IMG/VR virus record: IMGVR_UViG_3300024257_000003
Coordinates: 79,155-143,154 of that record
Strand: one strand, 5' to 3'
DNA: 64,000 nucleotides
DNA from: a virus
A program made the translations under genes and the position numbers. Positions 1 through 64,000 of this stretch are shown here, piece by piece (the first letter of the stretch is position 1; each line of letters opens with the position of its first letter). The notes under the pieces are model-generated. The model saw nothing but the letters and a program-made list of their open reading frames with translations. It made no database searches and was not told the DNA's origin.

Positions 1-2482
1 CTTCTAATGAAGTGCCCTCTAGTTCAGGGAACCTGCTTTCATACCCTGAGCCTGGGAGTCTATACTCACCTTCTTGGATTGATGCGTATGGGTCTCCATG
101 CTGGAAGTCGTTGAAGTACTCAGCGCCCGGCATCCAGTCTGGCATTTCATTTGCAATTGGGTTGACCTTCTGTAGTTGGAATCTTTCATTTGGAAAGATT
201 CTTCTGAAGGCCTCTGTCGTTCCAAATCCACCACCAATGTTGAGGTCCCAATAGTTGTCTCCGACTGACCCCATCTGTGAGAAGGATTCCAATACTGGGT
301 CTTCAGTTCCGAAGTCCTGTTCACCTGTTATCGCCTTTTTGATAGCAGTGAACACGAAGCCCGGCAGACCTGCCGCTTCTGTGGCCTTGTAGGCCGCCTC
401 ACCGCCCAGGAAGGAGGCAGAGTAGGGTGATGCAGCGGGTGTGGGTCCAAGGCCGCCTAAGGTACCTTCAGGCGCATCTGAGACGGATGTCCCATATTGG
501 ATAACTTCGCCATCGTCAGCTCCTTCGGTCCCACCTGAGCCAAGCTCATCTGTGTGCATGTATGCGGGGTTCTTTAGAACCCTTCCTACAGTGGCCCCCC
601 ATAGTGTACCAAGGGGGCCGAAGCCTGATGTCTCTGGTCCTGTTACTGGATAGGGTCTCTCATAGTAGAACTTCTTTTCTCTCCAGTATGGATCGATGAG
701 CCCCTTAATGAATCTAGAGAACGGCCTGTCGGCGTACTCGTCATGTTGCAGGTCACCGAAGGCGTCATCTTTGGCGCGGGCGAACCAGCCTGGACGATAG
801 TAATCTATCCCCTCTCCCTCTATGTCTGTCCTGCCCATTTCCCAATAGGCACCCTTACGTACTGCTACCTCAGTTTCACCAGACTGTTCTGCAAGGGTTT
901 CATCGTAGCTCTTAGAAGAACCAAGTGAGCCCAATGCGAATGGGGCGGCTAGTAGGCCGCCCACTACTGCACCTATTGCTCCAAACCTTCCTCCTCTAGT
1001 CTTTGCTCCCTTAAACATATTGCCTATGAGAGGGGTATCCTCTAGGCGCTTAAGGGCTGAAGGTAGTTCATGGATCTCTTCTCTTGCGGCTCTCCAACCG
1101 AACTCCCCTGCTTCTTTTACTAGGGGCGCCGTAGCAGAAGCTACCATGTGGCCAGTCAGGAAGCCAGATAGGCCAAAGCCTATGTGAGCCATCATCCTGC
1201 TAGAGCCGGGAGCTTGCTCCTCTTGATACTGTCCGAGAGCGGTTAGACCTGTCAGGTCAGAGGTTGCGGCGTATGTTCTTTGTGCGGCGCCTACAACTTC
1301 TGCTCCTACTTGAGCAACATTCTTGTCAAGGAAGAGATTCGTTATAGCAGAGCCTGCCTCATAGCCTAAGGCCAGACCACCAGCCACTAGGCCTATCCTG
1401 CCAGCATGACGAGCCCAGAGGTCTATTACACTTCCAGAGTAGTCTCCTCCTGTCCCAAGGAGGTTCTTAAAGAAGCCATACGCAGAGGAGCTCTGAGCCT
1501 TCTTAAGCAACCCGCCTTCTGCTCCTGGCCCTCCATGAATTAACTCTTCATAGAACTCTAGAGGAGCGTCAAGGATGCGCATGTATCTTTCAGACATGCG
1601 CTTTGCAAATACATGTGCATCCCTAATGCCCTTATGAGCACCTTCAGGCAGGTTGGCTGAGAGCCTCTCTTCCATCTTTGTGACATCGCCAAAGGGCTCT
1701 AAGAATTCTCTTGTGATGCCTGTTATCTTTAAGTCGCCGCTTGCCTTGGAAACCATGAACCTAGCGGGGTTAGACTCTCCTATCTCTGCCCCACGAATCT
1801 TCGTTCCGCCCATGAACTCAGTGACAATATCTGCATCTCTGATTCTATGGTTGAATCTATCTGGTGCGCCTTCTGGAGACCACCTTCTAACCTGGACATC
1901 CACATCACTTACTAATGGAGACGCCTCCAGTTCGCCGCTTGCTGTCTTTCCGAATAGCCCGAGCTTGCCTTGGTGCGGAGCAACCTCTAGTCCCCTTAGC
2001 ATATCAGACGGCTTTAGCTTTTCTCCTGCATTCTCCATTAGAGCACGATAGTGCGGCTCTGCCCCTAGAAGATCATCAGGGGAGATGGATAGGCGGGTCG
2101 CGGGGGAAGTAAATACATCTCGCGATGCATAGCCAAAGACCCCAAAGGTTCTGGGGATGCCGCCCAGAGTTTCCTCTGTTCGCTTAACCCCCTCGAGGAA
2201 GAAGTCCTTAAGGCGGACAGGGGCCTTGCCGTCTGAGTCTAGCTCAAGCCCGGCAACCTTCCACCACTCATTCCCTGGAGTTGATAGCCCCTCGTGAAGA
2301 TAGCTAAGCTTGGAGGGATCGATCTTTATGTGTACGTTCTGCGCTGCGAACTGTACGCCCCTGAGTCCTAAAAAGCTAAGGGCCGCGTATGCTGCGGCCT
2401 TAGCAATCTTAGATTCAGTCTCCTGGTAGTTCTCAACTTCTACATAGGGCCTTCTATCAATCCCTCTGATTAGACTACCCAT
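1..2482 (-). CDS. Giant virion-associated protein, N-terminal 827 codons (truncated by window edge)
   Basis: The frame stays open from the ATG at 2482 to base 1, so only the N-terminal part is seen. The ATG overlaps the end of the upstream gene. Visible features are a polar N-terminal 350 residues, a Gly-rich hydrophobic segment near residues 350-380, and another near 495-520 (GAIGAVVGGLLAAPFALG). The later part is rich in aromatic residues and proline, with YYRPGWFARAKDD (about 560), YYERPYPVTGP (about 610) and GEYRLPGSGYE (about 805). I recall this Tyr/Pro-rich pattern from very large virion proteins of other long-genome phages, but it has no functional name I can give. It follows the tail genes, so tape-measure, internal or injected roles are all possible. 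Confidence 0.75.
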   Translation of the reverse strand, partial: MGSLIRGIDRRPYVEVENYQETESKIAKAAAYAALSFLGLRGVQFAAQNVHIKIDPSKLSYLHEGLSTPGNEWWKVAGLELDSDGKAPVRLKDFFLEGVKRTEETLGGIPRTFGVFGYASRDVFTSPATRLSISPDDLLGAEPHYRALMENAGEKLKPSDMLRGLEVAPHQGKLGLFGKTASGELEASPLVSDVDVQVRRWSPEGAPDRFNHRIRDADIVTEFMGGTKIRGAEIGESNPARFMVSKASGDLKITGITREFLEPFGDVTKMEERLSANLPEGAHKGIRDAHVFAKRMSERYMRILDAPLEFYEELIHGGPGAEGGLLKKAQSSSAYGFFKNLLGTGGDYSGSVIDLWARHAGRIGLVAGGLALGYEAGSAITNLFLDKNVAQVGAEVVGAAQRTYAATSDLTGLTALGQYQEEQAPGSSRMMAHIGFGLSGFLTGHMVASATAPLVKEAGEFGWRAAREEIHELPSALKRLEDTPLIGNMFKGAKTRGGRFGAIGAVVGGLLAAPFALGSLGSSKSYDETLAEQSGETEVAVRKGAYWEMGRTDIEGEGIDYYRPGWFARAKDDAFGDLQHDEYADRPFSRFIKGLIDPYWREKKFYYERPYPVTGPETSGFGPLGTLWGATVGRVLKNPAYMHTDELGSGGTEGADDGEVIQYGTSVSDAPEGTLGGLGPTPAASPYSASFLGGEAAYKATEAAGLPGFVFTAIKKAITGEQDFGTEDPVLESFSQMGSVGDNYWDLNIGGGFGTTEAFRRIFPNERFQLQKVNPIANEMPDWMPGAEYFNDFQHGDPYASIQEGEYRLPGSGYESRFPELEGTSLE

Positions 2483-3185
2483 TGCCCCTGCTCCTAAGAT
2501 ACTCTTCCCTTAGCTTTCCCATCTCTGCTCTTCTCTCTGCTCCGGCTTCCGCCCTCTCCTGAGCCAATCTCTTTGTGCCTGTTATCTTCGTCTGCTCTCG
2601 GATCTCCTTCTCTAGGTTAAACTTCTGATCAGCTATTCGCTTCCTCTCTTCTGCCTCATGGTCGACAATCTCAAATCTGGTCCCCAAGATATTCTCAGCT
2701 TGTGCTGCCCTCTTCAGCAGCAGCTGCCAATCCATGGCCTCCACCTGTTCTGGAGTATATGCAGGGAAGGCCCTGCATATTGCAACGACAAGTTGGTCTT
2801 CAATGTTCTCTGCGTTGGGGCGGTGCTGGTCTAGTTGCTGTAATATGGTGGGGCCATTGGTGGCCCCACTCGCGTACATGATGAGCTTAACTACAGTCGA
2901 TATAACACCGGCTGGTTGCTCTTCTCTAGACTTCTCTTGCCAGAACGGCGCGAGATCTTCTTCTAAATCAGGGGGTGGTGAGTCGTCGAATGAGGAGAAG
3001 ATTACACAGCTGTTGAAAACTGACTCCTCTATCTCTAGGTCAACCTTAGAACCGAGGATGCCTCGGGCATCCCTGTACTTCCTATAGTCCCTCCACTGGA
3101 GGCACTTCCACACGACATAGCCGTCATCAAAGTCGGTTCTAAAAAGAGCTGTCTTTGATTCCAGCTTGTGGTCTAGGTAGTTCAT
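2475..3185 (-). CDS. Putative tail or baseplate assembly protein, 236 aa
   Basis: The protein has a mixed alpha/beta N-terminal half and a charged C-terminal helix (about 170-235, rich in Glu, Arg and Lys) that looks like a coiled coil. The central stretch QPAGVISTVVKLIMYASG resembles APAGLFRTLFNLIMEHS in the gene at 3588-4070, so the two are probably distant paralogues. Two related proteins between tail-tube genes and a giant protein occupy the position of tail-assembly chaperones or baseplate-hub proteins in contractile phages. The function is inferred from position only. The stop overlaps the start of the next gene. Confidence 0.7.
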   Translation of the reverse strand: MNYLDHKLESKTALFRTDFDDGYVVWKCLQWRDYRKYRDARGILGSKVDLEIEESVFNSCVIFSSFDDSPPPDLEEDLAPFWQEKSREEQPAGVISTVVKLIMYASGATNGPTILQQLDQHRPNAENIEDQLVVAICRAFPAYTPEQVEAMDWQLLLKRAAQAENILGTRFEIVDHEAEERKRIADQKFNLEKEIREQTKITGTKRLAQERAEAGAERRAEMGKLREEYLRSRGNG

Positions 3186-3188
3186 TGA

Positions 3189-3266
3189 TTACTTCTTTGG
3201 TATGATTGGGGTCCCTCTGTCGGGCTTGGGGATGCTTCCGTTGACGGGGATGGTTGCCTTAGGCAT
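3189..3266 (-). CDS. Possible 25-residue peptide gene
   Basis: An ATG overlapping the stop codon of the upstream gene (GATGCCTAA) opens a 25-codon frame. It encodes a Pro/Lys-rich peptide beginning MPKATIPVNG and ending just before the 236-residue gene. There is no separate Shine-Dalgarno site, so translation would depend on coupling. It neatly fills an otherwise empty 73-base gap in a module where gaps are only a few bases, which is the main support. Confidence 0.35.
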   Translation of the reverse strand: MPKATIPVNGSIPKPDRGTPIIPKK

Positions 3267-3579
3267 CGTCGATTGGCAAGGCGCCGACAAGATGCAGCCT
3301 AAACTCCGGAACAATGTCATCAGCTCTCAGACGGAGGTCAAACCCTGTGACGCTCTTTAGCGGCACCCATTCGTCTCCAGCCTTAACAAAGGCTCTGATG
3401 TCACCTGGGTTCTCGCCTTCGCCTACCAGCTTAAGGTCTGCGGTCTCCCAGTGAAACTTGAAGACAGGCCTATCCTCCATGGCCCTCTTCAGGCTGTCCA
3501 GGCCGCTCCCCTCCAGCCTTCCCGTTTCGGGATTGATGCTAATCGATCCCTTAGCTACTTCAACTGTGTCTCTTTTCAT
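3259..3579 (-). CDS. Small tail-region protein, 106 aa, unknown
   Basis: The frame extends upstream, but the ATG at 3579 is preferred. It is preceded by AAGGA at proper spacing and lies 8 bases after the upstream stop, while the longer version would overlap that gene. The protein starts MKRDTVEVAKGSIS and looks like a compact beta-rich domain. No family recognised. It sits between the two related putative assembly proteins, so a minor tail or baseplate component is the likeliest reading. Confidence 0.65.
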   Translation of the reverse strand: MKRDTVEVAKGSISINPETGRLEGSGLDSLKRAMEDRPVFKFHWETADLKLVGEGENPGDIRAFVKAGDEWVPLKSVTGFDLRLRADDIVPEFRLHLVGALPIDDA

Positions 3580-3587
3580 ATTGTTCC

Positions 3588-4070
3588 TTATAGTCGGATG
3601 CAAGAAGCGAGGGCGCGTTCTGGTGCAACGAAGTGTGAGTGCTCCATGATTAGGTTGAACAGAGTCCTGAACAGCCCGGCGGGTGCGTTGTTTAGCCTGT
3701 CGGCAGACATCAGATCTGAAGGAAGCAGAATGCAAGCCTGAACGACTCTCTCGTGAAGCTGGTCTTCTACGATTGTAGGATCCTGCTCAGCTGATGCTGA
3801 CTCCTGTAGCCTCTGCATGTCTCTGCTGATGTTTCGATGCTCCAGCCTCTTGAGCGAACGGAACATAAAGAACTCGTCTGCTGAGGGGATGTAGCAATTG
3901 ACTCCACCGTACATTGCCTTCCATCCTTCAATTATGGATCTCTCGGGAATCAAATCTCCGAAGTCAAGCCTTAGAAGGTCCAGAGCATCCTGCTCCTCCT
4001 CGGGGGTCTCTACTTCTTCTACTGCTTCTTCTAGGGAACCCTTTGCGTTGGGGTTTAACAAGTTGCTCAT
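3588..4070 (-). CDS. Putative tail-assembly protein, 160 aa
   Basis: An acidic N terminus (VEEVETPEEEQDALDLL) leads into LDFGDLIPERSIIEGW and an alpha-helical body. The segment APAGLFRTLFNLIMEHSHFV is matched by a similar block in the 236-residue protein two genes downstream. It lies directly after the tube-like proteins, as expected for a tail-assembly chaperone or baseplate protein. I cannot assign the family firmly. No frameshift fusion with the neighbour is apparent, as each has its own start. Confidence 0.65.
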   Translation of the reverse strand: MSNLLNPNAKGSLEEAVEEVETPEEEQDALDLLRLDFGDLIPERSIIEGWKAMYGGVNCYIPSADEFFMFRSLKRLEHRNISRDMQRLQESASAEQDPTIVEDQLHERVVQACILLPSDLMSADRLNNAPAGLFRTLFNLIMEHSHFVAPERALASCIRL

Positions 4071-4088
4071 ATCTTACTCCTAATTTAT

Positions 4089-4838
4089 CTATTCTATGTC
4101 TCTAGCGATAAAGCTGAATTGCTCTTGTATCACTTCACCACTAGAGTTTACCACTTGTGCCTGTGCAGTTAAATAGACATCTATAATTTTTCTTAACGTA
4201 TGGTTAGCGTTCGGGTCTGTTTCATCACCAAAGACAGCAAAGACATCGAATGGTGGGATGTCGTAGAACATATCATGTTCTACTTCTATCACATTTAGTT
4301 CTTGTATTGCTGACTGTAGCTCTCTAAATTCTTTGTTGCCCAGCCCTCTTATCTGATTTAAAGCCTGAGTCAACTCGAAGGGGCTTAGGGCGCTGGGGTT
4401 GTTTGCTGCTTGGACTAGTGTTTGATCGCCTGCTGGGCGGAGCCGGCCGGCCCTTGACCTTTCTAACTCTGCCTTGTTGCCTTGAAGGTACTTTGAAAGG
4501 ATGCTCATGTAGTTCGCATTAACAAAGTTTACAGTAAAGGAGCCTGTCACTAGAAGGTTGCCGTCAGCAACCGTATCGAATCTCTTTGAAGAGTATCCGT
4601 AGATGGGGGTCTTGTTTGTTACCGTCGAGAACTGCAAGGCAAAGAGTTCATCTATGAAGATGTCCTCCATGTAGATCTGAGCCTGACCTCCAGAGTAGTA
4701 GTATGTCTTATACTGGGAGACTGTCGGAGAAGGGGCTGGCCGGAAGTTGGCTACTTCATTTACTGTTGTGGCATCAACCAGCCTTTGTACAGCCCTAGTC
4801 TCTTCTCTTGTGAATCTAACTACGTCTTCGGTTGCCAT
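4089..4838 (-). CDS. Tail tube-like protein, third copy, 249 aa
   Basis: After a helical start (VVRFTREETRAVQRLVD) the protein is beta-rich. The segments IDELFALQFSTVTNKTPIYGYSSKRFDTVADGNLLVTGSF and INYMS-like strands recall the tube fold. The order 'reference to odd self-interaction, then PIYG, then a run ending in GSF' parallels SVTREKAPIYTMG...GIAGSMVF in the first tube-like gene. A linker near 150 is rich in polar residues. It is probably a tube, tube-cap or baseplate-adaptor paralogue. Its start is 4 bases from the stop of the upstream gene, with AGGT upstream. Confidence 0.65.
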   Translation of the reverse strand: MATEDVVRFTREETRAVQRLVDATTVNEVANFRPAPSPTVSQYKTYYYSGGQAQIYMEDIFIDELFALQFSTVTNKTPIYGYSSKRFDTVADGNLLVTGSFTVNFVNANYMSILSKYLQGNKAELERSRAGRLRPAGDQTLVQAANNPSALSPFELTQALNQIRGLGNKEFRELQSAIQELNVIEVEHDMFYDIPPFDVFAVFGDETDPNANHTLRKIIDVYLTAQAQVVNSSGEVIQEQFSFIARDIE

Positions 4839-4841
4839 GTC

Positions 4842-5528
4842 TTACCTAAATGGGTTATGAGACTTTTCTACAAGAGTCTGAAGGTCGCCACTGTGCTTGC
4901 TTCTCATGATGCTTTCAAATGTCTTCTTGGAAGATCTTCCTGCAGGGGTCTCCACATAGGCCTCTAGGAATCCACCTGGTCTCATGATAGCAACATGTCT
5001 TGCTGTGTACTGCATGACATTCTCTGTGAGCATGTCCTGCACTGAGTGGACCTGGCCCTCTGAAGAGAACTCAACTCCAAAGAGCACGAGCTCTGAGAGA
5101 CTTCCATACTCATTAGCAAAGTGGATGATGATATCAAAGGGAGGGAGCTGGTCGGGGTGGACGTAGGAAAGGTTGGCTAACCCGGTGGGGGTTACCGCAT
5201 CTGCGGGAGCATCATTTGGGTGCAGTCTCATAAGGTCAAACATTGGATGCCTGTCGAAGACTGTAAAGACAATAGAACCAGCAATGGTTCTAGTCCCTCT
5301 TGCTCTTCCCTTCTCTCCAACGAAGCCCAATGAGCGGGCGGCGGACTTCTCTCTGAACACTGAGTATGACAGCGTCTGCACGTTGGTCATCACTCTTGTA
5401 ATCGGAGGGGGATTCTCATTTTGTGATGTAGGGGCGGAGGGCATTGCAAACAGGATATTAACATCAGCTCCCGAGAAGGAGTTGTACTGCTTCAACAACG
5501 CTGCGGCCGTCTGGGGTTGGGATGCCAT
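4842..5528 (-). CDS. Tail tube-like protein, second copy, 228 aa
   Basis: The ATG at 5528 (MASQPQTAAALLKQYNSFSG) is chosen because AAGGA precedes it; an upstream in-frame ATG would lie inside the terminator hairpin. The motif QYNSFSGADVNILF matches SYNSFSGCDIRAVFG in the neighbouring gene. Further matches are the strand block SYSVFREKSAARSLG...RGTRTIAGSIVFTVFDRHPMF and PPFDIIIHFANEYG. These are clear paralogues, probably one forming the tube and the other a tube-terminal or initiator protein. Expression may be weaker than the first copy because an intrinsic terminator lies between them. Confidence 0.75.
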   Translation of the reverse strand: MASQPQTAAALLKQYNSFSGADVNILFAMPSAPTSQNENPPPITRVMTNVQTLSYSVFREKSAARSLGFVGEKGRARGTRTIAGSIVFTVFDRHPMFDLMRLHPNDAPADAVTPTGLANLSYVHPDQLPPFDIIIHFANEYGSLSELVLFGVEFSSEGQVHSVQDMLTENVMQYTARHVAIMRPGGFLEAYVETPAGRSSKKTFESIMRSKHSGDLQTLVEKSHNPFR

Positions 5529-5540
5529 AATTTCCTTGGA

Positions 5541-5588
5541 TAAAATAAAAAAGGGAGGGCCCAGTCTACCATGACTGAGCTCTCCCTT
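5541..5588 (-). terminator. Intrinsic terminator after the first tube gene
   Basis: On the minus strand, arms AAGGGAG and CTCCCTT (extended by imperfect pairing inward) are followed by TTTTTTATTTTA. It lies between the first and second tube-like genes and should lower transcription of the genes beyond, as often seen after highly expressed structural genes. Confidence 0.75.
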
Positions 5589-5625
5589 CAATTACTCCAA
5601 TTCAATTAGAACTGAAACCGTTGGA

Positions 5626-6252
5626 TCACGTGGCCTGTTCGAAGCCCTGTGAGTGCCAAGGTGTGATTGTTCGACAGACATAAGTCATCTGATGCTCGAT
5701 TACGATGTCGTCAATGCTTACGCCTGATCCCTCGTTCAAGATTTCAACACCATAGATTCTCATGATAGCCGCCGCTCCGTACTCATTTGCAGCATGGAGG
5801 GTGATATCGAAAGGAGGAAGCTGATCCACAAACCAAGCATCAGAGGAGATCTGATCGTCTCGAGGGTCTGTTACATTGCCAGAGAATGTCTCCTGTGTGA
5901 AGGCGGTGCTTGCTGTGGTCCGGTCGGATCTTCCGGCAGTGATAATATTGCCTGTTGAATCCTTGTCTGGACGAAGGGAATCCTTGTCTGACCAGAAGCG
6001 GGCATCGGCCATCTCTTGAGCGAGCGCGTGGCGGTCGAACTGGATGAAGACCATCGACCCTGCAATTCCTCTCTTTCCTCTTGCGAAGGCTCGAGGGTCG
6101 GGGTCGCCCATTGTATAAATAGGTGCCTTCTCACGGGTAACGCTCCAGGAGATGCCCTGGAGCGTTCCAACAACGCGGTCACCGAAGACCGCTCTGATGT
6201 CACACCCTGAGAAGGAGTTGTACGACTGAATGAATTCACTACTTAGTGCCAT
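5626..6252 (-). CDS. Tail tube protein, 208 aa
   Basis: This is the gene directly after the sheath, the usual place of the major tube protein in contractile-tailed phages. Motifs are QSYNSFSGCDIRAVFGDRV at the N terminus, LQGISWSVTREKAPIYTMGD, RGKRGIAGSMVFIQFDRHAL and LPPFDITLHAANEYG. An AAGGAG Shine-Dalgarno site precedes the ATG. A strong terminator immediately downstream fits high-level expression. Tube identity is inferred from position, size and the pattern of a compact beta protein with two downstream paralogues. Confidence 0.75.
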   Translation of the reverse strand: MALSSEFIQSYNSFSGCDIRAVFGDRVVGTLQGISWSVTREKAPIYTMGDPDPRAFARGKRGIAGSMVFIQFDRHALAQEMADARFWSDKDSLRPDKDSTGNIITAGRSDRTTASTAFTQETFSGNVTDPRDDQISSDAWFVDQLPPFDITLHAANEYGAAAIMRIYGVEILNEGSGVSIDDIVIEHQMTYVCRTITPWHSQGFEQAT

Positions 6253-6266
6253 CTTTCAAATACTCC

Positions 6267-9230
6267 TTATAGTGTCAATGCAACATCAAAGGTTAGCTTG
6301 CGCAACTCGTTGATGATTGACATGGAAACAGTCACCTTTGCGGTCCCTCTGACTCTGTCAAGAGGCGACTGTGTGACCCCAAGATTGAAGCTCTCAAGAG
6401 CCCCTCCCGAGGATCGTTGTAGTTCGTTAAGCTCAAACTTAAGCTTTGTTTCAAGAGCCGACTTGCGGATGGCATCAAGCGGGTCACCCAAGAACGGTCG
6501 TCCAGCATCACGCAATCTTGTGATTGCTTCTGCAACTAGACGCATGGTCATGTTGCGTGTGTAATCTGAGTCCGAGAGCGCTGCTGAAGGTCCATCTACA
6601 ACTGTCACCTGACCTAGAGTCTCAGTGAAGAGTACGTAGTTGATGCCAGTCAGTGAGTTCAAGTGACGCTTGGCCAGTCTTGTGGGCAGACGAACATTCG
6701 ATCCACCAATCGGCTTCGCTGTGGTGCCTCTCCAGGGCTCGAGTCCAGCTAGCAGACCAGAGTAAAGAGCAGCACCGGAAGCAATGTAACCAACACCAGA
6801 TGAGTCACTTGCGTTTGTCATCGTCGGCCATGAGGCTACGAGGCTCAAGTACTTACCAAGATCCTTCTGGAATCCGTTGGTATCAAGCTCAGCGTCTACG
6901 TCATCAAGCTCTCCGCTTACAGTCGCCAGGAAGCCCGGGTCAAACTGGTTTGCAGCAAGGTAGATGTTGTTGAGGCCGCGTCCTGCAAGGAACTTGTTTC
7001 CAAGTAGTCCTGAACCGTTTAGGGTAACATCGCCATCTTCATCGTATGAAGGGCTCTTGCCAATCCAAGTGGCAACTGCCGCTGGGTTGAAGTGGTTCGA
7101 CGGAGGTCTCACCCCAATGCTACCAATAACAGTAGTTTCATTTTCTGTAAGATCGTGGCAGAGCTGACCAAGCTTGTAAGCAAAGTTTACTTCGCTGAAG
7201 GCATTCCCTTCCGGGTCGCTCTTAGCCGAGTACCAGAAGTGAGTAAGCTCTCCCTCGATCTCTTTCTCCCTGTGGAAGAAGAGAAGGTCGCTTGTGAAGA
7301 CCTGGAATGCAGGCGCCTGAGCGACAACAATGGCACCGCCAACACCGTCCAGTGAGAAGCCGATGTCACGGTCGAAGTAAAGTGTCTGAGTAGTGCCGGC
7401 AGAACCTTCGGGGTTAACAACCACACCCCAGCCAGCTGGGATGGTTCCTATAAGTGGATTTGTTACATCCCCTCCGTCTCTCATTGTTAGAGTCGTGCTA
7501 GTCGCCTGAGCGGTCGCAATGACCCTTGCTGGGCTGGCATTAATGGCCGAAGTTGTGAGGATTGCAATGTCGGCAAGAATGTCTCCTGTATCGTAATCCA
7601 CTTGAATTTCTGAGAATCCAGCTGGGGCAGGATCTACTCCTGTGCCAAGAGTTACATCATTGTGCCAAACATACCAATCTGTGGTTCCATCGCTGAATGT
7701 CCAATATTTGTTAAGAAGATCGTTTGGACCGGCCGCGTCTGGCATGAGTGTAACTACAGCTACCTCTGGCGCAGTGTTTTCCCAGTTGAGGACTCTCGCC
7801 ATGCGGACGATCTCATCCTTCTCTCTGTTGTTGCCAAAGGCTGCTGCCTGTGGAGTGCTGAAGCGAATCCATGAGGAGCCTCTTCCCGCTGCTGAGAGTA
7901 GTGATGTCGCTAGAGTCCTGTGCGCCGCGTCTGCATACGTCAAGTCCAGGCGGTTGCCAACACTTGCGATTGTAGCAGGCGCAATGACCTTTGCTCCGTC
8001 TCCGGCAAGTGCGTTAGAAGCTGAGTCCAACATAAGACCCTGAGCGGCAGTTGTCGGAAGAAGAGTCTCTCCAGAGGTCTGACCGTCTAGGGCAGGGTCA
8101 TCCATGTAGGCGTCCATCATGACTAGAACGTCAATGTCCGAAGCCTCTAGAATCAGAGCTGCATCCGATAGCCCCTCGAAGAGGTTCATCTTGTGAGGCT
8201 CTACCTCTTCTAGGGCTGCGTCAGCGACGTTGCCTGCCTCGGCCAAGACCAAAGGAAGACCGTTGAAGCTTGATCCAGGAGTCGCAAGGATCTCCGGCTG
8301 CAAACGAGGATGCGCTGCTGCAGCCAATCTGTTCAGGTTGATCTCATCCATTCTCGCCCCTGCTGAGAGAGATACGAAGCGGATACGGTGGTGCGCGGGA
8401 GTGGCAACATTAATCGCTACTGAATACTTTATGGCCGCCCCAGCGGAGTTCGCGGTAAAGTAACCAGCGGCAACTGCTGCCGATAGAGTAACAGTCCCAG
8501 CCCCTACGTCGACAGATGCAACAGTCTCCTCAAACAATGTGGTTCCATCGTTTGCACGAATCTGGCACATGATCGGAGTGCTGGTTGCATCAACAAATCC
8601 AAGCTTCCCAAGGTTAAGGCCAGTGCCTGCAACCATTGTGAAGACTGCAGTCTCTGCGCTTGTGCAGAGCTGTAGTGACTCGTCGTCCTGAACGGGAAGT
8701 GCCTTTCCAACTGAACCAAAGATCTGGTCAGTTACGGACTCATCATTGACAGCCGAGCCAGTTACAGTAACGAGGCCGAGGTCTGTTGCTACGGTCGCAC
8801 CAGTTGCGTCGTAGACAACTACGCCGCTGGCTACGTCATATACCTTTAGCTGATCTGTCTGCTGGTTGTAGAGTACGCTGTAAAGCTCCAGTGCATCCTC
8901 GCCTTCAACTACAGTCTCGATTGTGTACCCTGCTGCGCCTGTGGCGTCAGCAATGTGCTCGACCTTTCCTGTAGTTGTGAATAGACGAAGGCCCACTGCC
9001 TGTCGCGCTCCACCCTGGAATGCCTCTGCTAGGCCACGGCCTAGCGATCCATCCGCTCCATACTTTGTAATAGCTGACGCGCCACTGAGGACGGCCGACT
9101 CATTTGTCGGACCCTTTTTAGCACTACCAAGTACTGCTACGATGTTTCCCGCCGGAGCAGCTTCTCTTAGCAATCTGCTCTCGTTGATAACAGCGGGCTG
9201 GCTTGGTAGATTGGAGAACTTATCTGCCAT
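6267..9230 (-). CDS. Contractile tail sheath protein, 987 aa
   Basis: The N terminus has the sheath pattern GNIVAVLGSAKKGPTNES followed by ITKYGADGSLGRGLAEAFQGGARQAVGLRL. The C terminus has the typical end region: LRDAGRPFLGDPLDAIRKS, FNLGVTQSPLDRVRGTAKVTVSM and IINELRKLTFDVAL. At 987 residues it is longer than common sheath proteins (T4 gp18 is about 660), so the middle (about 100-600, beta-rich) holds inserted domains facing outward. It defines the phage as a myovirus-type particle. The tube gene follows within 15 bases. Confidence 0.9.
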   Translation of the reverse strand: MADKFSNLPSQPAVINESRLLREAAPAGNIVAVLGSAKKGPTNESAVLSGASAITKYGADGSLGRGLAEAFQGGARQAVGLRLFTTTGKVEHIADATGAAGYTIETVVEGEDALELYSVLYNQQTDQLKVYDVASGVVVYDATGATVATDLGLVTVTGSAVNDESVTDQIFGSVGKALPVQDDESLQLCTSAETAVFTMVAGTGLNLGKLGFVDATSTPIMCQIRANDGTTLFEETVASVDVGAGTVTLSAAVAAGYFTANSAGAAIKYSVAINVATPAHHRIRFVSLSAGARMDEINLNRLAAAAHPRLQPEILATPGSSFNGLPLVLAEAGNVADAALEEVEPHKMNLFEGLSDAALILEASDIDVLVMMDAYMDDPALDGQTSGETLLPTTAAQGLMLDSASNALAGDGAKVIAPATIASVGNRLDLTYADAAHRTLATSLLSAAGRGSSWIRFSTPQAAAFGNNREKDEIVRMARVLNWENTAPEVAVVTLMPDAAGPNDLLNKYWTFSDGTTDWYVWHNDVTLGTGVDPAPAGFSEIQVDYDTGDILADIAILTTSAINASPARVIATAQATSTTLTMRDGGDVTNPLIGTIPAGWGVVVNPEGSAGTTQTLYFDRDIGFSLDGVGGAIVVAQAPAFQVFTSDLLFFHREKEIEGELTHFWYSAKSDPEGNAFSEVNFAYKLGQLCHDLTENETTVIGSIGVRPPSNHFNPAAVATWIGKSPSYDEDGDVTLNGSGLLGNKFLAGRGLNNIYLAANQFDPGFLATVSGELDDVDAELDTNGFQKDLGKYLSLVASWPTMTNASDSSGVGYIASGAALYSGLLAGLEPWRGTTAKPIGGSNVRLPTRLAKRHLNSLTGINYVLFTETLGQVTVVDGPSAALSDSDYTRNMTMRLVAEAITRLRDAGRPFLGDPLDAIRKSALETKLKFELNELQRSSGGALESFNLGVTQSPLDRVRGTAKVTVSMSIINELRKLTFDVALTL

Positions 9231-9243
9231 TTTGTGACTCCTA

Positions 9244-9942
9244 TTAAGTCGACGAATCGACCACTAGACTTCGTAGAGAATACTCTCTAACTGTTGATAC
9301 TTTTTCGGTCCTCACGTAGAAAGAAAGCGGTCGACAGACAAGCTTTCTATTTTCTGGGGAGAGGTGCATGTCTTCACCTCGTTCCTCAAAGTACACGTGC
9401 TTTACGCCACTTGCTTGAAAGAACCATCTCCATTCTTCAATGAGGCTCTCGAACCAAATGGCCCGCCTGTTGGCGGTCTTGTTTGTTTTAGCCCAGATCT
9501 TGAATAGGACAATATTGTCGTACTCTTGACCGTAGGTATAAATCTTCATCCCCGCGTTGTCTGGATCATCAAGAGCCTCTCGGAACATCTTGACTCTAGC
9601 TCTTGAACGACGCGGACTCATTGCCTGGGAGACAGGAACTTGTTCAAATACCCCTGGCTTCCTTTGCTTTACACAGTATGTAATTACTTCCCCTTCGATG
9701 TTATCATCCTTTTCGGGGAAGTCTTCTGAGTAAGTTAAAGGTTTTGTCACTCCTTCTACTTCTTGCTGCTTCTGAATGACCTGTCCAACTAGTCGGAAGA
9801 AGCCATCTATATCTGTTGCTGGCCTCGGCGATCGAAGCCTTGGACTTGTCTCAGCTTCCGTGGCATTAATAGCTAGCTCTTCTAGGTACTTACCAATGGC
9901 TGCCGTTATGAGTTCTTTGTCCATCTTTTCTACCAATAACAT
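9244..9942 (-). CDS. Probable tail terminator or neck protein, 232 aa
   Basis: The protein sits between the connector-like genes and the sheath, the usual position of the tail-completion or terminator protein. It is mixed alpha/beta, with aromatic segments such as RAIWFESLIEEWRWFFQASG and GVKHVYFEERGEDMHLS. No family motif is certain. The start is ambiguous: the ATG at 9942 has no clear Shine-Dalgarno, and the ATG at 9924 has only a weak purine run. Function is inferred from gene order. Confidence 0.65.
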   Translation of the reverse strand: MLLVEKMDKELITAAIGKYLEELAINATEAETSPRLRSPRPATDIDGFFRLVGQVIQKQQEVEGVTKPLTYSEDFPEKDDNIEGEVITYCVKQRKPGVFEQVPVSQAMSPRRSRARVKMFREALDDPDNAGMKIYTYGQEYDNIVLFKIWAKTNKTANRRAIWFESLIEEWRWFFQASGVKHVYFEERGEDMHLSPENRKLVCRPLSFYVRTEKVSTVREYSLRSLVVDSST

Positions 9943-9976
9943 TTGAAGTGGGAGTGGTCAGGGTATTGAATTCTGA

Positions 9977-10552
9977 TTAGTCGGTCCAGCAACTGAGGCG
10001 CCAATACTCGACTCTTGAGTTGTCTGCCCTGAAGGCTTCGGCCATATGAATGTTGTGCCTATGGAGGAGCTTAACAGGGGTGGTGATGTGGCCGTCGAGG
10101 TCGATTACAGGTTCAAGAATCTTGTCGAACCTAGAGATGGACTCATGGTACTCCACATAGAAGAAGGACATTGCAACAGTGTTCTTCCCCCATGCGTGGT
10201 ACTTCTCTACATCTTGGTACTCATATCTGTTTGTCTTGTATGCTGCTACTATCTCGTCATCGAAGAGATAGCCCTCTCCTTCACATATGTCACAGGGGTA
10301 GTCTTTGTCGGGTTCGTTCTCGAACCCGTTTGTTCTACACTCGCATTCCTGTAGGTCCTCAGACCTTACAGGATAGATGATGCCATCTTGTAATCTCATG
10401 CGGCGAAGGATGTTGAACGCACCCTTTGGAATCTCATCTGCAGCCCCAAAGAATGTTCTGTTCAACTCCTTTCTTAGGTCCAACTCTTTAAGGCCAGACA
10501 CTGGATAGGGCTTGAATGATTTCATTAGGATCTGCCCCAGGTCTTCTTCCAC
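9977..10552 (-). CDS. Connector-region protein with Cys zinc motif, 191 aa
   Basis: A likely zinc site is formed by ECEC near residue 70 and PCDICEGEGYL about 16 residues later; the second half resembles a DnaJ-type CxxCxGxG knuckle. The rest is mixed alpha/beta. It overlaps the upstream gene by 28 bases, suggesting coupled translation. Position between capsid/fibre genes and the tail terminator suggests a head-completion or neck protein, but the family is not identified. Confidence 0.65.
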   Translation of the reverse strand: MEEDLGQILMKSFKPYPVSGLKELDLRKELNRTFFGAADEIPKGAFNILRRMRLQDGIIYPVRSEDLQECECRTNGFENEPDKDYPCDICEGEGYLFDDEIVAAYKTNRYEYQDVEKYHAWGKNTVAMSFFYVEYHESISRFDKILEPVIDLDGHITTPVKLLHRHNIHMAEAFRADNSRVEYWRLSCWTD

Positions 10553-11220
10553 CTCTTCTGAGATCTGCCGTCAGAGGTTCGGTAGAATGGAGATCTGATG
10601 TTTGCTCCAGGGATGTTCCTGCTTGCGTGGGTGTCAGCTCTTGCAAAGAGCCGTCCGATGATAGGTGCATCGGGATGTCCTGAGCCCTTCGAAGTGGTCA
10701 GAGGAGAGCGTCCATAGTAGCCGCCATCCTCGAGCACTCCACAGAGCCATCCTAATTCGTCTCTCATGCTGTCTAGAAGGTCCCGTGCGGCTCCGTTACG
10801 CTTAACAGATAGGTCACCTAGCCTTTTGGACATGTCGGAGTTTATGGACGTGCCAGAGAGCAGCGTTACTATAGCAGCTGCTGTCACATATCGAGCCTTA
10901 TAGTTGGTGTATGTGGTGGGGTTGACTGCCGAAGCATCGGGCACATAGTTCTTGAGGTCGGCTTCTTTTGAATAATACCAGACCAGTTGATTTATTGTAT
11001 CGTCTGGAACCTCTGTAAGGAACTCTCCCGCTATCAATCTCACTCTCATTGCGCTGGAATAGAATGGATTGAAGGAGGTTGTGTAGAAGGAAGTGATTGG
11101 GCCAGCCATAGTAGAGCCATCGACTGCGACGATGCCCTCTACGGTAATATGAATGATCCTGTTCTCCACCGGACGGGCGGGAAGCATGATTGCATTTAGT
11201 CCGTGCTCATTAGTCGGCAT
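10525..11220 (-). CDS. Connector-region structural protein, 231 aa
   Basis: A beta-rich N-terminal half (RIIHITVEGIVAVDGSTMAGPITSFYTTSF) is followed by a helical region (about 95-165) and a basic C terminus ending KRWKKTWGRS. It overlaps both neighbours (11 bases upstream, 28 downstream), so the three genes are probably translated as a coupled set. A head-tail adaptor or neck role is inferred only from position. Confidence 0.6.
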   Translation of the reverse strand: MPTNEHGLNAIMLPARPVENRIIHITVEGIVAVDGSTMAGPITSFYTTSFNPFYSSAMRVRLIAGEFLTEVPDDTINQLVWYYSKEADLKNYVPDASAVNPTTYTNYKARYVTAAAIVTLLSGTSINSDMSKRLGDLSVKRNGAARDLLDSMRDELGWLCGVLEDGGYYGRSPLTTSKGSGHPDAPIIGRLFARADTHASRNIPGANIRSPFYRTSDGRSQKRWKKTWGRS

Positions 11221-11608
11221 CTGGCCACTCCTCTCTGTGGTACTTTAGGTCTTCTGTGATTATGTATTCATCATGGAAAGCAAAGAGATACTTTGTCTGG
11301 CCATCAATCAGAAATTCTAAAGCAGGGACAACCCTTGTGTTCCCTCTCAATAACTCTTGCTCTGTTCTCCTGAACTGCCTAACCAATCTTGGCCTCTTTG
11401 AGAACTGAACGAAGTGAACTATTGATTCCATCTGCTGAGACTCTGTGTCCATCAAGCTGAACTTCTGTCGATCTATTAGAGTCACAGACTCTACTACTAT
11501 TCCCTCAATGTCTCTTATCTCTTTGAACTCAGGATGGGTTTCATTTAGCGTGAGGGACTCATCTCCCAATGAGAACGTTACATGCCACTCATAGAGGAGT
11601 TGGTGCAT
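11210..11608 (-). CDS. Small structural protein, 132 aa
   Basis: Mixed strands and helices, with segments such as MHQLLYEWHVTFSLGDESL and LEFLIDGQTKYLFAFHDEYI. No family recognised. The start overlaps the stop of the upstream gene by one base and the end overlaps the next gene by 11 bases. Its place in the head-tail joining cluster suggests a minor virion component. Confidence 0.6.
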   Translation of the reverse strand: MHQLLYEWHVTFSLGDESLTLNETHPEFKEIRDIEGIVVESVTLIDRQKFSLMDTESQQMESIVHFVQFSKRPRLVRQFRRTEQELLRGNTRVVPALEFLIDGQTKYLFAFHDEYIITEDLKYHREEWPDAD

Positions 11609-12147
11609 TAGGTTGTCTCGTCGTAACGGAGAACCATATTGAAGCTTGAGGAGGCCCCGGTACTAGCGGTGGGATACACTTCCATCTGTAAGACCAGGTG
11701 GTCGCCAACGTCGCCTGCGATAACGTAAGGCGTTGCACCATCGTCTAGAGATAGAGGTGCAGCCGAAGTATAGGTAAAGAGGTCTACCTTTGGCCCAACC
11801 ATTGCACCGCCAGCATCATACCCTCCTGCTAGTGGAGGGGTATAAGCTGCCTCCTTCTTGGCATAGATGGCCGTTCCATCATCTGGAGCAGATCCGCTAA
11901 TGAAGACCTCAATGTTTCGGATGTCGACAGAGGGAAGGGCAATGGCGTTGAGTCGCGTCTTAAGGTACTTCTCGTATGATCTAAAGACTCCAGCGTTAGG
12001 CTTTGTTAGGCCTTCTGTAACTACCGGCCAAACCTCAACTGCAGGATTGTCTGCGCTCTTGAATTGGATAGTCTGCCCACCATTCTTTGCGGTGGGCGCA
12101 CCCGCTCCCGGCCCATTCCATTCTTGTAAATAAACTGTAACTGCCAT
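11608..12147 (-). CDS. Beta-rich virion protein, 179 aa
   Basis: The sequence is beta-rich and low in Lys and Cys, starting MAVTVYLQEWNGPGAG, with a Gly/Ala/Pro-rich middle and a C-terminal strand block (GDHLVLQMEVYPTASTG, SFNMVLRYD). This is typical of decoration, fibre-anchor or baseplate beta-sandwich proteins. No family can be named. It lies 2 bases after the Ig-like protein gene and probably belongs to the same surface-structure group. Confidence 0.6.
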   Translation of the reverse strand: MAVTVYLQEWNGPGAGAPTAKNGGQTIQFKSADNPAVEVWPVVTEGLTKPNAGVFRSYEKYLKTRLNAIALPSVDIRNIEVFISGSAPDDGTAIYAKKEAAYTPPLAGGYDAGGAMVGPKVDLFTYTSAAPLSLDDGATPYVIAGDVGDHLVLQMEVYPTASTGASSSFNMVLRYDETT

Positions 12148-12149
12148 GA

Positions 12150-13157
12150 TTATCCAGTAAAGGTTAAGGTTAGGGTTGACCCACTTACTGTGGGTGTGAC
12201 CCTAAGAGCTGTTGAGGTTCTCTGACTCTCGTCCAGAGGAAGGCTTTCCATTAGGACTTCAATTGTTGCTGTCGTTAGACTTGCTGCATCAATAGGCTTA
12301 TTGAAGGTCAGTATGATTGTGCGCCTGGAGGTAGGAACATTTGAATCCTGTACGTCAGGTTCAATTGATACCAATGCCAATGTGCTGCTATCTACTGCCG
12401 GGACTTGATCGATCCTAAGGATCCCTTCTACTTCCCTCTCTTGTATTCTTAGAGATGGAGTGTCCTCTGAGACTTCAACATGGGAGGATGATCCTGTGGC
12501 GAAAGAGAACTCGGTTATCGCGGCGAGGGCGGTCCCCGGCTGTGATACAAACACCCACTGATCTGCAACTACGAAGGTTCCAGCAGTGAAGTTAAGGAAT
12601 ACGCCATCCTCTAGTTCTACTGATCTATCTGTGGGGATAGCTTCTGAAGTAAGGCCTGTCGACGTTCTCGTATATGTGAACGTCGCTGTACCAAGTAGGC
12701 CGCCAGAGGCAATGTCTATTGTCCAGGTGTCTGGGTCAGCTGCTCCCGTGTAGGGGCCGACTGTAGTAAAGCTTCCCGTAGAGGTGTTACCACCATCAGG
12801 TGCGATTGCATTAATCGTCCTGCTGGTTAGCTTCGTTCCGAGGATTACTCTATATGTCTTGTTTGGTTCTAGGTCTACGGTCGGAGTGAAGACAAATGTT
12901 AGCGAGTCACTTGTTGTGATCTCGCCTTCTATGAATCCAGTAAAGACTTGAGAGTCTAGTAGGTCGTCGTCTGTTGGAGACCAGTCTTCAAATCCTGGGC
13001 CGCGAGAGGTGAGCTTATCGGCAGAAGAGACAACGACAAAGTTGCCGGCAGTAAGGATTGTATCTAAGTCAACCTCTTCATCGAAGACCACCGAAATGGT
13101 CTGCTCAAGAGGAATCCCCACATCGCCGTTGTCTGGAGTGGTATCGTTTATAACCAT
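12150..13157 (-). CDS. Ig-like (Big_5/SbsA-type) repeat virion protein, 335 aa
   Basis: Two or more Ig-like units are visible. Residues about 1-110 begin TPDNGDVGIPLEQTISVVFD and contain LEPNKTYRVILGTKL. A second unit near 260-335 contains SIEPDVQDSNVPTSRRTI followed by LTFNKPIDAASLTTATIEV. The signature 'P-x-dg-x-x-V-P-...-I-x-v-x-F-s-e-x-v-d' is that of bacterial Ig-like domains of the Big_5/SbsA type. Such domains on phage particles usually help surface adhesion. Placed among decoration and fibre genes, it is probably an exposed head or tail appendage. Confidence 0.75.
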   Translation of the reverse strand: MVINDTTPDNGDVGIPLEQTISVVFDEEVDLDTILTAGNFVVVSSADKLTSRGPGFEDWSPTDDDLLDSQVFTGFIEGEITTSDSLTFVFTPTVDLEPNKTYRVILGTKLTSRTINAIAPDGGNTSTGSFTTVGPYTGAADPDTWTIDIASGGLLGTATFTYTRTSTGLTSEAIPTDRSVELEDGVFLNFTAGTFVVADQWVFVSQPGTALAAITEFSFATGSSSHVEVSEDTPSLRIQEREVEGILRIDQVPAVDSSTLALVSIEPDVQDSNVPTSRRTIILTFNKPIDAASLTTATIEVLMESLPLDESQRTSTALRVTPTVSGSTLTLTFTG

Positions 13158-13163
13158 GTGTTA

Positions 13164-13484
13164 TCACTGATGCTTTTTGCGGATCTCCTCTACAACTTCA
13201 TCTGGAGACTTCTCTTCTTCCCCCTCTCCTTTGACTCGAATGAATGCCCAATCTTCTTGGCTTAGTCGCCAGTTTTCTGGATCTTCAATTCCAAGTCGTG
13301 CAGCGAGGCCCTTAAAGAGGTTCTCCAATTCCGAGTTGAGGGATTCCATTTTGTTAAGAATTGCACCCTCAGCATGCAAATACTGCAGGCGCACCCTCGA
13401 GTGTGCCTGCACATATTGATCGCGCTGTAAGAGTACTGCTTGGACCAATTTACGGTCCGCTTCTGTTAATTGCTTCTCAGCCAT
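13164..13484 (-). CDS. Small helical virion-region protein, 106 aa
   Basis: The ATG at 13484 (MAEKQLTEADRK) follows GGAGG at good spacing and is preferred over an in-frame TTG 12 bases upstream. The protein is alpha-helical and charged, with a probable coiled coil (about 10-55) and an acidic tail with EGEEEKSPDEVVEEI. It lies after a terminator and before the Ig-like protein. No family recognised; an assembly cofactor is possible. Confidence 0.6.
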   Translation of the reverse strand: MAEKQLTEADRKLVQAVLLQRDQYVQAHSRVRLQYLHAEGAILNKMESLNSELENLFKGLAARLGIEDPENWRLSQEDWAFIRVKGEGEEEKSPDEVVEEIRKKHQ

Positions 13485-13530
13485 CTGTTCCTCCAATTAC
13501 ATAGAAAAGTAAATGTGTAGGTAGATTCTA

Positions 13531-13563
13531 CAATAAGAAAAGCCCAGGCACAAGGCCTGGGCT
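13531..13563 (-). terminator. Intrinsic terminator
   Basis: On the minus strand, arms AGCCCAGGC and GCCTGGGCT are followed by TTTCTTATTG. It separates the 205-residue gene from the small helical protein gene, dividing the structural cluster into transcription units. Confidence 0.8.
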
Positions 13564-13585
13564 TCTTAAATGAATAGATTGACTG

Positions 13586-14203
13586 TTAGATCTCTACAGT
13601 AAGTCCTGTGAATCTTTCACTCACTAACATCCGCTTGGTGTTGTGGACTGAAATCTCTACCGCTCCGACGGCTGCATTCTTTGCCCCCCACTTTCTGGGC
13701 ATGACTATCGTTGCTGTGATGGAAGCATTTCCAGGAGGTGCCGCATCATCCAGGTTTGCAGATGCAGTGATGACCGTCGCAACTGGCATTCTGTTGTCGG
13801 CGATTCGCTTTCGGTTGTATGGAGCCGGACCATTAGCTGTGTCAGCTGGAAGGACGTGAGCAATAACCTGAATGTCACCTACGGCTGCACCGAAGGTGTT
13901 TCCAAGGATTGTTAGCGTAGTAGTTCCTGTAAGTCTGATCTCAGTATTTGTTGGCTGGTCTGTGGTGATGGCAGTAATGGTGGGATCGTTTGTCAACTCC
14001 CAGGCATCCACTCTCACTAATTCCCCAGCTGCATCGAATCCTCGCCCACCGGTAAAGATTACGTCTGTGTCAGCGTCCGTTGGATCTCGAAGGAAAGTCT
14101 TAGTATCTACTACTGCAACCGCCTCCACTCCAAAGCCTGTTACGGCTAGAGCTGGCTCCTTAAGAAGAGATCCCATTTGTATGGTTTCATTAATTAGTGG
14201 CAT
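13586..14203 (-). CDS. Beta-rich virion protein, 205 aa
   Basis: Strand-rich, Thr/Ala/Val-rich sequence, with ITAITTDQPTNTEIRLTGTT, FGAAVGDIQVIAHVLPAD and a C terminus GAVEISVHNTKRMLVSERF. Such composition is typical of capsid decoration or appendage proteins. No family can be named. A strong terminator immediately after it suggests it closes a highly expressed unit. Confidence 0.6.
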   Translation of the reverse strand: MPLINETIQMGSLLKEPALAVTGFGVEAVAVVDTKTFLRDPTDADTDVIFTGGRGFDAAGELVRVDAWELTNDPTITAITTDQPTNTEIRLTGTTTLTILGNTFGAAVGDIQVIAHVLPADTANGPAPYNRKRIADNRMPVATVITASANLDDAAPPGNASITATIVMPRKWGAKNAAVGAVEISVHNTKRMLVSERFTGLTVEI

Positions 14204-14212
14204 TTGCTTTCC

Positions 14213-14746
14213 TTAGTTTAATCTAGAGACTCTAGTCCTAGCGTTTCCGGCAGGTCGAGTTGTTGGCTCAACCTCTACCTCCAGTTCCAACTCTAGCTTC
14301 CCGCCATCATCATCTTCGATCTCTTGAATCGCATTATAGAATCTCTCTTCATCTGAAGATGAGATCTGGCGCAAGGCATATTCAATCATTTGAATAACAG
14401 AAGCTCGAGGGCGATCCTTCGCACCCTCTGCATCTCTTAGTGACTTAAGTCCCTTTCCGTCCTTAGCCATGATCATCTTTGAAACATAGCGCTTCTGAAT
14501 TTCTGAAGCCGGGCGGGTTACGATGTAATCAACGCCGGCCTTTCCAAAGTTCTTCGGCACAAAGCCTGAGCTCACCTCGGTGATAACACCAGATTCCTTT
14601 CCAGCATTAAAGATCGCCATCTGCTCTGGTGAGAGATCCTTTAGCTCCTCTTCTTCCAATTCATAGAATGGGTGCGATCGAGTCAGAAGGATATCTGTGT
14701 CGGGAATAGCCCAAAATGGGCGAGGCGGATTTAGAAAAATGAACAT
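14213..14746 (-). CDS. Structural-module protein of unknown role, 177 aa
   Basis: The N terminus is aromatic and Pro-rich (FIFLNPPRPFWAIPDTDILL). A helical middle (about 85-140) follows, then an acidic low-complexity stretch (KLELELEVEVEPT) and a basic end. A TAGGAG Shine-Dalgarno site precedes the ATG. The order (short structured start, acidic tail) would suit an assembly or scaffold helper, but no family is recognised. Confidence 0.55.
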   Translation of the reverse strand: MFIFLNPPRPFWAIPDTDILLTRSHPFYELEEEELKDLSPEQMAIFNAGKESGVITEVSSGFVPKNFGKAGVDYIVTRPASEIQKRYVSKMIMAKDGKGLKSLRDAEGAKDRPRASVIQMIEYALRQISSSDEERFYNAIQEIEDDDGGKLELELEVEVEPTTRPAGNARTRVSRLN

Positions 14747-14860
14747 AACCTATACTCCTAGTCAATTGACAATGTAAGTATAGGTAGAAATAACCGAAAT
14801 GTCTAGACTATTTAACTTCTGCTATGCACTCGCTCGATAAAAGTCACACGAATTCCAAAC

Positions 14861-15571
14861 TTAGGCTACGCCGTATAACGTCTTGAGTCCAGCTTCTACC
14901 AGAGCGCGGTTGAAGTCTGATAGAGCCTCGCCGAAAACAACACAGTGGCCAATCTTGCCGTCAAACTGCTTGACGCTCACATTACCAGAGAGTCCAATGG
15001 CGAAGTTCTGCGAGCTTGGGGTGGCGTTGCCCGTGTTTGCAGTAGGGTTCGTAGTGGCTTGCACTACCCCATCGATCCAAATGTCAACGTCGGTGTCACC
15101 AGAAGTGTGCCTTACAGTGATGATGTACCACTGCCCTGCCACGGGTGCCCACGCGCTTGTCTGTGTGACGCTCCAGACCGCCGAATTGCCAAACTGAACC
15201 TCAAGGTAATCAGCCGCGCCCCCGTTAACCTCGATTTTGCACACCAGTAGGCTGTTGGCCGACCCGGAGACGTAGCTCCCCACGAAGAACTGGTCGTTAG
15301 CTGCGGAGAAGGCGTCGAACTTCACAGCAATCATCATCGTGTGACTGTCTGTGATGGCGACCTGGGCAGGGAGGTTGTGATACTCACCAACCGCGTAGTT
15401 GTAGACCCACTGCCCGCCAGCGTCTAGCTCGGCGTCAGGCGTGCCAACCGCAGTAGCCAGAGTCTCAAACGGTACAACCTGTCGCTGGTTGTAGAGCCTG
15501 CCGATGGGCGGCTCCCAGAACAGAAGTGGCACCTTGGGAAGTAGGGGTAGAGGTAGGGGTGTATAGCTCAT
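14861..15571 (-). CDS. LamG/concanavalin-like lectin protein, 236 aa
   Basis: The jelly-roll pattern of LamG-like domains is visible: HTMMIAVKFDAFSAANDQFFVGSY, then WYIITVRHTSGDTDVDIWIDGVV, then a C-terminal FDGKIGHCVVFGEALSDFNR-type block, the classic 'G-x-l-d-e-v-r-I-y-n-r-a-L-s-d' position. These domains commonly bind carbohydrates. It is paralogous to the next gene upstream, and both share the Pro-rich start MxYTPxPxP. The DNA is visibly more GC-rich than flanking genes. It is probably a receptor-binding tip or exposed head lectin. Confidence 0.75.
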   Translation of the reverse strand: MSYTPLPLPLLPKVPLLFWEPPIGRLYNQRQVVPFETLATAVGTPDAELDAGGQWVYNYAVGEYHNLPAQVAITDSHTMMIAVKFDAFSAANDQFFVGSYVSGSANSLLVCKIEVNGGAADYLEVQFGNSAVWSVTQTSAWAPVAGQWYIITVRHTSGDTDVDIWIDGVVQATTNPTANTGNATPSSQNFAIGLSGNVSVKQFDGKIGHCVVFGEALSDFNRALVEAGLKTLYGVA

Positions 15572-15573
15572 GG

Positions 15574-16278
15574 TTAACTCACAGGGTAGAAGCGTGCGCA
15601 GGCGGTTTCAAAGGCGAGGCGCTCTGCATCGGACAGCGGGCGATCCCACACTGCCAAACGGTACACGTCTCCGATCCAACGAAGACTGTTGTAAGCCCCG
15701 TCAGCACCAACAGACCAAGTGCCACCTGCGGGCGTGGACACGACCGGCTTGGTGCCGGTAGGACTTGGCGTGTTCGTTGTGACCTTCTTCGCGCCGTTCA
15801 CCCACATATCACAGAAGTTGTCGCCTGTGGTGTACCGCGTTGTCAGGCAGTAGACGTTGTTCAGCGTGAAGTTGAAAGTCCCGGTGGTGATACATAGCAC
15901 GCCATTCGTTCCGTCACCTACCTGCGACCCGTAGTTTGGCGGCGAGTTGTTGGTGGTTCGGATTGTCGCCCACTGATCCCGGTTGTTGGCACCAGAGTTG
16001 CAGTTACCACACAAGTAACGATTTTGTGTCGTCGCCTCGGCCACGGCGATGACCGTCCATTCGGCCGGAACGCCCAGCCCGGTCCCGTATCTCAAAGCAG
16101 CCCCGCCACCGAAGGTGACGTAGGGGATACCCCCACCGTTGCGAACGAAGGTAGGGGTGCTGATGACCTCCGGAACCAGTGACACGCTCCCACTGTTGAA
16201 CAGCGTGTTGACCATCGGGTTGAGGTCAAAGATCGGAGTCGCAGGTGCTATCGGCCATGGATCTGGTGTATAGCCCAT
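15574..16278 (-). CDS. LamG/concanavalin-like lectin protein, 234 aa
   Basis: Same architecture as its downstream neighbour. The start MGYTPDPWPIAPATPIFDL is followed by a jelly-roll with EWTVIAVAEATTQNRYLCGN, YCLTTRYTTGDNFCDMWVNG and IGDVYRLAVWDRPLSDAER. The four cysteines in the middle may form disulfides. Its ATG overlaps the stop of the fibre gene by one base. GC-rich composition is shared with the C-terminal end of the fibre gene, suggesting joint acquisition. Likely a carbohydrate-binding appendage. Confidence 0.75.
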   Translation of the reverse strand: MGYTPDPWPIAPATPIFDLNPMVNTLFNSGSVSLVPEVISTPTFVRNGGGIPYVTFGGGAALRYGTGLGVPAEWTVIAVAEATTQNRYLCGNCNSGANNRDQWATIRTTNNSPPNYGSQVGDGTNGVLCITTGTFNFTLNNVYCLTTRYTTGDNFCDMWVNGAKKVTTNTPSPTGTKPVVSTPAGGTWSVGADGAYNSLRWIGDVYRLAVWDRPLSDAERLAFETACARFYPVS

Positions 16279-17552
16279 TACACCAGCCCCCAGTTCCCGT
16301 CCGCCTTCTTCCGCAGGGTAATCGACTGCCAGTTCTCGGTGAGCGTGTAACTCGCCGCCCCGTTGATCGTCTCCGCAGCGACTTGCTGTACGGTGATGTT
16401 CGCTGTGGTGGCAGATCCAGTCGAGTCCGCAACCTTGACCTCGTAGCCCGTGGGGGCAGCGGCATCGAGGGTGATGGTGATCACCCCGAGCAGGGCGTCA
16501 CACCAGAACATTCCGTCCGTGGTCGAGTCGATTGTGTCGGTGGTCGGCCCGGTCAGGATCGTGTCGCCGTTTGGGGCTCCTCCGCCTGCGGCTGCAACAT
16601 TTTCCCAGCGACTGTTAGCTGTGACATACGTTAAGACCTCTCCATCAAGAGGGGTGTCGATGTTGGCGTCATGAAGATCTTGGAGATGCCCTTGGTCATT
16701 GATATTGACCAATAGAATTCCCTGGGTAGCGTGGGCGTTTAGGACCCACCCTACAGCTGTGCCATGCGTGGGAGCGACTGGCAGAACGTTTGTTAAGACT
16801 CCCGGAGTAGACGAAAGGTAAAGCCTTTCTCCAGCAGCCCAGACTTCCCCTCCTCCTGTTGTATCCAGGCCCCTAACAAGGCCAATGTGAGTGATGAACC
16901 CCTCTTGGTTGTTCGCAATATCGGCCGTTGCTATGCCAATTGTTCCCTCGGAGGTTGATTCTAAGTCGGCGTCGGCGAGTTCAACTGTTGGTCTATTTCC
17001 TTGCGCGCCACTAGTATAAACTACCTGTCCGTCATTAATTTGAACACCAGTCTTATTTAGGACTCTGATCACCACCTCTTGTCCGACTGAAATTGTTGAC
17101 CCATCTGAAACGTCTACAGACAGCGCCTTCTCGGTGCTATCGTAGTAGACCTGACCCTCTGTGTGACCAGGGGCCGCTCCGGGTGTGAAGGTGGCGAGTG
17201 TCTGAGCGTTGCTTCCGTCTACGCGGACAATGTCCGTTTCGTCCAGTAGGGTTGCGTCACTTACCTTAGCATTAAGGTTGGCTAGCGTATCAGCTGTGTG
17301 AGTTGCACTGCCTAGAAGGTGTGCACCACCTCCACCTTGAGCTACTCCTCCGAGTGTTACTCCATCTCCGATCCAGAATGAATCTAGATCGGTATCGTAA
17401 TACTGAGCTCCCTGAGCAGGAGTGAGTGTGAGGCGGACTGCTGTGGTGACATTAGTTGAGCCTCCTCCAGCTCCCTCTACGACAGTAACCCTGGCTTCTG
17501 TTGAGTCAAGAAGATCTCTGATCCCCTTGCTGCTTAGGTCTAGCTGTGCCAT
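16278..17552 (-). CDS. Fibre/appendage protein, 424 aa
   Basis: The N terminus MAQLDLSSKGIRDLLDS matches MAQRDLSKTGIADVADA of the adjacent 150-residue protein, suggesting a common docking peptide. The middle (about 150-310) carries a beta-rich stretch (VQINDGQVVYTSG, GFITHIGLVRGLDTTG, GWVLNAHATQGILLVN) of a type frequent in phage fibres. A Gly-rich linker (AAAGGGAPNGD, about 330) leads to a C-terminal domain ending SYTLTENWQSITLRKKADGN, also common in fibre tips. Codon composition changes at the linker, consistent with domain swapping. Confidence 0.7.
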   Translation of the reverse strand: MAQLDLSSKGIRDLLDSTEARVTVVEGAGGGSTNVTTAVRLTLTPAQGAQYYDTDLDSFWIGDGVTLGGVAQGGGGAHLLGSATHTADTLANLNAKVSDATLLDETDIVRVDGSNAQTLATFTPGAAPGHTEGQVYYDSTEKALSVDVSDGSTISVGQEVVIRVLNKTGVQINDGQVVYTSGAQGNRPTVELADADLESTSEGTIGIATADIANNQEGFITHIGLVRGLDTTGGGEVWAAGERLYLSSTPGVLTNVLPVAPTHGTAVGWVLNAHATQGILLVNINDQGHLQDLHDANIDTPLDGEVLTYVTANSRWENVAAAGGGAPNGDTILTGPTTDTIDSTTDGMFWCDALLGVITITLDAAAPTGYEVKVADSTGSATTANITVQQVAAETINGAASYTLTENWQSITLRKKADGNWGLV

Positions 17553-17570
17553 TTGTTTTACTCCTTAAAA

Positions 17571-17596
17571 TAGAAAAGGGGACTAAAAAGCCCCCT
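17571..17596 (-). terminator. Intrinsic terminator before the fibre gene
   Basis: On the minus strand, arms GGGGGC and GTCCCC (one G-T pair) enclose TTTTTA and are followed by TTTTCTATTTTA. It separates the 150-residue gene from the fibre gene. Confidence 0.65.
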
Positions 17597-17624
17597 CCTC
17601 CACTTGATCAAAATACAGCGTGGC

Positions 17625-18077
17625 TTATACCACTATGCTAAAGTCAAGTACTGCTACTGCAGGTAGAGCCCCATTTGTGAGAAGCTCAAGTGTATAGACG
17701 TCGTCTTGGACTGGGCCCTGTTCGGTGAACGTTAGGACTAGTGCTCCGTTGACATCAGAGGTCGCGATACCCTCGTTGCTGATTATGCCAGCAACAATAG
17801 TGCCAGTTGTGGCAGCGGCTACAACTTCAGTCGAAGTGCTCAGCCCGCCCGCATCTGTGAATAGTCGCCAAGTGAAATTTGCTGTTCCAGCTACTGGAGC
17901 CGCAAGATAATCGCTTACCTGACAGGTCACAATAATCTCTTCAGCAAGACCTGCTCCTTCGATGCCAACCGCAACAGCAATGCTGTTGGGCATCGAGGCT
18001 GCAAGGTTTGTTGAGGCGGTCGACGCTGCGTCCGCAACGTCAGCAATACCTGTCTTACTTAGGTCTCTTTGTGCCAT
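17625..18077 (-). CDS. Capsid-associated beta protein with docking-peptide N terminus, 150 aa
   Basis: The first 17 residues (MAQRDLSKTGIADVADA) resemble the N terminus of the neighbouring fibre protein. The remainder is an Ig-like beta domain (EEIIVTCQVSDYLAAPVAG, FTWRLFTDAGG, LVLTFTEQGPVQDDVYTLEL). It is the first gene after the major capsid protein and is followed by a terminator. This fits a decoration or head-fibre protein. The exact family is unknown. Confidence 0.65.
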   Translation of the reverse strand: MAQRDLSKTGIADVADAASTASTNLAASMPNSIAVAVGIEGAGLAEEIIVTCQVSDYLAAPVAGTANFTWRLFTDAGGLSTSTEVVAAATTGTIVAGIISNEGIATSDVNGALVLTFTEQGPVQDDVYTLELLTNGALPAVAVLDFSIVV

Positions 18078-18101
18078 TATATTCTCCTATTGGAAGATGG
18101 C

Positions 18102-18125
18102 GGGGAGGGGGTTTAGCCCCTCCCC
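18102..18125 (-). terminator. GC-rich intercistronic hairpin after the capsid gene
   Basis: Perfect 9-bp arms GGGGAGGGG and CCCCTCCCC enclose a 6-base loop, directly downstream of the major capsid gene. There is no U-run, so it may stabilise or process the capsid mRNA rather than terminate by itself. Confidence 0.55.
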
Positions 18126-18133
18126 TTACCTAA

Positions 18134-19498
18134 TTAAGGTGTAGGTACGACCTGGTTACGGTCTAGGGCGCCAATGCTACCACCAACATCAATTGTGCTC
18201 TGAGCAGGCAGGATGATCTGGTTTGCACCAACTACGACGTTCTTCGCTACTGCAATTCCCATTCCTCTGTTCTTCTCACGAAGGGTGAACCTCTCCTTCA
18301 ACTTAATCTTGAGGATATCAGTCTCGGGGTCCGTCCACTCAGAAGTCATGATCGGGTGATCCTCTACGTAGAAGCCAAGCTCGTTGGAGTCTGCCATGAG
18401 GATTGTAGTAGTGTTGTTCAGCGCATCATAAGGCACGAAGGGGCTTACGATTACGCGGAACGGAATTCCCAGATAGTTAGGCAACACAGGCGCAGAATTT
18501 AGGTTCTGGCTGAAGTCCAACGGGTTCTGGGTGATGACGTTACCATGTCCATCCTGAGGCTCTTGGGCACCAGGAGCAGCCGGAACTGCCGGAACAGGCT
18601 GATGAGCAGGGTGCGAGCGATGGATACCACCGGCAACACCTTCACCACCAAACGATGAAGCAAAGTCATTCTTCGCAGGCGATCCAGTCCACTGACTTCC
18701 GAAGAAGGCTCCCTGGTTCATCTGGGCGAAAGCGCGGAGCTGAGCGTCCTGAACGAACATTAGCCAGGTCAACGGGTGGAGCAGGAGCATGTCGGGAATG
18801 AATCCGTTGTGCATGATCGAGGCAAACATCTCGAAGATGTCGTCCATTGTCAGGGTACCGTTCTGGGCACCTAGAAGATCACGTCCTGTAGTCGTACCGA
18901 AGTTCGAGGCAAGCGGGGTCTGGTTGTCGTGTGTGGTGTTCGCTACGCTATACCACATGTTGAAGATCTTCTCTTCCTTGTTACGAGCCATTGCTCGGCC
19001 GGCCTGACGGACTGCCATTGTAACAACATCGAAAGTGGAGTAACGAAGTACTTCCTCGGTGAACTTTACAGCCACACCCTGCTTTCCGATCTTGCCAATC
19101 TCAGAACCCGGTCCGTACGCAACACGTAGCTCAGGAAGGGACTCTTCCTCGCCGACGTCGAAGTCGCCGTCAACGGCACCCATTACTGGGAGGTCAACCA
19201 TTGTTCCAGGCTGATACGGGATTTTTTGTAGAAGAGAGGTCGCAATCAACAGAGGCTCAACTGCTTCCTGTACGGCGTTGTTTACGACCTTGGGGATGAA
19301 TAGCGGGGATTCCCACATTGCGAGCGCATCGCTAATTCTTCCTTCTTTGCCGAGCAACCTGCCGTCGGGGCGGACACCGCTGTTCTTCCAGGCGTACTCA
19401 AAGTCTCTAAACTTCTCTCCTGGCGCAGCAGAGGCATCAACCTCGCGGAAATCAGCGAACTTGAGCTGGCGTCTATTCTTTGAACGAATATCACTCAT
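18134..19498 (-). CDS. Major capsid protein (HK97 fold), 454 aa
   Basis: Position (directly following protease-scaffold and one further gene), length and motifs fit an HK97-type capsid protein. A polar N-terminal segment precedes a body with YQPGTMVDLPVMGAVDGDFDVGEE (E-loop-like), KQGVAVKFTEEVLRYSTFDVV (spine helix start), GFIPDMLLLHPLTWLMFVQD and YLGIPFRVIVSPFVPYD (A-domain). A Gly/Pro/His-rich insertion near 290-325 (HRSHPAHQPVPAVPAAPGA) is unusual and probably surface-exposed. A hairpin follows the gene. Confidence 0.88.
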   Translation of the reverse strand: MSDIRSKNRRQLKFADFREVDASAAPGEKFRDFEYAWKNSGVRPDGRLLGKEGRISDALAMWESPLFIPKVVNNAVQEAVEPLLIATSLLQKIPYQPGTMVDLPVMGAVDGDFDVGEEESLPELRVAYGPGSEIGKIGKQGVAVKFTEEVLRYSTFDVVTMAVRQAGRAMARNKEEKIFNMWYSVANTTHDNQTPLASNFGTTTGRDLLGAQNGTLTMDDIFEMFASIMHNGFIPDMLLLHPLTWLMFVQDAQLRAFAQMNQGAFFGSQWTGSPAKNDFASSFGGEGVAGGIHRSHPAHQPVPAVPAAPGAQEPQDGHGNVITQNPLDFSQNLNSAPVLPNYLGIPFRVIVSPFVPYDALNNTTTILMADSNELGFYVEDHPIMTSEWTDPETDILKIKLKERFTLREKNRGMGIAVAKNVVVGANQIILPAQSTIDVGGSIGALDRNQVVPTP

Positions 19499-19510
19499 TA
19501 CTATAGCTCC

Positions 19511-20686
19511 TTATCGCATTAGTGGGGAGATCTGGACAGTACCCAGAGTCGATCCCGCTGTGTGCATGTGCCAAGGGTATCCTGAGGTAGCTGTACCAGG
19601 CATACGATCTAGGCCATCAAATCCTTGAATTGAGGTCTCCCAACGAGTTCTTACCTTATCAAGGTATGAGCTTGGGTAGCGAGTACTCTTGCGAACAACC
19701 TGACCGACGATTCGGTTCATTAGGTCTAGCATTGCAATGCTTGCAAGGGCATCAGCGGCAGCGCCAACGGCTGACCAGTCAGGAGTTCCCTGCGATACAG
19801 CAAGGCAAGTGTTCGTAACCGGTACGATGTCTGACTCATGGTCAAAGGTAACATAGCCACCGTTTACAAAGTCTGCCATTGCACCAATCGCAATTACCTG
19901 ACCTTCTAGTAGAACGCCTGTTCTGTCAGCTGCTACAGGGTATTCCATGCACTCATTTGCAACGAGGACGGTGACCTTGTTCTGTAGCTCCCATGCGAGG
20001 TTACGCAACTGTGTGGGGCTGTAAGGCTTAAGGGCCTCAGGGCCACTTGCTGCGGCTGGGTGAAGCTCGTTCTCATTTAGAGCACGCTCCATAACATCCG
20101 AAGCTGCACGAAGCATGCTGTAGGGGGCGAAGCCAATGTGACGACCAATGTCGAAGGTGCGAACTGGTGTTGGCGGGTTGTCGAGAGGAATCGCTGTTGA
20201 GGCTGCGCCAAGGGCGACAGACTCATCGTACTGGACTCTCTGCTGGACCGCACCTGATAGCCATGTTATGAATGACAGGACTACTGGCTCATTTAGGGTG
20301 GCCACTTCACCGCGAGCATTTACCACACCATTGGCAACGTCTGTTGCATCATAGCGCCAAAGAAGATCAAGCTCCGGTGTGCGAGCTGTAGAAAGATCCA
20401 TGGTAGCGCCAAGGCCTGCTTGGACCGCCATGTCATCTTCTAGGATCTGCAGCTGATAAGCAAGTCCAGCGGGGACAATAAAGCCACGGTCGTCAAGGGC
20501 GACTACCTTACCTGTTAGGATAACGTAGAACTCATCATGCCGATCGTTCTCAAACTGGAGAGGCAAGTAAGGAGCCGGTCCAGTGTCGAGGCGCGGGCGC
20601 TCTGAGGGGCAAATTCGTACGTTAGGAATGACTCTTCCGAGATCTCTATCGTACTTCTTTACTGGGATATTTGCATCGTAGGACAT
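19511..20686 (-). CDS. Head protein of unknown role, 391 aa
   Basis: The gene lies between the protease-scaffold and the major capsid protein with short spacers, so it should be a head component. The sequence is mixed alpha/beta (LTGKVVALDDRGFIVPAGLAYQLQI, ALKPYSPTQLRNLAWELQNK, GVLLEGQVIAIGAMADFVNG). Its C-terminal end GYPWHMHTAGSTLGTVQISP suggests an ordered tail. It could be a minor capsid, vertex or decoration protein. I do not recognise the family. Confidence 0.65.
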   Translation of the reverse strand: MSYDANIPVKKYDRDLGRVIPNVRICPSERPRLDTGPAPYLPLQFENDRHDEFYVILTGKVVALDDRGFIVPAGLAYQLQILEDDMAVQAGLGATMDLSTARTPELDLLWRYDATDVANGVVNARGEVATLNEPVVLSFITWLSGAVQQRVQYDESVALGAASTAIPLDNPPTPVRTFDIGRHIGFAPYSMLRAASDVMERALNENELHPAAASGPEALKPYSPTQLRNLAWELQNKVTVLVANECMEYPVAADRTGVLLEGQVIAIGAMADFVNGGYVTFDHESDIVPVTNTCLAVSQGTPDWSAVGAAADALASIAMLDLMNRIVGQVVRKSTRYPSSYLDKVRTRWETSIQGFDGLDRMPGTATSGYPWHMHTAGSTLGTVQISPLMR

Positions 20687-20704
20687 TTCCTAAAATTCCT
20701 CCAA

Positions 20705-21577
20705 TTATGGGTTGATGTGGGCCGGCAGATAACCTCTGCGCTTCTGCTCTACCAAGAACATGTCTGCCGCACGCTGGCCACCAGGGCCAATGGATTTTTC
20801 GTAGTAACGGTCAAGGATAGCAGCATACGCTGAGGTATCCACTTCTTCTCTTTCAGGTGCTGCGCTATCTTGCTCGGCCCCTAGACCATCAAGCTTCTCG
20901 CCATCAGGCTTTCTAGCCATCCCATTCTCAGGCTCACTTTCAAGATCTGAAAGTGAATCTCTTAGAGACTGGATGCTTCTTGTTGAGAGCTCGGTTAGCT
21001 TCTCTGTTCTATCAGTAACTCTAAGCCCCTTCTTGATCTGCGCATCTACAAGAGTTTCTGCCAACATCTGCTTCTGATCTTTCATCAGCTCGATGTTTGC
21101 TGCTTCTAGCTGTGAGATCTCATCCTTTAGGGATGTGACTCTTAGCTTAAGCATGTCTCTTGTTGCTGTCAGGTCATCAGTCTTAGCAGCCTTTTCTTTG
21201 AGGGCAGTTAGCTCCTCTTCTGAAATTTCTACCTTGTCTGAGACCTTCTCTTCCTCCGCAGCCGCTTCGGGCTCGGGAACTGCAGCGCTATCCGCTTCGG
21301 GCTCTTCTGGAGTAGGAGCTAGCTTGACTAGCTTCTCATCAAGGATCTCAAGTAGAGTGGCCTTGGCGTCAGAATCTTCAACTGTCTCAAGCAGTCCCTT
21401 AATGGCTTCGCAGTGAGCGATGTCCTTAGCAGGGAAAGTCTTGTTAGGACCGATGAAAACACTATCTTCCAAACCAGTCAGCAAGTCACCTGTAAGGCGC
21501 GCTGCGTCTGACGGGAGGAACTTGAGAATCTCCTGGTAGTTGGACTCTGTGTCCTTAGTTAGATCGGCGAAATTCAT
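20705..21577 (-). CDS. Nested scaffold protein from an internal start, 290 aa
   Basis: Inside the protease-scaffold gene an in-frame ATG at 21577 is preceded by AAGGA with a 6-base spacer, as good as the sites of the main genes. It would make the C-terminal 290 residues (starting MNFADLTKDTESNY) as a separate protein: an acidic linker, then a long coiled coil (VEISEEELTALKEKAA ... LKDEISQLEAANIELMKD). Nested scaffold genes of this kind are known, for example Nu3 inside C of phage lambda. The separate product is inferred from the internal ribosome site. Confidence 0.55.
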   Translation of the reverse strand: MNFADLTKDTESNYQEILKFLPSDAARLTGDLLTGLEDSVFIGPNKTFPAKDIAHCEAIKGLLETVEDSDAKATLLEILDEKLVKLAPTPEEPEADSAAVPEPEAAAEEEKVSDKVEISEEELTALKEKAAKTDDLTATRDMLKLRVTSLKDEISQLEAANIELMKDQKQMLAETLVDAQIKKGLRVTDRTEKLTELSTRSIQSLRDSLSDLESEPENGMARKPDGEKLDGLGAEQDSAAPEREEVDTSAYAAILDRYYEKSIGPGGQRAADMFLVEQKRRGYLPAHINP

Positions 21578-22654
21578 GGTATTTCCTTGCGAGGAGACTT
21601 CCTCACGTTGTTCATTTCTTCCAATTACTGCATCGGCCTTTTCCTCTGCGGGATTTTCGGGCGGTACAGAGGGGCTAGACTGTTGATTTTTTGAATCTTC
21701 TTGAAGAGCGTCTTGCTCTTTGCCTTCGCCCTTAGCATTAAGTGAAGTAGGAATCTCTACTTCTGTGGCATCGCTGATTCTATAACCCTTACTTGTTCCA
21801 TCTTCAGACTTCTTTACCAGCACATGGCCTGAGAAGATTTGATGTGTCATAAGAGTCTGCAGACCTGAGGATGCATCTGCGAATGATAGGTTCTCTCCGA
21901 ACTCTAAAATCTGTGCATGTGGGGCTGCGGGGTTGTTTACTGGAGATACTTCTTCATAGTCGAATCCGAAAGGAACTGCAACGCATTCCTTTCCGTCATA
22001 GAAGCGACCTCTATCGTGACCGCAGTCCTCGTTACGCCAGTCTACTAGCTCTCCATCTAAAGCGCAAGTGGAACAGTGTGCACCCTTTGGCATAAATGAA
22101 GTTGATACTGTTAGGTATCTTCCATCTAGTACCTTCTGAATTGCATCAGGGTCTGTGATGTTCCACAGTCCCTGGATGTGTCCTACTCCTCTGTAGCCAT
22201 CTGTGCTGGATAGCTCCTGAAACAGGGGGACTGATTTGAGGCGGTTTTTCTTTGTGGTCTTTGCGTCCCTGAAGGGCGACATGGCGCTTTGCACTCGAGA
22301 GTCAACAAGGATCGCTTGGTTGGTTGTATCGATATAGCGAACGTCGATTACTCTTCCTATTGGATCCTTGCCCTCATCGTGGTGCTTGAGGACGGGCTTG
22401 TTGAATGGGCTGACGAAGGATCGCGCCCCTCTAAACATCTCATCTGGCAGATAGATTGCCTTGTTCTTTGTGGTTAGCCCTGAGAAGGTCATTCGGACCT
22501 TCGCTCGGAGAGAGTGTCCTGTCAGTGATACTGAGTCTTTCGTCTCGAGCATCAGTCTCTTTCCGGGCTCTACAGCAATTGGTTCCGCGACCATGTGTGC
22601 ATAGTCGCTTCTTGCAATTGGCTTTACCCAGTCTGCAAAACTATTATCGGCCAT
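20705..22654 (-). CDS. Prohead protease fused to scaffold, 649 aa
   Basis: Residues about 30-250 look like a prohead serine protease. FNKPVLKHHDEGKDPIGRV (His91/92 followed by PIGRV) resembles the catalytic-His block, and GRYLTVSTSF (Ser184/186) the Ser block. A Cys cluster (C194, C197, C211, C224, plus H213) directly follows and may bind zinc. Residues 260-360 are a linker, and 360-649 an acidic coiled-coil scaffold. The protease would cleave the scaffold and capsid during head maturation. Its 3' neighbour is the capsid cluster and its start overlaps the portal stop. Confidence 0.78.
   Translation of the reverse strand: MADNSFADWVKPIARSDYAHMVAEPIAVEPGKRLMLETKDSVSLTGHSLRAKVRMTFSGLTTKNKAIYLPDEMFRGARSFVSPFNKPVLKHHDEGKDPIGRVIDVRYIDTTNQAILVDSRVQSAMSPFRDAKTTKKNRLKSVPLFQELSSTDGYRGVGHIQGLWNITDPDAIQKVLDGRYLTVSTSFMPKGAHCSTCALDGELVDWRNEDCGHDRGRFYDGKECVAVPFGFDYEEVSPVNNPAAPHAQILEFGENLSFADASSGLQTLMTHQIFSGHVLVKKSEDGTSKGYRISDATEVEIPTSLNAKGEGKEQDALQEDSKNQQSSPSVPPENPAEEKADAVIGRNEQREEVSSQGNTMNFADLTKDTESNYQEILKFLPSDAARLTGDLLTGLEDSVFIGPNKTFPAKDIAHCEAIKGLLETVEDSDAKATLLEILDEKLVKLAPTPEEPEADSAAVPEPEAAAEEEKVSDKVEISEEELTALKEKAAKTDDLTATRDMLKLRVTSLKDEISQLEAANIELMKDQKQMLAETLVDAQIKKGLRVTDRTEKLTELSTRSIQSLRDSLSDLESEPENGMARKPDGEKLDGLGAEQDSAAPEREEVDTSAYAAILDRYYEKSIGPGGQRAADMFLVEQKRRGYLPAHINP
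21577..21588 (-). promoter_or_regulatory. Internal ribosome binding site for the nested scaffold
   Basis: On the minus strand AAGGA lies 6 bases before an in-frame ATG at codon 360 of the protease-scaffold gene, exactly at the boundary between linker and coiled-coil region. This placement decides the nested-gene call. Confidence 0.55.
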
Positions 22655-24716
22655 TCTGAATTTCTCCTATGGGCTCTAGCTCACATCTGCAATTTGGATG
22701 GAACGGAGGAAGGTCTTCTTGTGTAACACTGTCTAATTCAATAACAATGTTGTTCCATACGTCGAAGTCTTCTCCACCTGGAGTAGCCTTAATTACAGCT
22801 GTATCGAACCCACTGGCCTTCATTGCAGCAACCTTTGATAAGATTCTTGCTCTGTGTGTTAGAGTTCTCTCTATAAAGCGGATCCTATACTCTAGTCTGT
22901 CGATAGTCAAGTTATCTCTTCTGCCAACTGCCAGCTCTGCTGCAGTTCTTCCCGCAGTAGCTCTGAAGAGTCTTGTGACGTCTGTCTCAAACTGTCCATG
23001 AATTCTATCTGAAATATTACGGACTCTCTGCAACAGGGCACTGCTTGCGGAAAACCCTTGCAGGCCTGAGATGGATGCTCTGTCAATCGTTGTCTTGAAG
23101 CGCCTCTTTATCTGTCCTTCTGCAGCCATGAAGATTTGGCGGATGAAACCTAGGTTTATCTCCCCGCTTCTAACCTCCTTGAGGTCTCTCGCAAGAGAGC
23201 CATATATCTCTGCGGCCACACCGTCCTGAACTGAGCTCCTGGCCTTTGTAGGGCCGGTAGATGTGCCGTGCTGGTTAGAGGGTTGCTGCTTAGCTGTAGC
23301 GGCCCTGTTGGCCGCCTGAGCCCTACTGGTGGCCTCTGTCTTCTCCACCTCCAGTTCCCCTTGCTTCTCCATCTTAGGAATCTCAACTACACACAAGGCA
23401 CAGTCCTCTGATTCCTCTTCAGTCATAGCTTCCCAGCCGGATAGACTTCTAGCTTCTGTCCTTGAGATTAGGTTGGATGTGAAGAGCAGCATGTAGTGGT
23501 TCTGCAGTTTGATCTGTGCTTCGTGATCAATCTCTGTAAAGCGGAGTTCTACATTGTTCTCTTCTGACAATGGGTCAAAGCCGAAGGTGCTCTCAAGTAA
23601 GAGCTCCCTTAGGATTTCAAAGTTGAATGAGTCTGCAAGACACTGCTGGTAGAACTTAACGTTACCGTGAGCCAGCTTAGACATTGAGTCTGCTGTTGCT
23701 CGGTTGGCCGTGTCTCCGTCGCCGAAGTCGAGCTGAGACATTCCTGAACCTGTGATGACCCTCTTCTTGAAGTGCTCAATGAAAGGCTCTGGTCTGATAG
23801 AACGACTCTCCGCGCCAAGTCCAGAAATCTCATGTCTCTCTGGGGTTACAAGCATTCCATCGGAAGGCATGTCTCTTACCATTGCCCTGACGATATCTAC
23901 CTCTGTTACGCCGTCCTCATACCTTTGCATCGGTGCGCTTTCTGTTCCAACCTTATATTGAAACAGGGGGTATATGTGCTGGTAGACAAGGTTCTCTACA
24001 TGCTCCTCTATCCTTCGTAGAGCTGTAACATCTTCTATAACTGGGTGCCACGGTGGGGTTGCAGTTAGGAAGTGAGGCTTCTTGTTCACAGAGATGAAGA
24101 TTACATCTTCAGGTCTATAAATCTTAAACCTTCCATCTGGCATGATGTGCTTGTAGGAAATGATTCTGTTGTTTGTGCCGGGCTTAACTCTCATAGTGTC
24201 TGGTGACACTACAAAGTATCCGGCGACGGGCTTCAACTTCCTCGTCCCAGCAGTCCTAACCTTACCCCCTGATTTATCCACACTCCTTGCTTTGATTATA
24301 TAGCAGTTGTGGTATCTAAGTAGAGTTCCCATGATCTCGATTAAGAAGGACCTTAGTGTCTGGTCCTGTGCAACTTCAATCTGGCGGAAGCGTTCCTTGA
24401 TGTACTTAATTGTTTCCTTGTTCTTTCCGACGAGGGTATGCCCTTCCTTCATGGCAAGAGCAAGCTTCTTTAGGTTCGCTTGGAAAATGTATGAGTCAGT
24501 ATCCTCTGCCGCCCCGATGTCAATCAAAGGGTACTCAGACTCATGGTATCCATGGTCGTCTGCCCTAGCATTTGGAACGGGAGCGATGTATGTCATCGAC
24601 TCCCTCTTAATTGTTCCAGGGATTCTCTTAATCAATCCTATTGAAGGAGGATTGGCGTCCTGCTCAGACTCCGGCATCTCTTCCGCAGAAAAGATTTTAA
24701 TGTTTGTCTCTGTCAT
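22644..24716 (-). CDS. Portal protein fused to a MuF-like domain, 690 aa
   Basis: Residues about 60-430 carry portal features: FLIEIMGTLLRYHNCYIIK, YFVVSPDTMRV, IYRPEDVIFISVNKK, and a clip/stem region with FGDGDTANRATADSMSKL and LRELLLESTFGF. After a Gln/Ser/Thr-rich linker (about 470-510) the C-terminal 170 residues are helical and end LPPFHPNCRCELEPIG. That H-x-N-C-R-C ending is the hallmark of MuF minor head proteins. The fusion ties DNA-entry portal and internal head protein in one chain. The stop overlaps the protease gene start by 11 bases. Confidence 0.85.
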   Translation of the reverse strand: MTETNIKIFSAEEMPESEQDANPPSIGLIKRIPGTIKRESMTYIAPVPNARADDHGYHESEYPLIDIGAAEDTDSYIFQANLKKLALAMKEGHTLVGKNKETIKYIKERFRQIEVAQDQTLRSFLIEIMGTLLRYHNCYIIKARSVDKSGGKVRTAGTRKLKPVAGYFVVSPDTMRVKPGTNNRIISYKHIMPDGRFKIYRPEDVIFISVNKKPHFLTATPPWHPVIEDVTALRRIEEHVENLVYQHIYPLFQYKVGTESAPMQRYEDGVTEVDIVRAMVRDMPSDGMLVTPERHEISGLGAESRSIRPEPFIEHFKKRVITGSGMSQLDFGDGDTANRATADSMSKLAHGNVKFYQQCLADSFNFEILRELLLESTFGFDPLSEENNVELRFTEIDHEAQIKLQNHYMLLFTSNLISRTEARSLSGWEAMTEEESEDCALCVVEIPKMEKQGELEVEKTEATSRAQAANRAATAKQQPSNQHGTSTGPTKARSSVQDGVAAEIYGSLARDLKEVRSGEINLGFIRQIFMAAEGQIKRRFKTTIDRASISGLQGFSASSALLQRVRNISDRIHGQFETDVTRLFRATAGRTAAELAVGRRDNLTIDRLEYRIRFIERTLTHRARILSKVAAMKASGFDTAVIKATPGGEDFDVWNNIVIELDSVTQEDLPPFHPNCRCELEPIGEIQNGR

Positions 24717-26155
24717 TAACTTAGCTCACTCATCCATTGGCGAAGCTGATCTTCGCTCACACCGCTGGAGCGCTGGAGACACTGCGATAGAGAAATAGGA
24801 ATCCTAACTCTAGCATTGCTTGCAGTGCGGTCCGCTGCTGTGCCACCGGGGGTGGGTTGTTGGTTAGCTACCGGAGCCAACGGTCTATCATTGGCGTTCG
24901 GTGGAAGAGGGTCGGGGTCACCGTCTCCGCCTCCTGTATCAGAATCCTCTTCAATTACAATATCATCTGGGAATCTATCATTGGCCTCATCGACTACTCT
25001 TCTGACATTGTCTTCACTACAGAGTTCATCGATGTCACCTAGTGACACTATGATCTTCAAGATCTGAATTATTGTTAAAACGCTTCTCATCTGCTGAATG
25101 AAGGATATGTTCTTACTTGTAAGAAGCCACTCTCCTCCTAATAGATCCATAACAGCATCTTGTGTTTTAATTACCTGAAGCTCAATCCAGTCTGTGACCT
25201 CTCTGATAATGCTAACCAAGTAGGCGGGGATATCATTGGCAATGAAGCTGGTCGCTTTCCTTGGTTCCTCTCTGATGGTCTTTCTTACCTTCTTGGTTAG
25301 GCCGGCGGTCTTATCAAGGAATTTATCTCCCCTGCCTGTGATTACATCAGCTTCGAAGTGAAGGATGTCCGGACCTAATGTATTTGATACCTTCATGTCC
25401 CTCAGCCCCTCGGCGGAAACAATGATTGCATTCATTATACACTCTATCTGATCTACATAGAACTGTATGTACATATTAAGGAAGTCTTCAAGCCCTGCGA
25501 TGTAGGGCTTGAGTATCATACCTAGGATATCCTTTAGGATGCCTGATGCATTAAACTTTATGCTCTCTATGGTCTTAACTAGCCAAGCAGTAAGTGCTGC
25601 TATTAGCACCAACAGGTCCTGTGGACATAGGTTTCTAAACATGTGGAGGAAGGCACAGAGTTGTTCTATTACTTCGTTTCCTATCAACATGTCTTCAATC
25701 TTTGTGAGCCATCCAAAGCGAGCCATTAGGTCTGCATTAAGAATATCTTTTAGTCTGTCCCAATCAAAGTCCTTCCACTCCCAACTCTTATTGCAGGGGA
25801 TACAATCTTCCAGGTTCTTAAAGAGGGAGTCACTATCTCCCCCTGTTCTTTCTGACGGCTGGAGGGCTGACCCTATGCGGCCGCCCTCTGCGAATAGAGG
25901 AGCTGTTGTAGATGAGACGACTGCATCCTGGGCGGGGTCGTGTGCATCCTTCTGGGGGTCCTTTGTGACTCTGTCTGCTCGAGTTCTTCCTACTTCACTC
26001 ATCCCTATTGTGCGGACAACATCTCTTGCGACAAACCCTTCTATTGCAAGGATTGAGTTATCTCCATTGAGCATCTGCCCCTGAAGATAATCCTCGTACC
26101 CCTTAATGATGGAGCCGAGGTTCTGCCTCATCTCTAATGCTAGGTCTCTATTCAT
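24716..26155 (-). CDS. Helical portal-neighbour virion protein, 479 aa
   Basis: A long helical protein. The first 130 residues are polar. The middle (about 140-380) is made of hydrophobic and amphipathic helices (LCPQDLLVLIAALTAWLVKT, ILKDILGMILKPYIAGLEDF, MRSVLTIIQILKIIVSLGDI). The C-terminal 80 residues are Gly/Pro/Asp-rich and disordered. Its ATG sits one gene before the portal, and its stop overlaps the portal start by one base. An internal head protein or a portal partner is possible. No family recognised. Confidence 0.65.
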   Translation of the reverse strand: MNRDLALEMRQNLGSIIKGYEDYLQGQMLNGDNSILAIEGFVARDVVRTIGMSEVGRTRADRVTKDPQKDAHDPAQDAVVSSTTAPLFAEGGRIGSALQPSERTGGDSDSLFKNLEDCIPCNKSWEWKDFDWDRLKDILNADLMARFGWLTKIEDMLIGNEVIEQLCAFLHMFRNLCPQDLLVLIAALTAWLVKTIESIKFNASGILKDILGMILKPYIAGLEDFLNMYIQFYVDQIECIMNAIIVSAEGLRDMKVSNTLGPDILHFEADVITGRGDKFLDKTAGLTKKVRKTIREEPRKATSFIANDIPAYLVSIIREVTDWIELQVIKTQDAVMDLLGGEWLLTSKNISFIQQMRSVLTIIQILKIIVSLGDIDELCSEDNVRRVVDEANDRFPDDIVIEEDSDTGGGDGDPDPLPPNANDRPLAPVANQQPTPGGTAADRTASNARVRIPISLSQCLQRSSGVSEDQLRQWMSELS

Positions 26156-26562
26156 ACTGAGGGATCCAAAGGATTGATGGGAGGAATAGCAAGAGGGTTA
26201 GGGTCTATGCGACTCTCCTGGAAAGAGATACCGGCGCCAGTCGGTTGAGGTACACCTCCTCGTACAATAAGACTTTCTCCTATTGTCGGAGTTGGCTTAA
26301 CTGTGGGAGATACCGGGAAGACGGGGAATGCAGAGGGTCCGGTAGATACACCTGTAACCGGGTGGATGTGAAGCTGTAGGATTGCCTTAGTTTCTTGGAG
26401 CTCCGCAAGGACGGTGGCCATTGCTGCGTCCATGTCGCCCTTATGATAGAAGTCTCCCACTATGTAGGGGTATAGCCTTAGGTACAACTTTTTAAATTGT
26501 TCCTTAGCTACATCCCCTGGAGATCTCGTTAGAGACGAGATCAGACTATCTAATAATGCCAT
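26152..26562 (-). CDS. Small head-region protein, 136 aa
   Basis: A helical N-terminal half (DVAKEQFKKLYLRLYPYIVGDFY) with a short amphipathic segment is followed by a Pro/Gly/Thr-rich unfolded tail. It overlaps the upstream gene by 17 bases and the next by 4. No family recognised; its place in the chain from terminase to portal suggests a minor virion component. Confidence 0.55.
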   Translation of the reverse strand: MALLDSLISSLTRSPGDVAKEQFKKLYLRLYPYIVGDFYHKGDMDAAMATVLAELQETKAILQLHIHPVTGVSTGPSAFPVFPVSPTVKPTPTIGESLIVRGGVPQPTGAGISFQESRIDPNPLAIPPINPLDPSV

Positions 26563-26992
26563 TCTCTGCCTCTCCTATTTGGACTGCAATATCCTTGTCT
26601 AACTTTAGGGCGGCGACATACATCTTATAGTCGATGCGGTCGTTAACGCCCTGGAAGATGGCAGCAACAGATTCAGAGAGTGCTGGGAATTCATTTGGGT
26701 CAAACTCAAACACAAGCTTATCATTTCTTTCAACGAGCTTATCTAGAATGCTATCGGCTCTGTCTATTAGTTCTGTATATCCCTCTGAGAGTTCGACTAA
26801 GGATAGGCTAACATCCTCTTCTTCTGCCACTGCGCTCTGTGCTGTCCCAACTGCTCCGGCTTCCTTAGACTTAGACTTGTCTACCTTAGGCTTGCGAAAG
26901 AGCGCTCCTCTATTGTCCTCGGATAGGCCCTTGGCTACTGCAGGAGAAGATACTGTTACCGCAATGTCAAACCTGGTAGTAATGATAGCCAT
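26546..26992 (-). CDS. Small head-region protein, 148 aa
   Basis: A short beta segment (ITTRFDIAVTVSSPAVAKG), a charged linker, and a helical C-terminal half (LSEGYTELIDRADSILDKLV, YVAALKLDKDIAVQIGEAE). The start overlaps the previous stop by a single base. Nothing specific is recognised. Confidence 0.55.
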   Translation of the reverse strand: MAIITTRFDIAVTVSSPAVAKGLSEDNRGALFRKPKVDKSKSKEAGAVGTAQSAVAEEEDVSLSLVELSEGYTELIDRADSILDKLVERNDKLVFEFDPNEFPALSESVAAIFQGVNDRIDYKMYVAALKLDKDIAVQIGEAENGIIR

Positions 26993-27462
26993 TAGACATT
27001 GCTCTCAGTGTGCGTCACCTGCAAGGAGAACTGCGACGTACCTATTGGGGCGGCCTTAGACATTGATACATAGATCCAGAAGGGGTAGTAAATCCTATCA
27101 GGGGATCCTACTGCTCCTAGCTCTGGTACGGTTGAGGTGTCCCCGTTGATCAGGGGAGATGCGAGCGTGGCTAGGGCGTTGCTTGGTGCGGCAGCCCACT
27201 CTGCATCGGTCGGCTTATTGTCTCCAGACAGGAGCTTGATGGAGACTGTCCCATCGACAATGTCCGCGCCAGCGGTAGAGGTTGGCTTAATCTCAATGGC
27301 ATCATACCACTTTGCCGCATCGTCATTCCTGAGGAATAGCTTCTTTACGAAGCCCGTTCCTCCTGGACGAATCCCAACTGCTATCGGATCTCCAAAGGTT
27401 GTAGCCGTAACCTCTGTAAATAGGAGAGTAGACTCATCAAGCCTATAGATCTTTACTGCCAT
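26992..27462 (-). CDS. Beta-sandwich virion protein, 156 aa
   Basis: A predicted beta sandwich: GFVKKLFLRNDDAAKWYDAI, TVSIKLLSGDNKPTDAEW and a C-terminal RIYYPFWIYVSMSKAAPIGT. The pattern 'LFLRND-...-WY-x-x-I ... Y-Y-P-F-W-v-x-v' is one I associate with small structural proteins of several large phages, without an assigned function. One-base overlap with the terminase stop suggests co-translation. Confidence 0.6.
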   Translation of the reverse strand: MAVKIYRLDESTLLFTEVTATTFGDPIAVGIRPGGTGFVKKLFLRNDDAAKWYDAIEIKPTSTAGADIVDGTVSIKLLSGDNKPTDAEWAAAPSNALATLASPLINGDTSTVPELGAVGSPDRIYYPFWIYVSMSKAAPIGTSQFSLQVTHTESNV

Positions 27463-29426
27463 TATCTTCTGCCTCTAAGTAAGTTTGATCTTCTAATCGG
27501 ACCACGGCCTCCGGGCTTTGATCCATTTCTTCTCGCTATCTGTCCTCTTACGTGATCCACTGCTTCCTTTGTTGGCATGGCTCCACCGGAGGTTCGAATG
27601 TGAGAAGGAGGTATGTAACCCTTATCTGCTTCGGCCATCTCTTCTTTCTTATTGCTCATCGCTAGCTTATGGATAGCTCTAGATCTAGGCCTACTTGATT
27701 CAGGTACAGAGCTGATTGTATCGCTTCCTGGGTGTCCTGTAAATCTAACAATAGGAATAATCTCAGGATTCCCCATCTTTGTGAACTTCATAGCAAATGC
27801 AAAGAGGGCAAGAATGAACGCATCAAGGGCGTGGTCCGGCAAATCGTCTGAGACCATCTTGTAGGATGGTCTTCCGTTCATTCCAATCTTGTCGATTACA
27901 TAACCTCTAAGCTGCCTCTCCAGGTCTGCGTCATACTTACTTAGCTGTATGTTCATCTCTTCGAAGGCTCTGATTGCATTCTCTACAATGGCAGGCTTTG
28001 CATAGACCTTATGCGTCTGCCCTGTGGTTGGGTGGCGGATTTCAATCTTGCTGCCAAAGTCAATTGCCTCGACAATTGACTCTAGTCTCTTGTCTGCTGT
28101 ATTGGGAGCTGCTGCTCTGCCGAACTCATTTAGATATTCGATCTGCATTGAGCCTGCGCCGCGATCAACATAAATTGCGACAGGGTTCCACTTCCTGTTT
28201 AGCCTTATGAGCTCTTGGATAGCCTGATACTGCGTGTTGCCTTCTCTGAAGACCTGCCCCTTATCGACAACCTTCCACTGCTTAAAGTCTGCAGAGGGGT
28301 CTACTCCTATCACATAGCACTCTGTACCGTTGACTGGGTTCCAGTCAACTCCCATTGCATAGATCCACCCTGGAGTGAATACCTGATCACTGTAGAAGTA
28401 GTCTCCGTCATCAATGGCCACATCAATATGGCCATGCTGGAATACGCCCTCATTAAGCTCGCCGTACTCAGCAAGAATCTCATGAATGTACTTAACGCCT
28501 AAGTTCTCTCTCTTCTGTTCTATCTCCATGTCCTCATCCCAATTGGGACGACACATAGAAGGATAGTGGAAGGATCTAAACTTGGGGTTTAGGTCCCACT
28601 TCCAGAACTGCTCTCTCGCTCCTGAGGGAGTAGAGGACACGCACATTACTGTGTCCTTGTGCTCTGAGAGGATTGCTACGATAGCAGAGAGGTCGCTTGT
28701 GGTTAGGTAGTCGCCCTCGTCGATAACAATCATATCTGCCGACTGGCCACGAATTGTTTCATTTCCCGATACGAAGCCTCTCATGAAGGATCCGTTGGCT
28801 AGCTTAAGAAACCTTTGGGGTGTCTTAACAAAGCGGTTACCAGGGGAGTCTAATGTGGAGGAGGTCTTGATGAACTCCATAGCGATGCTAAAGATGATGT
28901 CCAGCTGTGCGATGTTAGGAGTGATGACAAGGATTCTATATCCTTCCTCTGTGAACATCCGGTGGAGCATCTTCATTACAAGAGTCCAGGTCTTTCCACT
29001 TCGCCGGCCAATCCTATAGATCTGTCTACGGGCAGTGCATTTAACCATCATCTCCTGATAGTAGATAGACGACGGATCTAGGTCATACCTTTCAACATTC
29101 TCACCCGAGGCTCCCTGAGGGAGCCAAGGGCCTCTTATCTTTGTCTCCATATCAGGGACAGTAATATTGTCCTCAGCCCAGAGCACTGGATCCTTAGTCC
29201 TGGCGTAGGTCTCCATTCCCCGCTGGCCAAGGGCCTGCTGAATAATAGGGTCTGTAATCTGAACGACATGAGTCATAGGATCTGCTGGGATGCCGTCGCA
29301 CTTAATCGCGAACTCACCCTTAGCAACTATGGTCTTGCCGCTCTCCTCATCAATTATATCAGAGGTAGCCTTATTTCTTTGGATGCACATTACACATCCG
29401 GGATGGAGATCTTTAGCTTCTATCAT
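27462..29426 (-). CDS. terL: Terminase large subunit, 654 aa
   Basis: The ATPase has Walker A GRRSGKTW (140-147), Walker B MIVIDEGD (D236, E237) and the coupling motif SSTPSG (264-269). The nuclease domain begins MGVDWNPVNGTE (D361) and has a late acidic block DDLPDHALDAFILALFAF near 550. It packages DNA through the portal. The first 110 residues form an N-terminal extension with a CVMC pair that is longer than usual, and the last 80 are basic and disordered (PGGRGPIRRSNLLRGRR). Genes on both sides are within a few bases. Confidence 0.93.
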   Translation of the reverse strand: MIEAKDLHPGCVMCIQRNKATSDIIDEESGKTIVAKGEFAIKCDGIPADPMTHVVQITDPIIQQALGQRGMETYARTKDPVLWAEDNITVPDMETKIRGPWLPQGASGENVERYDLDPSSIYYQEMMVKCTARRQIYRIGRRSGKTWTLVMKMLHRMFTEEGYRILVITPNIAQLDIIFSIAMEFIKTSSTLDSPGNRFVKTPQRFLKLANGSFMRGFVSGNETIRGQSADMIVIDEGDYLTTSDLSAIVAILSEHKDTVMCVSSTPSGAREQFWKWDLNPKFRSFHYPSMCRPNWDEDMEIEQKRENLGVKYIHEILAEYGELNEGVFQHGHIDVAIDDGDYFYSDQVFTPGWIYAMGVDWNPVNGTECYVIGVDPSADFKQWKVVDKGQVFREGNTQYQAIQELIRLNRKWNPVAIYVDRGAGSMQIEYLNEFGRAAAPNTADKRLESIVEAIDFGSKIEIRHPTTGQTHKVYAKPAIVENAIRAFEEMNIQLSKYDADLERQLRGYVIDKIGMNGRPSYKMVSDDLPDHALDAFILALFAFAMKFTKMGNPEIIPIVRFTGHPGSDTISSVPESSRPRSRAIHKLAMSNKKEEMAEADKGYIPPSHIRTSGGAMPTKEAVDHVRGQIARRNGSKPGGRGPIRRSNLLRGRR

Positions 29427-29434
29427 TTAATTCC

Positions 29435-30103
29435 TTAGATCAAGCCAGTCGGGATAGTTCCAAATGGACTGCGTCTTGCGCCGGCCTGATAGGACAACGT
29501 CCCCGGATCAGCTCGCACTGGCTTCCGCCTGTTTACAAAGCTTGATGTGCCAGTTGACATGTCCGCTCTCGTTGGGAGTCGACTCCGCACATGACTTGGA
29601 GGTATATTCGCAGCCGACTGAAAGGGGTCTGCTGCTCTTATCATGCCATCTCCTGCATGTCTCTTGGCTGGTGGCGATCCGATGTTTCTTGATCTCTGAA
29701 AGGGATCTAAGGCTTGAAGGTCCGCCATTGGCCTGGGGGGAGCGCCTACGGCGCGAGCTGTCCGCCTGGAGTGATCCCTATACTTTGAGGTCTTGAATTT
29801 ATTGCGTTGCACAGGTCCAATAAATGGCTGAGGTCCCATTGGCCCCTGGCCTCTGGCCCCTGCCATAAACTCGTCTCGAGCTGACCTAATTCCTGCGCCA
29901 GCACGGTGAGCCCTACGACGCGCAGCTGCGCCCTGTGCTCTTACTGCAGTCTTGCCTCTTGCGGCAGCCTTTGAAAAGCCTCTCATCCCCATTCTCATCA
30001 TGCCAACGGCCATGACTGAGCCTGCACCATATGCTGCAATCTTTCCCCAGTTGACCCCAGGCTGCTCGTTGTACGAGCCGTTCATTTGATTATAGCCGCC
30101 CAT
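29435..30103 (-). CDS. Basic internal-virion-like protein, 222 aa
   Basis: A short hydrophobic Gly/Ala/Met segment (about 20-42, IAAYGAGSVMAVGMMRMGMRG) is followed by a very basic Ala/Arg-rich stretch (ARGKTAVRAQGAAARRRAHR) and a polar Pro/Ser/Arg tail. The design matches the 200- and 293-residue proteins at 31.6-33.0 kb. Such basic, membrane-capable proteins are plausible DNA-binding or injected internal proteins. No enzyme motif is seen. Confidence 0.6.
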   Translation of the reverse strand: MGGYNQMNGSYNEQPGVNWGKIAAYGAGSVMAVGMMRMGMRGFSKAAARGKTAVRAQGAAARRRAHRAGAGIRSARDEFMAGARGQGPMGPQPFIGPVQRNKFKTSKYRDHSRRTARAVGAPPRPMADLQALDPFQRSRNIGSPPAKRHAGDGMIRAADPFQSAANIPPSHVRSRLPTRADMSTGTSSFVNRRKPVRADPGTLSYQAGARRSPFGTIPTGLI

Positions 30104-30105
30104 CG

Positions 30106-30570
30106 CTAGCTCCTTGAGTTCAATGCAACCATACGATCGAATATAAAGTAGAACTTAGATTCATGTCGTGTGACCCTATCTTGATGACAGGACTTGCATA
30201 ATGTTATACCATTTTTTACATCCAAAGTCTTCTCTGGAAATAAATACTTCGGCCTAATGTGATGCACCTCTAGTTTCCCACCAAGGCGTCCACACATTTG
30301 ACACTGGAAGCAATCTCTTTTCAGAATATACTCCCTCCAATCTGCATACCAAGGTGTACCATACAAGGCTTTCGCCTCATCATAGTTTCTTGGAATCTTT
30401 CGTAGAGTCGCTGAAGCTGTCGAAGTCCTTGAGGTCCTTCTCTTCCTGCGAGGCTTCCTTGGAGAAGATTTAACAATCTTCGTACTCCTAGCCTTTCTTT
30501 TCTCTCGCTCTCTCTTCTTCCTCTCGAGCTCCTTTAGCTTCTTCTCTACTGCGTTACTCATACTTAACAT
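30106..30570 (-). CDS. HNH endonuclease, 154 aa
   Basis: The C-terminal half contains the HNH-type zinc fold: RDCFQCQMCG (first Cys pair), KLEVHHIRPKYLFP (HH), NGITLCKSCH (N and second Cys pair). The first 60 residues are a long Lys/Arg tail. HNH proteins next to the terminase often assist DNA packaging, but the free-standing, AT-richer gene could also be a homing nuclease. The start is uncertain (ATG at 30570 or 30561), and it overlaps the upstream gene by 17 bases. Confidence 0.85.
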   Translation of the reverse strand: MLSMSNAVEKKLKELERKKREREKRKARSTKIVKSSPRKPRRKRRTSRTSTASATLRKIPRNYDEAKALYGTPWYADWREYILKRDCFQCQMCGRLGGKLEVHHIRPKYLFPEKTLDVKNGITLCKSCHQDRVTRHESKFYFIFDRMVALNSRS

Positions 30571-31141
30571 GAGACAAAAACTTCAAATCCTCTGTGGCGG
30601 TCGCGTAAGCGATCATAGTTCCCTTACTTGCCTTAACAAAAAAGAGTGCGGCCTCCTCCATTGAGGAGTAGTCCTTCTTAAGGCCCCAATTACAGAGCGT
30701 CCCGTACCTCTTCTCCTGATCTTCATTCATGTAGGAAAAGACACAGGTGTTGTGGCCTGACAAATCGCCAAAGGCGTCAACCCACCTAAGGGTCAAAACC
30801 TTAACGTCAAAGACGCCAGGAACGAACTGAAGCATCTTGGCCGCATAGATGGCAAACTCATCGCAATCAGTCTGAAATTTCAATCCTGTCCTAATCTTTC
30901 TTTCTACCCATTCTGCTGATCTCATCCAGCCGTGCTTAATCTTTAGGCCAAAGGCCTCCACGACGTCCGCAGACCAAACCAGGAGGTTGAGGCGCTGGAC
31001 TGCCTGGATGACAGTGCCGTAGCGAGGGACCGGCAGGCCTGGCCAGAGCGTATCGTGGACCTTATTCGCGACCCTGCTAACAAAATAAGTCAACCAAAAG
31101 CTAAGCTTGGTCGCCGACCACCATATGATAATCTTCTTCAT
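30554..31141 (-). CDS. Papain/transglutaminase-like cysteine peptidase, membrane-anchored, 195 aa
   Basis: A candidate catalytic triad can be read as Cys93 in FQTDCDEFAIYAAKML, His130 in DLSGHNTCVFSY and Asn151 in YGTLCNWGL. This is the C-H-N/D order of transglutaminase-like cysteine peptidases. Residues 5-25 are hydrophobic (IIIWWSATKLSFWLTYF), giving a possible N-terminal membrane anchor. It could process virion or host proteins, or cut peptide crosslinks during entry. It overlaps the Rossmann protein gene by 41 bases, so the two are probably coupled. Confidence 0.65.
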   Translation of the reverse strand: MKKIIIWWSATKLSFWLTYFVSRVANKVHDTLWPGLPVPRYGTVIQAVQRLNLLVWSADVVEAFGLKIKHGWMRSAEWVERKIRTGLKFQTDCDEFAIYAAKMLQFVPGVFDVKVLTLRWVDAFGDLSGHNTCVFSYMNEDQEKRYGTLCNWGLKKDYSSMEEAALFFVKASKGTMIAYATATEDLKFLSHVKYE

Positions 31142-31565
31142 TGCAAACGTCCCTCCCTTTGCAGAACCTCACGACCTTTCTCATAACACCTGGCAGTTGT
31201 GTAATGGTATAGCTGCTGTAGTTCTCCATAAAGCTGTTACGTATCTCATTAATCCCGATAACATATGCACCAGAATTCTTTAAATCTAAAATTAGACAGT
31301 GTGTCTCACTGTACTCTTCTTCAAATCCTACGGCGATGACAAGATCTGTCTGATCTATTAGCAGTTCCCTCTCTTTCTTGGAGAGTGAGGCTATGTCTGC
31401 GCTACTTATTGACCTAATCTTTGAAGAATATGACAATCCTTTAGCCAATCCCAACGCTCTTGCGTGGTCATATGCCTCAGAGTTGGAAATTATTACAATA
31501 CTTACTGCATGTTTGATACGACTATAGATTATCTTGGAGATCTGTTCGTCGTTTATTGATTTCAT
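31101..31565 (-). CDS. Rossmann-type protein with sirtuin/SIS-like segment, 154 aa
   Basis: The segment DQTDLVIAVGFEEEYSETHCLILDLKNSGAYVIGINE (residues about 71-107, abridged) is a strand-loop-helix-strand unit similar to the second half of sirtuin-type NAD-binding folds (aDlviavG...gA-x-vi-x-IN). An earlier strand HAVSIVIISNS precedes it. The sugar-isomerase (SIS) fold is an alternative. No catalytic His of sirtuins is visible, so ligand binding rather than deacylation is likelier. The gene is AT-richer than its surroundings, like an inserted accessory gene. Confidence 0.5.
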   Translation of the reverse strand: MKSINDEQISKIIYSRIKHAVSIVIISNSEAYDHARALGLAKGLSYSSKIRSISSADIASLSKKERELLIDQTDLVIAVGFEEEYSETHCLILDLKNSGAYVIGINEIRNSFMENYSSYTITQLPGVMRKVVRFCKGRDVCNEEDYHMVVGDQA

Positions 31566-32443
31566 GCGTGGTAAGCCAATGCCTCCTGGCCAAAGGCAGA
31601 TCTTGCATTCATTTGGCTCCTTCTAATGGACTGCATCGCCCTCTGCCTCATTGTGGCAGCATAATCAGAGTCAATGAACTGACTCTTTCTGTTTACGGAC
31701 CTGCGTCCATGTCTATTCCCGAACTCTGAGATCTTCCATACCCCTTCAGCGGCCATCATGCCAACTTCAGCTCCTATAAGGCCACCAGCCACAAGGCCGA
31801 TGCCTCCTACAAGCATCCCACCCTTAGGAACCATCTTAATGGCGGCTGCGGCTCCAAGCCCAGCGCCAGTAATCGCTCCAGCCTCGGCACCAAGGTTGCT
31901 TGCAAGCTGCCTGGGCATCCCGTTTATGGGATCAAAGATATTATCATCAGTCATCATGGCCGACAGACCTGCCGTGGCGCCAAGGCTGACCATGCTTTTC
32001 ATCTGCCAAAGGTTATGTCCGACTCTGCCTAGGTGCTCTCCTGCTGATCTGGCTCCGAATCGCCTAACAGCTTGACCTGTCTTGGGGTTAATCTGCTTCC
32101 CGTACTGCTTAACAAACTCTTCTGGCTCGTAGCCCATTGCTCTTGCATAGTTTTGAGCTCCCATCCTATTGGGACCCATCTCTGCCATGGTGTCAGCAGT
32201 AGCCCTGAAGGCATTCATTTGGGACTGCTCGAACCTTCTGTGAGCTCGATAGCCCCCCACTCCGCTCCGTAGCCCTCCGCTTATTCCTGCAACGCCATGA
32301 TAGCCAGCCTTGGCAATCGTGCTGGCACCAAGGAAGGCAGCAGTCCCTCCGAAGGCGGCACCGCGATAAACCGCATTCCCCATCTTCCCAACAATATTTC
32401 TTTGGGCCTCACTATGTGCTTTAAGCTTATCCCACCAATTCAT
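31562..32443 (-). CDS. Gly/Ala-rich internal-virion-like protein, 293 aa
   Basis: Several hydrophobic glycine-zipper stretches (GAAFGGTAAFLGASTIAKAG, GAITGAGLGAAAAIKM, LVGGIGLVAGGLIGAEVGMM) alternate with charged helices. The C-terminal end RAMQSIRRSQMNARSAFGQEA is a distinctive basic helix. Such proteins can insert in membranes and are candidates for ejection with DNA. The start overlaps the preceding stop by one base, and the stop overlaps the Rossmann gene by 4. Confidence 0.65.
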   Translation of the reverse strand: MNWWDKLKAHSEAQRNIVGKMGNAVYRGAAFGGTAAFLGASTIAKAGYHGVAGISGGLRSGVGGYRAHRRFEQSQMNAFRATADTMAEMGPNRMGAQNYARAMGYEPEEFVKQYGKQINPKTGQAVRRFGARSAGEHLGRVGHNLWQMKSMVSLGATAGLSAMMTDDNIFDPINGMPRQLASNLGAEAGAITGAGLGAAAAIKMVPKGGMLVGGIGLVAGGLIGAEVGMMAAEGVWKISEFGNRHGRRSVNRKSQFIDSDYAATMRQRAMQSIRRSQMNARSAFGQEALAYHA

Positions 32444-33045
32444 TAGTCATTCCAACCAAAGCCAAATGGGTTTACAAAGTCAGCTGCGGCCATGCCTCCA
32501 TAGACCATGGCGCCTCTAGCGCCTACGGCTCCAGCACGAGCCCAACCTCCTGGGCCGTTTGCCTTAGCTCCTAGCTCCGCTGCTGAGCCCCAATTCCAGG
32601 CACTTCTTGCCATCATCTTAGCCTCACCCCAGGCTTGTCCAGCCGCTCGACCTCCAGGACCGACTTCTTTCTGTCCGGATATCGCGAGGAGTGAGCTGGA
32701 GGGACCATGGGCAGACATAATATTCTCACGTGCCTTCCCGAACCTTCCTGGAGCAGCCTTAACCTGCCCAAGCCCAAACAAACTGCTCATGCCACCCTCG
32801 CCTTGAAATGGCTCTTTCATGGCCGTGAATCTGGTTGAGGCGGCGGTCCTTGTGGCGCCGGCTGCCCTTCTGGCGCGATCCCTTGCTTCTGCCGCCTTCC
32901 TCTTAACGGTTGGCCCGTGCGCCGCGCGTGCTTTCCTGGCCCTATTAAGCCCAGATCTACCACCTCTTCTGAGGCGCCGACCCTCGCGTACGGTCACCTC
33001 AGCGACATTGCCTACTAGATTCCCTGCCTTATTTGCTAGTCCCAT
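32443..33045 (-). CDS. Arg/Ala-rich internal-virion-like protein, 200 aa
   Basis: The first 75 residues are strongly basic (REGRRLRRGGRSGLNRARKA, RKAAEARDRARRAAGATRTA), like a DNA-compacting tail. The rest is Gly/Ala-rich with a hydrophobic end (GARGAMVYGGMAAADFVNPF). It lies 2 bases after the 1278-residue gene. Inferred role: DNA-binding internal head protein or injected protein. No conserved domain recognised. Confidence 0.6.
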   Translation of the reverse strand: MGLANKAGNLVGNVAEVTVREGRRLRRGGRSGLNRARKARAAHGPTVKRKAAEARDRARRAAGATRTAASTRFTAMKEPFQGEGGMSSLFGLGQVKAAPGRFGKARENIMSAHGPSSSLLAISGQKEVGPGGRAAGQAWGEAKMMARSAWNWGSAAELGAKANGPGGWARAGAVGARGAMVYGGMAAADFVNPFGFGWND

Positions 33046-33046
33046 G

Positions 33047-36000
33047 TTAATTCCCTATATGGTGTTGAGTCCAATTTTCTGAATTCATCATCCTCTTACT
33101 CCAGCCGCGTGCAATCCTATTGCCTTCCATAAGGCCTCGCCTTGTGCGCGTGCTGCGCTTCACTGTATTAATAACCCCGTCTATTCGGTATCCAGACCCA
33201 AAGTCTCCAATGTTTGCTTGCCTGTTGGCTTGGGCCCATCCGTGTCTGAGTCCCTCCTGAATTGTGGAATCATCACGTCCTCCCGCAGCCTGCATTGCAG
33301 AAAGCTCAGTATCTGGATTCCGAATTCTGTGGACAATGCTCGAGGCCCTAAAATTTCCAAATAGTCTTTCCAGATCTGTAAACGCATTGTGCGTAATCTT
33401 TCTTTTCGCTCCCTTCTGGATATTGTGAGCCGCGCGCCAACCAGCATCTGACCACATTCCAGTCTCAGATTCGACTGCTTCCTCCTGAGCTCTGTTAAAA
33501 GCACGCGCATCGAATATTCTGTCTGAAGCCTTTCCAAAAGGTAGACTCGCCGCTGCCCCTTGGCGGACGAGCTGCAAGTTGAGGTTAACATTGTCATCGC
33601 CAAACAAAAGAGCGGGAGTACGACCATATGTAGATCCTGCGTTGGGATCGAAGACGGCAGTCATCGAGCTCTGTGAGGCCATTAGCTCTTCGAGCATCTC
33701 CGTTGCTCTCTCACCATATGGCTGATCTTGGAATACTTTATTAGATGCATACGCATCACCATGGGAGACCTCGGGAGCATCAATGCCGGCTAGACGTAAG
33801 GACATAGTATTCCCACCGCTAAGCATAAGCTTTACGGTGTCTGCATCTTCTATCTCATAGTCTGTGACCTTCTGCTGCCCTATCTGACCTTCATACCTCC
33901 TGTTCAAAGCATGGTCTAGCCCCTGCCAAGGGGAACCGAAGTCGGTCTTTTTGCTTCTGGTGGCGTCGGCAACACCCCCTCCGTGAGCCATGCCCTCCTC
34001 TGGATTTAGAGCGCGGTTGGAGCGGACCTGTCTCTCATAGAGAGTGCTAACAACCTGCTTGTCGCGCTTCAGTGCAGCCTCTTCTGATATCGCTCTGATC
34101 TGACGGCCGCCGCCCTCCTTCCTTACGATCTCACCATGACGCTTTCCTTTGCCTGTCCATTGTCCCAATGGACTCCCGTAGTCAATAATGCCAATGCGCT
34201 TGGCGCCTCTCTGGTCCGCAGTTAAGACAATGTTGCCAAAGTTGAGATCTCCATGACGCATCTGCTCGTGTAGTGTTGATACAGCTTCGTTTATGCGACC
34301 CAAGCCAACCTCTCTTAGCTCAGAAGGGGACAGGTCCTTCAAGGGAGACCCTTCAAAGTATTCCATGTCCATCTGTCCCTGGCGACCAGGACGGGCGGCA
34401 TAAACATCTGGCCCAACTGAGGAGCTAGCCTTGCTTGTCAAGGCAACCTCTGATTTAGGAATTCTCCCGGCCTTACGAACAAAATTGAATGACTGGCCTC
34501 TGAAATAGCCCTCCATGAGGTGAGCTTCGCCACTTGCTCCGGCACCAAGCCTCTTTACGCGAGTAGCAAGGGCGATGGCATCTTGGAAGCCAGGAGATCC
34601 TGTCATCTCAGCAAAGGTCTCTGCAGCTCTAGTCAATCCCCTGAGGGCATTCCAGCCAGAACCAAAGTCAGCAGTCTTCTTTCTTGCTGGCCCCTTAAAG
34701 CCTTCGTGCCTAAGTCCTTCGATGACGTTATAGGCATCATCCTTCCCAGAAATCTTTCCTGGCTCTATCTGCATCCCGGGATAATAGCCCTGAAACTTAG
34801 ACATGCGCTGGTGAGCACGACCGGCGTCGGACATGTCAAGATATCTAACTTTTCCTGCAACAATATCATCTGCAGCAGCCTGTGTGTGCAATAGCCTCCC
34901 AGAGGATGCTTCTATGACCGCTTGGTTGGCAGTCATGTCTGTCCCCTTGAAGAATGAGGGAAGGTCCTTTTGTATTTGCACATCAAAGAAGCTTTGATGC
35001 TTGGCCATTGCCCCATATACCTTATCTAAGCCGATGTCTCCTGTAACAAGAAGGTCAATGTCCTTAGACTGTCTTGTCCATTCGGGACGAAGACTTGACA
35101 CCAGATGCTCTCTGGCCACCCCTCCCTTAACATATAGATTGCCCCCCATTCCTGCAATCTCATCTGCCAATGCACCAACGCCAGCAATAGCAGCAGGGTT
35201 GTTCGGGTCTGATAGGCCCGCAGCCTCTGCGTTTGAGAATGCTGCAGATATGCCACCTTCTTCCTTTACAATCTTTGTTGGTCGTCCAATGTGCGACGGG
35301 TTATAATCCTCCGTCGAAACTCCTTTCAGAACTCTTACTTCAACTTCTCCCCTTAACCGGCGCGTTCCGCGCCGCAAGCCCTCAACCTTCTTTTGATGGA
35401 AAAAGTCTCTTAGAACTCCGGTCGCGGAAAAGCCCTCCAACTCTCTCCTTTCTATGAAATCAGTTCGACTCAGGGTCACGGCGTCAGTCTTTGGATCGTA
35501 ACTTCTGACAGCGTGCGGCTTGTCTGCGTGTCCGATTCTCGGCATCCGAAAATCTCTCGGCTTCATATCAGTCCGCAGAATCTTTTTTTCTGTGCTTTCG
35601 AATCGGATGCTTTGGTTACGAGTGTAGAGGTGTGCGCCCTCAGACATATCTAATTTAGAGAGCTCTTTTTCAGGTATAAAGAAGAAGGTGCTATCAGATA
35701 CAGAGCTGTTTCCAGTAGCGGAACTTTTCGCGTACGCAGACAGAAGCTCCTCACGGCTCCCCTTTTGCATTCGGCTTCCGTAAACGCCAACACTCCCTGC
35801 TTCATTCAAAGCATTGGAGCCTCCTGGAAGGAGTCGCTGCGTCTCGAGAATTGAATCGTGGGCGTAATTTGGAGCACCATGAGAGAACCCCGCTCCTAAA
35901 TCTAAAGTGCTTTTTGGCGTCCATGTTTTTTCAGGCCCTGCGGCTCGTATATTAATCTTTTCTGCGGCTGCTTCGTATCGTTCAATTTCCGGTCTTGACT

Positions 36001-36883
36001 TCTTAAAGGCCGCCAGATTCTTTCTATAATTCCGCCCCCCTTTGCCCAAGAGCCCCTTTGCCGCCTTTAGCCCAAGACCTATCCCGGCTCCGCCGAGTGC
36101 AGCTGTAAGGGACGGGGTTATACTGCTATAGGCCGCCATTCCGCCGACCGCCGCGCCCCATCCAGCTCCTCCGCTGCCAATATATGAGAAAGCCCTGTCA
36201 AGATCTAGGAGGGGGATCTCTCTCCTTAGTTCTCCATATCCATATTTTTTGGTTCTTGACCAAAGGTCCTTAGCCTTGGTTAAGGCCCCCCTCCAACCAG
36301 AACCAAAGTCAGTATTGTGCTTACGGGTTTGCCCAGCAAAACCCGCATGCTTCATTCCCTCTATATAGTTATATTCATCATCAGAACCAGAAAAGAGTAG
36401 CCCAACGCCAGCAATAGCAGCTGCTCCTCCAGCTAGAAGTCTCCAGTTGCTTTTGATCCCACGCATGGCACGTGCGCTAGTGCCCTCTGGAGCCTCCTTA
36501 GCGGCTGTTGCAACCGAGGCGGTAGGGTTGGATGGATTAGGGGCAGAAGCCCCCACAGAGGGGGCTGTAGGGGCAGCAAGGGCCATATCATCGGGGTGCC
36601 ATGGCAGACTTGTCTCAGCGGTTGGAACATGAGGAACATGAGCCCATCCTCCTGGAGCTCTAGGGGCGTATACCTTGTGCTCTGGGGTGCCCCAAGCAGG
36701 AGCAGTTCCAGTGGTCTTATATATACTGTCTAGAACATCCCAAGCGGCCTGACCTCTTGCACCCTTTAGCTCGTCTGCAGAGAGTCCCCCCATGAGCTTA
36801 GAGACTCGCTTCGCATGAGCGCCCAGATCATTAGAGGCATCCCAATTGGTTTTACCTGCTGCGAAGTCGTCTATGGCTGACAA
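33047..36883 (-). CDS. Multi-enzyme giant virion protein: NTase, kinase and thermonuclease-like domains, 1278 aa
   Basis: Domains in order: hydrophobic segment 148-165 and Gly-zipper region 235-280; a nucleotidyltransferase-like region about 580-690 (NLYVKGGVAREHL, QSKDIDLLV); a protein-kinase-like domain about 775-905 (LGAGASGEAHL glycine loop, MEYFEGSPL hinge, RHGDLNFGN catalytic loop, IGIIDYG); and a staphylococcal-nuclease-like domain about 1005-1145 (DADTVKLML, LRLAGIDAPE, YGRTPALLF). A motif H-x-GF...RK..DFGSGW recurs near 178-197, 725-744, 966-986 and 1212-1232, separating these units. Probably packaged and injected; the motif could be a cleavage or targeting signal. Confidence 0.75.
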   Translation of the reverse strand: MSAIDDFAAGKTNWDASNDLGAHAKRVSKLMGGLSADELKGARGQAAWDVLDSIYKTTGTAPAWGTPEHKVYAPRAPGGWAHVPHVPTAETSLPWHPDDMALAAPTAPSVGASAPNPSNPTASVATAAKEAPEGTSARAMRGIKSNWRLLAGGAAAIAGVGLLFSGSDDEYNYIEGMKHAGFAGQTRKHNTDFGSGWRGALTKAKDLWSRTKKYGYGELRREIPLLDLDRAFSYIGSGGAGWGAAVGGMAAYSSITPSLTAALGGAGIGLGLKAAKGLLGKGGRNYRKNLAAFKKSRPEIERYEAAAEKINIRAAGPEKTWTPKSTLDLGAGFSHGAPNYAHDSILETQRLLPGGSNALNEAGSVGVYGSRMQKGSREELLSAYAKSSATGNSSVSDSTFFFIPEKELSKLDMSEGAHLYTRNQSIRFESTEKKILRTDMKPRDFRMPRIGHADKPHAVRSYDPKTDAVTLSRTDFIERRELEGFSATGVLRDFFHQKKVEGLRRGTRRLRGEVEVRVLKGVSTEDYNPSHIGRPTKIVKEEGGISAAFSNAEAAGLSDPNNPAAIAGVGALADEIAGMGGNLYVKGGVAREHLVSSLRPEWTRQSKDIDLLVTGDIGLDKVYGAMAKHQSFFDVQIQKDLPSFFKGTDMTANQAVIEASSGRLLHTQAAADDIVAGKVRYLDMSDAGRAHQRMSKFQGYYPGMQIEPGKISGKDDAYNVIEGLRHEGFKGPARKKTADFGSGWNALRGLTRAAETFAEMTGSPGFQDAIALATRVKRLGAGASGEAHLMEGYFRGQSFNFVRKAGRIPKSEVALTSKASSSVGPDVYAARPGRQGQMDMEYFEGSPLKDLSPSELREVGLGRINEAVSTLHEQMRHGDLNFGNIVLTADQRGAKRIGIIDYGSPLGQWTGKGKRHGEIVRKEGGGRQIRAISEEAALKRDKQVVSTLYERQVRSNRALNPEEGMAHGGGVADATRSKKTDFGSPWQGLDHALNRRYEGQIGQQKVTDYEIEDADTVKLMLSGGNTMSLRLAGIDAPEVSHGDAYASNKVFQDQPYGERATEMLEELMASQSSMTAVFDPNAGSTYGRTPALLFGDDNVNLNLQLVRQGAAASLPFGKASDRIFDARAFNRAQEEAVESETGMWSDAGWRAAHNIQKGAKRKITHNAFTDLERLFGNFRASSIVHRIRNPDTELSAMQAAGGRDDSTIQEGLRHGWAQANRQANIGDFGSGYRIDGVINTVKRSTRTRRGLMEGNRIARGWSKRMMNSENWTQHHIGN

Positions 36884-36886
36884 GTG

Positions 36887-37747
36887 CTACTCCTTTTCCT
36901 CAGTAATCTGTGCCTGTAGTTGCTTAACTCTCTTCATTAGTTCAGACATGTGCACAGAAGCGTCCTTAACATTCTCACCCTCTCGAGCGGTCATGACTCT
37001 TTGTTCTCTTCTGGTCCCTACTAGTTCCTTACGAAGACGATCCTTCCGCGCCCACAACTTCTCCTTAATCTTCATAAGGTCAGCTACATCCTTTACATAG
37101 TTGTCTACAATGTCTCCCGCCTTAGTAGTTGTAGTACTAACAAGCTTCTCTTCTGTAAGTCCTTGCAGTTCAGGCTCCGACGCAAGCTTTGCGTTGACCC
37201 TGCTCTCTAATAGTTCTATCTCTGCAAGTTCTAGTATGAACCTTTGGTCTGTATACTCTTCCTCTCTTCCGGTCACATCAAACTCTATGGAAAGCTTTTG
37301 TACTGCATCATGTAGGATGTCTGTCTCTATTGGGCATGCCCTTCCTATTGGAACAACCCGACGACTCTCCCCTGATCTATCTATCTCCTCTTGGAGGCTT
37401 ACATAAGGACAGGTGCGGGCACGGGGACAAACCTCTGGGCCCCAGCAGGTCATGATCTGCTGTATAGAAGCACCAGTCTTCATACGCTGGTGAGCGGTCC
37501 TTAGGCCGCGAGCTTCTTCAGCTGTGAGTTGAATATCAGTATAGGCGCCAGAGGCAAGCTTCATCCCGTCGAACCAGTTGTGCCTTACAACATCCCCGCC
37601 TTCAGTTATCGCTGTCCCATTAAATGAGACAAGTGCCATCTTATCTCCTTTGGGAACCTTCTCTAGTATAGGGAGCTTCTTAGGAGAAGGCTTCTCTTGG
37701 TCTACTATAGGAAGACCATCTTCGTATTCTGGGATCCATTCATCCAT
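36887..37747 (-). CDS. Cys-cluster protein with helical C terminus, 286 aa
   Basis: Residues about 100-145 hold a Cys cluster: MTCWGPEVCPRARTCPY and, 25 residues later, GRACPIE. Four or five cysteines suit a zinc or iron-sulfur site. The C-terminal 120 residues are a charged helix (LKIKEKLWARKDRLRKELVG, LMKRVKQLQAQITEEKE). The position upstream of the packaging genes makes a small-terminase-like or DNA-binding role conceivable, but nothing proves it. Its ATG overlaps the previous stop as TAATG. Confidence 0.6.
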   Translation of the reverse strand: MDEWIPEYEDGLPIVDQEKPSPKKLPILEKVPKGDKMALVSFNGTAITEGGDVVRHNWFDGMKLASGAYTDIQLTAEEARGLRTAHQRMKTGASIQQIMTCWGPEVCPRARTCPYVSLQEEIDRSGESRRVVPIGRACPIETDILHDAVQKLSIEFDVTGREEEYTDQRFILELAEIELLESRVNAKLASEPELQGLTEEKLVSTTTTKAGDIVDNYVKDVADLMKIKEKLWARKDRLRKELVGTRREQRVMTAREGENVKDASVHMSELMKRVKQLQAQITEEKE

Positions 37748-38013
37748 TACAACTTCTCCGCTAGCATCTTAACTAGTTCCTTAAACCTTTGATATTCTTC
37801 AGGTTGCTTCAACCAATCAATTACACACCTTCTTACGTAGGTGCAATCCATGGGGTCCTCTTTGGTCGTAGCTCGGAGCATGCCAGCGAACCTCTCTGCA
37901 TAGAGAGGGCCTTCCATGAGTTTCTGTAGCTCGTGAATCAGGAGGATGTTGTTTAGTATGTCTTGGAGGGAGGAGCCGAGTTCGGCTCTGCATCTGGCAT
38001 CTAGTGCGCTCAT
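37747..38013 (-). CDS. Small helical protein, 88 aa
   Basis: All-helical sequence with LQDILNNILLIHELQKLMEG and WLKQPEEYQRFKELVKMLAEKL. Three cysteines are scattered. It heads a unit with a good promoter match and an operator-like dyad immediately upstream (38029-38075). No family recognised. Confidence 0.6.
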   Translation of the reverse strand: MSALDARCRAELGSSLQDILNNILLIHELQKLMEGPLYAERFAGMLRATTKEDPMDCTYVRRCVIDWLKQPEEYQRFKELVKMLAEKL

Positions 38014-38028
38014 AAGTGCCTCATAGGT

Positions 38029-38075
38029 TTTGTAAGGGATTACAAATTATACCTTATTGCGGCGTTAGGAGGCAA
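38029..38075 (-). promoter_or_regulatory. Candidate promoter with operator-like dyad
   Basis: On the minus strand TTGCCT (38075-38070) and TATAAT (38051-38046) are 18 bases apart. A 7-bp dyad, arms TTTGTAA and TTACAAA around 4 bases, covers 38029-38046, where transcription would begin. The first downstream gene starts at 38013. This suggests a repressible sigma70-type promoter for the virion module. Inference from sequence only. Confidence 0.45.
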
Positions 38076-38496
38076 CTGTGCGGAGGGATCCTTGCTTTAA
38101 TTCTTCTAGTTGCGCGGGTGAGAGATTCATCTCAATGATAGAAGAAGTCTTCTTGTCACCAGACTCTGGCGGGTCTGGTGCTATCCACTTAAAGGCCATG
38201 GAGACAAGTGCGGCGGCGATGAGAGAAGCGACAATAGATATGACCGCCCACTTCCCACTAAAGGTCGCGCCGGTGGTCTCTAGCTCCCTCAACCTCTTCT
38301 CTTGATCTACGTCCTTCGATTCCAATACGTTGACCTTTACTTTTAGTTTGGTCAACTCCTCGGGATGATAGCCTATCATCCTGCCCTTAAGTTCTTGTAC
38401 GTCCCCGCTTATCTTTTCATAGTTATCATTTAATCTTTCTAGTTCTTTTAGCACATGGCGGGACCACTCATTCCACCCATTTTGATCATTGCTCAT
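38065..38496 (-). CDS. Coiled-coil membrane protein, holin/XhlA-like candidate, 143 aa
   Basis: Residues 15-75 are a coiled coil (LKELERLNDNYEKISGDVQE, KVNVLESKDVDQEKRLRELE). Residues 83-103 form one transmembrane helix (AVISIVASLIAAALVSMAF), followed by a polar 40-residue tail. Coiled coil plus single helix is the layout of XhlA-type lysis accessory proteins, although XhlA ends soon after the helix. No endolysin is visible next to it, so a lysis role stays tentative. It overlaps the PAS gene by 4 bases. Confidence 0.6.
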   Translation of the reverse strand: MSNDQNGWNEWSRHVLKELERLNDNYEKISGDVQELKGRMIGYHPEELTKLKVKVNVLESKDVDQEKRLRELETTGATFSGKWAVISIVASLIAAALVSMAFKWIAPDPPESGDKKTSSIIEMNLSPAQLEELKQGSLRTVAS

Positions 38497-38948
38497 TGTA
38501 GATCTCCCCGCTGTTTTTTGCTATTAGGGCAAATTTGACAAGGAGAGGGCCAGAGGCGACCAAAGGTATAGGTCTCACTCTCGTCATGCCTGGACCAGCT
38601 AGTCCAAAGAACTGTAACGTACTCCCCTTCTTTAGTCCTCAGCCGATTAGAAGTCACAAAGTACCCCAACTCTTGTGGACTTCTTGCATGCATAACCCTT
38701 TCGATTTTTTCCCTATCCTCAGGATGAATGATATCGGAGATAGACCTCCCTTTAATTTCACTCTTTGAATACCCCAGTTCACGCAAGGCCCTGGGGTTGC
38801 AGTCTTCTATGATCAAATCGTTGAAGATAAAGATCATGTCAGGACAAGAGTTGTAGAAGTCCTCGAGCTGAGAATTCCTCTTTGCCAACTCATCGTCCCT
38901 TCTGTTCAAAGCTATCGTTAGCTTCTTCAGTTCGGTCAGTGTTTTCAT
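38493..38948 (-). CDS. PAS-domain protein, 151 aa
   Basis: The ATG at 38948 (MKTLTELKK) is preferred over an upstream TTG. A short coiled coil (about 5-30) leads into a PAS domain: LEDFYNSCPDMIFIFNDLII, CNPRALRELGYSKSEIKGRS, DIIHPEDREKIERV and RTKEGEYVTVLWTSW. These are the classic PAS elements (N-box, F-G-Y-x-x-x-E-x-x-G, 'i-HPeD', 'K-dG-x-x-x-v'). PAS domains sense ligands or redox state and mediate dimerisation. No output domain is present, and the end has a CQIC pair. Unusual in a phage. Confidence 0.82.
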   Translation of the reverse strand: MKTLTELKKLTIALNRRDDELAKRNSQLEDFYNSCPDMIFIFNDLIIEDCNPRALRELGYSKSEIKGRSISDIIHPEDREKIERVMHARSPQELGYFVTSNRLRTKEGEYVTVLWTSWSRHDESETYTFGRLWPSPCQICPNSKKQRGDLQ

Positions 38949-39288
38949 GATTACATCCAATAGGCGGGAGTACGGTTCAATAACAATAGAAAGCCCTTCC
39001 GGTGCGGGACGAGAATGGGTTCTAAAAAAATATGGGAAAGGGAGGGAAATATAGGGGAAAAATAAGGGAAGGCTGAAGGATTGAATATAGAGGAAAATAG
39101 GGAAAACATAGGAAAAATAAGGGAGGACCTAGTGTAAGTGTTGGGAGTAGTAGGGTACCTATCGGTGCGAGCCCCTACCCCGACGACTTGGATAGCATGT
39201 TGCTATCACACTGGGCATAACGTCCAACAACCAGAGAAGTAGCAGGCATATCGTCTGTCTTCTCTATGCATGACTTAGGAGTTATATC
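38949..39288. promoter_or_regulatory. Strand-switch region with purine tract
   Basis: This 340-base gap separates the minus-strand virion module from the plus-strand genes. Bases 39034-39057 contain four G-runs with short loops (3, 1 and 7 bases), a canonical G-quadruplex pattern; GGGAAA-like units continue to about 39140. A 7-bp hairpin (arms GATAGCA and TGCTATC) is at 39191-39207. Promoters for both directions should lie here, but I cannot fix convincing -35/-10 pairs. GGAGTTATATC precedes the next ATG. Confidence 0.5.
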
Positions 39289-40095
39289 ATGCAGTCCATC
39301 ATCACCTCCATCATCGCCCTGTCCGATCACCTGTACCACGCCCTCATCAACGCGATCGACACGCAGGATGCTGTGGCGCGCTGCTACGATGCGATCTGGT
39401 ACTACCACGCACAGGTCCGCATCGACAACGGGCACAAGACCGAGACCTTCACCCGTGAGGGTGACAGCGTCATGCGTGAGGTGGTGTACAACGCCTCCAT
39501 CATGGGCAAGGCCAGTCGCAAGCTGGCTGTCACCGGTCACGCGCAGGTGCTCATGGATGTGAGCAAGCTGTCCTTCACCCACACCTATGCTCGTGAGCCC
39601 CAGGCACACACGAGTCAGGTGAAGGTCACCATCGTGTACCCTGCGGCCAAGGCTGAGCCCACTGACCTCGAGGTGCGCCTCGCCTACGAGGAGTGGATGA
39701 ACATCCAGGGCCACCTGGAGCCCAAGGAGGAGGCCAAGGCTGAGGCTGATGCTGAGGTGGTGGAGGATGAGCACGTGGTGGAGGACTACTGGTACCTCAT
39801 GGAGGACTACACCAAGGAGGATGCCCTCCACCTGGAGCGCAGCACGATGGGCAAGGACCGTAAGGCGTGGGATAGGCCCAACCGGGTGCTGGAGGTGGCC
39901 ATGGAGGCACAGGCCAAGGCCCGTGAGGAGGAGGCAGAGGCCCTGTACCAGAGGGAGATGGCTGAGGCCAAGGCCCTCTGGGAGGCCAAGGTTGAGCTCT
40001 TCAAGAAGGTGAAGGGTGGCATGCCCAAGTACCCCCGAACCCACTATGGTAAGCCCATGCCTCGGGCCTACTGGAAGGAGGTGTTCGGGGGCTAG
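39289..40095 (+). CDS. Unknown protein with acidic coiled-coil C terminus, 268 aa
   Basis: First gene on the plus strand, with GGAG 7 bases before the ATG. Residues 1-120 form a mixed alpha/beta domain (IITSIIALSDHLYHALINAI, RKLAVTGHAQVLMDVSKLSF, SQVKVTIVYPAAKAEPTDLE). About 145-250 is highly charged and helical (EPKEEAKAEADAEVVEDEHV, ALYQREMAEAKALWEAKVEL). GC-rich third positions mark it as coding in this frame. A divergent shadow frame exists on the other strand. Function unknown. Confidence 0.7.
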   Translation: MQSIITSIIALSDHLYHALINAIDTQDAVARCYDAIWYYHAQVRIDNGHKTETFTREGDSVMREVVYNASIMGKASRKLAVTGHAQVLMDVSKLSFTHTYAREPQAHTSQVKVTIVYPAAKAEPTDLEVRLAYEEWMNIQGHLEPKEEAKAEADAEVVEDEHVVEDYWYLMEDYTKEDALHLERSTMGKDRKAWDRPNRVLEVAMEAQAKAREEEAEALYQREMAEAKALWEAKVELFKKVKGGMPKYPRTHYGKPMPRAYWKEVFGG

Positions 40096-40325
40096 GTAGC
40101 ATAGGTATGGTGACCCCTCTTCGGAGGGGGCTCCATATGGGTACATGTGGGGTGTATGGTGTATGCCATATGCTACTACGTGTACCCATATGGGGTACTG
40201 TATAGGTAGTAGGGTATAGCCCTGCTACTGGTACCACTGGGCATACCACATGGGGTGGTGTGCTATAGCAGGGGGGTGTATAGCCCGAGCCCCCCTCTGT
40301 GTATAGTAGGGCATAGGGGTACTAT
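40096..40325 (+). other. Structured intergenic region
   Basis: A hairpin with arms CCCCTC and GAGGGG around TTCG (about 40116-40131) follows the stop. The rest repeats short units: CATATGGGTAC-like strings at about 40133, 40188 and 40248, and ACTAC/TACTGGTACC strings, that allow alternative pairings. No convincing gene is seen. It probably belongs to the leader of the 67-residue gene. Confidence 0.45.
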
Positions 40326-40529
40326 ATGTACGTCATCAAGACCGAGTGGGCCCGCTACGTGCGAGGGACGTTGAGGGACGTTGAGGTGCGCCTCAGCGTC
40401 GTGACCCACGAGGAGGCCAAGCGGCTTCTCCGCACTGAGGTCCCCCTCGTGGGGAGGTCCCTCCAGGGGATCTCCTCCCATGTGGGGGACCGACTGAGCG
40501 TCCCCACCTGGACGCTGGTCAGCGAGTAA
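40326..40529 (+). CDS. Small protein, 67 aa
   Basis: Starts MYVIKTEWARYVRGTLRDVE and contains RLSVVTHEEAKRLLRTEVPL, ending SVPTWTLVSE. A beta-alpha-beta arrangement is plausible. The start has only GGGG at 7 bases upstream. No family recognised. Flanked by structured RNA on both sides. Confidence 0.55.
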   Translation: MYVIKTEWARYVRGTLRDVEVRLSVVTHEEAKRLLRTEVPLVGRSLQGISSHVGDRLSVPTWTLVSE

Positions 40530-40629
40530 GGTGATGGGGCACACGACTGTCGTGAGACAGCCGTGTGTTTAAACCACAGGACCGGTCCAAAGTCCGGTCC
40601 AAGCAGCCCCAAGGGGCATAGGAGTAGTC
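40530..40629 (+). promoter_or_regulatory. Leader with three hairpins
   Basis: Hairpins: arms CACACG plus CTGTC pairing with GACAG plus CGTGTG around GTGA; arms GGACCGG and CCGGTCC around 8 bases; and arms GCCCC and GGGGC around AA, ending just before the ATAGGAG Shine-Dalgarno site of the 61-residue gene. The last hairpin placed 5' of the ribosome site recurs before other genes in this region. Confidence 0.6.
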
Positions 40630-40815
40630 ATGATTGATTCCACCAAGCGGGTCACCCTCGATGAGGTGTTGGAGTTGTCGGGTGTGGAGGACCAGAGGGT
40701 CTTCGCCTGGGAGCAGTGGGTCGTCAAGGGCAAGGGGGTCCAGGTGACCCTGGACGTCGACTTCGACGAGAAGACCCACAAGTACAAGGAGATCCACATC
40801 TTCATCGGGCGTTAG
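40630..40815 (+). CDS. Small protein, 61 aa
   Basis: The ATG follows ATAGGAG. Helix LDEVLELSGVEDQRVFAWEQ is followed by strands GKGVQVTLDVDFDE and YKEIHIFIGR. A small alpha/beta fold; no family recognised. The stop codon lies in the loop of a 9-bp hairpin (40803-40824), so translation ends inside the terminator-like structure. Confidence 0.65.
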   Translation: MIDSTKRVTLDEVLELSGVEDQRVFAWEQWVVKGKGVQVTLDVDFDEKTHKYKEIHIFIGR

Positions 40816-40824
40816 CGCCCGATG
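40803..40824 (+). terminator. Terminator-like hairpin holding the stop codon in its loop
   Basis: Nine-bp arms CATCGGGCG and CGCCCGATG enclose TTAG, whose TAG is the stop of the 61-residue gene. A second small hairpin (AGCCC/GGGCT) follows. No U-run follows, so transcript-end protection or factor-dependent termination is more likely than simple intrinsic termination. Confidence 0.55.
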
Positions 40825-40859
40825 AGCCCTTCCCCACCGGGCTAAAGGTGGGTGTTCCA

Positions 40860-40985
40860 CATAGGCGCATCAGGGGTAACACCTTGGATGCGTCTTATAT
40901 GGGGCATAGGCACATGTTGTGCCACCCCTTGGTGCAGGTACGCACCATACACGCCCTATTGGGCACATTAGATAGGAGCTCACCC
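40860..40985 (+). promoter_or_regulatory. Structured 5' leader, copy A
   Basis: Contains CATCAGGGGTAACACCTTGG (40868-40887) within a hairpin closed by GCGCATC/GATGCGT, and CACGCCCTATTGGGCA (40950-40965) forming a small hairpin GCCC/GGGC just before the Shine-Dalgarno site of the 91-residue gene. Both segments recur upstream of the 195-residue gene (copy B), while the surrounding sequence differs. A conserved regulatory RNA is inferred. Confidence 0.6.
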
Positions 40986-41261
40986 ATGAGCAAGTCCAAC
41001 GTCGGCAACGAGAGCCAGTTCATCAACTTCGTTAATGGTTTGTGCGCGGGAAGCCTGTTGCAGTTCGCCATCATCGGCCTCCACACGGCCGCCTGGAAGA
41101 AGGACCAGCTGGGGACTGCCAGGCTCCGGCAGTTGGGCCAGTACCACGATGACACCACCAGCCGGTTGATCCTCTCCAACGGCGTCGTCGTGGACGTGGA
41201 TTGGGGCTTCCAAAAGGGGCAGTCCGCCCATCGCCTCTGGTGGCGCGTGCGCTCTAACTAG
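40986..41261 (+). CDS. Small protein, 91 aa
   Basis: The ATG at 40986 is chosen because GATAGGAGC lies 7 bases upstream and the conserved leader hairpin ends there; the same frame is open further upstream without a start that fits. Contains a helix QFINFVNGLCAGSLLQFAII, a charged segment and strands RLILSNGVVVDVDWGFQ. No family recognised. Confidence 0.65.
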   Translation: MSKSNVGNESQFINFVNGLCAGSLLQFAIIGLHTAAWKKDQLGTARLRQLGQYHDDTTSRLILSNGVVVDVDWGFQKGQSAHRLWWRVRSN

Positions 41262-41291
41262 AGCAGCGCAGGCCGCCTGAATAAGCCCTCT

Positions 41292-41438
41292 CCCCCGTCG
41301 GGCTACAATAGACGGGGGATCACATGAGGACATCAGGGGTAGCACCTTGGCGTTCTGATGTGGTTTCTAGGGACATGCCGTCCCCATTGGGCAGTTTCGC
41401 CCATCACGCCCTATTGGGCATACATGAAAGGCCATACC
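41292..41438 (+). promoter_or_regulatory. Structured 5' leader, copy B
   Basis: An 8-bp hairpin (arms CCCCCGTC and GACGGGGG, loop GGGCTACAATA) is followed by CATCAGGGGTAGCACCTTGG (41331-41350) inside a hairpin closed by ACATCAG/CTGATGT. Next come GGGCA/CGCCC pairings and CACGCCCTATTGGGCA (41405-41420) before TGAAAGG and the ATG. Shares two blocks with copy A and the first hairpin with the region at 43413. Confidence 0.6.
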
Positions 41439-42026
41439 ATGGCTACCTTCATTCGTTCCTCCCTCCTCCTCGCCCTCCTGTTCATCTGTGCCGGTTGCGG
41501 CACCAACCCGATGGCCTTCGGGCCGTTGGGGTGTTTCGTTTTCTCGTTCATCTTCCTCTTGGCGGGGCTGATGCCCACTAAGGCGGTGATCAAGGACGAC
41601 GACGAGGAGACCGAGACGATGTCCTCCCCTGAGTGGGAGGTCCAGGAGTTCCCCGCTCTGGAGATCAAGGGGGAGGTGTGCTGGCCCGAGTGGCTGGAGA
41701 TCTGCGAGGAGGCCTGGACCGAGCAGGCCAAGGCTGATGAGAACGCCCGTTTGGCGGCGTGGATCGAGCAGAGCAAGGCCACCATCAGGACCCGACAGGC
41801 CGAGTCCAAGCGGATCGGCAACTGGATTGAGCAGCAGCGCATCAAGCGGTGGGTCGCGGCCCAGGAGGAGAAGGCCGCCAAGAAGGCGTGGAAGGACGCT
41901 GAGTACGCCCGCCGCTGCAAGGCGGCGCGTCAGGCCTGCGTGCTCGCCGAGCAGGAGGCGCAGGATGAACCCCTCCTGGAAGAGAGGATCGAGGAGTTCC
42001 GAAAGGAGATCCTCTCCTCCCTCTAG
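41439..42026 (+). CDS. Membrane protein with lipoprotein-like start and helical tail, 195 aa
   Basis: The ATG at 41439 follows GAAAGGCCATACC, a start context nearly identical to that of the gene at 45000. The N terminus SSLLLALLFICAGCGTN resembles a lipoprotein signal, but the residue at -3 (Cys) is atypical. A second hydrophobic segment (PLGCFVFSFIFLLAGLM) follows at about 30-48. Residues 55-195 are a long charged helix (WIEQSKATIRTRQAESKRIG, KRWVAAQEEKAAKKAWKDAE). Possibly a membrane-tethered coiled coil. Confidence 0.65.
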   Translation: MATFIRSSLLLALLFICAGCGTNPMAFGPLGCFVFSFIFLLAGLMPTKAVIKDDDEETETMSSPEWEVQEFPALEIKGEVCWPEWLEICEEAWTEQAKADENARLAAWIEQSKATIRTRQAESKRIGNWIEQQRIKRWVAAQEEKAAKKAWKDAEYARRCKAARQACVLAEQEAQDEPLLEERIEEFRKEILSSL

Positions 42027-42161
42027 TTTAGAATCACGATTCGATAGTCGTCCTGAGAGCTGGGACGTTAAACTGCTCACATTAGCAGCAACCCATGGTG
42101 GGAAGCTGCTTAACTGGGGTAGCCAATCCCCAAGCCCCGTGATGGGGTAAAGGAGTATACC
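42027..42161 (+). promoter_or_regulatory. Structured leader of the zinc/membrane gene
   Basis: Short hairpins include GGGGT/ATCCCC around AGCCA (about 42116-42131), and CCCC/GGGG around GTGAT placed directly before AAAGGAG and the GTG start. No gene is visible in these 135 bases. Confidence 0.5.
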
Positions 42162-43211
42162 GTGAAGAACATTGCCAAGAAGATTGGTTTCGTCTTGGGT
42201 GCCGCGATCGGCATCATCATGTTGGCCGTGATCGCGAAGTTCGTGCTGGGCATCGTCCAGCACCTGGTCACCATGGCCCTCCTGGCCGGACCCCTCCTGT
42301 TCGCCTTCCCCGCCGCTCGGCGGCGGGTGTTGGTGCTGCTGAACAAGAAGGGCCAGAAGCTCAAGGAGGCCATCGAGGGGACGCCCGCCTGGAAGGGGCG
42401 GCAGGGCGTCAAGGACGCCATCCAGGCGGGGCTTGAGAAGCAGTGGGAGTCGTTCAAGTCGGCCGCCAAGGCCGACGTGGAGGGGGAGGAGACCCAGGAG
42501 TTGTGCGACGGGTGCGGGAACATCCCGTTCTCCTGCTCCTGCGCGACGATGTCGCCGGAAGATGTGGCTGAGGCCGTCTGGCAGATGGAGGGGGAGCCTG
42601 CGCCCTGGCAGCCCACCCTAATCGAGGGTGGGCTGGGGGAGGCCGTGGAGCTGTGCCCGGTCTTCGGGGTGGCCAAGCACTCGTGCGCCGGTTGTGACAA
42701 CGGGCAGCACGAGGACCCCAACTTCGTGGACGAGATGGTGGATGATGACGGCATCCCCGCACCGAAGGACGGTCAAGTGGCGTGCTCCACCTGTGGGTGG
42801 CCCCATGGGCCGAATGGGTGTCGCAACTGTGACGACCCCATCTGCCTTGGCCGGGACGATGATATGTACGAGTACTGCGGCGGGTGTGGCGAGACTTTCG
42901 AGAGCTGCCACTGTTGTGGCGAGCATGAGGCGGTGAAGGTGGAGGTCAAGGTGGAGGAGAGGCAGTGCTCCTGTTGTGCCATCGAGGGCAACGCGAGGAC
43001 GGAGGCGTACTGTTGGTTCCACTCCGAGCAGGAGCGGGAGGGGGCGCTCCTGTCGGTGGCGGAGGCCGAGGAGTTGGCCATCTGCGTGAAGGCCGCGCAG
43101 GACGCCGTGCGACTCCTGGACGACCGCTTGGAGTGGGCCGCCAAGGCCCACGCAGGGACCGACTTCGACGCCTGGTGGGCCTGCCGTCAGGGTTGGAAGG
43201 GGGAGAAGTGA
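42162..43211 (+). CDS. Membrane protein with five Cys clusters, 349 aa
   Basis: Starts at GTG after AAAGGAG. Residues 7-50 hold two hydrophobic helices (FVLGAAIGIIMLAVIAKFVL, LVTMALLAGPLLFAF), then a basic helix. The following 170 residues carry Cys groups at 115/118/125/127, 165/175/178, 208/211/220/223/228, 239/242/249/251/252 and 269/271/272/284, typical of tandem zinc knuckles. The C-terminal helix (about 295-330) is acidic. It could be a membrane-anchored zinc-ribbon protein that binds nucleic acid or host protein. No family recognised. Confidence 0.7.
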   Translation: MKNIAKKIGFVLGAAIGIIMLAVIAKFVLGIVQHLVTMALLAGPLLFAFPAARRRVLVLLNKKGQKLKEAIEGTPAWKGRQGVKDAIQAGLEKQWESFKSAAKADVEGEETQELCDGCGNIPFSCSCATMSPEDVAEAVWQMEGEPAPWQPTLIEGGLGEAVELCPVFGVAKHSCAGCDNGQHEDPNFVDEMVDDDGIPAPKDGQVACSTCGWPHGPNGCRNCDDPICLGRDDDMYEYCGGCGETFESCHCCGEHEAVKVEVKVEERQCSCCAIEGNARTEAYCWFHSEQEREGALLSVAEAEELAICVKAAQDAVRLLDDRLEWAAKAHAGTDFDAWWACRQGWKGEK

Positions 43212-43399
43212 GGAAGCTGAGCTGCGAGAAGGCGGTCAGGCTTTTGGCCTGTGCCTCCACGGTGGCTGGCTACTACGGGCCTATCCCGCCGGTCAAGCGG
43301 GATGAACTGGTTCAGGCCCTCGGGGTGACGCCCGAGGAGATCGATGCCTGGTGGAACAACCAGATGAGCATCGAGTGGGACGGCGCCTCCAAGCACTAG
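43208..43399 (+). CDS. Small helical protein, 63 aa
   Basis: The GTG start overlaps the upstream stop (GTGA) and is preceded by a purine-rich Shine-Dalgarno in the end of the upstream gene, indicating coupled translation. Sequence: helix LSCEKAVRLLACASTVAGYY and VKRDELVQALGVTPEEIDAW. The second half resembles a small helix-turn-helix, but too short to assign. Confidence 0.6.
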   Translation: MRKLSCEKAVRLLACASTVAGYYGPIPPVKRDELVQALGVTPEEIDAWWNNQMSIEWDGASKH

Positions 43400-43682
43400 T
43401 CCCACAGCCGTACCTAGTCCGGCATTATAATAGACTAGGACTCCCTCCTGTTATCACGATCTCCTATCGTGGTATGAGAAGGGTGCTGAACAAGTGCCCT
43501 TACAATCTGTTCTCCATGGGTCATGGAGGGTCTAGTGTGTACCCAACACACTCCCTGGCTCTAGGGTTACCAAGAGCTAGTATGCACAACCCCGGCCAAA
43601 AACAGGGGGAGGATAATGGCGTGTAACCGACGCTGCAAGTCCCGTATGGGACTGTTGCCCGAAAGGGCAGAAAGGCTCCAAC
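43400..43682 (+). promoter_or_regulatory. Ornate structured intergenic RNA with TGAACAA and CATGGGTCATG hairpins
   Basis: Sequential hairpins: CCTAGTC/GACTAGG (43413-43439, loop containing TATAATA); TATCACGAT/ATCGTGGTA around CTCCT; AGGGTGC/GTGCCCT around TGAACAA (43480-43500), followed by TTACA; CTCCATG/CATGGAG around GGT (43512-43528); GTGTGT/ACACAC; GTCCC/GGGAC; and GCCC/GGGC around GAAA just 5' of AGAAAGG and the ATG. Several of these units recur in the regions at 41.3, 44.7 and 45.8 kb. A TATAAT box occurs at 43426-43431 without a clear -35. Confidence 0.65.
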
Positions 43683-44663
43683 ATGAGCACCAAGAACTTC
43701 GACCTCGCTCAGATCCTCGCCGATGTCACCAGCATCAACTTGGAGGCGCTGGTCGCCTCCAAGAAGGCCAAGGAGGAGGCCGAGAAGGTCGCCTCGAAGG
43801 AGGCCAAGAAGGCCAGGGAGGAGGCCGCCGCTTGGGCGGCGGCCAAGGCCGAGGAGAAGGCCAAGGAGGAGGCCGAGAAGCGGGCCGACCTGGCCCGCCT
43901 CAACCGGGAGGAGGCGGCCAGGAAGGAGGCCGCCAAGAAGGAGGCCATGAAGGCCCGCGCGCGGCTGGAGCACAGCTCCTACAGGCTCGGGCTGCTGGAG
44001 GGCCGGGTGGCCCTCCTGAGTCAGATCCAGGAGAACCTGGGGCGCAAGCTCCAGGGTATGCTGGAGGGGACGGCGGCCCAGCTGGCCGCCAAGGCCGAGG
44101 AGTTCCAGGCGGCGCGGGAGGACCTGATGGAGGCGACCAAGCGCCTCCAGGAGGAGAAGGACCTGGTGGAGGATCAGCGGATCTCCTTCGGGGAGGTGCT
44201 CCCCTTGCCCCGCCACCAGGAGGCCGGCCGTCGGGCCGCGCGGGTCGAAGGGGGCGGGGCCCTGAAGGAGATCCAGGAGGAGGCCTTCTTCGCGGCCATC
44301 GAGGCCAAGAAGGAGGCCAAGGTGGCGCAGGCCATCGAGGCCTCCGAGGAGCTGGAGGGGCTGCTGGCTCAGCTGTCCAGCCGGCCCCGGCGCTCCATCA
44401 CCCGCGCCCTGAGCCGGGGGGACATCTCCCCCGCCAAGGCCGTGGAGGAGGCGAAGGCCGCCATCGAGGCGGCCAAGCGGGTCCACCAGTTCGAAAAGGT
44501 GGAGGTGGTGACGACCAAGGTCGGCAGGGCCTCCACCTTGAGGGACCAGGACGCGGCCATCCGGATGGCCGCAAAGGGTAAGAAGCTCTCCAAGGAGGAG
44601 GGCAAGAGCTCCAACCCGAAGAAGATTGCGAAGCTGCGCCGTAAGGCCGCGCAGAAGAAGTAA
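43683..44663 (+). CDS. Coiled-coil protein, MSTKNFD-type start, 326 aa
   Basis: Residues about 25-110 form a long Ala/Glu/Lys coiled coil (KKAKEEAEKVASKEAKKARE, EEAAARKEAAKKEAMKARAR-like). Later parts are also helical (ALKEIQEEAFFAAIEAKKEA), with a basic end (NPKKIAKLRRKAAQKK). The start MSTKNFDLAQILADV and its DNA context resemble MSNKNFDFNASIVNL of the 1188-residue protein two genes on, suggesting a shared N-terminal tag or common origin. Abundant, structural-type protein is plausible; function unknown. Confidence 0.7.
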   Translation: MSTKNFDLAQILADVTSINLEALVASKKAKEEAEKVASKEAKKAREEAAAWAAAKAEEKAKEEAEKRADLARLNREEAARKEAAKKEAMKARARLEHSSYRLGLLEGRVALLSQIQENLGRKLQGMLEGTAAQLAAKAEEFQAAREDLMEATKRLQEEKDLVEDQRISFGEVLPLPRHQEAGRRAARVEGGGALKEIQEEAFFAAIEAKKEAKVAQAIEASEELEGLLAQLSSRPRRSITRALSRGDISPAKAVEEAKAAIEAAKRVHQFEKVEVVTTKVGRASTLRDQDAAIRMAAKGKKLSKEEGKSSNPKKIAKLRRKAAQKK

Positions 44664-44671
44664 TCTTCTCT

Positions 44672-44842
44672 CTTGCCCCGCTGAATAAGCGGGGCGGTCC
44701 CCCTCGTGGGATCTAGGCTCATCACATAGGTGGTGGTCCTAGACGTCACGAGGGTAGCCGAATAGGTTGCCTCATGACAGGTGGCGCTGAACAAGCGCCG
44801 CCGCTTAGCTTTGTGCTGAATAAGCGCAGAGCTTTACATTTG
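44672..44842 (+). ncRNA. Repeated structured RNA, copy 1
   Basis: Helices in order: GCCCCGC/GCGGGGC with loop TGAATAA (44675-44695); CCCTCGTG/CACGAGGG (44701-44708 with 44747-44754) enclosing TCTAGG/CCTAGA (44712-44717 with 44738-44743), which begins CTCATC inside; GGCGC/GCGCC with loop TGAACAA (44783-44799); a 10-bp AGCTTTGTGC/GCGCAGAGCT with loop TGAATAA (44807-44833); then TTTACATTT. Copy 2 at 45804-45982 has the same order with compensatory changes in the helices. This is the 3' end of one gene and the leader of the next, so a UTR element or a processed RNA are both possible. Confidence 0.7.
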
Positions 44843-44999
44843 GAAGCGCCCACCACCGGGGCGCATTAGTAAAATACCGGGGTTAGCGTTGCTAGAGCGC
44901 TAATTAAATGGCTTGCGTTGTGAGCCGCTGGCAAGGGGATACTCCCCACAACGGAGCAATCATGCTCCACTTTGGTCGCAAGACCTGAAAGGCCACATC
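44843..44999 (+). promoter_or_regulatory. Leader hairpins of the 265-residue gene
   Basis: Hairpins: GCGCCC/GGGCGC (44846-44864); TTAGCG/CGCTAA around 9 bases; GGAGCA/TGCTCC around ATCA; and GGTC/GACC around a GCAA tetraloop immediately before TGAAAGG and the ATG. The last fits the pattern of a small hairpin 5' of the ribosome site. No gene is visible. Confidence 0.55.
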
Positions 45000-45797
45000 A
45001 TGGCCATCTTCAACACCATCAAGTCCTCCGCCTCCGCCACCGCCGAGAAGGGCTTGCTCGCCCTCGGGCGGGCCAGCTGCAGCCTCAACCTCCGGAGCCC
45101 CATGCTCCGGAAGTTGAACGCAGCGCCCTTGATGGCGGTGGCGCCCTCGCACATGCGGGGGGCGTGTGAGGAGCACATGGAGCGCATGAACAAGCGCTCC
45201 ATGGAGGCCTGGGAGCAGGACTCCCTCGTGGGTATGGCGACTTACATCGCCGAGAACCCGGAGCCCCGGAAGGAGCTGGAGGACTGGATGGCCTTCGCCT
45301 GCCGGGTGGCCGCCTACCGGGCGGCCCAGGTGGGCGACGTCACCCAGGCGCTCGCCGGGATGGCTTCCCGTGCAGGGCTGAGCCGCACGACGGCCAACCT
45401 CTGGGGCAAGACGCGGGGTCTTGATGACTTCGCCGATGCCCTGGAGGCCCACGCAACCGTGGGCGACTGCAAGTGGTGCCAGCCGCACCCCTGTGGTTGC
45501 CACGCCAAGGCGGGCACGTGCCGCACTTGCGACATCACCATCTTCAGCGACAACCGGGGGTACGACCGGTCCATCTGCGTGCACTGCGATGAGGACCGCG
45601 TCCGCATCGAGGCCGACGTCGAGGCGTGGCTGGAGATGGCCCAGGAGAGGTTCAGCTCCTCCTCGGCCCTGAGCGTGGGGGAGCAGCGGGAGTGGATGGA
45701 GATGATGGTGAACACCTTCATCCCCGGCCAGGTGGTGTTCACCTGGAGCGAGACGGTGGAGACGGGGGACGTCTACGAGGGTCCCATCCCCTTCTGA
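45000..45797 (+). CDS. Cys-rich helical protein, 265 aa
   Basis: The ATG at 45000 is chosen for its TGAAAGGCCACATC context, as at 41439; the open frame upstream would run through the leader hairpins. Residues 1-150 are helical (NTIKSSASATAEKGLLALGR, DVTQALAGMASRAGLSRTTA). A zinc-type cluster follows at about 158-205: CKWCQPHPCGCH, CRTCD and CVHCD. A helical C-terminal region ends the protein. The cluster suggests a nucleic-acid- or protein-binding module. No family recognised. Confidence 0.7.
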   Translation: MAIFNTIKSSASATAEKGLLALGRASCSLNLRSPMLRKLNAAPLMAVAPSHMRGACEEHMERMNKRSMEAWEQDSLVGMATYIAENPEPRKELEDWMAFACRVAAYRAAQVGDVTQALAGMASRAGLSRTTANLWGKTRGLDDFADALEAHATVGDCKWCQPHPCGCHAKAGTCRTCDITIFSDNRGYDRSICVHCDEDRVRIEADVEAWLEMAQERFSSSSALSVGEQREWMEMMVNTFIPGQVVFTWSETVETGDVYEGPIPF

Positions 45798-45803
45798 TAG
45801 TAT

Positions 45804-45982
45804 TTTGCCCCGCTGAATAAGCGGGGCGGGCTTAGCTCTTGCTGAGCTCTAGACTCATCCCTACGGGGGTGGCTCTAGACATTAGCAAGAGCCGCTGTGT
45901 AAGCGGTAGTAGCTGATGGTTGTGGCGCTGAGCAAGCGCCACTTTGGAGCCTTGCTGAATAAGCAGGGCTTTACATTTTGTG
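45804..45982 (+). ncRNA. Repeated structured RNA, copy 2
   Basis: Same helix order as copy 1. GCCCCGC/GCGGGGC with loop TGAATAA (45807-45827); GCTCTTGCT/AGCAAGAGC (45835-45843 with 45884-45892) enclosing TCTAGA/TCTAGA (45848-45853 with 45874-45879), again followed by CTCATC; CCGCT/AGCGG; GTGGCGC/GCGCCAC with loop TGAGCAA (45922-45942); AGCCTTGC/GCAGGGCT with loop TGAATAA (45948-45970); then TTTACATTTTG. The outer helix of the second element differs completely in sequence from copy 1 yet still pairs, which supports a selected RNA structure. Confidence 0.7.
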
Positions 45983-46171
45983 CCATGGGTCATGGCCGGC
46001 TTGGACTACCGTTTAGTCCAGGGCTTTGGTGGAGTAGCCCTAAACACTCCACCCTCATGATACTGAGGTAGTATCAAACCTCTAACCGTAGGTAACGGTA
46101 AGTTGGTATTTATTATGTCCCCCGCTTGGTAAGCGGGTGCCAACGGACACAATCCTCGAAAGGGATTTACC
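45982..46171 (+). promoter_or_regulatory. Leader hairpins of the 1188-residue gene
   Basis: Hairpins: GCCATG/CATGGC around GGT (45982-45996, same loop and core as 43512-43528); TGGACTA/TAGTCCA; GGTGGAGT/ACTCCACC; GATACT/AGTATC; ACCGT/ACGGT; and CCCGCTT/AAGCGGG around GGT. Then GAAAGGGA precedes the ATG. The run of independent hairpins continues the structured RNA copy 2 up to the ribosome site. Confidence 0.55.
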
Positions 46172-49100
46172 ATGAGCAACAAGAACTTCGACTTCAACGC
46201 CAGCATCGTCAACCTCGCCAACCAGGAGGGTCTCCAGCCGGAGGCGTTGCTGGCCTTCGCCAACGGGGAGGGTCGCGACCTCTCCCGGATCAACGGGGGC
46301 AACTTCGCTCCCTACAGCCGGGCGCTGTTGGTGCGCTTCCAGAAGGCCCAGGAGGAGGCCAAGGTGAACCAGGAGAAGGAGGACGGGGCGCTCAGCGTCA
46401 TCCTGGCCAGCTGCCTGGAGCTCCCGGTGGGCGAGACCGTCGGTGAGAAGGCCTTGGCCTACGTCCGCAAGGAGGTGGGTGAGACCTGGACCAAGGCGTC
46501 CGTGATGGAGGCCTTGAAGAAGAAGGAGGCGGAACTCCACGCGGCCCAGAAGGAGCAGGAGGAGCTGTTGTGGGACCTCCACCGCAAGGCCCTGAAGGCG
46601 CACGTCGCCGAGATCAAGGTCGATGCGAAGGATGGCCTGATCGATTGGCGCCACCTGTCGAAGGCCCTCGGTCGGATGATCGGCGACCGCGTGGTGAGCG
46701 AAGACTACGCCGCTGAGCTGGACCTCGCGGCCAACGTAGACATCGATGCCTTCAACAACTTGATCGATGCCATGAATGTCCTGCTGAAGGGACAGAAGAT
46801 CTCCGAGGGGGAAGGGAAGGAGATCATCATGGCCGTCCGAAAGGGCACCGATCTGGCCGTCGCGGTGGGTCGGGTGTTGGAGAAGTGCAAGAACAAGGAG
46901 GAGGTCACTGAGGAGGAGGCCGTCATCGTGGAGGGGCTGGGTGCCAAGATCGACGCCCAGCGGGAGCAGGAGAAGAACCTGCAGCTCGACAAGGAGCTGG
47001 CGCCCAAGTGGTTCGACGCCTTGACCGACGAGGAGTGGAAGGCGATGAAGCACGCCCGCTTCGCGGCCATCCAGGAGACGGAGGAAGAGCTGGTCACCCG
47101 GATGCGGGCGCAGGAGTACGCCTTCGGGACGAGCGTGAAGATGGCCAAGATCATCTTCAACCTGGAGGTGACCGGGGTGGAGAGCTGGAAGCAGCTGATG
47201 CCCTACTACACCGACGAGAACTTCGATGCTCAAATGGTGAGCATCGACGAGGGGCTGACCAAGTGGGACGCCCTGGAGACCACGAAGAAGGCCGCCAAGA
47301 AGGCCCAGAAGGAGCAGGACGTGAAGACCGACATCGAGACCCAGGTGGAGACGGCGATCAACGAGGGAAGCACCCTCACGGCGGAGGAGAAGGCGGAGGT
47401 CATGGAGAGCGAGCACGACGAGAACAATCGGCTCCAGGTGGAGCTGTTCGAGAAGGAGCAGGCCGCCGAGAAGGCGGAGGCGCGGGAGAAGCTCGCCCGC
47501 ATGCTGCGGGCGGCGTTGGGCCAGGGGTACATCACGAAGGAGGAGATGGCCGGGACGCTGAAGATGGCGGATGAGAAGGCGGTCGCCGAAGAGGTGGTCG
47601 AAGTCATGAAGAAGGCGGTCGACCGCCTCAACGAGTTGGCCAACGAGCGCAAGGCGCTCAAGGCCACCAAGACCGACGAGGAGACCTCCATGGAGGAGCA
47701 GATGCGCTGCATCCCCCGAGACCAGAAGAAGAACTTCTGGCACGCCGTGTGGACGGCGCTGCCGGAGGGCAGCGCGAAGGAGCAGGCCAAGAGGGTCCGC
47801 TCCGGGGTGAAGCGGAACGGCAGCCTGGGCGTCAAGCCCACCGCTGCCACCATGGTGGAGATCCAGAAGCTGGGGGCCGATTGGGTCACCAGCACCATCA
47901 AGAACCTGGGCGTCAAGACGACGCCCGTGAAGAAGGAGGCCCCCGTGGCCAAGCCCATCGAGACCGAGACCGTGACCACCCCCGTGATGGAGGAGAAGAA
48001 GATGAAGACGGCGATCGAAAAGGCGATGGAGAAGACGGAGATGAAGGAAGAGGCCCCCACCGTGGAGGTGGCGATCAAGGAGGAGGCGGGCAGCACCGCC
48101 CGGCTGAACCAGATGCTGGCCGAAAAGGTGGAGACGCTGGAGGAGCTCAGGGAGCTGGCCAAGGAGGCCGGACACGGCCGCATCGAGGCCAAGGCCTCGG
48201 CGGCGCTGCTGGCGGCGGAGCTCAAGATCGCCAAGGAGGCGCTCAACGAGGAGGGCACCGTGGGTGAGCCCACGGTCGAGTGCAAGGCGGGTCCCACCGT
48301 CGAGGCGGGTGAGCCCTGCCCGGTGGAGCCCAAGACCGATGAGCCCGAGATGGGCCGCATCGAGAAGGTCAGGCTGTGGTGGAAGGAGGCCGACTTCCTC
48401 GCCATGGCCAAGGACTACAAGGAGCGGGCCATGAAGAAGGCCATGTGCCACCGGGAGCGGGTGGCGACGACCATGAAGCAGGACCGCAAGACCTACGAGG
48501 TCGCGGTGATGGGCTTCGAGCAGGCGCGCATCGCGGTTCACGCGGACAAGCACGTCCTGCTGCTGGGCCTGCTGGTCCGCAAGGGGAAGGCCGGCAAGCT
48601 GGCCCTCAAGTACAACGAGGGCGACCTCGCCCTCAACATCACCGATGAGGAGAAGGCCGCACTGGCCAAGACCCTCTTGGGGATGACGAAGGACGACGCC
48701 AACGGCGCCTCCCACGCCCTGCCGGGCATCAGCCTCTCCAAGGTGAACCGCGAGGAGATCGCGGCCAAGTGGGTGGAGAAGGCCATCGCGGGCTGGGAGA
48801 AGCTCGACATCGGCAAGAAGGCGTACATCCTCTGCCAGATGGAGGGGCGCACCAGCGTCTCCGTGGGGATGTTCAAGCCCGTGCGGACCGTGTACAACGC
48901 CCTGCGTGGTGGAGCGGTGTGGACCTGGGACCACTCGGGTGGTTGGGTGCTCTCCAAGGTGGACACGATCCGCCTGAAGCGGATCGTCAAGGGGCAGACC
49001 AGCCTGGCCAAGAAGATGATCGAGACGTCCGATAAGGGGGAGCTCGAGAAGATCTGGCGCGAGCTGGTCAAGGTCGGATGCAGCGCGAAGCTGCTGGCGA

Positions 49101-49738
49101 AGGGAATGACCGAGGAGGAGTCGGACGCCCTGTTGACCGATGAGGACGCCGAGGCGATCAACAACGCCGTGCTTCACCTGGAGGAGATCCTCGGTGAGGA
49201 CCGCGTCGAGGTGATCGGGGATGAGGTCACGGCCGCCATGGCTGACCGCATCCCGGCGTACCGCCTGGACAAGCACTTGGTCCGTGGGGCCAAGTGGAGC
49301 TACAAGCAGACCATCGGTCGAGTGATCGGTTGGGTCAAGAAGGATGAGGCCGTGGTGGCCGAGTCCAACGAGGTGAAGGCCGATGAGGTCGCGAAGGAGG
49401 ACAGCGTGAGCTGGTACCGTTTGGACAAGAAGGTCGTGGCGTGGAACGATAACCGCAAGGCCAAGAAGGCCGAGAAGGTCGCCGCGAAGGAGGCCGCGAA
49501 GGTGGAGAAGGTGGAGGCGCCGAAGGCGGCGTGGTACCGCATCGACCGCCACGTCGTGCGGGCGGCGCGGGCCGTGTGGGGTGGTGCCGTGAAGGCGAAG
49601 AACGCCGTGGTCAAGGCGTGGGGCTGGGTGACCGGCCTCTTCGGGAAGAAGGAGGAGGTCTCGACGGCCAACCCCTTCACCCCGGCCGCTGAGGCGGTCG
49701 TGACCGAGGCCACCGAGGCCACCCCCGCCACCAACTAG
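46172..49738 (+). CDS. Large helical protein with C-terminal WYRLDK repeats, 1188 aa
   Basis: Starts MSNKNFDFNASIVNLANQEG, like the 326-residue protein. Residues 50-700 are mostly charged helices and coiled coil. Around 740-1020 a more globular part contains KLALKYNEGDLALNITDEEK and RTVYNALRGGAVWTWDHSGG. The C terminus repeats AYRLDKHLVRGAK (1029), WYRLDKKVVAW (1081) and WYRIDRHVVRAAR (1121), each followed by basic, Trp-containing amphipathic stretches (TIGRVIGWVKK, VVKAWGWVTGLFGKK). These could bind membrane or nucleic acid. No enzyme motif is visible. A long antisense frame is a composition artefact. Confidence 0.75.
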   Translation: MSNKNFDFNASIVNLANQEGLQPEALLAFANGEGRDLSRINGGNFAPYSRALLVRFQKAQEEAKVNQEKEDGALSVILASCLELPVGETVGEKALAYVRKEVGETWTKASVMEALKKKEAELHAAQKEQEELLWDLHRKALKAHVAEIKVDAKDGLIDWRHLSKALGRMIGDRVVSEDYAAELDLAANVDIDAFNNLIDAMNVLLKGQKISEGEGKEIIMAVRKGTDLAVAVGRVLEKCKNKEEVTEEEAVIVEGLGAKIDAQREQEKNLQLDKELAPKWFDALTDEEWKAMKHARFAAIQETEEELVTRMRAQEYAFGTSVKMAKIIFNLEVTGVESWKQLMPYYTDENFDAQMVSIDEGLTKWDALETTKKAAKKAQKEQDVKTDIETQVETAINEGSTLTAEEKAEVMESEHDENNRLQVELFEKEQAAEKAEAREKLARMLRAALGQGYITKEEMAGTLKMADEKAVAEEVVEVMKKAVDRLNELANERKALKATKTDEETSMEEQMRCIPRDQKKNFWHAVWTALPEGSAKEQAKRVRSGVKRNGSLGVKPTAATMVEIQKLGADWVTSTIKNLGVKTTPVKKEAPVAKPIETETVTTPVMEEKKMKTAIEKAMEKTEMKEEAPTVEVAIKEEAGSTARLNQMLAEKVETLEELRELAKEAGHGRIEAKASAALLAAELKIAKEALNEEGTVGEPTVECKAGPTVEAGEPCPVEPKTDEPEMGRIEKVRLWWKEADFLAMAKDYKERAMKKAMCHRERVATTMKQDRKTYEVAVMGFEQARIAVHADKHVLLLGLLVRKGKAGKLALKYNEGDLALNITDEEKAALAKTLLGMTKDDANGASHALPGISLSKVNREEIAAKWVEKAIAGWEKLDIGKKAYILCQMEGRTSVSVGMFKPVRTVYNALRGGAVWTWDHSGGWVLSKVDTIRLKRIVKGQTSLAKKMIETSDKGELEKIWRELVKVGCSAKLLAKGMTEEESDALLTDEDAEAINNAVLHLEEILGEDRVEVIGDEVTAAMADRIPAYRLDKHLVRGAKWSYKQTIGRVIGWVKKDEAVVAESNEVKADEVAKEDSVSWYRLDKKVVAWNDNRKAKKAEKVAAKEAAKVEKVEAPKAAWYRIDRHVVRAARAVWGGAVKAKNAVVKAWGWVTGLFGKKEEVSTANPFTPAAEAVVTEATEATPATN

Positions 49739-50123
49739 TTCCTATGGCGGACTGACTGCCATCCCTAGCGGGTAAAACGTCAGAGCCTGAATAGGGCAAA
49801 TACTATTCAAACGGTTTCAAGCCCGTAACGAAAAGCAACTTGCCATGCCATCCCAAGCATGGAGTAAGCCCCGCCGATACTATGAATGGGAACATAGTAG
49901 CTACACCTAGCATGCACATAAGAGTGTGCTTATCCTCATGATTAGGGCTTCTCCCTCTTTCATTTGGACTTGCATATCACTCTTGCTGTTGTATTGCTAA
50001 AGGTGGGCTTGGTGTCTTTGGGCTAAACTGGATAATTGTTTTTTTTGGTTTCACGACCAGGGGGATATAGACCTCTCAGGGATGTTCTTGAGGGGTGTAC
50101 GAACCCTGGTCTTTAAGGGATGA
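49739..50123 (+). promoter_or_regulatory. Structured 385-base intergenic region
   Basis: Hairpins include ATGGC/GCCAT near the start, CCATGC/GCATGG around 8 bases, ACTATG/CATAGT around AATGGGAA, and GCACA/TGTGC. A run of eight T follows at about 50039. A two-tier hairpin then precedes the next gene: GACCAGGG/CCCTGGTC (50055-50062 with 50104-50111) enclosing CCTCTCA/TGAGGGG (50072-50078 with 50089-50095), ending 5' of TTTAAGGGA. No gene longer than about 20 codons with a ribosome site is seen. Confidence 0.5.
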
Positions 50124-50432
50124 ATGATGAATTGGTTGCGTGAGAAGTTGAGTCAGGTGTGGAACTGGGTCAAGAAAGAGAATGATAAGTTCGTGGAGAG
50201 CATGGTGTGGCTGGGTGGCAGCGTGGCGGTTGGTGCGGGGAGTGCGGTGGTTGGCGTTCTGTCGGCCTGCGTGGTGATGAGCACCGGAGTCGGCGCGTTG
50301 ATCTCGGCTGGTGCCATCTGGTACATCTGGGGTGCCGTGGATGCCCTGATCTTCCTGAGCATCGTGGTGGTTGGTTCGATGATTGAAAAGCTTACCTCCA
50401 ACTGGTGGAACAAGCGCAAGGAGAACAAGTAA
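50124..50432 (+). CDS. Membrane protein, Trp-rich amphipathic start, 102 aa
   Basis: Start at the ATG pair 50124/50127 after AAGGGATGA. The first 25 residues (WLREKLSQVWNWVKKENDKF) form an amphipathic Trp/Lys helix. Two transmembrane segments follow (about 28-55 GGSVAVGAGSAVVGVLSACV; 60-88 LISAGAIWYIWGAVDALIFL), and the end is basic. It is the first of four adjacent membrane proteins, next gene 0 bases away. Function unknown; holin-like or envelope-modifying roles are possible. Confidence 0.65.
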   Translation: MMNWLREKLSQVWNWVKKENDKFVESMVWLGGSVAVGAGSAVVGVLSACVVMSTGVGALISAGAIWYIWGAVDALIFLSIVVVGSMIEKLTSNWWNKRKENK

Positions 50433-51419
50433 ATGGAATGGTTGAAGACTCAGTGGGCCAGCCTTAAGGGCTGGCTTGGTGAGAAGAGCGAGAAGGTTGG
50501 AGGTCCCGCCGAGAAGCGGAACCTCCTGGGCGTGTGCATGGACATCGGTGGTGGAATCGTTTGTGCTCCTTTCAAGGTTGTGGGTGCGACTTGGCAGTTC
50601 GCCAAGCTCGTGTTCAACGACCCAACTGAGGGTATGAGGTACCTCCGCTTCCAGTGGGCTCGTGGTACCACTGCGTTCTTCGCTCTGGGCGGTGTCAAGC
50701 GCACCGTGCACGTGGACCGCGACGGTGAGTCTTACGTTCGGTGGGAAGGTCTAAACCGCGCCGTCATCTTCGGATACATCACCTTCATCATCTGGTGTTT
50801 TGTCCCGACTGCCATCCAGTTGGGCTACGTCGGTGTGGCGAAGGGGCTCTTCTTCGGTCCGATGGGCATCTGGGCGGCGACTGGTGTCCGTGGGTGCCTC
50901 CGCGCCTGGAAGGCCTTCAAGTGGGAGACCTGGGCGACCCGCGACAAGGCGGATCAGCTGAACGCTGAGAGCGCTGGCATCCAGGACCAGGTGGAGGCCA
51001 ATCAGCGTCTGAACCAGGCCAAGCAGACTGCTGCTGCTCGCCAGGGGCAGATCGAGCAGGCTGCGCTGGAGAGCCACGCCCTGTTGGCTCAGAGCAACGA
51101 GCGCATGCTTGCACTGGAGGCTGAGCTCCGGCGGGTGGCCGATGAGCGTGACAGCTTGAAGGCTCAGGCTGCTGAGCTGCCCGAGCTCACCTACGCCCAT
51201 GATGGGAGCTTCACCGATAACACGTTGCTGCGTGTGACCGGTGGTGCGGTGAACCCCATCTTGGGGAACGACCCTGAGCCTGAGGTGCCTGAGCCCAAGG
51301 CTCTGACGGAGGACGAGGACGTCAGGGATACGGAGCTGATCCCCGACGAGAAGCCCCGCAAGGATGAGACCGGCGCACTCCTGTTGGGCGCGTCGTTCGG
51401 AAACCTGTTGGAGGAGTAA
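50433..51419 (+). CDS. Membrane protein with coiled-coil domain, 328 aa
   Basis: Starts directly after the previous stop. An amphipathic start (MEWLKTQWASLKGWLGEKSE) resembles that of the upstream protein. Hydrophobic segments lie near 107-127 (VIFGYITFIIWCFVPTAIQL) and 130-150 (GVAKGLFFGPMGIWAATGV), then a coiled coil (about 170-245, QVEANQRLNQAKQTAAARQG, AQSNERMLALEAELRRVADE) and an acidic tail. The layout suggests a membrane-anchored scaffold. No family recognised. Confidence 0.65.
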   Translation: MEWLKTQWASLKGWLGEKSEKVGGPAEKRNLLGVCMDIGGGIVCAPFKVVGATWQFAKLVFNDPTEGMRYLRFQWARGTTAFFALGGVKRTVHVDRDGESYVRWEGLNRAVIFGYITFIIWCFVPTAIQLGYVGVAKGLFFGPMGIWAATGVRGCLRAWKAFKWETWATRDKADQLNAESAGIQDQVEANQRLNQAKQTAAARQGQIEQAALESHALLAQSNERMLALEAELRRVADERDSLKAQAAELPELTYAHDGSFTDNTLLRVTGGAVNPILGNDPEPEVPEPKALTEDEDVRDTELIPDEKPRKDETGALLLGASFGNLLEE

Positions 51420-51421
51420 GT

Positions 51422-51859
51422 ATGTTCGGTATGTTTGACAAGTTGGTCGGCTGGATCAAGGAGGGAGTCAAGACGACTCTCGACTGGTTCTCCAGTCTGA
51501 CCGGGCGGCAGCGGCTTTACGCCGTTGCTGGGGTTGTAGTGGTGGGAGGAGCTGCCTGGGCGGGCGGCTTCTTGATGCAGGCCATGGCGGCGGCGCTGTT
51601 GATCAACGTTCTGATGTGGATGTTGATCACCGAGAGCGGGTGGGCCATGCAGGTCCTGCGGCGTTGGGGCGGTAAGATTGATGCGATCTTGACGATCTGC
51701 AGCATCTTCTTCAGTCCGGCAACGGGCGTCCTCGCGTGGTTGGCTGGCGCCATGTTTGGTGCCATCTTCTCGATCTTCCGGAACTTGATTGTTCCGGTGG
51801 TCGAGGTTGTCAAGGATGCCACTGATGTGGCTGTTGTGGAGGTGCCCGTTGCGGCATAG
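51422..51859 (+). CDS. Membrane protein, 145 aa
   Basis: An amphipathic first segment (MFDKLVGWIKEGVKTTLDWF) precedes three hydrophobic stretches: LYAVAGVVVVGGAAWAGGFL, AAALLINVLMWMLITESG and TGVLAWLAGAMFGAIFSIFR. The third gene of the membrane operon, 2 bases after the previous stop. No family recognised. Confidence 0.65.
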   Translation: MFGMFDKLVGWIKEGVKTTLDWFSSLTGRQRLYAVAGVVVVGGAAWAGGFLMQAMAAALLINVLMWMLITESGWAMQVLRRWGGKIDAILTICSIFFSPATGVLAWLAGAMFGAIFSIFRNLIVPVVEVVKDATDVAVVEVPVAA

Positions 51860-52235
51860 TACGATTCGAGATGCGGCCAACTGGATGAAGGCCGTTTATG
51901 ACAAGGGGTACCAGTCCGGTGCCCCCACCCACGTTGGCAAGATGGGCATCGGCGGAGCCATCCGCTGGGGCTTCAGGCTCCTCGGTTGCGCGACCGTGGG
52001 GGCGAGCATCGCCCTCCTGGCCACCCCCTGGGCCTTGGGCTGGACGTGGATCGAGGCCATCGCGGGGTGTGGCTTCGGATTGGGCTTGGCGCGGCAGTTC
52101 TTGACCATCAACGACACGTTGAACATGGTCGAGAGCACGTTCCATCTGTTGTGGGGCAAGCTCAAGGGCAACTCCTTTGAGACCACCTTCAACATGATGT
52201 CCGTCACCGGCGCACCCGCCCCTCAGGCTGCCTAG
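51849..52235 (+). CDS. Membrane protein, 128 aa, TTG start
   Basis: The proposed start is TTG at 51849, which follows GGAGG at 6 bases and overlaps the upstream gene by 11 bases; a later ATG at 51891 is the alternative. Begins LRHSTIRDAANWMKAVYDKG (Leu read as Met). Two hydrophobic segments (FRLLGCATVGASIALLATPW, GWTWIEAIAGCGFGLGLA) are followed by a helical tail. The last of four membrane genes; no family recognised. Confidence 0.55.
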   Translation: MRHSTIRDAANWMKAVYDKGYQSGAPTHVGKMGIGGAIRWGFRLLGCATVGASIALLATPWALGWTWIEAIAGCGFGLGLARQFLTINDTLNMVESTFHLLWGKLKGNSFETTFNMMSVTGAPAPQAA

Positions 52236-52300
52236 TCTAGGGGCTTTCTAGGCGAGTAGCTAGAATACGCTAGCCATTCGTACCGTTGAGTATTTCCAAG

Positions 52301-52317
52301 AAGCCCCTTGGGGGCTT
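52301..52317 (+). terminator. Hairpin after the membrane operon
   Basis: Arms AAGCCCC and GGGGCTT enclose TTG, 65 bases after the last membrane gene. No U-run follows directly; a second terminator lies 26 bases on. Confidence 0.5.
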
Positions 52318-52342
52318 GACTCTCGGGTTGATTCTTAGGATG

Positions 52343-52376
52343 AGCCCGGCTTGATTAAGCCTCTTAGGGCTTTTTG
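52343..52376 (+). terminator. Terminator or attenuator in the leader of the next gene
   Basis: Nested arms AGCCC/GGGCT and GGCTT/AAGCC around GATT are followed by TTTTTGG. Placed 20 bases before the Shine-Dalgarno of the zinc-knuckle gene, it could end the membrane operon or attenuate the downstream gene. Confidence 0.6.
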
Positions 52377-52396
52377 GACCAATGAAGGAGAATGAT

Positions 52397-53035
52397 ATGT
52401 CGACTCGTAACAAGGTCATGCGTGACCTCTACAGCAACATCACCAAGATCTGCGCAGGATGGGGTGAGCCCTCCCTTGAGGGTATCACCATGCGCTCCAT
52501 GAAGATGGGGAGGATTGAGTGTGACGTGACGGCCGATGGCCGTCAGACTAACTGGAGGACCATGTGCCTCCGATGTGGGGGCACCGGTGTGCTCACGCAG
52601 CAGTGGGCCATCAAGAACCAGCACACCCATAAGGGCAACTTGGATTGCTTCTCGGGTTGCCAGCAGGGGTGGTTCCGTCTTCCCTCCCCTGGTCAGTACC
52701 AGCGGGCCATCATGGTGTGGATGGTGGACAAGATCGCTGCAGGTAAGCAGGAGGAGGTGGTGAGAGTTGCCACCAGTGAGGTGCACTTCTTGGATCACAT
52801 CTGGGGAGACGCGCGGCCCGAGGGTACCTATGAGTACCAGATGTTCACGTGGTGGGACACCGTCATGGTGATCTTGGGGAACGATGGTGGGCTGGAGCGG
52901 CTCAAGGAGGGACTGCGCAAGAACAAGGCCGATGTGATGTGGTCCCGATGGAAGCGGCGCTCCAACTTGTTGGAGTGGGAGCGCTACGGGTACACCCCGG
53001 AGATGATCGCCTTCCTGCAGGACATGTGCAGCTGA
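52397..53035 (+). CDS. DnaJ-like zinc-knuckle protein, 212 aa
   Basis: The ATG at 52397 follows AAGGAG at 6 bases, better than an in-frame ATG 15 bases upstream. A zinc pair is formed by CLRCGGTGVL (about 58-67) and CFSGCQQGWF (about 83-92), like the CxxCxGxG repeats of DnaJ. The rest is helical with aromatic residues (YEYQMFTWWDTVMVILGNDG, LEWERYGYTPEMIAFLQDM). Likely a protein- or nucleic-acid-binding factor. No named family. Confidence 0.7.
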   Translation: MSTRNKVMRDLYSNITKICAGWGEPSLEGITMRSMKMGRIECDVTADGRQTNWRTMCLRCGGTGVLTQQWAIKNQHTHKGNLDCFSGCQQGWFRLPSPGQYQRAIMVWMVDKIAAGKQEEVVRVATSEVHFLDHIWGDARPEGTYEYQMFTWWDTVMVILGNDGGLERLKEGLRKNKADVMWSRWKRRSNLLEWERYGYTPEMIAFLQDMCS

Positions 53036-53386
53036 GGGAGGAGAAAGGAGGAGGTCTAGGTGAGGACAGGGTGATAAGTGTGAGACTTCTCTGTATGACC
53101 TATGATGGCGTCCTAACGGCCGCTGTTGCTGGGGTGACAGCGGGAGGAGTCTTAGCAGCTTTGAGTGCAGACATCCTAAGGTGGGGCATAGAGGAGGAGG
53201 GAGGACAACTCTGCTCGTTTATGATTGTCTTTGCCCTCATCCAACCCTGGACAGGAGATCTAAACGAAAGAGCCACCTCTCGGGTGGCTCGGGACTCCAT
53301 CTGTGCACAAAGGAGAGTAGCGTCCCTCGTTGATCAACACTCGCAGAGAATATCATACTTTGGTCTAATCTGCAAGCGTTTGGTCA

Positions 53387-53477
53387 TATAATAGAGTATA
53401 CCTCTCGTTACCTGCTTCAACTCGAAGGGCGTGACCTTCTTCGTTTCCGCTGAGGACTCACGCTATACTCTATTATA
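53387..53477. repeat. 14-bp inverted repeat with TATAAT boxes
   Basis: Perfect arms TATAATAGAGTATA (53387-53400) and TATACTCTATTATA (53464-53477) are separated by 63 bases holding a smaller hairpin (GAAGG/CCTTC). Each arm places a perfect TATAAT facing inward, so the element could be two convergent promoters, a cruciform, or a binding site. A minus transcript from the right arm would meet a minus-strand terminator about 190 bases on. Confidence 0.6.
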
Positions 53478-53625
53478 ATGACTTAAGCAATCTCTAATTA
53501 GGGGTATTTGAAATGATCTTTTCTACTGGACCACCAACATACTTCCCTCCTGGTTAATATGGGGTGAGGTAGTGATAGAAAAGGCCTCGCACGTAGGCGA
53601 GGCTAAATAGTTCCAATGTAAGGAA

Positions 53626-53730
53626 CCACTAGGTACAAGGCTTTAGCCAACCAAGTGCAAGGCTTCTGGCCAGCCACTAGGTATGTACCATCAGGCCAGT
53701 ATGTACATATTAGCCAACCAAGTATGTACC
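53626..53730 (+). repeat. Cluster of short direct repeats
   Basis: GTATGTAC occurs three times (53681-53688, 53699-53706, 53722-53729), TAGCCAACCAAGT twice (53644-53656, 53711-53723) and CCACTAGGTA twice (53626-53635, 53674-53683). They lie just upstream of the coupled Cys-rich gene series. Operator cluster or replication iterons are both possible. Confidence 0.6.
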
Positions 53731-53747
53731 TGTAGAACAAGGGGTGA

Positions 53748-54071
53748 ATGATGATTCTGTCTTGGGATAAGATCTACTGTGGTGAGGAAGTCACTGTAGG
53801 GTGTGATGGGGAGTGTGATAAGGCATTCGGACGATGTAGTCGTCCTACTGCCTCTTGTGGTCTTCGAGAGGATGACTTGGAGTACCTCTCTGACGGGGAG
53901 CTGGGTGTTGCGGCGCGGTGCCCTGGCACCTGGGAAGGTGCCGACGGGAAGCCTCGTACTCCTTCCGAGTGTGGTAATCGCTGGTGTGTCCGCCAGTGTG
54001 AGCGTGCTGAAATGGTGGACCGAGGTCAGGAGCTGGTGCTTCCTGACTTCTCGAAGAGGAGGAAGCTGTGA
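53748..54071 (+). CDS. Cys-rich small protein, 107 aa
   Basis: The ATG pair at 53748/53751 follows AAGGGGTGA. Cysteines occur as YCGEEVTVGCDGECDKAFGR and CSRPTASCG, CPGTW and ECGNRWCVRQCERAE, giving ten in 107 residues, enough for two zinc sites. The end (FSKRRKL) is basic. It opens a series of overlapping small genes. No family recognised. Confidence 0.6.
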   Translation: MMILSWDKIYCGEEVTVGCDGECDKAFGRCSRPTASCGLREDDLEYLSDGELGVAARCPGTWEGADGKPRTPSECGNRWCVRQCERAEMVDRGQELVLPDFSKRRKL

Positions 54072-54481
54072 GCAGGGACCCTGGTTCTTTTGAGGTGCTT
54101 AGGTCAGACTATCGGTACAAGGGTGGCTTGAAGTGTCCGGCTTGTGGGAAGCATAGCGTTGCAATGGCCCATGGAGTTTCGGAGTCGTGTGGTTCTGTGT
54201 CGTGGGTTGCTTGGGGCAACGAGCTTGAGGTCACAAGGGCTCCTGCTCCTAGTGTGCACTCTGAGGAGCTGTTAGCTCTTAGCAAGGTGTTGCAACGGGT
54301 GGAGGCTCGGCTTGAGGCCGAGCTGGATCGACAGCGTGCTGGTGTTGTTGCTGAGGGTGATGATGTTTTCACTACTCCCAGTGAGTGTGTTGAACTTGGT
54401 TATGATTGTGCGGCGGTGGTGATGAAGGACGTGTTTCGTGTCTTTCAGAAGAGGATCATTGGCATCAAGGAGAGCATCTGA
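54068..54481 (+). CDS. Zinc-ribbon plus helix protein, 137 aa
   Basis: GTG start overlapping the upstream stop (GTGA). N-terminal zinc ribbon: LKCPACGKHSVAMAHG and a following Cys (ESCGS). Then a helical segment EELLALSKVLQRVEARLEAE and a C-terminal helix (VVMKDVFRVFQKRIIGIKES). Possibly a small nucleic-acid-binding or regulatory protein. Family not recognised. Confidence 0.6.
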   Translation: MSRDPGSFEVLRSDYRYKGGLKCPACGKHSVAMAHGVSESCGSVSWVAWGNELEVTRAPAPSVHSEELLALSKVLQRVEARLEAELDRQRAGVVAEGDDVFTTPSECVELGYDCAAVVMKDVFRVFQKRIIGIKESI

Positions 54482-54528
54482 TGGGCATCTGCTTCTACCT
54501 TGAGACGAATGCCTGGTGGCCCCGATGA
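54481..54528 (+). CDS. Possible 15-residue coupling ORF
   Basis: ATG overlaps the upstream TGA by one base, and its own TGA overlaps the ATG of the next gene. The peptide would be MGICFYLETNAWWPR. It bridges the only gap in the coupled series, so re-initiation coupling is likely even if the peptide has no role. Confidence 0.3.
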   Translation: MGICFYLETNAWWPR

Positions 54529-54923
54529 AGCACTACAGTGGTTGTGATGGTGGCAGGACATTCAAGTGTCCTGCCTGTGATCAGGAGGAGATGAAGGTGA
54601 AGGTTAGCGAGTGTGTTTGCGGCGCGGTGGTCCTTGGTGGACCGGACTGCTTCTGTCATGGAAGTCAGTGTGAGTGTGAGCGCTGTCTGGAGGCTGATGA
54701 GCAGCGTATGCTCGACGAAGAGAACATCGACGAAAGTGAGGTTCCCATGAGCAAGAACGATTGCAAGCATGACTACCGAGTGGGCATCGCCTTGGGCCGT
54801 GTCGTTGAGGTGCATGAGCGTGGTCACTGCTTGACCAACACCGGAGAGGACCTGATGAAGGTGCTGAAGTGCCGCAAGTGTGGTCACTCGGTTGGCAGGA
54901 AGTCCTGGTGGTTGAACCGATGA
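54525..54923 (+). CDS. Double zinc-ribbon protein, 132 aa
   Basis: The ATG overlaps the stop of the 15-codon frame. N-terminal ribbon: FKCPACDQEEM and SECVCGAVV, then CFCHGSQCECERC. After an acidic linker a second ribbon: KNDCKHDYRV and VLKCRKCGHSV. An internal ATG at 54748 (MSKNDCKHD) could give the second half alone. The end SWWLNR overlaps the next ATG. Probably nucleic-acid binding. Confidence 0.6.
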   Translation: MKHYSGCDGGRTFKCPACDQEEMKVKVSECVCGAVVLGGPDCFCHGSQCECERCLEADEQRMLDEENIDESEVPMSKNDCKHDYRVGIALGRVVEVHERGHCLTNTGEDLMKVLKCRKCGHSVGRKSWWLNR

Positions 54924-55282
54924 GGAAGATCTGTCGCAACTGTTACTCGATCTGTGGCCGCTGCGCTCGTTGTGAGCGCTTGCGGCTGATGAAGTTGACC
55001 AAGAGGAAGATCAAGAAGAACTCCGAGAAGAGCTCTCGGGTTAAGGAGTTGGGGTGTGGTTGGTCCTTCTCGTTGAAGGACCCGCTCTACTTCAAGGAGG
55101 AGGATGAACAGGGGGAGTTGATGGAGTTCAGCTTCCCCAGGGAGTTCGAGGTGAGCTGCGTCGGGCTGGAGGACGTGGATGTTTTGGCGGCGGCCCTCGA
55201 TGGCTGCAACGGTGAGCTCAGCATCGCCGAGGAAGCGGCGGTCTGGGAGTACCGGATCGTCAGCTTGGATGAGGTGGCATGA
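54920..55282 (+). CDS. Cys-rich N terminus protein, 120 aa
   Basis: The ATG at 54920 overlaps the upstream stop. CRNCYSICGRCARC (about 5-18) gives a tight Cys knot, then a basic helix (KLTKRKIKKNSEKSSR) and an acidic C-terminal domain (FPREFEVSCVGLEDVDVLAA). No family recognised. It overlaps the HNH gene by 4 bases. Confidence 0.6.
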   Translation: MRKICRNCYSICGRCARCERLRLMKLTKRKIKKNSEKSSRVKELGCGWSFSLKDPLYFKEEDEQGELMEFSFPREFEVSCVGLEDVDVLAAALDGCNGELSIAEEAAVWEYRIVSLDEVA

Positions 55283-55848
55283 CTGTCTTCACTCGTCGTA
55301 GTGTCCACTGGAGTGGGAAGAGCACGCCTATCGAGGAGCTGCTTAGCTTCGAGATGGACAAGAATGATGGCCGTTTCACTGATGCTGAGAGGAGGAGGAT
55401 TAAGCTTCTTCAGCGAGACAAGAAGTGCACCATCTGTGGCTTGGTTCCGACTAAGGCGCTGAATGTGCACTGGGGGCACTCCCATGGTGGCACCAGTCTG
55501 CATCTCTTTGGAGATGTGAACGGGCGGCTGGAGTGCTTCAACGTAGATCACATCATCCCTAAGGCCTGCGGTGGCAACAACTCCTTCTTCAACTTGCAGC
55601 TCACTTGTGAGAGGTGCAACAGTGAGAAGGGGAACAACTTTGACATGGAGATGGTGCATCCTGAGCGGCTGAAGAGTGGAAGCACTCGACGGGCACACAA
55701 CGTTCTGGTGCTTCGACAGAGAGATGAGTTGGCGAAGCAGGTCGCTTCGTTGACTGAGCAGTTGAAAGAGGCCCGTCGGCCTCAAACGTTCCGAGAGGTC
55801 CTGGAGAATAAGCTCCGCCGCCTCATCCCCACTGGTTACTGGAGTTAA
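55279..55848 (+). CDS. HNH endonuclease with coiled-coil tail, 189 aa
   Basis: HNH fold: KKCTICGLVPT (first Cys pair), FNVDHIIPKACGGNNSFFNL (DH and N), and LTCERCNSEKGNN (second Cys pair). The spacing between the first pair and the DH motif is long (about 45 residues). The C-terminal helix (LRQRDELAKQVASLTEQLKE) is coiled coil. It lies inside a coupled series rather than alone, so a function in DNA metabolism or host DNA cutting is as likely as homing. Confidence 0.85.
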   Translation: MTVFTRRSVHWSGKSTPIEELLSFEMDKNDGRFTDAERRRIKLLQRDKKCTICGLVPTKALNVHWGHSHGGTSLHLFGDVNGRLECFNVDHIIPKACGGNNSFFNLQLTCERCNSEKGNNFDMEMVHPERLKSGSTRRAHNVLVLRQRDELAKQVASLTEQLKEARRPQTFREVLENKLRRLIPTGYWS

Positions 55849-55851
55849 GGA

Positions 55852-56682
55852 ATGCGCATTCGTACTGATCTGTTCTTCGCTTCGAAGGTTGAGTTCAATT
55901 TGTTCTGGATTGGAGACAGTGGGTTCTCCTGTGGGGGTGACACCTTGCGGAAGATCTTCGGCCTCAGCGCTACTGGTTGCGGTGAGTCCGCCCACTGGGA
56001 GATGGTCTCCTCGAAGGGAGCAATGGCACAGTTCACGCTGGGTGTCTGCAAGGGTTGCCTGAACAAGGCGGCACCTCAGGCCGAGACCCGCTACTGGGCG
56101 GCTGATATCATCAGTGCCGTGTGGCACCCCAATCATCGGGATGTGGCCTGTGAGGAGCCCGGTTGTGAGGAGACGATCTCCTACAACAGCAAGGCACATG
56201 GCAATGTGTGTGCCTTGCATGGATGCAAGTACATCCATGGGTATCTGAAGGAGATGTACATCGAGAAGGACTTCCTCGAGACGGAGAAGGAGCTGAAGTT
56301 GATCTGGGCAATGTTCCCGGAGAGTCGTCCTCAATACATCGAGGTCAAGAGCGACCGAGATGTGAGGGACTACATGCTGGTCCATGAGGGTGGCATGGAA
56401 GAGACCATCATGGTGGCTGCCAAGCGGTTGCTCAGCAACCCCGATGATCTGGCACACCACTTCCCTCCCTACCGGGAGCTCCGGGAGCTGGGTCGGACGT
56501 GCCTCTTACCGTTGCACCATCCTCGGGTGGTGTACTTGCAGCGACAGTGCGCCCCGGTCTTGGCGGCCATCCAGAGTGGTGACTTCAAGAGCTTGGCTGG
56601 GTTCATTCATGAGCCTCCCGTTGAGGTGGAGTTCTCCACCTTCGCGGCCTTCAACCCTGCTGATGTCATGGAGATGAAGTAA
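55852..56682 (+). CDS. Unknown protein with Cys pairs, 276 aa
   Basis: Starts 3 bases after the HNH stop. An N-terminal beta-rich part (FFASKVEFNLFWIGDSGFSC) is followed by Cys pairs VCKGCLN, ACEEPGCEE and VCALHGCK (about 65-125), suited to zinc. The C-terminal half is helical (IWAMFPESRPQYIEVKSDRD). No family recognised. Confidence 0.65.
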   Translation: MRIRTDLFFASKVEFNLFWIGDSGFSCGGDTLRKIFGLSATGCGESAHWEMVSSKGAMAQFTLGVCKGCLNKAAPQAETRYWAADIISAVWHPNHRDVACEEPGCEETISYNSKAHGNVCALHGCKYIHGYLKEMYIEKDFLETEKELKLIWAMFPESRPQYIEVKSDRDVRDYMLVHEGGMEETIMVAAKRLLSNPDDLAHHFPPYRELRELGRTCLLPLHHPRVVYLQRQCAPVLAAIQSGDFKSLAGFIHEPPVEVEFSTFAAFNPADVMEMK

Positions 56683-56683
56683 T

Positions 56684-57184
56684 ATGACCATCGAAGATAT
56701 CATCCTTGAGAAGGAGTGGCTCATCAAGACGATGGGCCTGTGTCCTTCCTCAATGCTGACCCTCAAGGAGCTGCAGGCCATCCATGCAGGCCCCCTGGAC
56801 GAACTCATGAACCATGAGAAGGAGTGTGAGAAGCTCGAAGAGCAGGAGGTGGTTGCTGCGGCGGAGCCGGAATGGACGCCCAGTGGGGAGGTGAAGTCCT
56901 TCCACGCCCTGTGGGATTTCTGGGAGATGCCTGAGCACATTATTGAGGGGTGGGAGGATGCTCTCATCTGCCTCCTTCACTGGAAGGAGAGCTTCACTGA
57001 ATATGGCACTCACATGCAGTTGAGGTACGATGTGGGCCAGGATTATTGGAGCACCTCTACTGGAGTGAAGAACAAATCCTGGCGGGTTCGACTCCTTGAC
57101 CCTGAGGTGGAGTGGCATTCGGCAGTGAAGGAGGTAGAGGCCGTCTTGGCTTGGTTGGCTGAGAGGGAGCTGATCTCCTTCTAG
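56684..57184 (+). CDS. Unknown acidic protein, 166 aa
   Basis: Begins 1 base after the previous stop. N-terminal helix (TIEDIILEKEWLIKTMGLCP) and acidic region (MNHEKECEKLEEQEVVAAAE), then an aromatic part (FHALWDFWEMPEHIIEGWED) and a helical end. No motif recognised. A hairpin cluster follows it. Confidence 0.6.
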   Translation: MTIEDIILEKEWLIKTMGLCPSSMLTLKELQAIHAGPLDELMNHEKECEKLEEQEVVAAAEPEWTPSGEVKSFHALWDFWEMPEHIIEGWEDALICLLHWKESFTEYGTHMQLRYDVGQDYWSTSTGVKNKSWRVRLLDPEVEWHSAVKEVEAVLAWLAERELISF

Positions 57185-57200
57185 GAGCTACATACTTAGG

Positions 57201-57281
57201 CCTCACCACGAATGTGGTGGGGTCAATAGGATGTAGGTCCGTTGTTCTGGCCCTCTTCCCTTGGAGCCGGCGGAGCCGGCT
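57201..57281 (+). terminator. Two hairpins downstream of the coupled series
   Basis: CCTCACCAC/GTGGTGGGG around GAAT (57201-57222), and AGCCGGC/GCCGGCT around GGA (57265-57281), the second followed by TGTGTTTACTTTGG. The second hairpin resembles the one at 58139-58153 with changed but still paired arms. Likely transcript end or processing site. Confidence 0.55.
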
Positions 57282-57323
57282 GTGTTTACTTTGGATAGTT
57301 CTGTGAATGTTAGGAGGACGTGA

Positions 57324-57509
57324 TTGCTGATAGTTGGATGTTCCTGTTCGTTCCCCTGGAAGTGTAAACTTAGCACACCTCTTGAGGAGATGTGCTCAGG
57401 GGCTCAGGCCACTATGGCCAAGCTTAGGAGGAAGAGTGAGAAAGGTAAGAAACCTCCTAAAAGAGGTCAGAAGAATAAGAAGCTGGCATCTCGAAGGAGG
57501 TCAGCTTAA
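57324..57509 (+). CDS. Possible small basic protein, 61 aa, TTG start
   Basis: A TTG at 57324 follows AGGAGGACGTGA. The sequence has two Cys in GCSCSFPWKC and a strongly basic end (KLRRKSEKGKKPPKRGQKN, RRRSA). An internal ATG at 57414 would leave only 31 residues. The overlapping frame of the next gene is also open here, so coding is uncertain. Confidence 0.4.
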   Translation: MLIVGCSCSFPWKCKLSTPLEEMCSGAQATMAKLRRKSEKGKKPPKRGQKNKKLASRRRSA

Positions 57510-57549
57510 GAGCGGAGGATTCCACCTTCCGGAGCTCATTCTTTGGCAA

Positions 57550-57822
57550 ATGACTAAAGATGAGAATCTGGTGGTGGATGCTATGGACCTTCCCGTTGCT
57601 GCCTTGTGCGCAGCGGGGTTTTCTCAGTCGGATGCTACTGTCATAAACATGGCAGCCTATGCCCTGTTCTTAGATAAGGATTGGGTGGTGTCGATGGAGG
57701 AGTATGAGAGCTTCCCCTCAACTGTTGCAGTAGCGGAGCTGCTGTGGTTAGAGATGGTTGAAGCTGCATTTGAGGTTGATCGTCAGGTCAGCCTCGCCAT
57801 GTTGGAACTAGTGAGGAAGTAA
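57550..57822 (+). CDS. Small helical protein, 90 aa
   Basis: The ATG at 57550 begins TKDENLVVDAMDLPVAALCA; the frame is open further upstream but offers no fitting start. All-helical and acidic (VSMEEYESFPSTVAVAELLW). The stop overlaps the start of the next gene (TAATG), showing coupling. No family recognised. Confidence 0.55.
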   Translation: MTKDENLVVDAMDLPVAALCAAGFSQSDATVINMAAYALFLDKDWVVSMEEYESFPSTVAVAELLWLEMVEAAFEVDRQVSLAMLELVRK

Positions 57823-58130
57823 TGGGATTGAGAGTTCGTCGGTCAGTGATGGGATACTTTAGGGGAGCCTGTTGGTGCATCTCTCCCATTGTTGGGAACA
57901 TTCTCGAGACTGCTGAGGAGGAGGAGCTGCAAGAGATGTATGAAGTACAGTTCTTCACAGAGAACTCGGAGCCTTCCCTCACGGAGGCGATGCGTGCCAT
58001 GAGGGAAAATGTTGCTTCCCTCATTCGGTACAAGAAGGTCGCCGTTGGTCCCTTCGAGTGGTGTGCCGAAACCGGGAAGTTCGACGATTGGGGGGACTGG
58101 ATCCCCCGAAAGCTGGCTGCAAAAGCGTAG
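57822..58130 (+). CDS. Small protein, 102 aa
   Basis: Starts at the TAATG overlap. Contains YFRGACWCISPIVGNILETA, an acidic helix and VAVGPFEWCAETGKFDDWGD. No family recognised. Followed by a strong terminator. Confidence 0.6.
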   Translation: MGLRVRRSVMGYFRGACWCISPIVGNILETAEEEELQEMYEVQFFTENSEPSLTEAMRAMRENVASLIRYKKVAVGPFEWCAETGKFDDWGDWIPRKLAAKA

Positions 58131-58138
58131 CCTTTGGA

Positions 58139-58186
58139 GCCGACGGAGTCGGCGGGGGAACCGGCTTCGCCGGTTGTCTTTTTGTT
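58139..58186 (+). terminator. Strong intrinsic terminator
   Basis: Hairpin GCCGAC/GTCGGC around GGA (58139-58153), then AACCGGC/GCCGGTT around TTC (58159-58175), followed by GTCTTTTTGTTT. Ends the unit that starts at about 57.3 kb. Confidence 0.8.
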
Positions 58187-58324
58187 TGACATCTTTTTAG
58201 GGTTTTAGGTTGTTTTCTTCTTTTACTTTCTCTGTGAGAGGGAGTGAGAGAGAGATTTCCCCCTAATTTGACTGAAAGCATAGCACTTTCCTAAAAGGAA
58301 GTGTTGCTTAGAAAAGAGGTATTT

Positions 58325-58969
58325 GTGAAGGGAATCAAGCTGGTTCTTCAGGACGGTCACAAGAAGATTGCGGCCATCAAGGCACTCCGCGCCGCCCTCC
58401 CGTTATGGGTGGGACTGAAGAGGTGCAAGGAGTACGTCGAGGCGGGGTTTGTTCCCTTTACCTCGATTGAGGGAGTTGACCTCTGTGAACTCCAGAGGGT
58501 ACTTTGGGGTTACAAGGTGGCGCTCTACCTTTGCGACGGAGAAAGGGCCACCCTCGGATGGCTCGTGGACCCCGATAACTTCTGGACGTCCTCATCCCTT
58601 CGGCTCACCCCCCCGGAGGGGATGGTGAGCCGGTACAAGGTGAGGGACATCCCGACCAAGCCGCTGACGGTGGAGATTCAGCTGCCTCCGCAACAGCGTC
58701 AGGATGTCCTCAATCACGTTGATGATTGTACTGAGACCCGGCTGGCCTGGATTGACAGGCAGTTCGAAGAGATTCGATTCGCCGCGAAGTGCGGCGATTG
58801 GACCCTCACCTTGACGGGCGACTTCCTCATCATCGGCAACGCCCATCTCGAGCCCCTACAGAGGCTGGTGGACAGCTTCTGCGTTCCGGTCGAGGAGCTC
58901 ATCGGACAGATGGAGGCCACCATCAAAGACCTCCGGGAGCAGTTGAAGTCGGCAATGCCGACGGCCTAG
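58325..58969 (+). CDS. L7/L12-like domain protein, 214 aa
   Basis: GTG at 58325 is chosen because AGAGGT lies 4 bases upstream; an earlier GTG at 58301 is immediately behind its purine run. The first 45 residues (IKLVLQDGHKKIAAIKALRA, then VGLKRCKEYVEAG) follow the pattern of the ribosomal L7/L12 C-terminal domain (K-I-x-V-I-K-x-V-R ... GLKEAKxLVE). The remaining 165 residues are mixed alpha/beta and end in a coiled-coil-like helix. Could bind ribosome-associated factors; other beta-alpha-alpha proteins may mimic the pattern. Confidence 0.6.
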   Translation: MKGIKLVLQDGHKKIAAIKALRAALPLWVGLKRCKEYVEAGFVPFTSIEGVDLCELQRVLWGYKVALYLCDGERATLGWLVDPDNFWTSSSLRLTPPEGMVSRYKVRDIPTKPLTVEIQLPPQQRQDVLNHVDDCTETRLAWIDRQFEEIRFAAKCGDWTLTLTGDFLIIGNAHLEPLQRLVDSFCVPVEELIGQMEATIKDLREQLKSAMPTA

Positions 58970-59012
58970 TTGTTGTTGTTGAAAGCTTAGTGGAAATAGG
59001 AAGGAAGAAAAA

Positions 59013-59459
59013 ATGAACCAGCCGAACTTCATCGCCCTCACCTCCCGCATCTACCAGGCCAAGGGGCCCAAGGTCTCGACCATCGAGGATGTCAAGACGG
59101 GGCATGTGCGCATCATGTCCTCGGACGTTGAGCCCGTGGACAGCCGGGATGTGTGGGCCGAGCAGTCCAAGGCCTACGAGGACTACCGCATCACCGTGAA
59201 GGCCTCCATCGAGGAGGAGGTGACCATCGAGGAGGCCAATGCGGACTCCCTCCAGGAGGCCTTGAGCACGGCCATCGCCAATGGCGACGAGGTGATGGCC
59301 GAGGGCCTCAAGACGGCACTGGAGAACTCTGAGAAGGGCATCGTGGAGCTCAAGGTCTCCGAGGACTTGCTGGTCAAGGCGGAAGCGGAGCGCCTCGCCA
59401 CCAACGCCATCAACATCTTCGAGCACAAGGTGGCCTGCTTCCAGGCTCTCGTCGGCTAG
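59013..59459 (+). CDS. Helical protein, 148 aa
   Basis: ATG after AGGAAGGAAG. N-terminal segment FIALTSRIYQAKGPKVSTIE, then DSRDVWAEQSKAYEDYRITV and an acidic helical part (ASIEEEVTIEEANADSLQEA, ALENSEKGIVELKVSEDLLV). No family recognised. Confidence 0.6.
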   Translation: MNQPNFIALTSRIYQAKGPKVSTIEDVKTGHVRIMSSDVEPVDSRDVWAEQSKAYEDYRITVKASIEEEVTIEEANADSLQEALSTAIANGDEVMAEGLKTALENSEKGIVELKVSEDLLVKAEAERLATNAINIFEHKVACFQALVG

Positions 59460-59856
59460 GGCAAGTTCACATTCACCGGAGTAGGAAGATGCTGGACTAG
59501 GCGGAGGGAAACCGCAGAACCTCTTTTACTTTACTTAGATATTAGTTCAAAATAAAGGCGCTGAGACTGTGAATCGCATCAGAGACGACCCTTAGGGGAT
59601 TGGAGGGCGGCCAGAGGTCGCCACACTTTTGAATTAAAGTCTTATATGTGACTGGTTGCCGACTCGCCGGAGCAGAGTCGTGAGCTACAAGGCCTCCAAT
59701 GTTGGAGGTTGGGTGCGAAGAGGTTGGACGCCTCATAACCGTAGGCCCAGGAACTGTTTCAGTTCGTGTGAACGAAGTGAACGGGGAACCGAGTAGATGG
59801 TATTCATTGTTGCCCTACCGAAGACGTGTGAGGGCACTTGAAGAAAGGATAAGTCC
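59460..59856 (+). promoter_or_regulatory. Structured 397-base leader
   Basis: Hairpins: GGCGGCC/GGTCGCC around AGA (59606-59622), CGACTC/GAGTCG around 9 bases, CCTCCAA/TTGGAGG around TG (59693-59708), GAACTG/CAGTTC around TTT (59751-59765), and TGCCCT/AGGGCA before AGAAAGGATAAG and the ATG. An AT-rich stretch at 59522-59556 might carry a promoter, but no clear pair is seen. No gene with a ribosome site is visible. Confidence 0.5.
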
Positions 59857-60654
59857 ATGTTCGATTTGCAGAACGAGAAGACCGCCGTTGAGACCACCGC
59901 CCCGTTCCGGAAGGTGCTCGCCACCGGCGAGGTCCAGCCCGTGTCGTTCGCGGGATTCGTCGAGAAGACGGAGGATGGTGGCTACCAGTTGCAGGAGACG
60001 CTGGACATCGAGACCTGCATCGGGGTGCTGGGCTTCGCCGCTGCGGTGAAGTTCAACCAGCACACCAACGACGATGGCACGACCACCATCCGGGTGTCGG
60101 CCATCCAGGAGGGTAACACGAGCAAGAAGCGGCAGCGTGGTGACAGCCAGCGCACGAGCAAGGGGGCGAGTGAGTTCGGTCTCGGGACGTGGGTCTTCGC
60201 GACTCGGCTCGAGGTGCCGGGGCTGGATGTCGGCTCCATCCACACCTGCTACGGGACCATGGGCGAGGCGACGGTCTCCACCCCCAATGGCCCGGCCTTC
60301 ACCGCCTCCAAGCCCGCCTTCGCGGGTGCGTTCGAGCAGGAGGTGACCAAGGCGGTGCAGCTGATGCTCTCGTCCTTCGTGGGCGCCGCCAGTGGTGGTG
60401 AGAGCATCGTGACCAACGACGAGGGGCTCATGGACACCCTCCGTTGGTTGCAGCGTGTGGTGCCGAACAAGTTCGGTCGTCTGGTCTTCCAGGGGGCCGC
60501 CTTCGAGGGGGCAACCAACACCAGCCGCGTGAAGGCCGTCATCAACGGCAAGGAGGTCCAGGTGGCGCAGTCCACCAAGGGCTCCAACCGCGTCAAGACC
60601 GCCTCCAAGGCCACCGCCTCGGACCTCGACGCCCTCGCGGCGCTCGAGGCCTAA
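59857..60654 (+). CDS. Unknown protein, 265 aa
   Basis: ATG after AAAGGATAAGTCC. Mixed strands and helices (GYQLQETLDIETCIGVLGFA, FGLGTWVFATRLEVPGLDVG, GAFEQEVTKAVQLMLSSFVG), with a basic patch SKKRQRGDSQRTSKG in the middle and a Lys/Ala-rich end. Composition is like a cytoplasmic DNA- or RNA-binding protein. A GAGTCG/CGACTC hairpin follows the stop. No family recognised. Confidence 0.65.
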   Translation: MFDLQNEKTAVETTAPFRKVLATGEVQPVSFAGFVEKTEDGGYQLQETLDIETCIGVLGFAAAVKFNQHTNDDGTTTIRVSAIQEGNTSKKRQRGDSQRTSKGASEFGLGTWVFATRLEVPGLDVGSIHTCYGTMGEATVSTPNGPAFTASKPAFAGAFEQEVTKAVQLMLSSFVGAASGGESIVTNDEGLMDTLRWLQRVVPNKFGRLVFQGAAFEGATNTSRVKAVINGKEVQVAQSTKGSNRVKTASKATASDLDALAALEA

Positions 60655-60823
60655 TCCCACCTCCCTGAAGTCCGGTGAGTCGTTCCCTACGGGTTGAGCG
60701 ACTCCCGGCAACCTCCCCTTGTTTATCTTTGTTGTTGATATAGGTGTGTATGAACGTAGTGTACGACTGTTGTTGTACCCTATGGGCATGCACACCTGTG
60801 TATGTTGGCAGACAGGAGTGTGT

Positions 60824-61393
60824 ATGAAGATTGCCATTATTGGCACCGCTGGTAGGAGCAAAGCTCCGCAGCATCGGATGACACGGAAATTGTATGGCAG
60901 CATGTTGGATGCTGCCTGGCAGATGATGTTGAAGAACTGTGAGGATTGGAGTGATGTGACACTTCAGTCTGGTGGAGCCGCGTGGGCTGACCATGTGGCT
61001 GTGAGCGCCTATAAGCTGGCATTGGTGTGTGGAAAGCCCTTCAAGGGGCTGAACCTGTACCTGCCGGCCCCCTTTGATGGGGACAAGTACGCCGCCACTA
61101 AGGCGGGTGGTATCTCCAACTACTATCATCGGCTTTTCACGCAGGCCGTTGGAACAGACACTCTTGTGGGGTTGGCTGATGTCATGCAGCTGCCCGGTGT
61201 GATGGTGGATGTTGGAGTGGGGTTCCATCAGCGGAACCTCGAAGTTGGGAAGGCTGACGTCCTGTTGGCCTTTACCTGGGGCGAAGGCAGCGGCCCCGCC
61301 GACGGTGGCACGAAGCACTGTTGGAAAAATTCTCATGCGCCGACGAAGGTGCACTTCAAGCTCTCTGAGCTGAACGGACAGTCCGATGAGTGA
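60824..61393 (+). CDS. SLOG-type Rossmann protein, 189 aa
   Basis: The ATG at 60824 has AGGAG 6 bases upstream and begins the fold with MKIAIIGTAGRSKAPQ; the longer frame is not preferred. Motifs are DVTLQSGGAAWADHVAVSAY (Ser-Gly-Gly followed by helix) and GLNLYLPAPFDGD, and later KADVLLAFTWGEGSGPADGGTKHCW. This is the SLOG arrangement (nucleotide-ligand sensing Rossmann fold, like DprA and LOG). It may bind a nucleotide signal or DNA. It overlaps the next gene by 8 bases. Confidence 0.7.
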   Translation: MKIAIIGTAGRSKAPQHRMTRKLYGSMLDAAWQMMLKNCEDWSDVTLQSGGAAWADHVAVSAYKLALVCGKPFKGLNLYLPAPFDGDKYAATKAGGISNYYHRLFTQAVGTDTLVGLADVMQLPGVMVDVGVGFHQRNLEVGKADVLLAFTWGEGSGPADGGTKHCWKNSHAPTKVHFKLSELNGQSDE

Positions 61394-64000
61394 TACTCTT
61401 TTTGGTAAGAACGCTGACGAGAAGTCCCTCCTCGAGGAGGCAGGCGACGGTGTTGTGGACAACAGCACCGTCATCGACCACGACAAGAAGACTGACCGCA
61501 TTCTCGCCGATACGGCCGTGGTTCGCGGTGCCGCCATGTTTGTCCAGACGGACGACTTGTGGCACCACGGGGTCAGTCAGCACGGGCTGGCCCGTTCGAA
61601 CACCCGCTACGGGGAGACCACCCAGTTGGTCTTGGTCCCGGAGGGTTCCGATGGCTGTGAGACCATCATCATCCACAGTCTCCGTGGTGGAACTCAGGAG
61701 GTCACCGTTAAGCGCCGGGCCCTGCCGATGCAGGAGGAGGTGGTCGAGCGAGTCCTCGCCGCCACCGATGAGGCACTTGCGCCCTACATGCGGAAGTACT
61801 CCTGTCGCACGCGGGAGCAGTTGGTGGGGAGGTGGCCTGCGCAAGGCCGTGGCCCCATCTACATCGACAGTGTCGCCACGCGCTTGACGCACAACGACTG
61901 GGTCGATGACCTGGGAGACGTGCTGAGCGATGAGCTGCTGCGCTCGATGCAGCGGTACATGAAGGCCATGAGACAGGACATCCCGCCGAGTCAGGATGAT
62001 GTGGAAATCATCCACTGGGCCATGGGCGAGGCTGGCTTGAAGCCCGTTGAGCTCTACCAGATGTTGCTCATGCAGCAAGAGACCCGACAGCGGCTGCTGG
62101 TCCTTCTCGGTGAGGACGAGTTGAAGCGGGACTCCGCCCTCAACTCGTACGACCCTTCTCCGGCCATCCCGGACGGGTGGGGCTTGCCCTCCTCCTTGGA
62201 GGAGCCGATGAAGTGCAAGAAGGCGTGGAATGCCTTCCTCAAGTCCGGTGGCGAGGTGGCGCTCTCGTTGGACCACATCGTCTTCGATGACGGCGATGGC
62301 TTCGACCGGGTGACCATTGAGGGCCTTGCGGCCATCAAGATGACCCGAGATGGAGTGAACCGTCTGGTCAAGGCTCACAGTGGCATCACGCTGCTGGAGA
62401 CTACGGCCAACAATGGTCAGTTCCCGCCGTCCCATCGGGAGTTGACCGCCGCAGTGGTGGCCGTTCACGAGAAGTGGGCGGACTCCTTCGAAGCGTGGCA
62501 GGAGCGACGTACGCCCAGTGTCCGCTGGGTGGCTCTGGGCAACCTCACGGGTGGCATCGGTGGCGGTGGGGGTGACCTCAACGGCACCGATGAGTTCGAC
62601 GTCGACGCGGACATCCGTCCGAAGCCCGGCTTCCAGGACATCGACCCGGTGGAGTTGAAGAACCCGGAGGAGGCCTGGCTCAAGAAGCAGGTCATGGGGA
62701 TGTCCACTCCGGACCCCATCACTCAGTTCTTTGGGGACACCGGGTCGTTCGCTTCGGACCTACCCATTGGCCGTCGGAAGATTGGGGAGGAAGTGTACCT
62801 CCCCGGAGGCCACCCGTTGGCTCAGGGCATCATGGACATCATGGCGGCTGCCAATGGCCAGCGGGACTACGTCTCCTTGGGTCTGACGGATGACGCCTCC
62901 TCGATGGTTCGCATGGAGTGGCCGAAGAACCTCGTGGAGACCTCCACGATGATGATGCCGACCATGGCGGGCGACAAGGTGGAGGTGGAGGTGTTGGTCT
63001 TCCACCCCGTCTATGAGGGGGTGGACTTGTTCAACCTCATCCTCAGCACCGATTGGGTGGACCACGCGGGCCAGGTGAAGGACTTCTTCGCCGACTACAC
63101 TGTCAAGGTGAATGGCGTCAAGCAGTGGGGGCTCAACCAGCAGGTGAGCCCTGGGCAGAAGGTGATGGAGGCGTCCTATACCGACGACGAGGGCCAGTAC
63201 TGGTTCAAGTCGGTGGACCTCGAGATTGAGCCCGGTGCTCGGGTGGCCTTCGACGCGGGCATGCCGGTGGGGGAGGTCATCGAGACCGTGCGGGACGGTC
63301 AGACCTTCTGCCAGGCCCTCGTTCGGGTCTGGCCGGCGAAGGTCAATGTCGGCTACCGTCATCGGTTGCACGAGATTGATGCGAATGGCGAGGCCGTTCC
63401 CATCGACGAGAACGACCCTCTGTTGGCCATCTACGGCATCGAGCAGCAGGGAGATGTGCTCTGGCACGTGATGTTCAAGAGCCGCTTGGACTTCCTCATC
63501 ACCAGCCTGGGCTGCACCAAGGTGCCGGTCCTGGCCCTGGTGGAGACGGGCGAGGAGGCCATCCCGATGGTGGTCGAGCAGTACGCGAAGGTGCACTTCC
63601 CGGCGCTGTTCAACTGGCTCTCGCTGCTGAGCGAGAACTACCACGAGGCCGTCTCCGACATGACCGAGTGGTCGGAGGGGGACGGTGAGGACCTGCTGCG
63701 GCTGGTCACCGAGGAACTGATGACCATCCAGACGCTGGCCTTGGAGCTCATCGTCGAGGATAACATCGGTTGCGTGGCCGACTACATGGACGACGTCAAC
63801 GTGGCATTGGGCGATGCTTGCATCGGAACCTCCAGCAAGTTCCCTGACCGGAACGGCAACGAGACGAGCGCCTATGGCGCCCTGCTCGTTGGGGACACGG
63901 GGCGTCTCTACCCCCTGTTGGACAGCCTGAAGCCCGGTCCGCAGAACGTGTTCGACCTCCCGGAGGAGGCGCACACGAACATCACCAAGATGTTCAAGGC
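61386..64000 (+). CDS. Giant unknown protein, first 871 codons (truncated by window edge)
   Basis: Starts at ATG 61386 inside the end of the SLOG gene, so translation is coupled; the frame stays open to base 64000. Seen parts include an N-terminal domain (AAMFVQTDDLWHHGVSQHGL, TQLVLVPEGSDGCETIIIHS), a helical region (about 150-240), a Gly-rich linker (NLTGGIGGGGGDLNGTDE, about 390) and a beta-rich part (MAGDKVEVEVLVFHPVYEGV, KVPVLALVETGEEAIPMVVE). No catalytic motif is obvious. Family not recognised. Confidence 0.75.
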   Translation, partial: MSDTLFGKNADEKSLLEEAGDGVVDNSTVIDHDKKTDRILADTAVVRGAAMFVQTDDLWHHGVSQHGLARSNTRYGETTQLVLVPEGSDGCETIIIHSLRGGTQEVTVKRRALPMQEEVVERVLAATDEALAPYMRKYSCRTREQLVGRWPAQGRGPIYIDSVATRLTHNDWVDDLGDVLSDELLRSMQRYMKAMRQDIPPSQDDVEIIHWAMGEAGLKPVELYQMLLMQQETRQRLLVLLGEDELKRDSALNSYDPSPAIPDGWGLPSSLEEPMKCKKAWNAFLKSGGEVALSLDHIVFDDGDGFDRVTIEGLAAIKMTRDGVNRLVKAHSGITLLETTANNGQFPPSHRELTAAVVAVHEKWADSFEAWQERRTPSVRWVALGNLTGGIGGGGGDLNGTDEFDVDADIRPKPGFQDIDPVELKNPEEAWLKKQVMGMSTPDPITQFFGDTGSFASDLPIGRRKIGEEVYLPGGHPLAQGIMDIMAAANGQRDYVSLGLTDDASSMVRMEWPKNLVETSTMMMPTMAGDKVEVEVLVFHPVYEGVDLFNLILSTDWVDHAGQVKDFFADYTVKVNGVKQWGLNQQVSPGQKVMEASYTDDEGQYWFKSVDLEIEPGARVAFDAGMPVGEVIETVRDGQTFCQALVRVWPAKVNVGYRHRLHEIDANGEAVPIDENDPLLAIYGIEQQGDVLWHVMFKSRLDFLITSLGCTKVPVLALVETGEEAIPMVVEQYAKVHFPALFNWLSLLSENYHEAVSDMTEWSEGDGEDLLRLVTEELMTIQTLALELIVEDNIGCVADYMDDVNVALGDACIGTSSKFPDRNGNETSAYGALLVGDTGRLYPLLDSLKPGPQNVFDLPEEAHTNITKMFK

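Follow-up and report, generated by a model that had tools for sequence, protein, structure and literature searches.

The open reading frame at 36883..33047, on the minus strand of the 64-kb stretch of DNA from an uncultured large phage analyzed here (the window), encodes a single 1278-residue protein with three enzyme folds, between which lie copies of a repeated motif of approximately 34 residues. The occurrence of a nucleotidyltransferase (NTase), a protein kinase, and a staphylococcal-type nuclease (SNase) in one polypeptide, proposed in a preliminary description of this DNA, is confirmed here, for the SNase by family search and for the kinase and NTase by predicted folds. The motif, which is the defining feature of the family, had been overlooked. 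On balance, we favor the explanation that this is a phage protein of the polyvalent type, a string of enzyme cassettes carried in the particle on a common frame and delivered with the DNA. The frame consists of a hydrophobic helix, the repeated motif and a basic C-terminal tail, and the enzymes set into it are interchangeable.

The reading frame is open for 1278 codons (33047..36883), begins with a TTG at 36883-36881, and is preceded by a good ribosome-binding site, AAGGAG at 36895-36890, 6 bases 5′ of the start; the stop codon of the upstream gene ends 3 bases ahead of the TTG. The preliminary description gave these limits with no strand, and all of the sequence motifs that it quoted are found in the translation. 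The SNase-like domain (aa 1029-1146; 33446..33799, minus strand) matches Pfam PF00565 with an E-value of 3.2e-14 and a score of 53.7 bits, against a curated cut-off of 21, and phmmer aligns it to staphylococcal nuclease (E 3.3e-7) with the active-site Asp, Arg, Asp, Glu, and Arg positions kept, which we take to be the catalytic residues. The region at aa 763-941 (34061..34597, minus strand) has a protein-kinase fold, as judged from an alignment and a predicted structure. Pfam matches to the kinase of this protein alone are marginal (E 0.024-0.044); in a 16-row alignment the VAIK Lys, alpha-C Glu, HxD Asp, Asn, and DFG-type Asp/Gly positions are kept, the Asn being nearly invariant, and the predicted model has 1722 fold matches at E<=0.001, of which the 50 listed are kinases. 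The NTase domain (aa 555-686, KGGVARE...SKDIDLLV; 34826..35221, minus strand) had no HMM match. Its predicted fold appears closest to the heads of CCA-adding enzymes (VIA Z up to 9.2, rmsd 2.8, 114 aligned), the best Foldseek match is weak (E 0.047), and GG and DxD are kept in all three sequences compared. The model is of low confidence beyond its residue 380 (aa 679), and the second motif copy starts at aa 711.

The remainder of the chain, also on the minus strand, includes an N-terminal region with no relative among the motif proteins (aa 1-144; 36452..36883) and, directly ahead of the first motif copy, a Gly/Ala-rich hydrophobic helix near aa 145-167 (36392..36451 for about aa 145-164). The membrane-type segment noted in the preliminary description is present, but its hydrophobicity is only moderate (best 19-residue Kyte-Doolittle mean of 1.69). 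A second Gly-rich hydrophobic stretch, followed by a further module, occupies aa 198-540 (35264..36292); among the motif proteins, the part at aa ~314-540 is shared with locus L053 only. An ADP-ribosyltransferase was suspected by eye in this region and dropped, as neither a Pfam match nor a confident structure model was obtained. The basic C-terminal tail (aa 1233-1278; 33050..33187) ends in HHIGN.

Four copies of the motif, FSGxDDxYNTIEGLxHxGxAxxxRKxxTDFGSGW, lie between the modules on the minus strand. The profile was built with the copies at aa 164-197 (36293..36394, E 9.2e-24) and aa 711-744 (34652..34753, E 1.7e-22), and it also recovers the two copies outside the model, at aa 958-986 (33926..34012, E 3.4e-11) and aa 1201-1232 (33188..33283, E 1.9e-7). 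A pattern search found the motif in no other reading frame of the window, the capsid protein included, and a profile search found none elsewhere in the 143 kb record (E<=10). Motif searches yielded 42 reading frames in all, from which six near-duplicates were removed, leaving 36 non-redundant proteins, some of them truncated, with 93 copies. All proteins other than the 1278-residue one are on other contigs of uncultured viruses, and at least L017, L033, L050, and L053 are cut at their start by contig ends. Conservation spans about 30 positions and is strongest at DFGS (S 100%, F 99%, G 97%), figures that overstate conservation for some of the copies because the patterns used to fetch loci included DD[EAN][YH]NTIE and [KRQ]xT[DE]FGSG[WYF][DRQ] and copies were counted at >=12 bits. 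A literature search with motif strings found no paper. The motif may be a docking or ejection tag, or a processing site.

Motif genes occupy a conserved genomic position. For 33 of the 36, this is a slot beside the terminase (slot A), between a 286-residue gene and the terminase and portal genes, which bears out the placement in a structural module made in the preliminary description. In the window, where all of these genes are on the minus strand, the 286-residue slot marker lies upstream at 36887..37747 and a conserved 293-residue neighbor downstream at 31562..32443, followed by the large terminase subunit of the packaging module (27462..29426), the portal protein (22644..24716), and a protein homologous to the one annotated as prohead protease in phage KLEB27-3 (20705..22654). 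The upstream marker is found in 27 of the 33 slot-A loci, the other 6 starting at a contig edge, and the downstream neighbor in all 33. The slot profiles also gave extra short upstream matches in L005, L013, and L046.

The payload enzymes differ between phages, while the slot, the motif, and the basic C-terminal tail are nearly constant. For example, locus L053 lacks exactly the kinase cassette between motif copies 2 and 3, and 32% of homology edges fall within 15 aa of a motif, against 15% expected, for pairs that are not independent. In 26 of the 36 proteins, a motif has a hydrophobic helix ahead of it (2.9 expected). The basic tail is found in 32 of the 33 slot-A proteins, and a Gly-His tail pattern, drawn up after the tails had been inspected, in 20 of 33 (random mean 0.94). 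Exonuclease/RecB-like N-terminal domains in L008, L041, L046, and L052 match Pfam RNase_H_2; those of further relatives were seen by short patterns only and left out of the counts, and the GNAT-like segments of relatives, also recognized by pattern only, had no Pfam match. The whole 1278-residue protein had no tblastn match in 50,697 phage records, and scans of viral contigs with it and with the NTase piece returned only the other record of the same phage, with an identical protein. A prophage search of genome contigs, with one pattern, gave 10 stretches, none confirmed, which is weak evidence of absence.

In the remaining three of the 36 proteins, the gene lies after the tail genes and encodes a probable tape-measure protein, extended at its N terminus by a segment that bears the motif. 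The corresponding protein of the source phage, of 1270 residues (N-terminal two thirds at 2..2482, minus strand), is homologous (E 8.8e-57) to ME3_35 of Acinetobacter phage ME3, which is annotated as a virion structural protein. The record note for ME3_35 names YP_001429636, and with the offset taken from the note for ME3_9 (p112 = YP_001429602) this would be gp146 of the Bacillus phage 0305phi8-36, to which sections of the paper on that phage assign the tape-measure role (PMC2147016). By this chain of links, the 1270-residue protein is probably a tape measure.

Carriage of the 1278-residue protein in the particle, and its injection, which the preliminary description proposed along with early action on host targets, are well-motivated predictions. 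The reading frame lies in the head and packaging cluster and would be made alongside head proteins; the motif and tail could dock the chain onto an inner component of the virion, and the chain would then leave with the DNA through the tail, the hydrophobic helix perhaps aiding it in meeting or crossing a membrane. Inside the host, the kinase would modify proteins, the SNase would cut nucleic acid, and the NTase, as its fold suggests, may act on RNA ends, perhaps those of tRNA. Packaging has indirect support in the presence of the motif on homologues of ME3_35, and in SNase domains in giant tail proteins of two distant relatives, ME3 and Moorella phage MTATph1. One virus record has the motif in both slots, which also speaks in favor. 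Other observations count against it. The motif is confined to a single protein in 28 of the 29 records that bear it and is missing from the source phage's own probable tape measure; it was found neither in the terminase-adjacent stretches of three named relatives nor, by tblastn, in the 50,697 phage records. Finally, a clear helix before the motif is missing in 10 of the 36 proteins at the threshold used, and no docking surface is visible in the kinase model, as the motif region is of low confidence (pLDDT about 36-43). A broader proposal, possible although doubtful, is that the motif is a general loading or ejection tag of an undescribed lineage of large phages, by which the enzymes between copies are packaged and delivered through the tail; such a tag may work on either the terminase-side protein or the tape measure.

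Several other explanations bear on the same evidence. The chain could be a polyprotein, with the motif being or containing a site at which the prohead protease or embedded metallopeptidases release separate enzymes. Cleavage could take place in the head or after delivery, and is thus compatible with virion delivery. The position of the motif between modules, the prohead protease homologue, and the pattern HExxH in 12 of the 36 motif proteins are consistent with this, and parts of the paper on polyvalent proteins suggest such processing for them (Iyer et al., 2017; PMC5512222). However, some 30 conserved positions exceed what a cleavage site would be expected to need, the 1278-residue protein has no HExxH, and the pattern search found the motif in no other product of the window, including the capsid protein; we regard this reading as unlikely, though not to be dismissed. 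Somewhat less credible is a late, membrane-tethered multi-enzyme that is never packaged and works in the infected cell, in host nucleic-acid breakdown, tRNA handling, or protein phosphorylation. Many members do carry a hydrophobic helix, and the cluster position predicts late expression as well as it predicts virion incorporation, but the motif on structural-protein homologues and the SNase domains in tail proteins of named relatives argue against it.

Two further readings are very improbable. If the motif were only a DNA joint for recombinational swapping of cassettes, with no role as a peptide, the gain or loss of cassettes observed at its boundaries would follow. Copies are slightly more alike within a protein than between proteins (0.528 vs 0.499; 4 of 2000 shuffles as high), which slightly favors common ancestry of the copies inside one protein, and shared codons are in slight excess overall (778/1708 vs 709 expected) and in clearer excess within the 1278-residue protein (39/78 vs 27.8). 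This excess is small, yet at several residues conservation across proteins reaches 90-100%: the motif is conserved as a peptide, and codon or DNA conservation does not account for it. Equally hard to credit is a purely structural protein with vestigial enzyme folds; its location in a structural cluster would fit, but the conserved Lys, Glu, HxD, Asn, and DFG-type positions of the kinase, the presumed active-site positions of the SNase, and the GG and DxD of the NTase have all been retained.

If motif proteins are delivered, the lineage would offer a ready-made inventory of injected enzymes marked by a recognizable address tag, and new anti-host or anti-defense enzymes could be discovered by reading the terminase-adjacent slot. 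Two questions would become accessible to experiment, namely the way in which large phages load non-structural enzymes into their particles and the way in which they exchange injected effectors. Should the motif prove a processing site, a phage polyprotein system would be defined instead, and should it prove a general loading tag, it would amount to a modular protein-delivery code, with effector cassettes swapped like those of polymorphic toxins.

Individual elements of the protein have counterparts in known systems. The NTase domain shares the head-domain fold and GG...DxD with class II CCA-adding enzymes and tRNA nucleotidyltransferases, but consists of a head-like domain of only ~130 residues, in which neck, body, and tail were not recognized. 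SNase domains occur in giant structural-cluster proteins of ME3 (ME3_37, annotated baseplate hub) and MTATph1 (CDS0032, annotated endolysin), whereas the 2026-residue homologue of these hub or lysin proteins in the source phage has no SNase match. Paralogue family a of 0305phi8-36, as described in the available parts of its report, is a ~50-residue repeat in six ORFs, proposed to anchor enzymes to the virion (PMC2147016). Like the motif, it has one domain edge at a module junction; however, its proteins are mainly tied to external fibers, the phage lineage is distantly related, and the likeness is one of description alone.

Another close parallel is with polyvalent proteins, in which, according to the portions of the text consulted, unrelated enzyme domains, including kinases, Pol-beta NTases, GNATs, and metallopeptidases, are combined in one phage polypeptide predicted to be co-injected with DNA (Iyer et al., 2017; PMC5512222). 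The 1278-residue protein likewise joins at least two domains of disparate activity (SNase, kinase, and NTase fold). There are differences: SNase, staphylococcal nuclease, linker, and transmembrane do not occur in the main text, and no repeated joining motif is described in those portions; the kinases there form a distinct group in which an insert separates His from Asp, an insert that the HGDLNFGN of the present kinase lacks; and the NTases are minimal, NTox45-like, and mostly from firmicute mobile elements. A Pfam scan of the 1278-residue protein (E<=10) returned only SNase, TCAD9, ABC1, and Kdo, in a database that may not hold every LPD/ArdC-N-type domain, and literature searches found no cassette architecture with a repeated joining motif. 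Overall, the protein resembles polyvalent proteins, with the motif-joined cassette architecture as an added feature.

The 1278-residue protein is encoded on the minus strand at 36883-33047, from a TTG start with AAGGAG six bases 5′ of it and the preceding gene's stop close upstream. The window sits in an uncultured virus record of 143,154 bases, and an identical protein is present in a second record of the same collection (204,008 bases). Four copies of a motif of about 34 residues are interspersed among its modules: aa 164-197, before a region at aa 198-540 (region X); aa 711-744, between the nucleotidyltransferase (NTase) and kinase; aa 958-986, between the kinase and SNase; and aa 1201-1232, after the SNase. 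A profile including the first two copies, without the others, found the third at 3.4e-11 and the fourth at 1.9e-7, and nothing besides the four copies in the whole virus record.

The preliminary description had proposed an injected virion protein with three enzymes, and each enzyme domain has held up, at different levels. The SNase domain is secure (Pfam E 3.2e-14; alignment to staphylococcal nuclease). The kinase is marginal in Pfam for this protein alone and clear in relatives (e.g., L005, Pkinase 9.7e-11; L008, APH 3.6e-9), with catalytic positions kept across a 16-row alignment. Its AlphaFold2 model (mean pLDDT 75.9) has a kinase fold, with 1722 Foldseek matches at E<=0.001, of which the 50 listed are kinases, and Z up to 11.8 by VIA. 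For the NTase, HMM searches gave no match; GG and DxD are common to three relatives (this protein, L053 and L078). The domain predicted at aa 555-686 has block pLDDT 52-87 over most of its length, inside a model averaging 40.9. Its best alignments are to CCA-adding enzymes (Z 9.2), and because its best Foldseek E is 0.047, the predicted assignment is at the fold level, not the sequence level.

Searches of viral contigs with small motif alignments yielded 10 and then 46 loci, overlapping; both sets, terminase loci and the window gave 42 distinct ORFs, or 36 proteins with 93 motif copies after removal of near-duplicates. Conservation is highest in DFGS (F 99%, G 97%, S 100%), followed by G18 (96%), G13 (93%), N9 (92%) and R24 (90%), values partly inflated by the search patterns. 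Synonymous codons agreed at 778 of 1708 matched motif residues, against 709 expected from codon usage; since this excess is slight, it is the peptide that is conserved, not the DNA.

What lies between motif copies varies. Of the 36 proteins, 19 have a kinase and 13 an SNase; 6 have both and 10 have neither. Pfam further identified an RNase_H_2-type exonuclease and an OspG-like kinase. One relative, L053, has the region X/NTase part of the present protein, then a single motif, SNase, motif and tail, and lacks exactly its kinase cassette (38% over 474 aligned positions, 48% over 342). Once motifs were masked, internal homology edges fell within 15 residues of a motif in 32% of cases; shifted positions gave 15%, and none of 1000 shifts reached the observed value. 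Other parts are constant. In 26/36 proteins, against 2.9 expected, one or more motif copies are preceded within 35 residues by a hydrophobic 19-mer (mean >=1.2), in most of them (23 proteins) a single copy; at a threshold of 1.4 the count is 19/36 vs 1.9.

Gene position is also conserved. As the preliminary description had it, the ORF lies in a structural module, a minus-strand cluster of terminase, portal, major head protein and tail sheath genes. A conserved 293-residue neighbor follows the motif gene for 33 of the 36 proteins (slot A); a conserved 286-residue neighbor precedes it in 27 of these 33, the remaining 6 beginning at a contig edge. Terminase is downstream in 32 of the 33 stretches used and, for the exception (L007), is seen in a longer stretch of the same contig (L022). 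Slot-A C-terminal tails are basic: the last 38 residues carry a mean net charge of +6.0 vs +0.6 for random 38-mers, positive in 32/33. In the remaining three proteins, which lack a basic tail (+1, -2, -1), the motif gene lies after genes for sheath, tube and putative chaperone (tail slot). Motif proteins occupy both slots in record G020; in the other 28 of 29 motif-bearing records, many of them fragments, the motif is in one ORF. Near the terminases of the relatives ME3, KLEB27-3 and MTATph1, the 286-residue neighbor was found by profile, and the motif was not.

Other features were seen in the window and in relatives. ME3_9 (KU935715.1, 4078-5373), a homolog of the 286-residue marker (E 1.8e-51), is annotated as an RNA (guanine-N1-)-methyltransferase, a label that may be doubtful. 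In L019, a terminase relative without a motif match, the gene after this marker (4377-6161, plus strand) begins with an exonuclease-like DVETTG sequence and also encodes a hydrophobic helix and a degenerate DDDNYN...IEKL stretch; it may be a family member in minimal or decayed form. In the alignment, inserts of about 370-410 residues, possibly inteins, interrupt the terminase genes of both L092 and L094. Two genes 5′ of the marker in the window, a PAS-domain protein (38493-38960, minus strand; PAS_3 E 3.5e-11) is unusual company in a phage packaging cluster. An HNH endonuclease (30106-30570, minus strand; E 5.3e-11) lies one gene from the terminase, and its homologs adjoin terminase in several relatives. 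A 195-aa protein (30554-31141, minus strand), with a relative in L053 only, has a DCDE...GHNT pattern recalling transglutaminase-like cysteine peptidases and no match in a Pfam search. Three tandem tail-tube-like paralogs follow the sheath gene (4089-6252, minus strand). GC rises from about 0.50 to 0.57-0.64 over about 40000-52000, where long ORFs occupy both strands (46082-49738); a 1188-aa plus-strand ORF there had no Pfam match.

A virion role for the motif protein is likely. ME3_35, which carries the annotation of virion structural protein in Acinetobacter phage ME3, is homologous to the tail-slot proteins L011, L012, L062 and L073 (record G020) and also to this virus's own motif-less copy (E 8.8e-57). 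In the tail-slot proteins the motif lies within an N-terminal extension, and L012 carries an intein (aa 1307-1739) with a LAGLIDADG signal. By gene numbering, we infer that the counterpart of ME3_35 in 0305phi8-36 is gp146, the assigned tape measure (PMC2147016). ME3 has an SNase domain in a 2333-aa ORF annotated as baseplate hub, and MTATph1 has one in a 2235-aa ORF annotated as endolysin; none was found in KLEB27-3 or in this virus's own homolog of the hub protein. On the best-supported reading, these sequences encode a polyvalent-type protein that is carried by the particle and has interchangeable cassettes. The motif could then be a docking or ejection element, or a processing site; alternatively, the protein could be a late enzyme that is not packaged, and sequence cannot tell these three apart.

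Literature searches matched the motif strings in no paper of the collection searched, and those on phage proteins joining SNase, kinase and tail functions did not find this architecture. As an idea, repeats that anchor enzymes to the virion have a precedent, at the level of published description, in paralog family a of 0305phi8-36 (PMC2147016). Polyvalent proteins, the general kind to which this protein would belong, are already known (PMC5512222).
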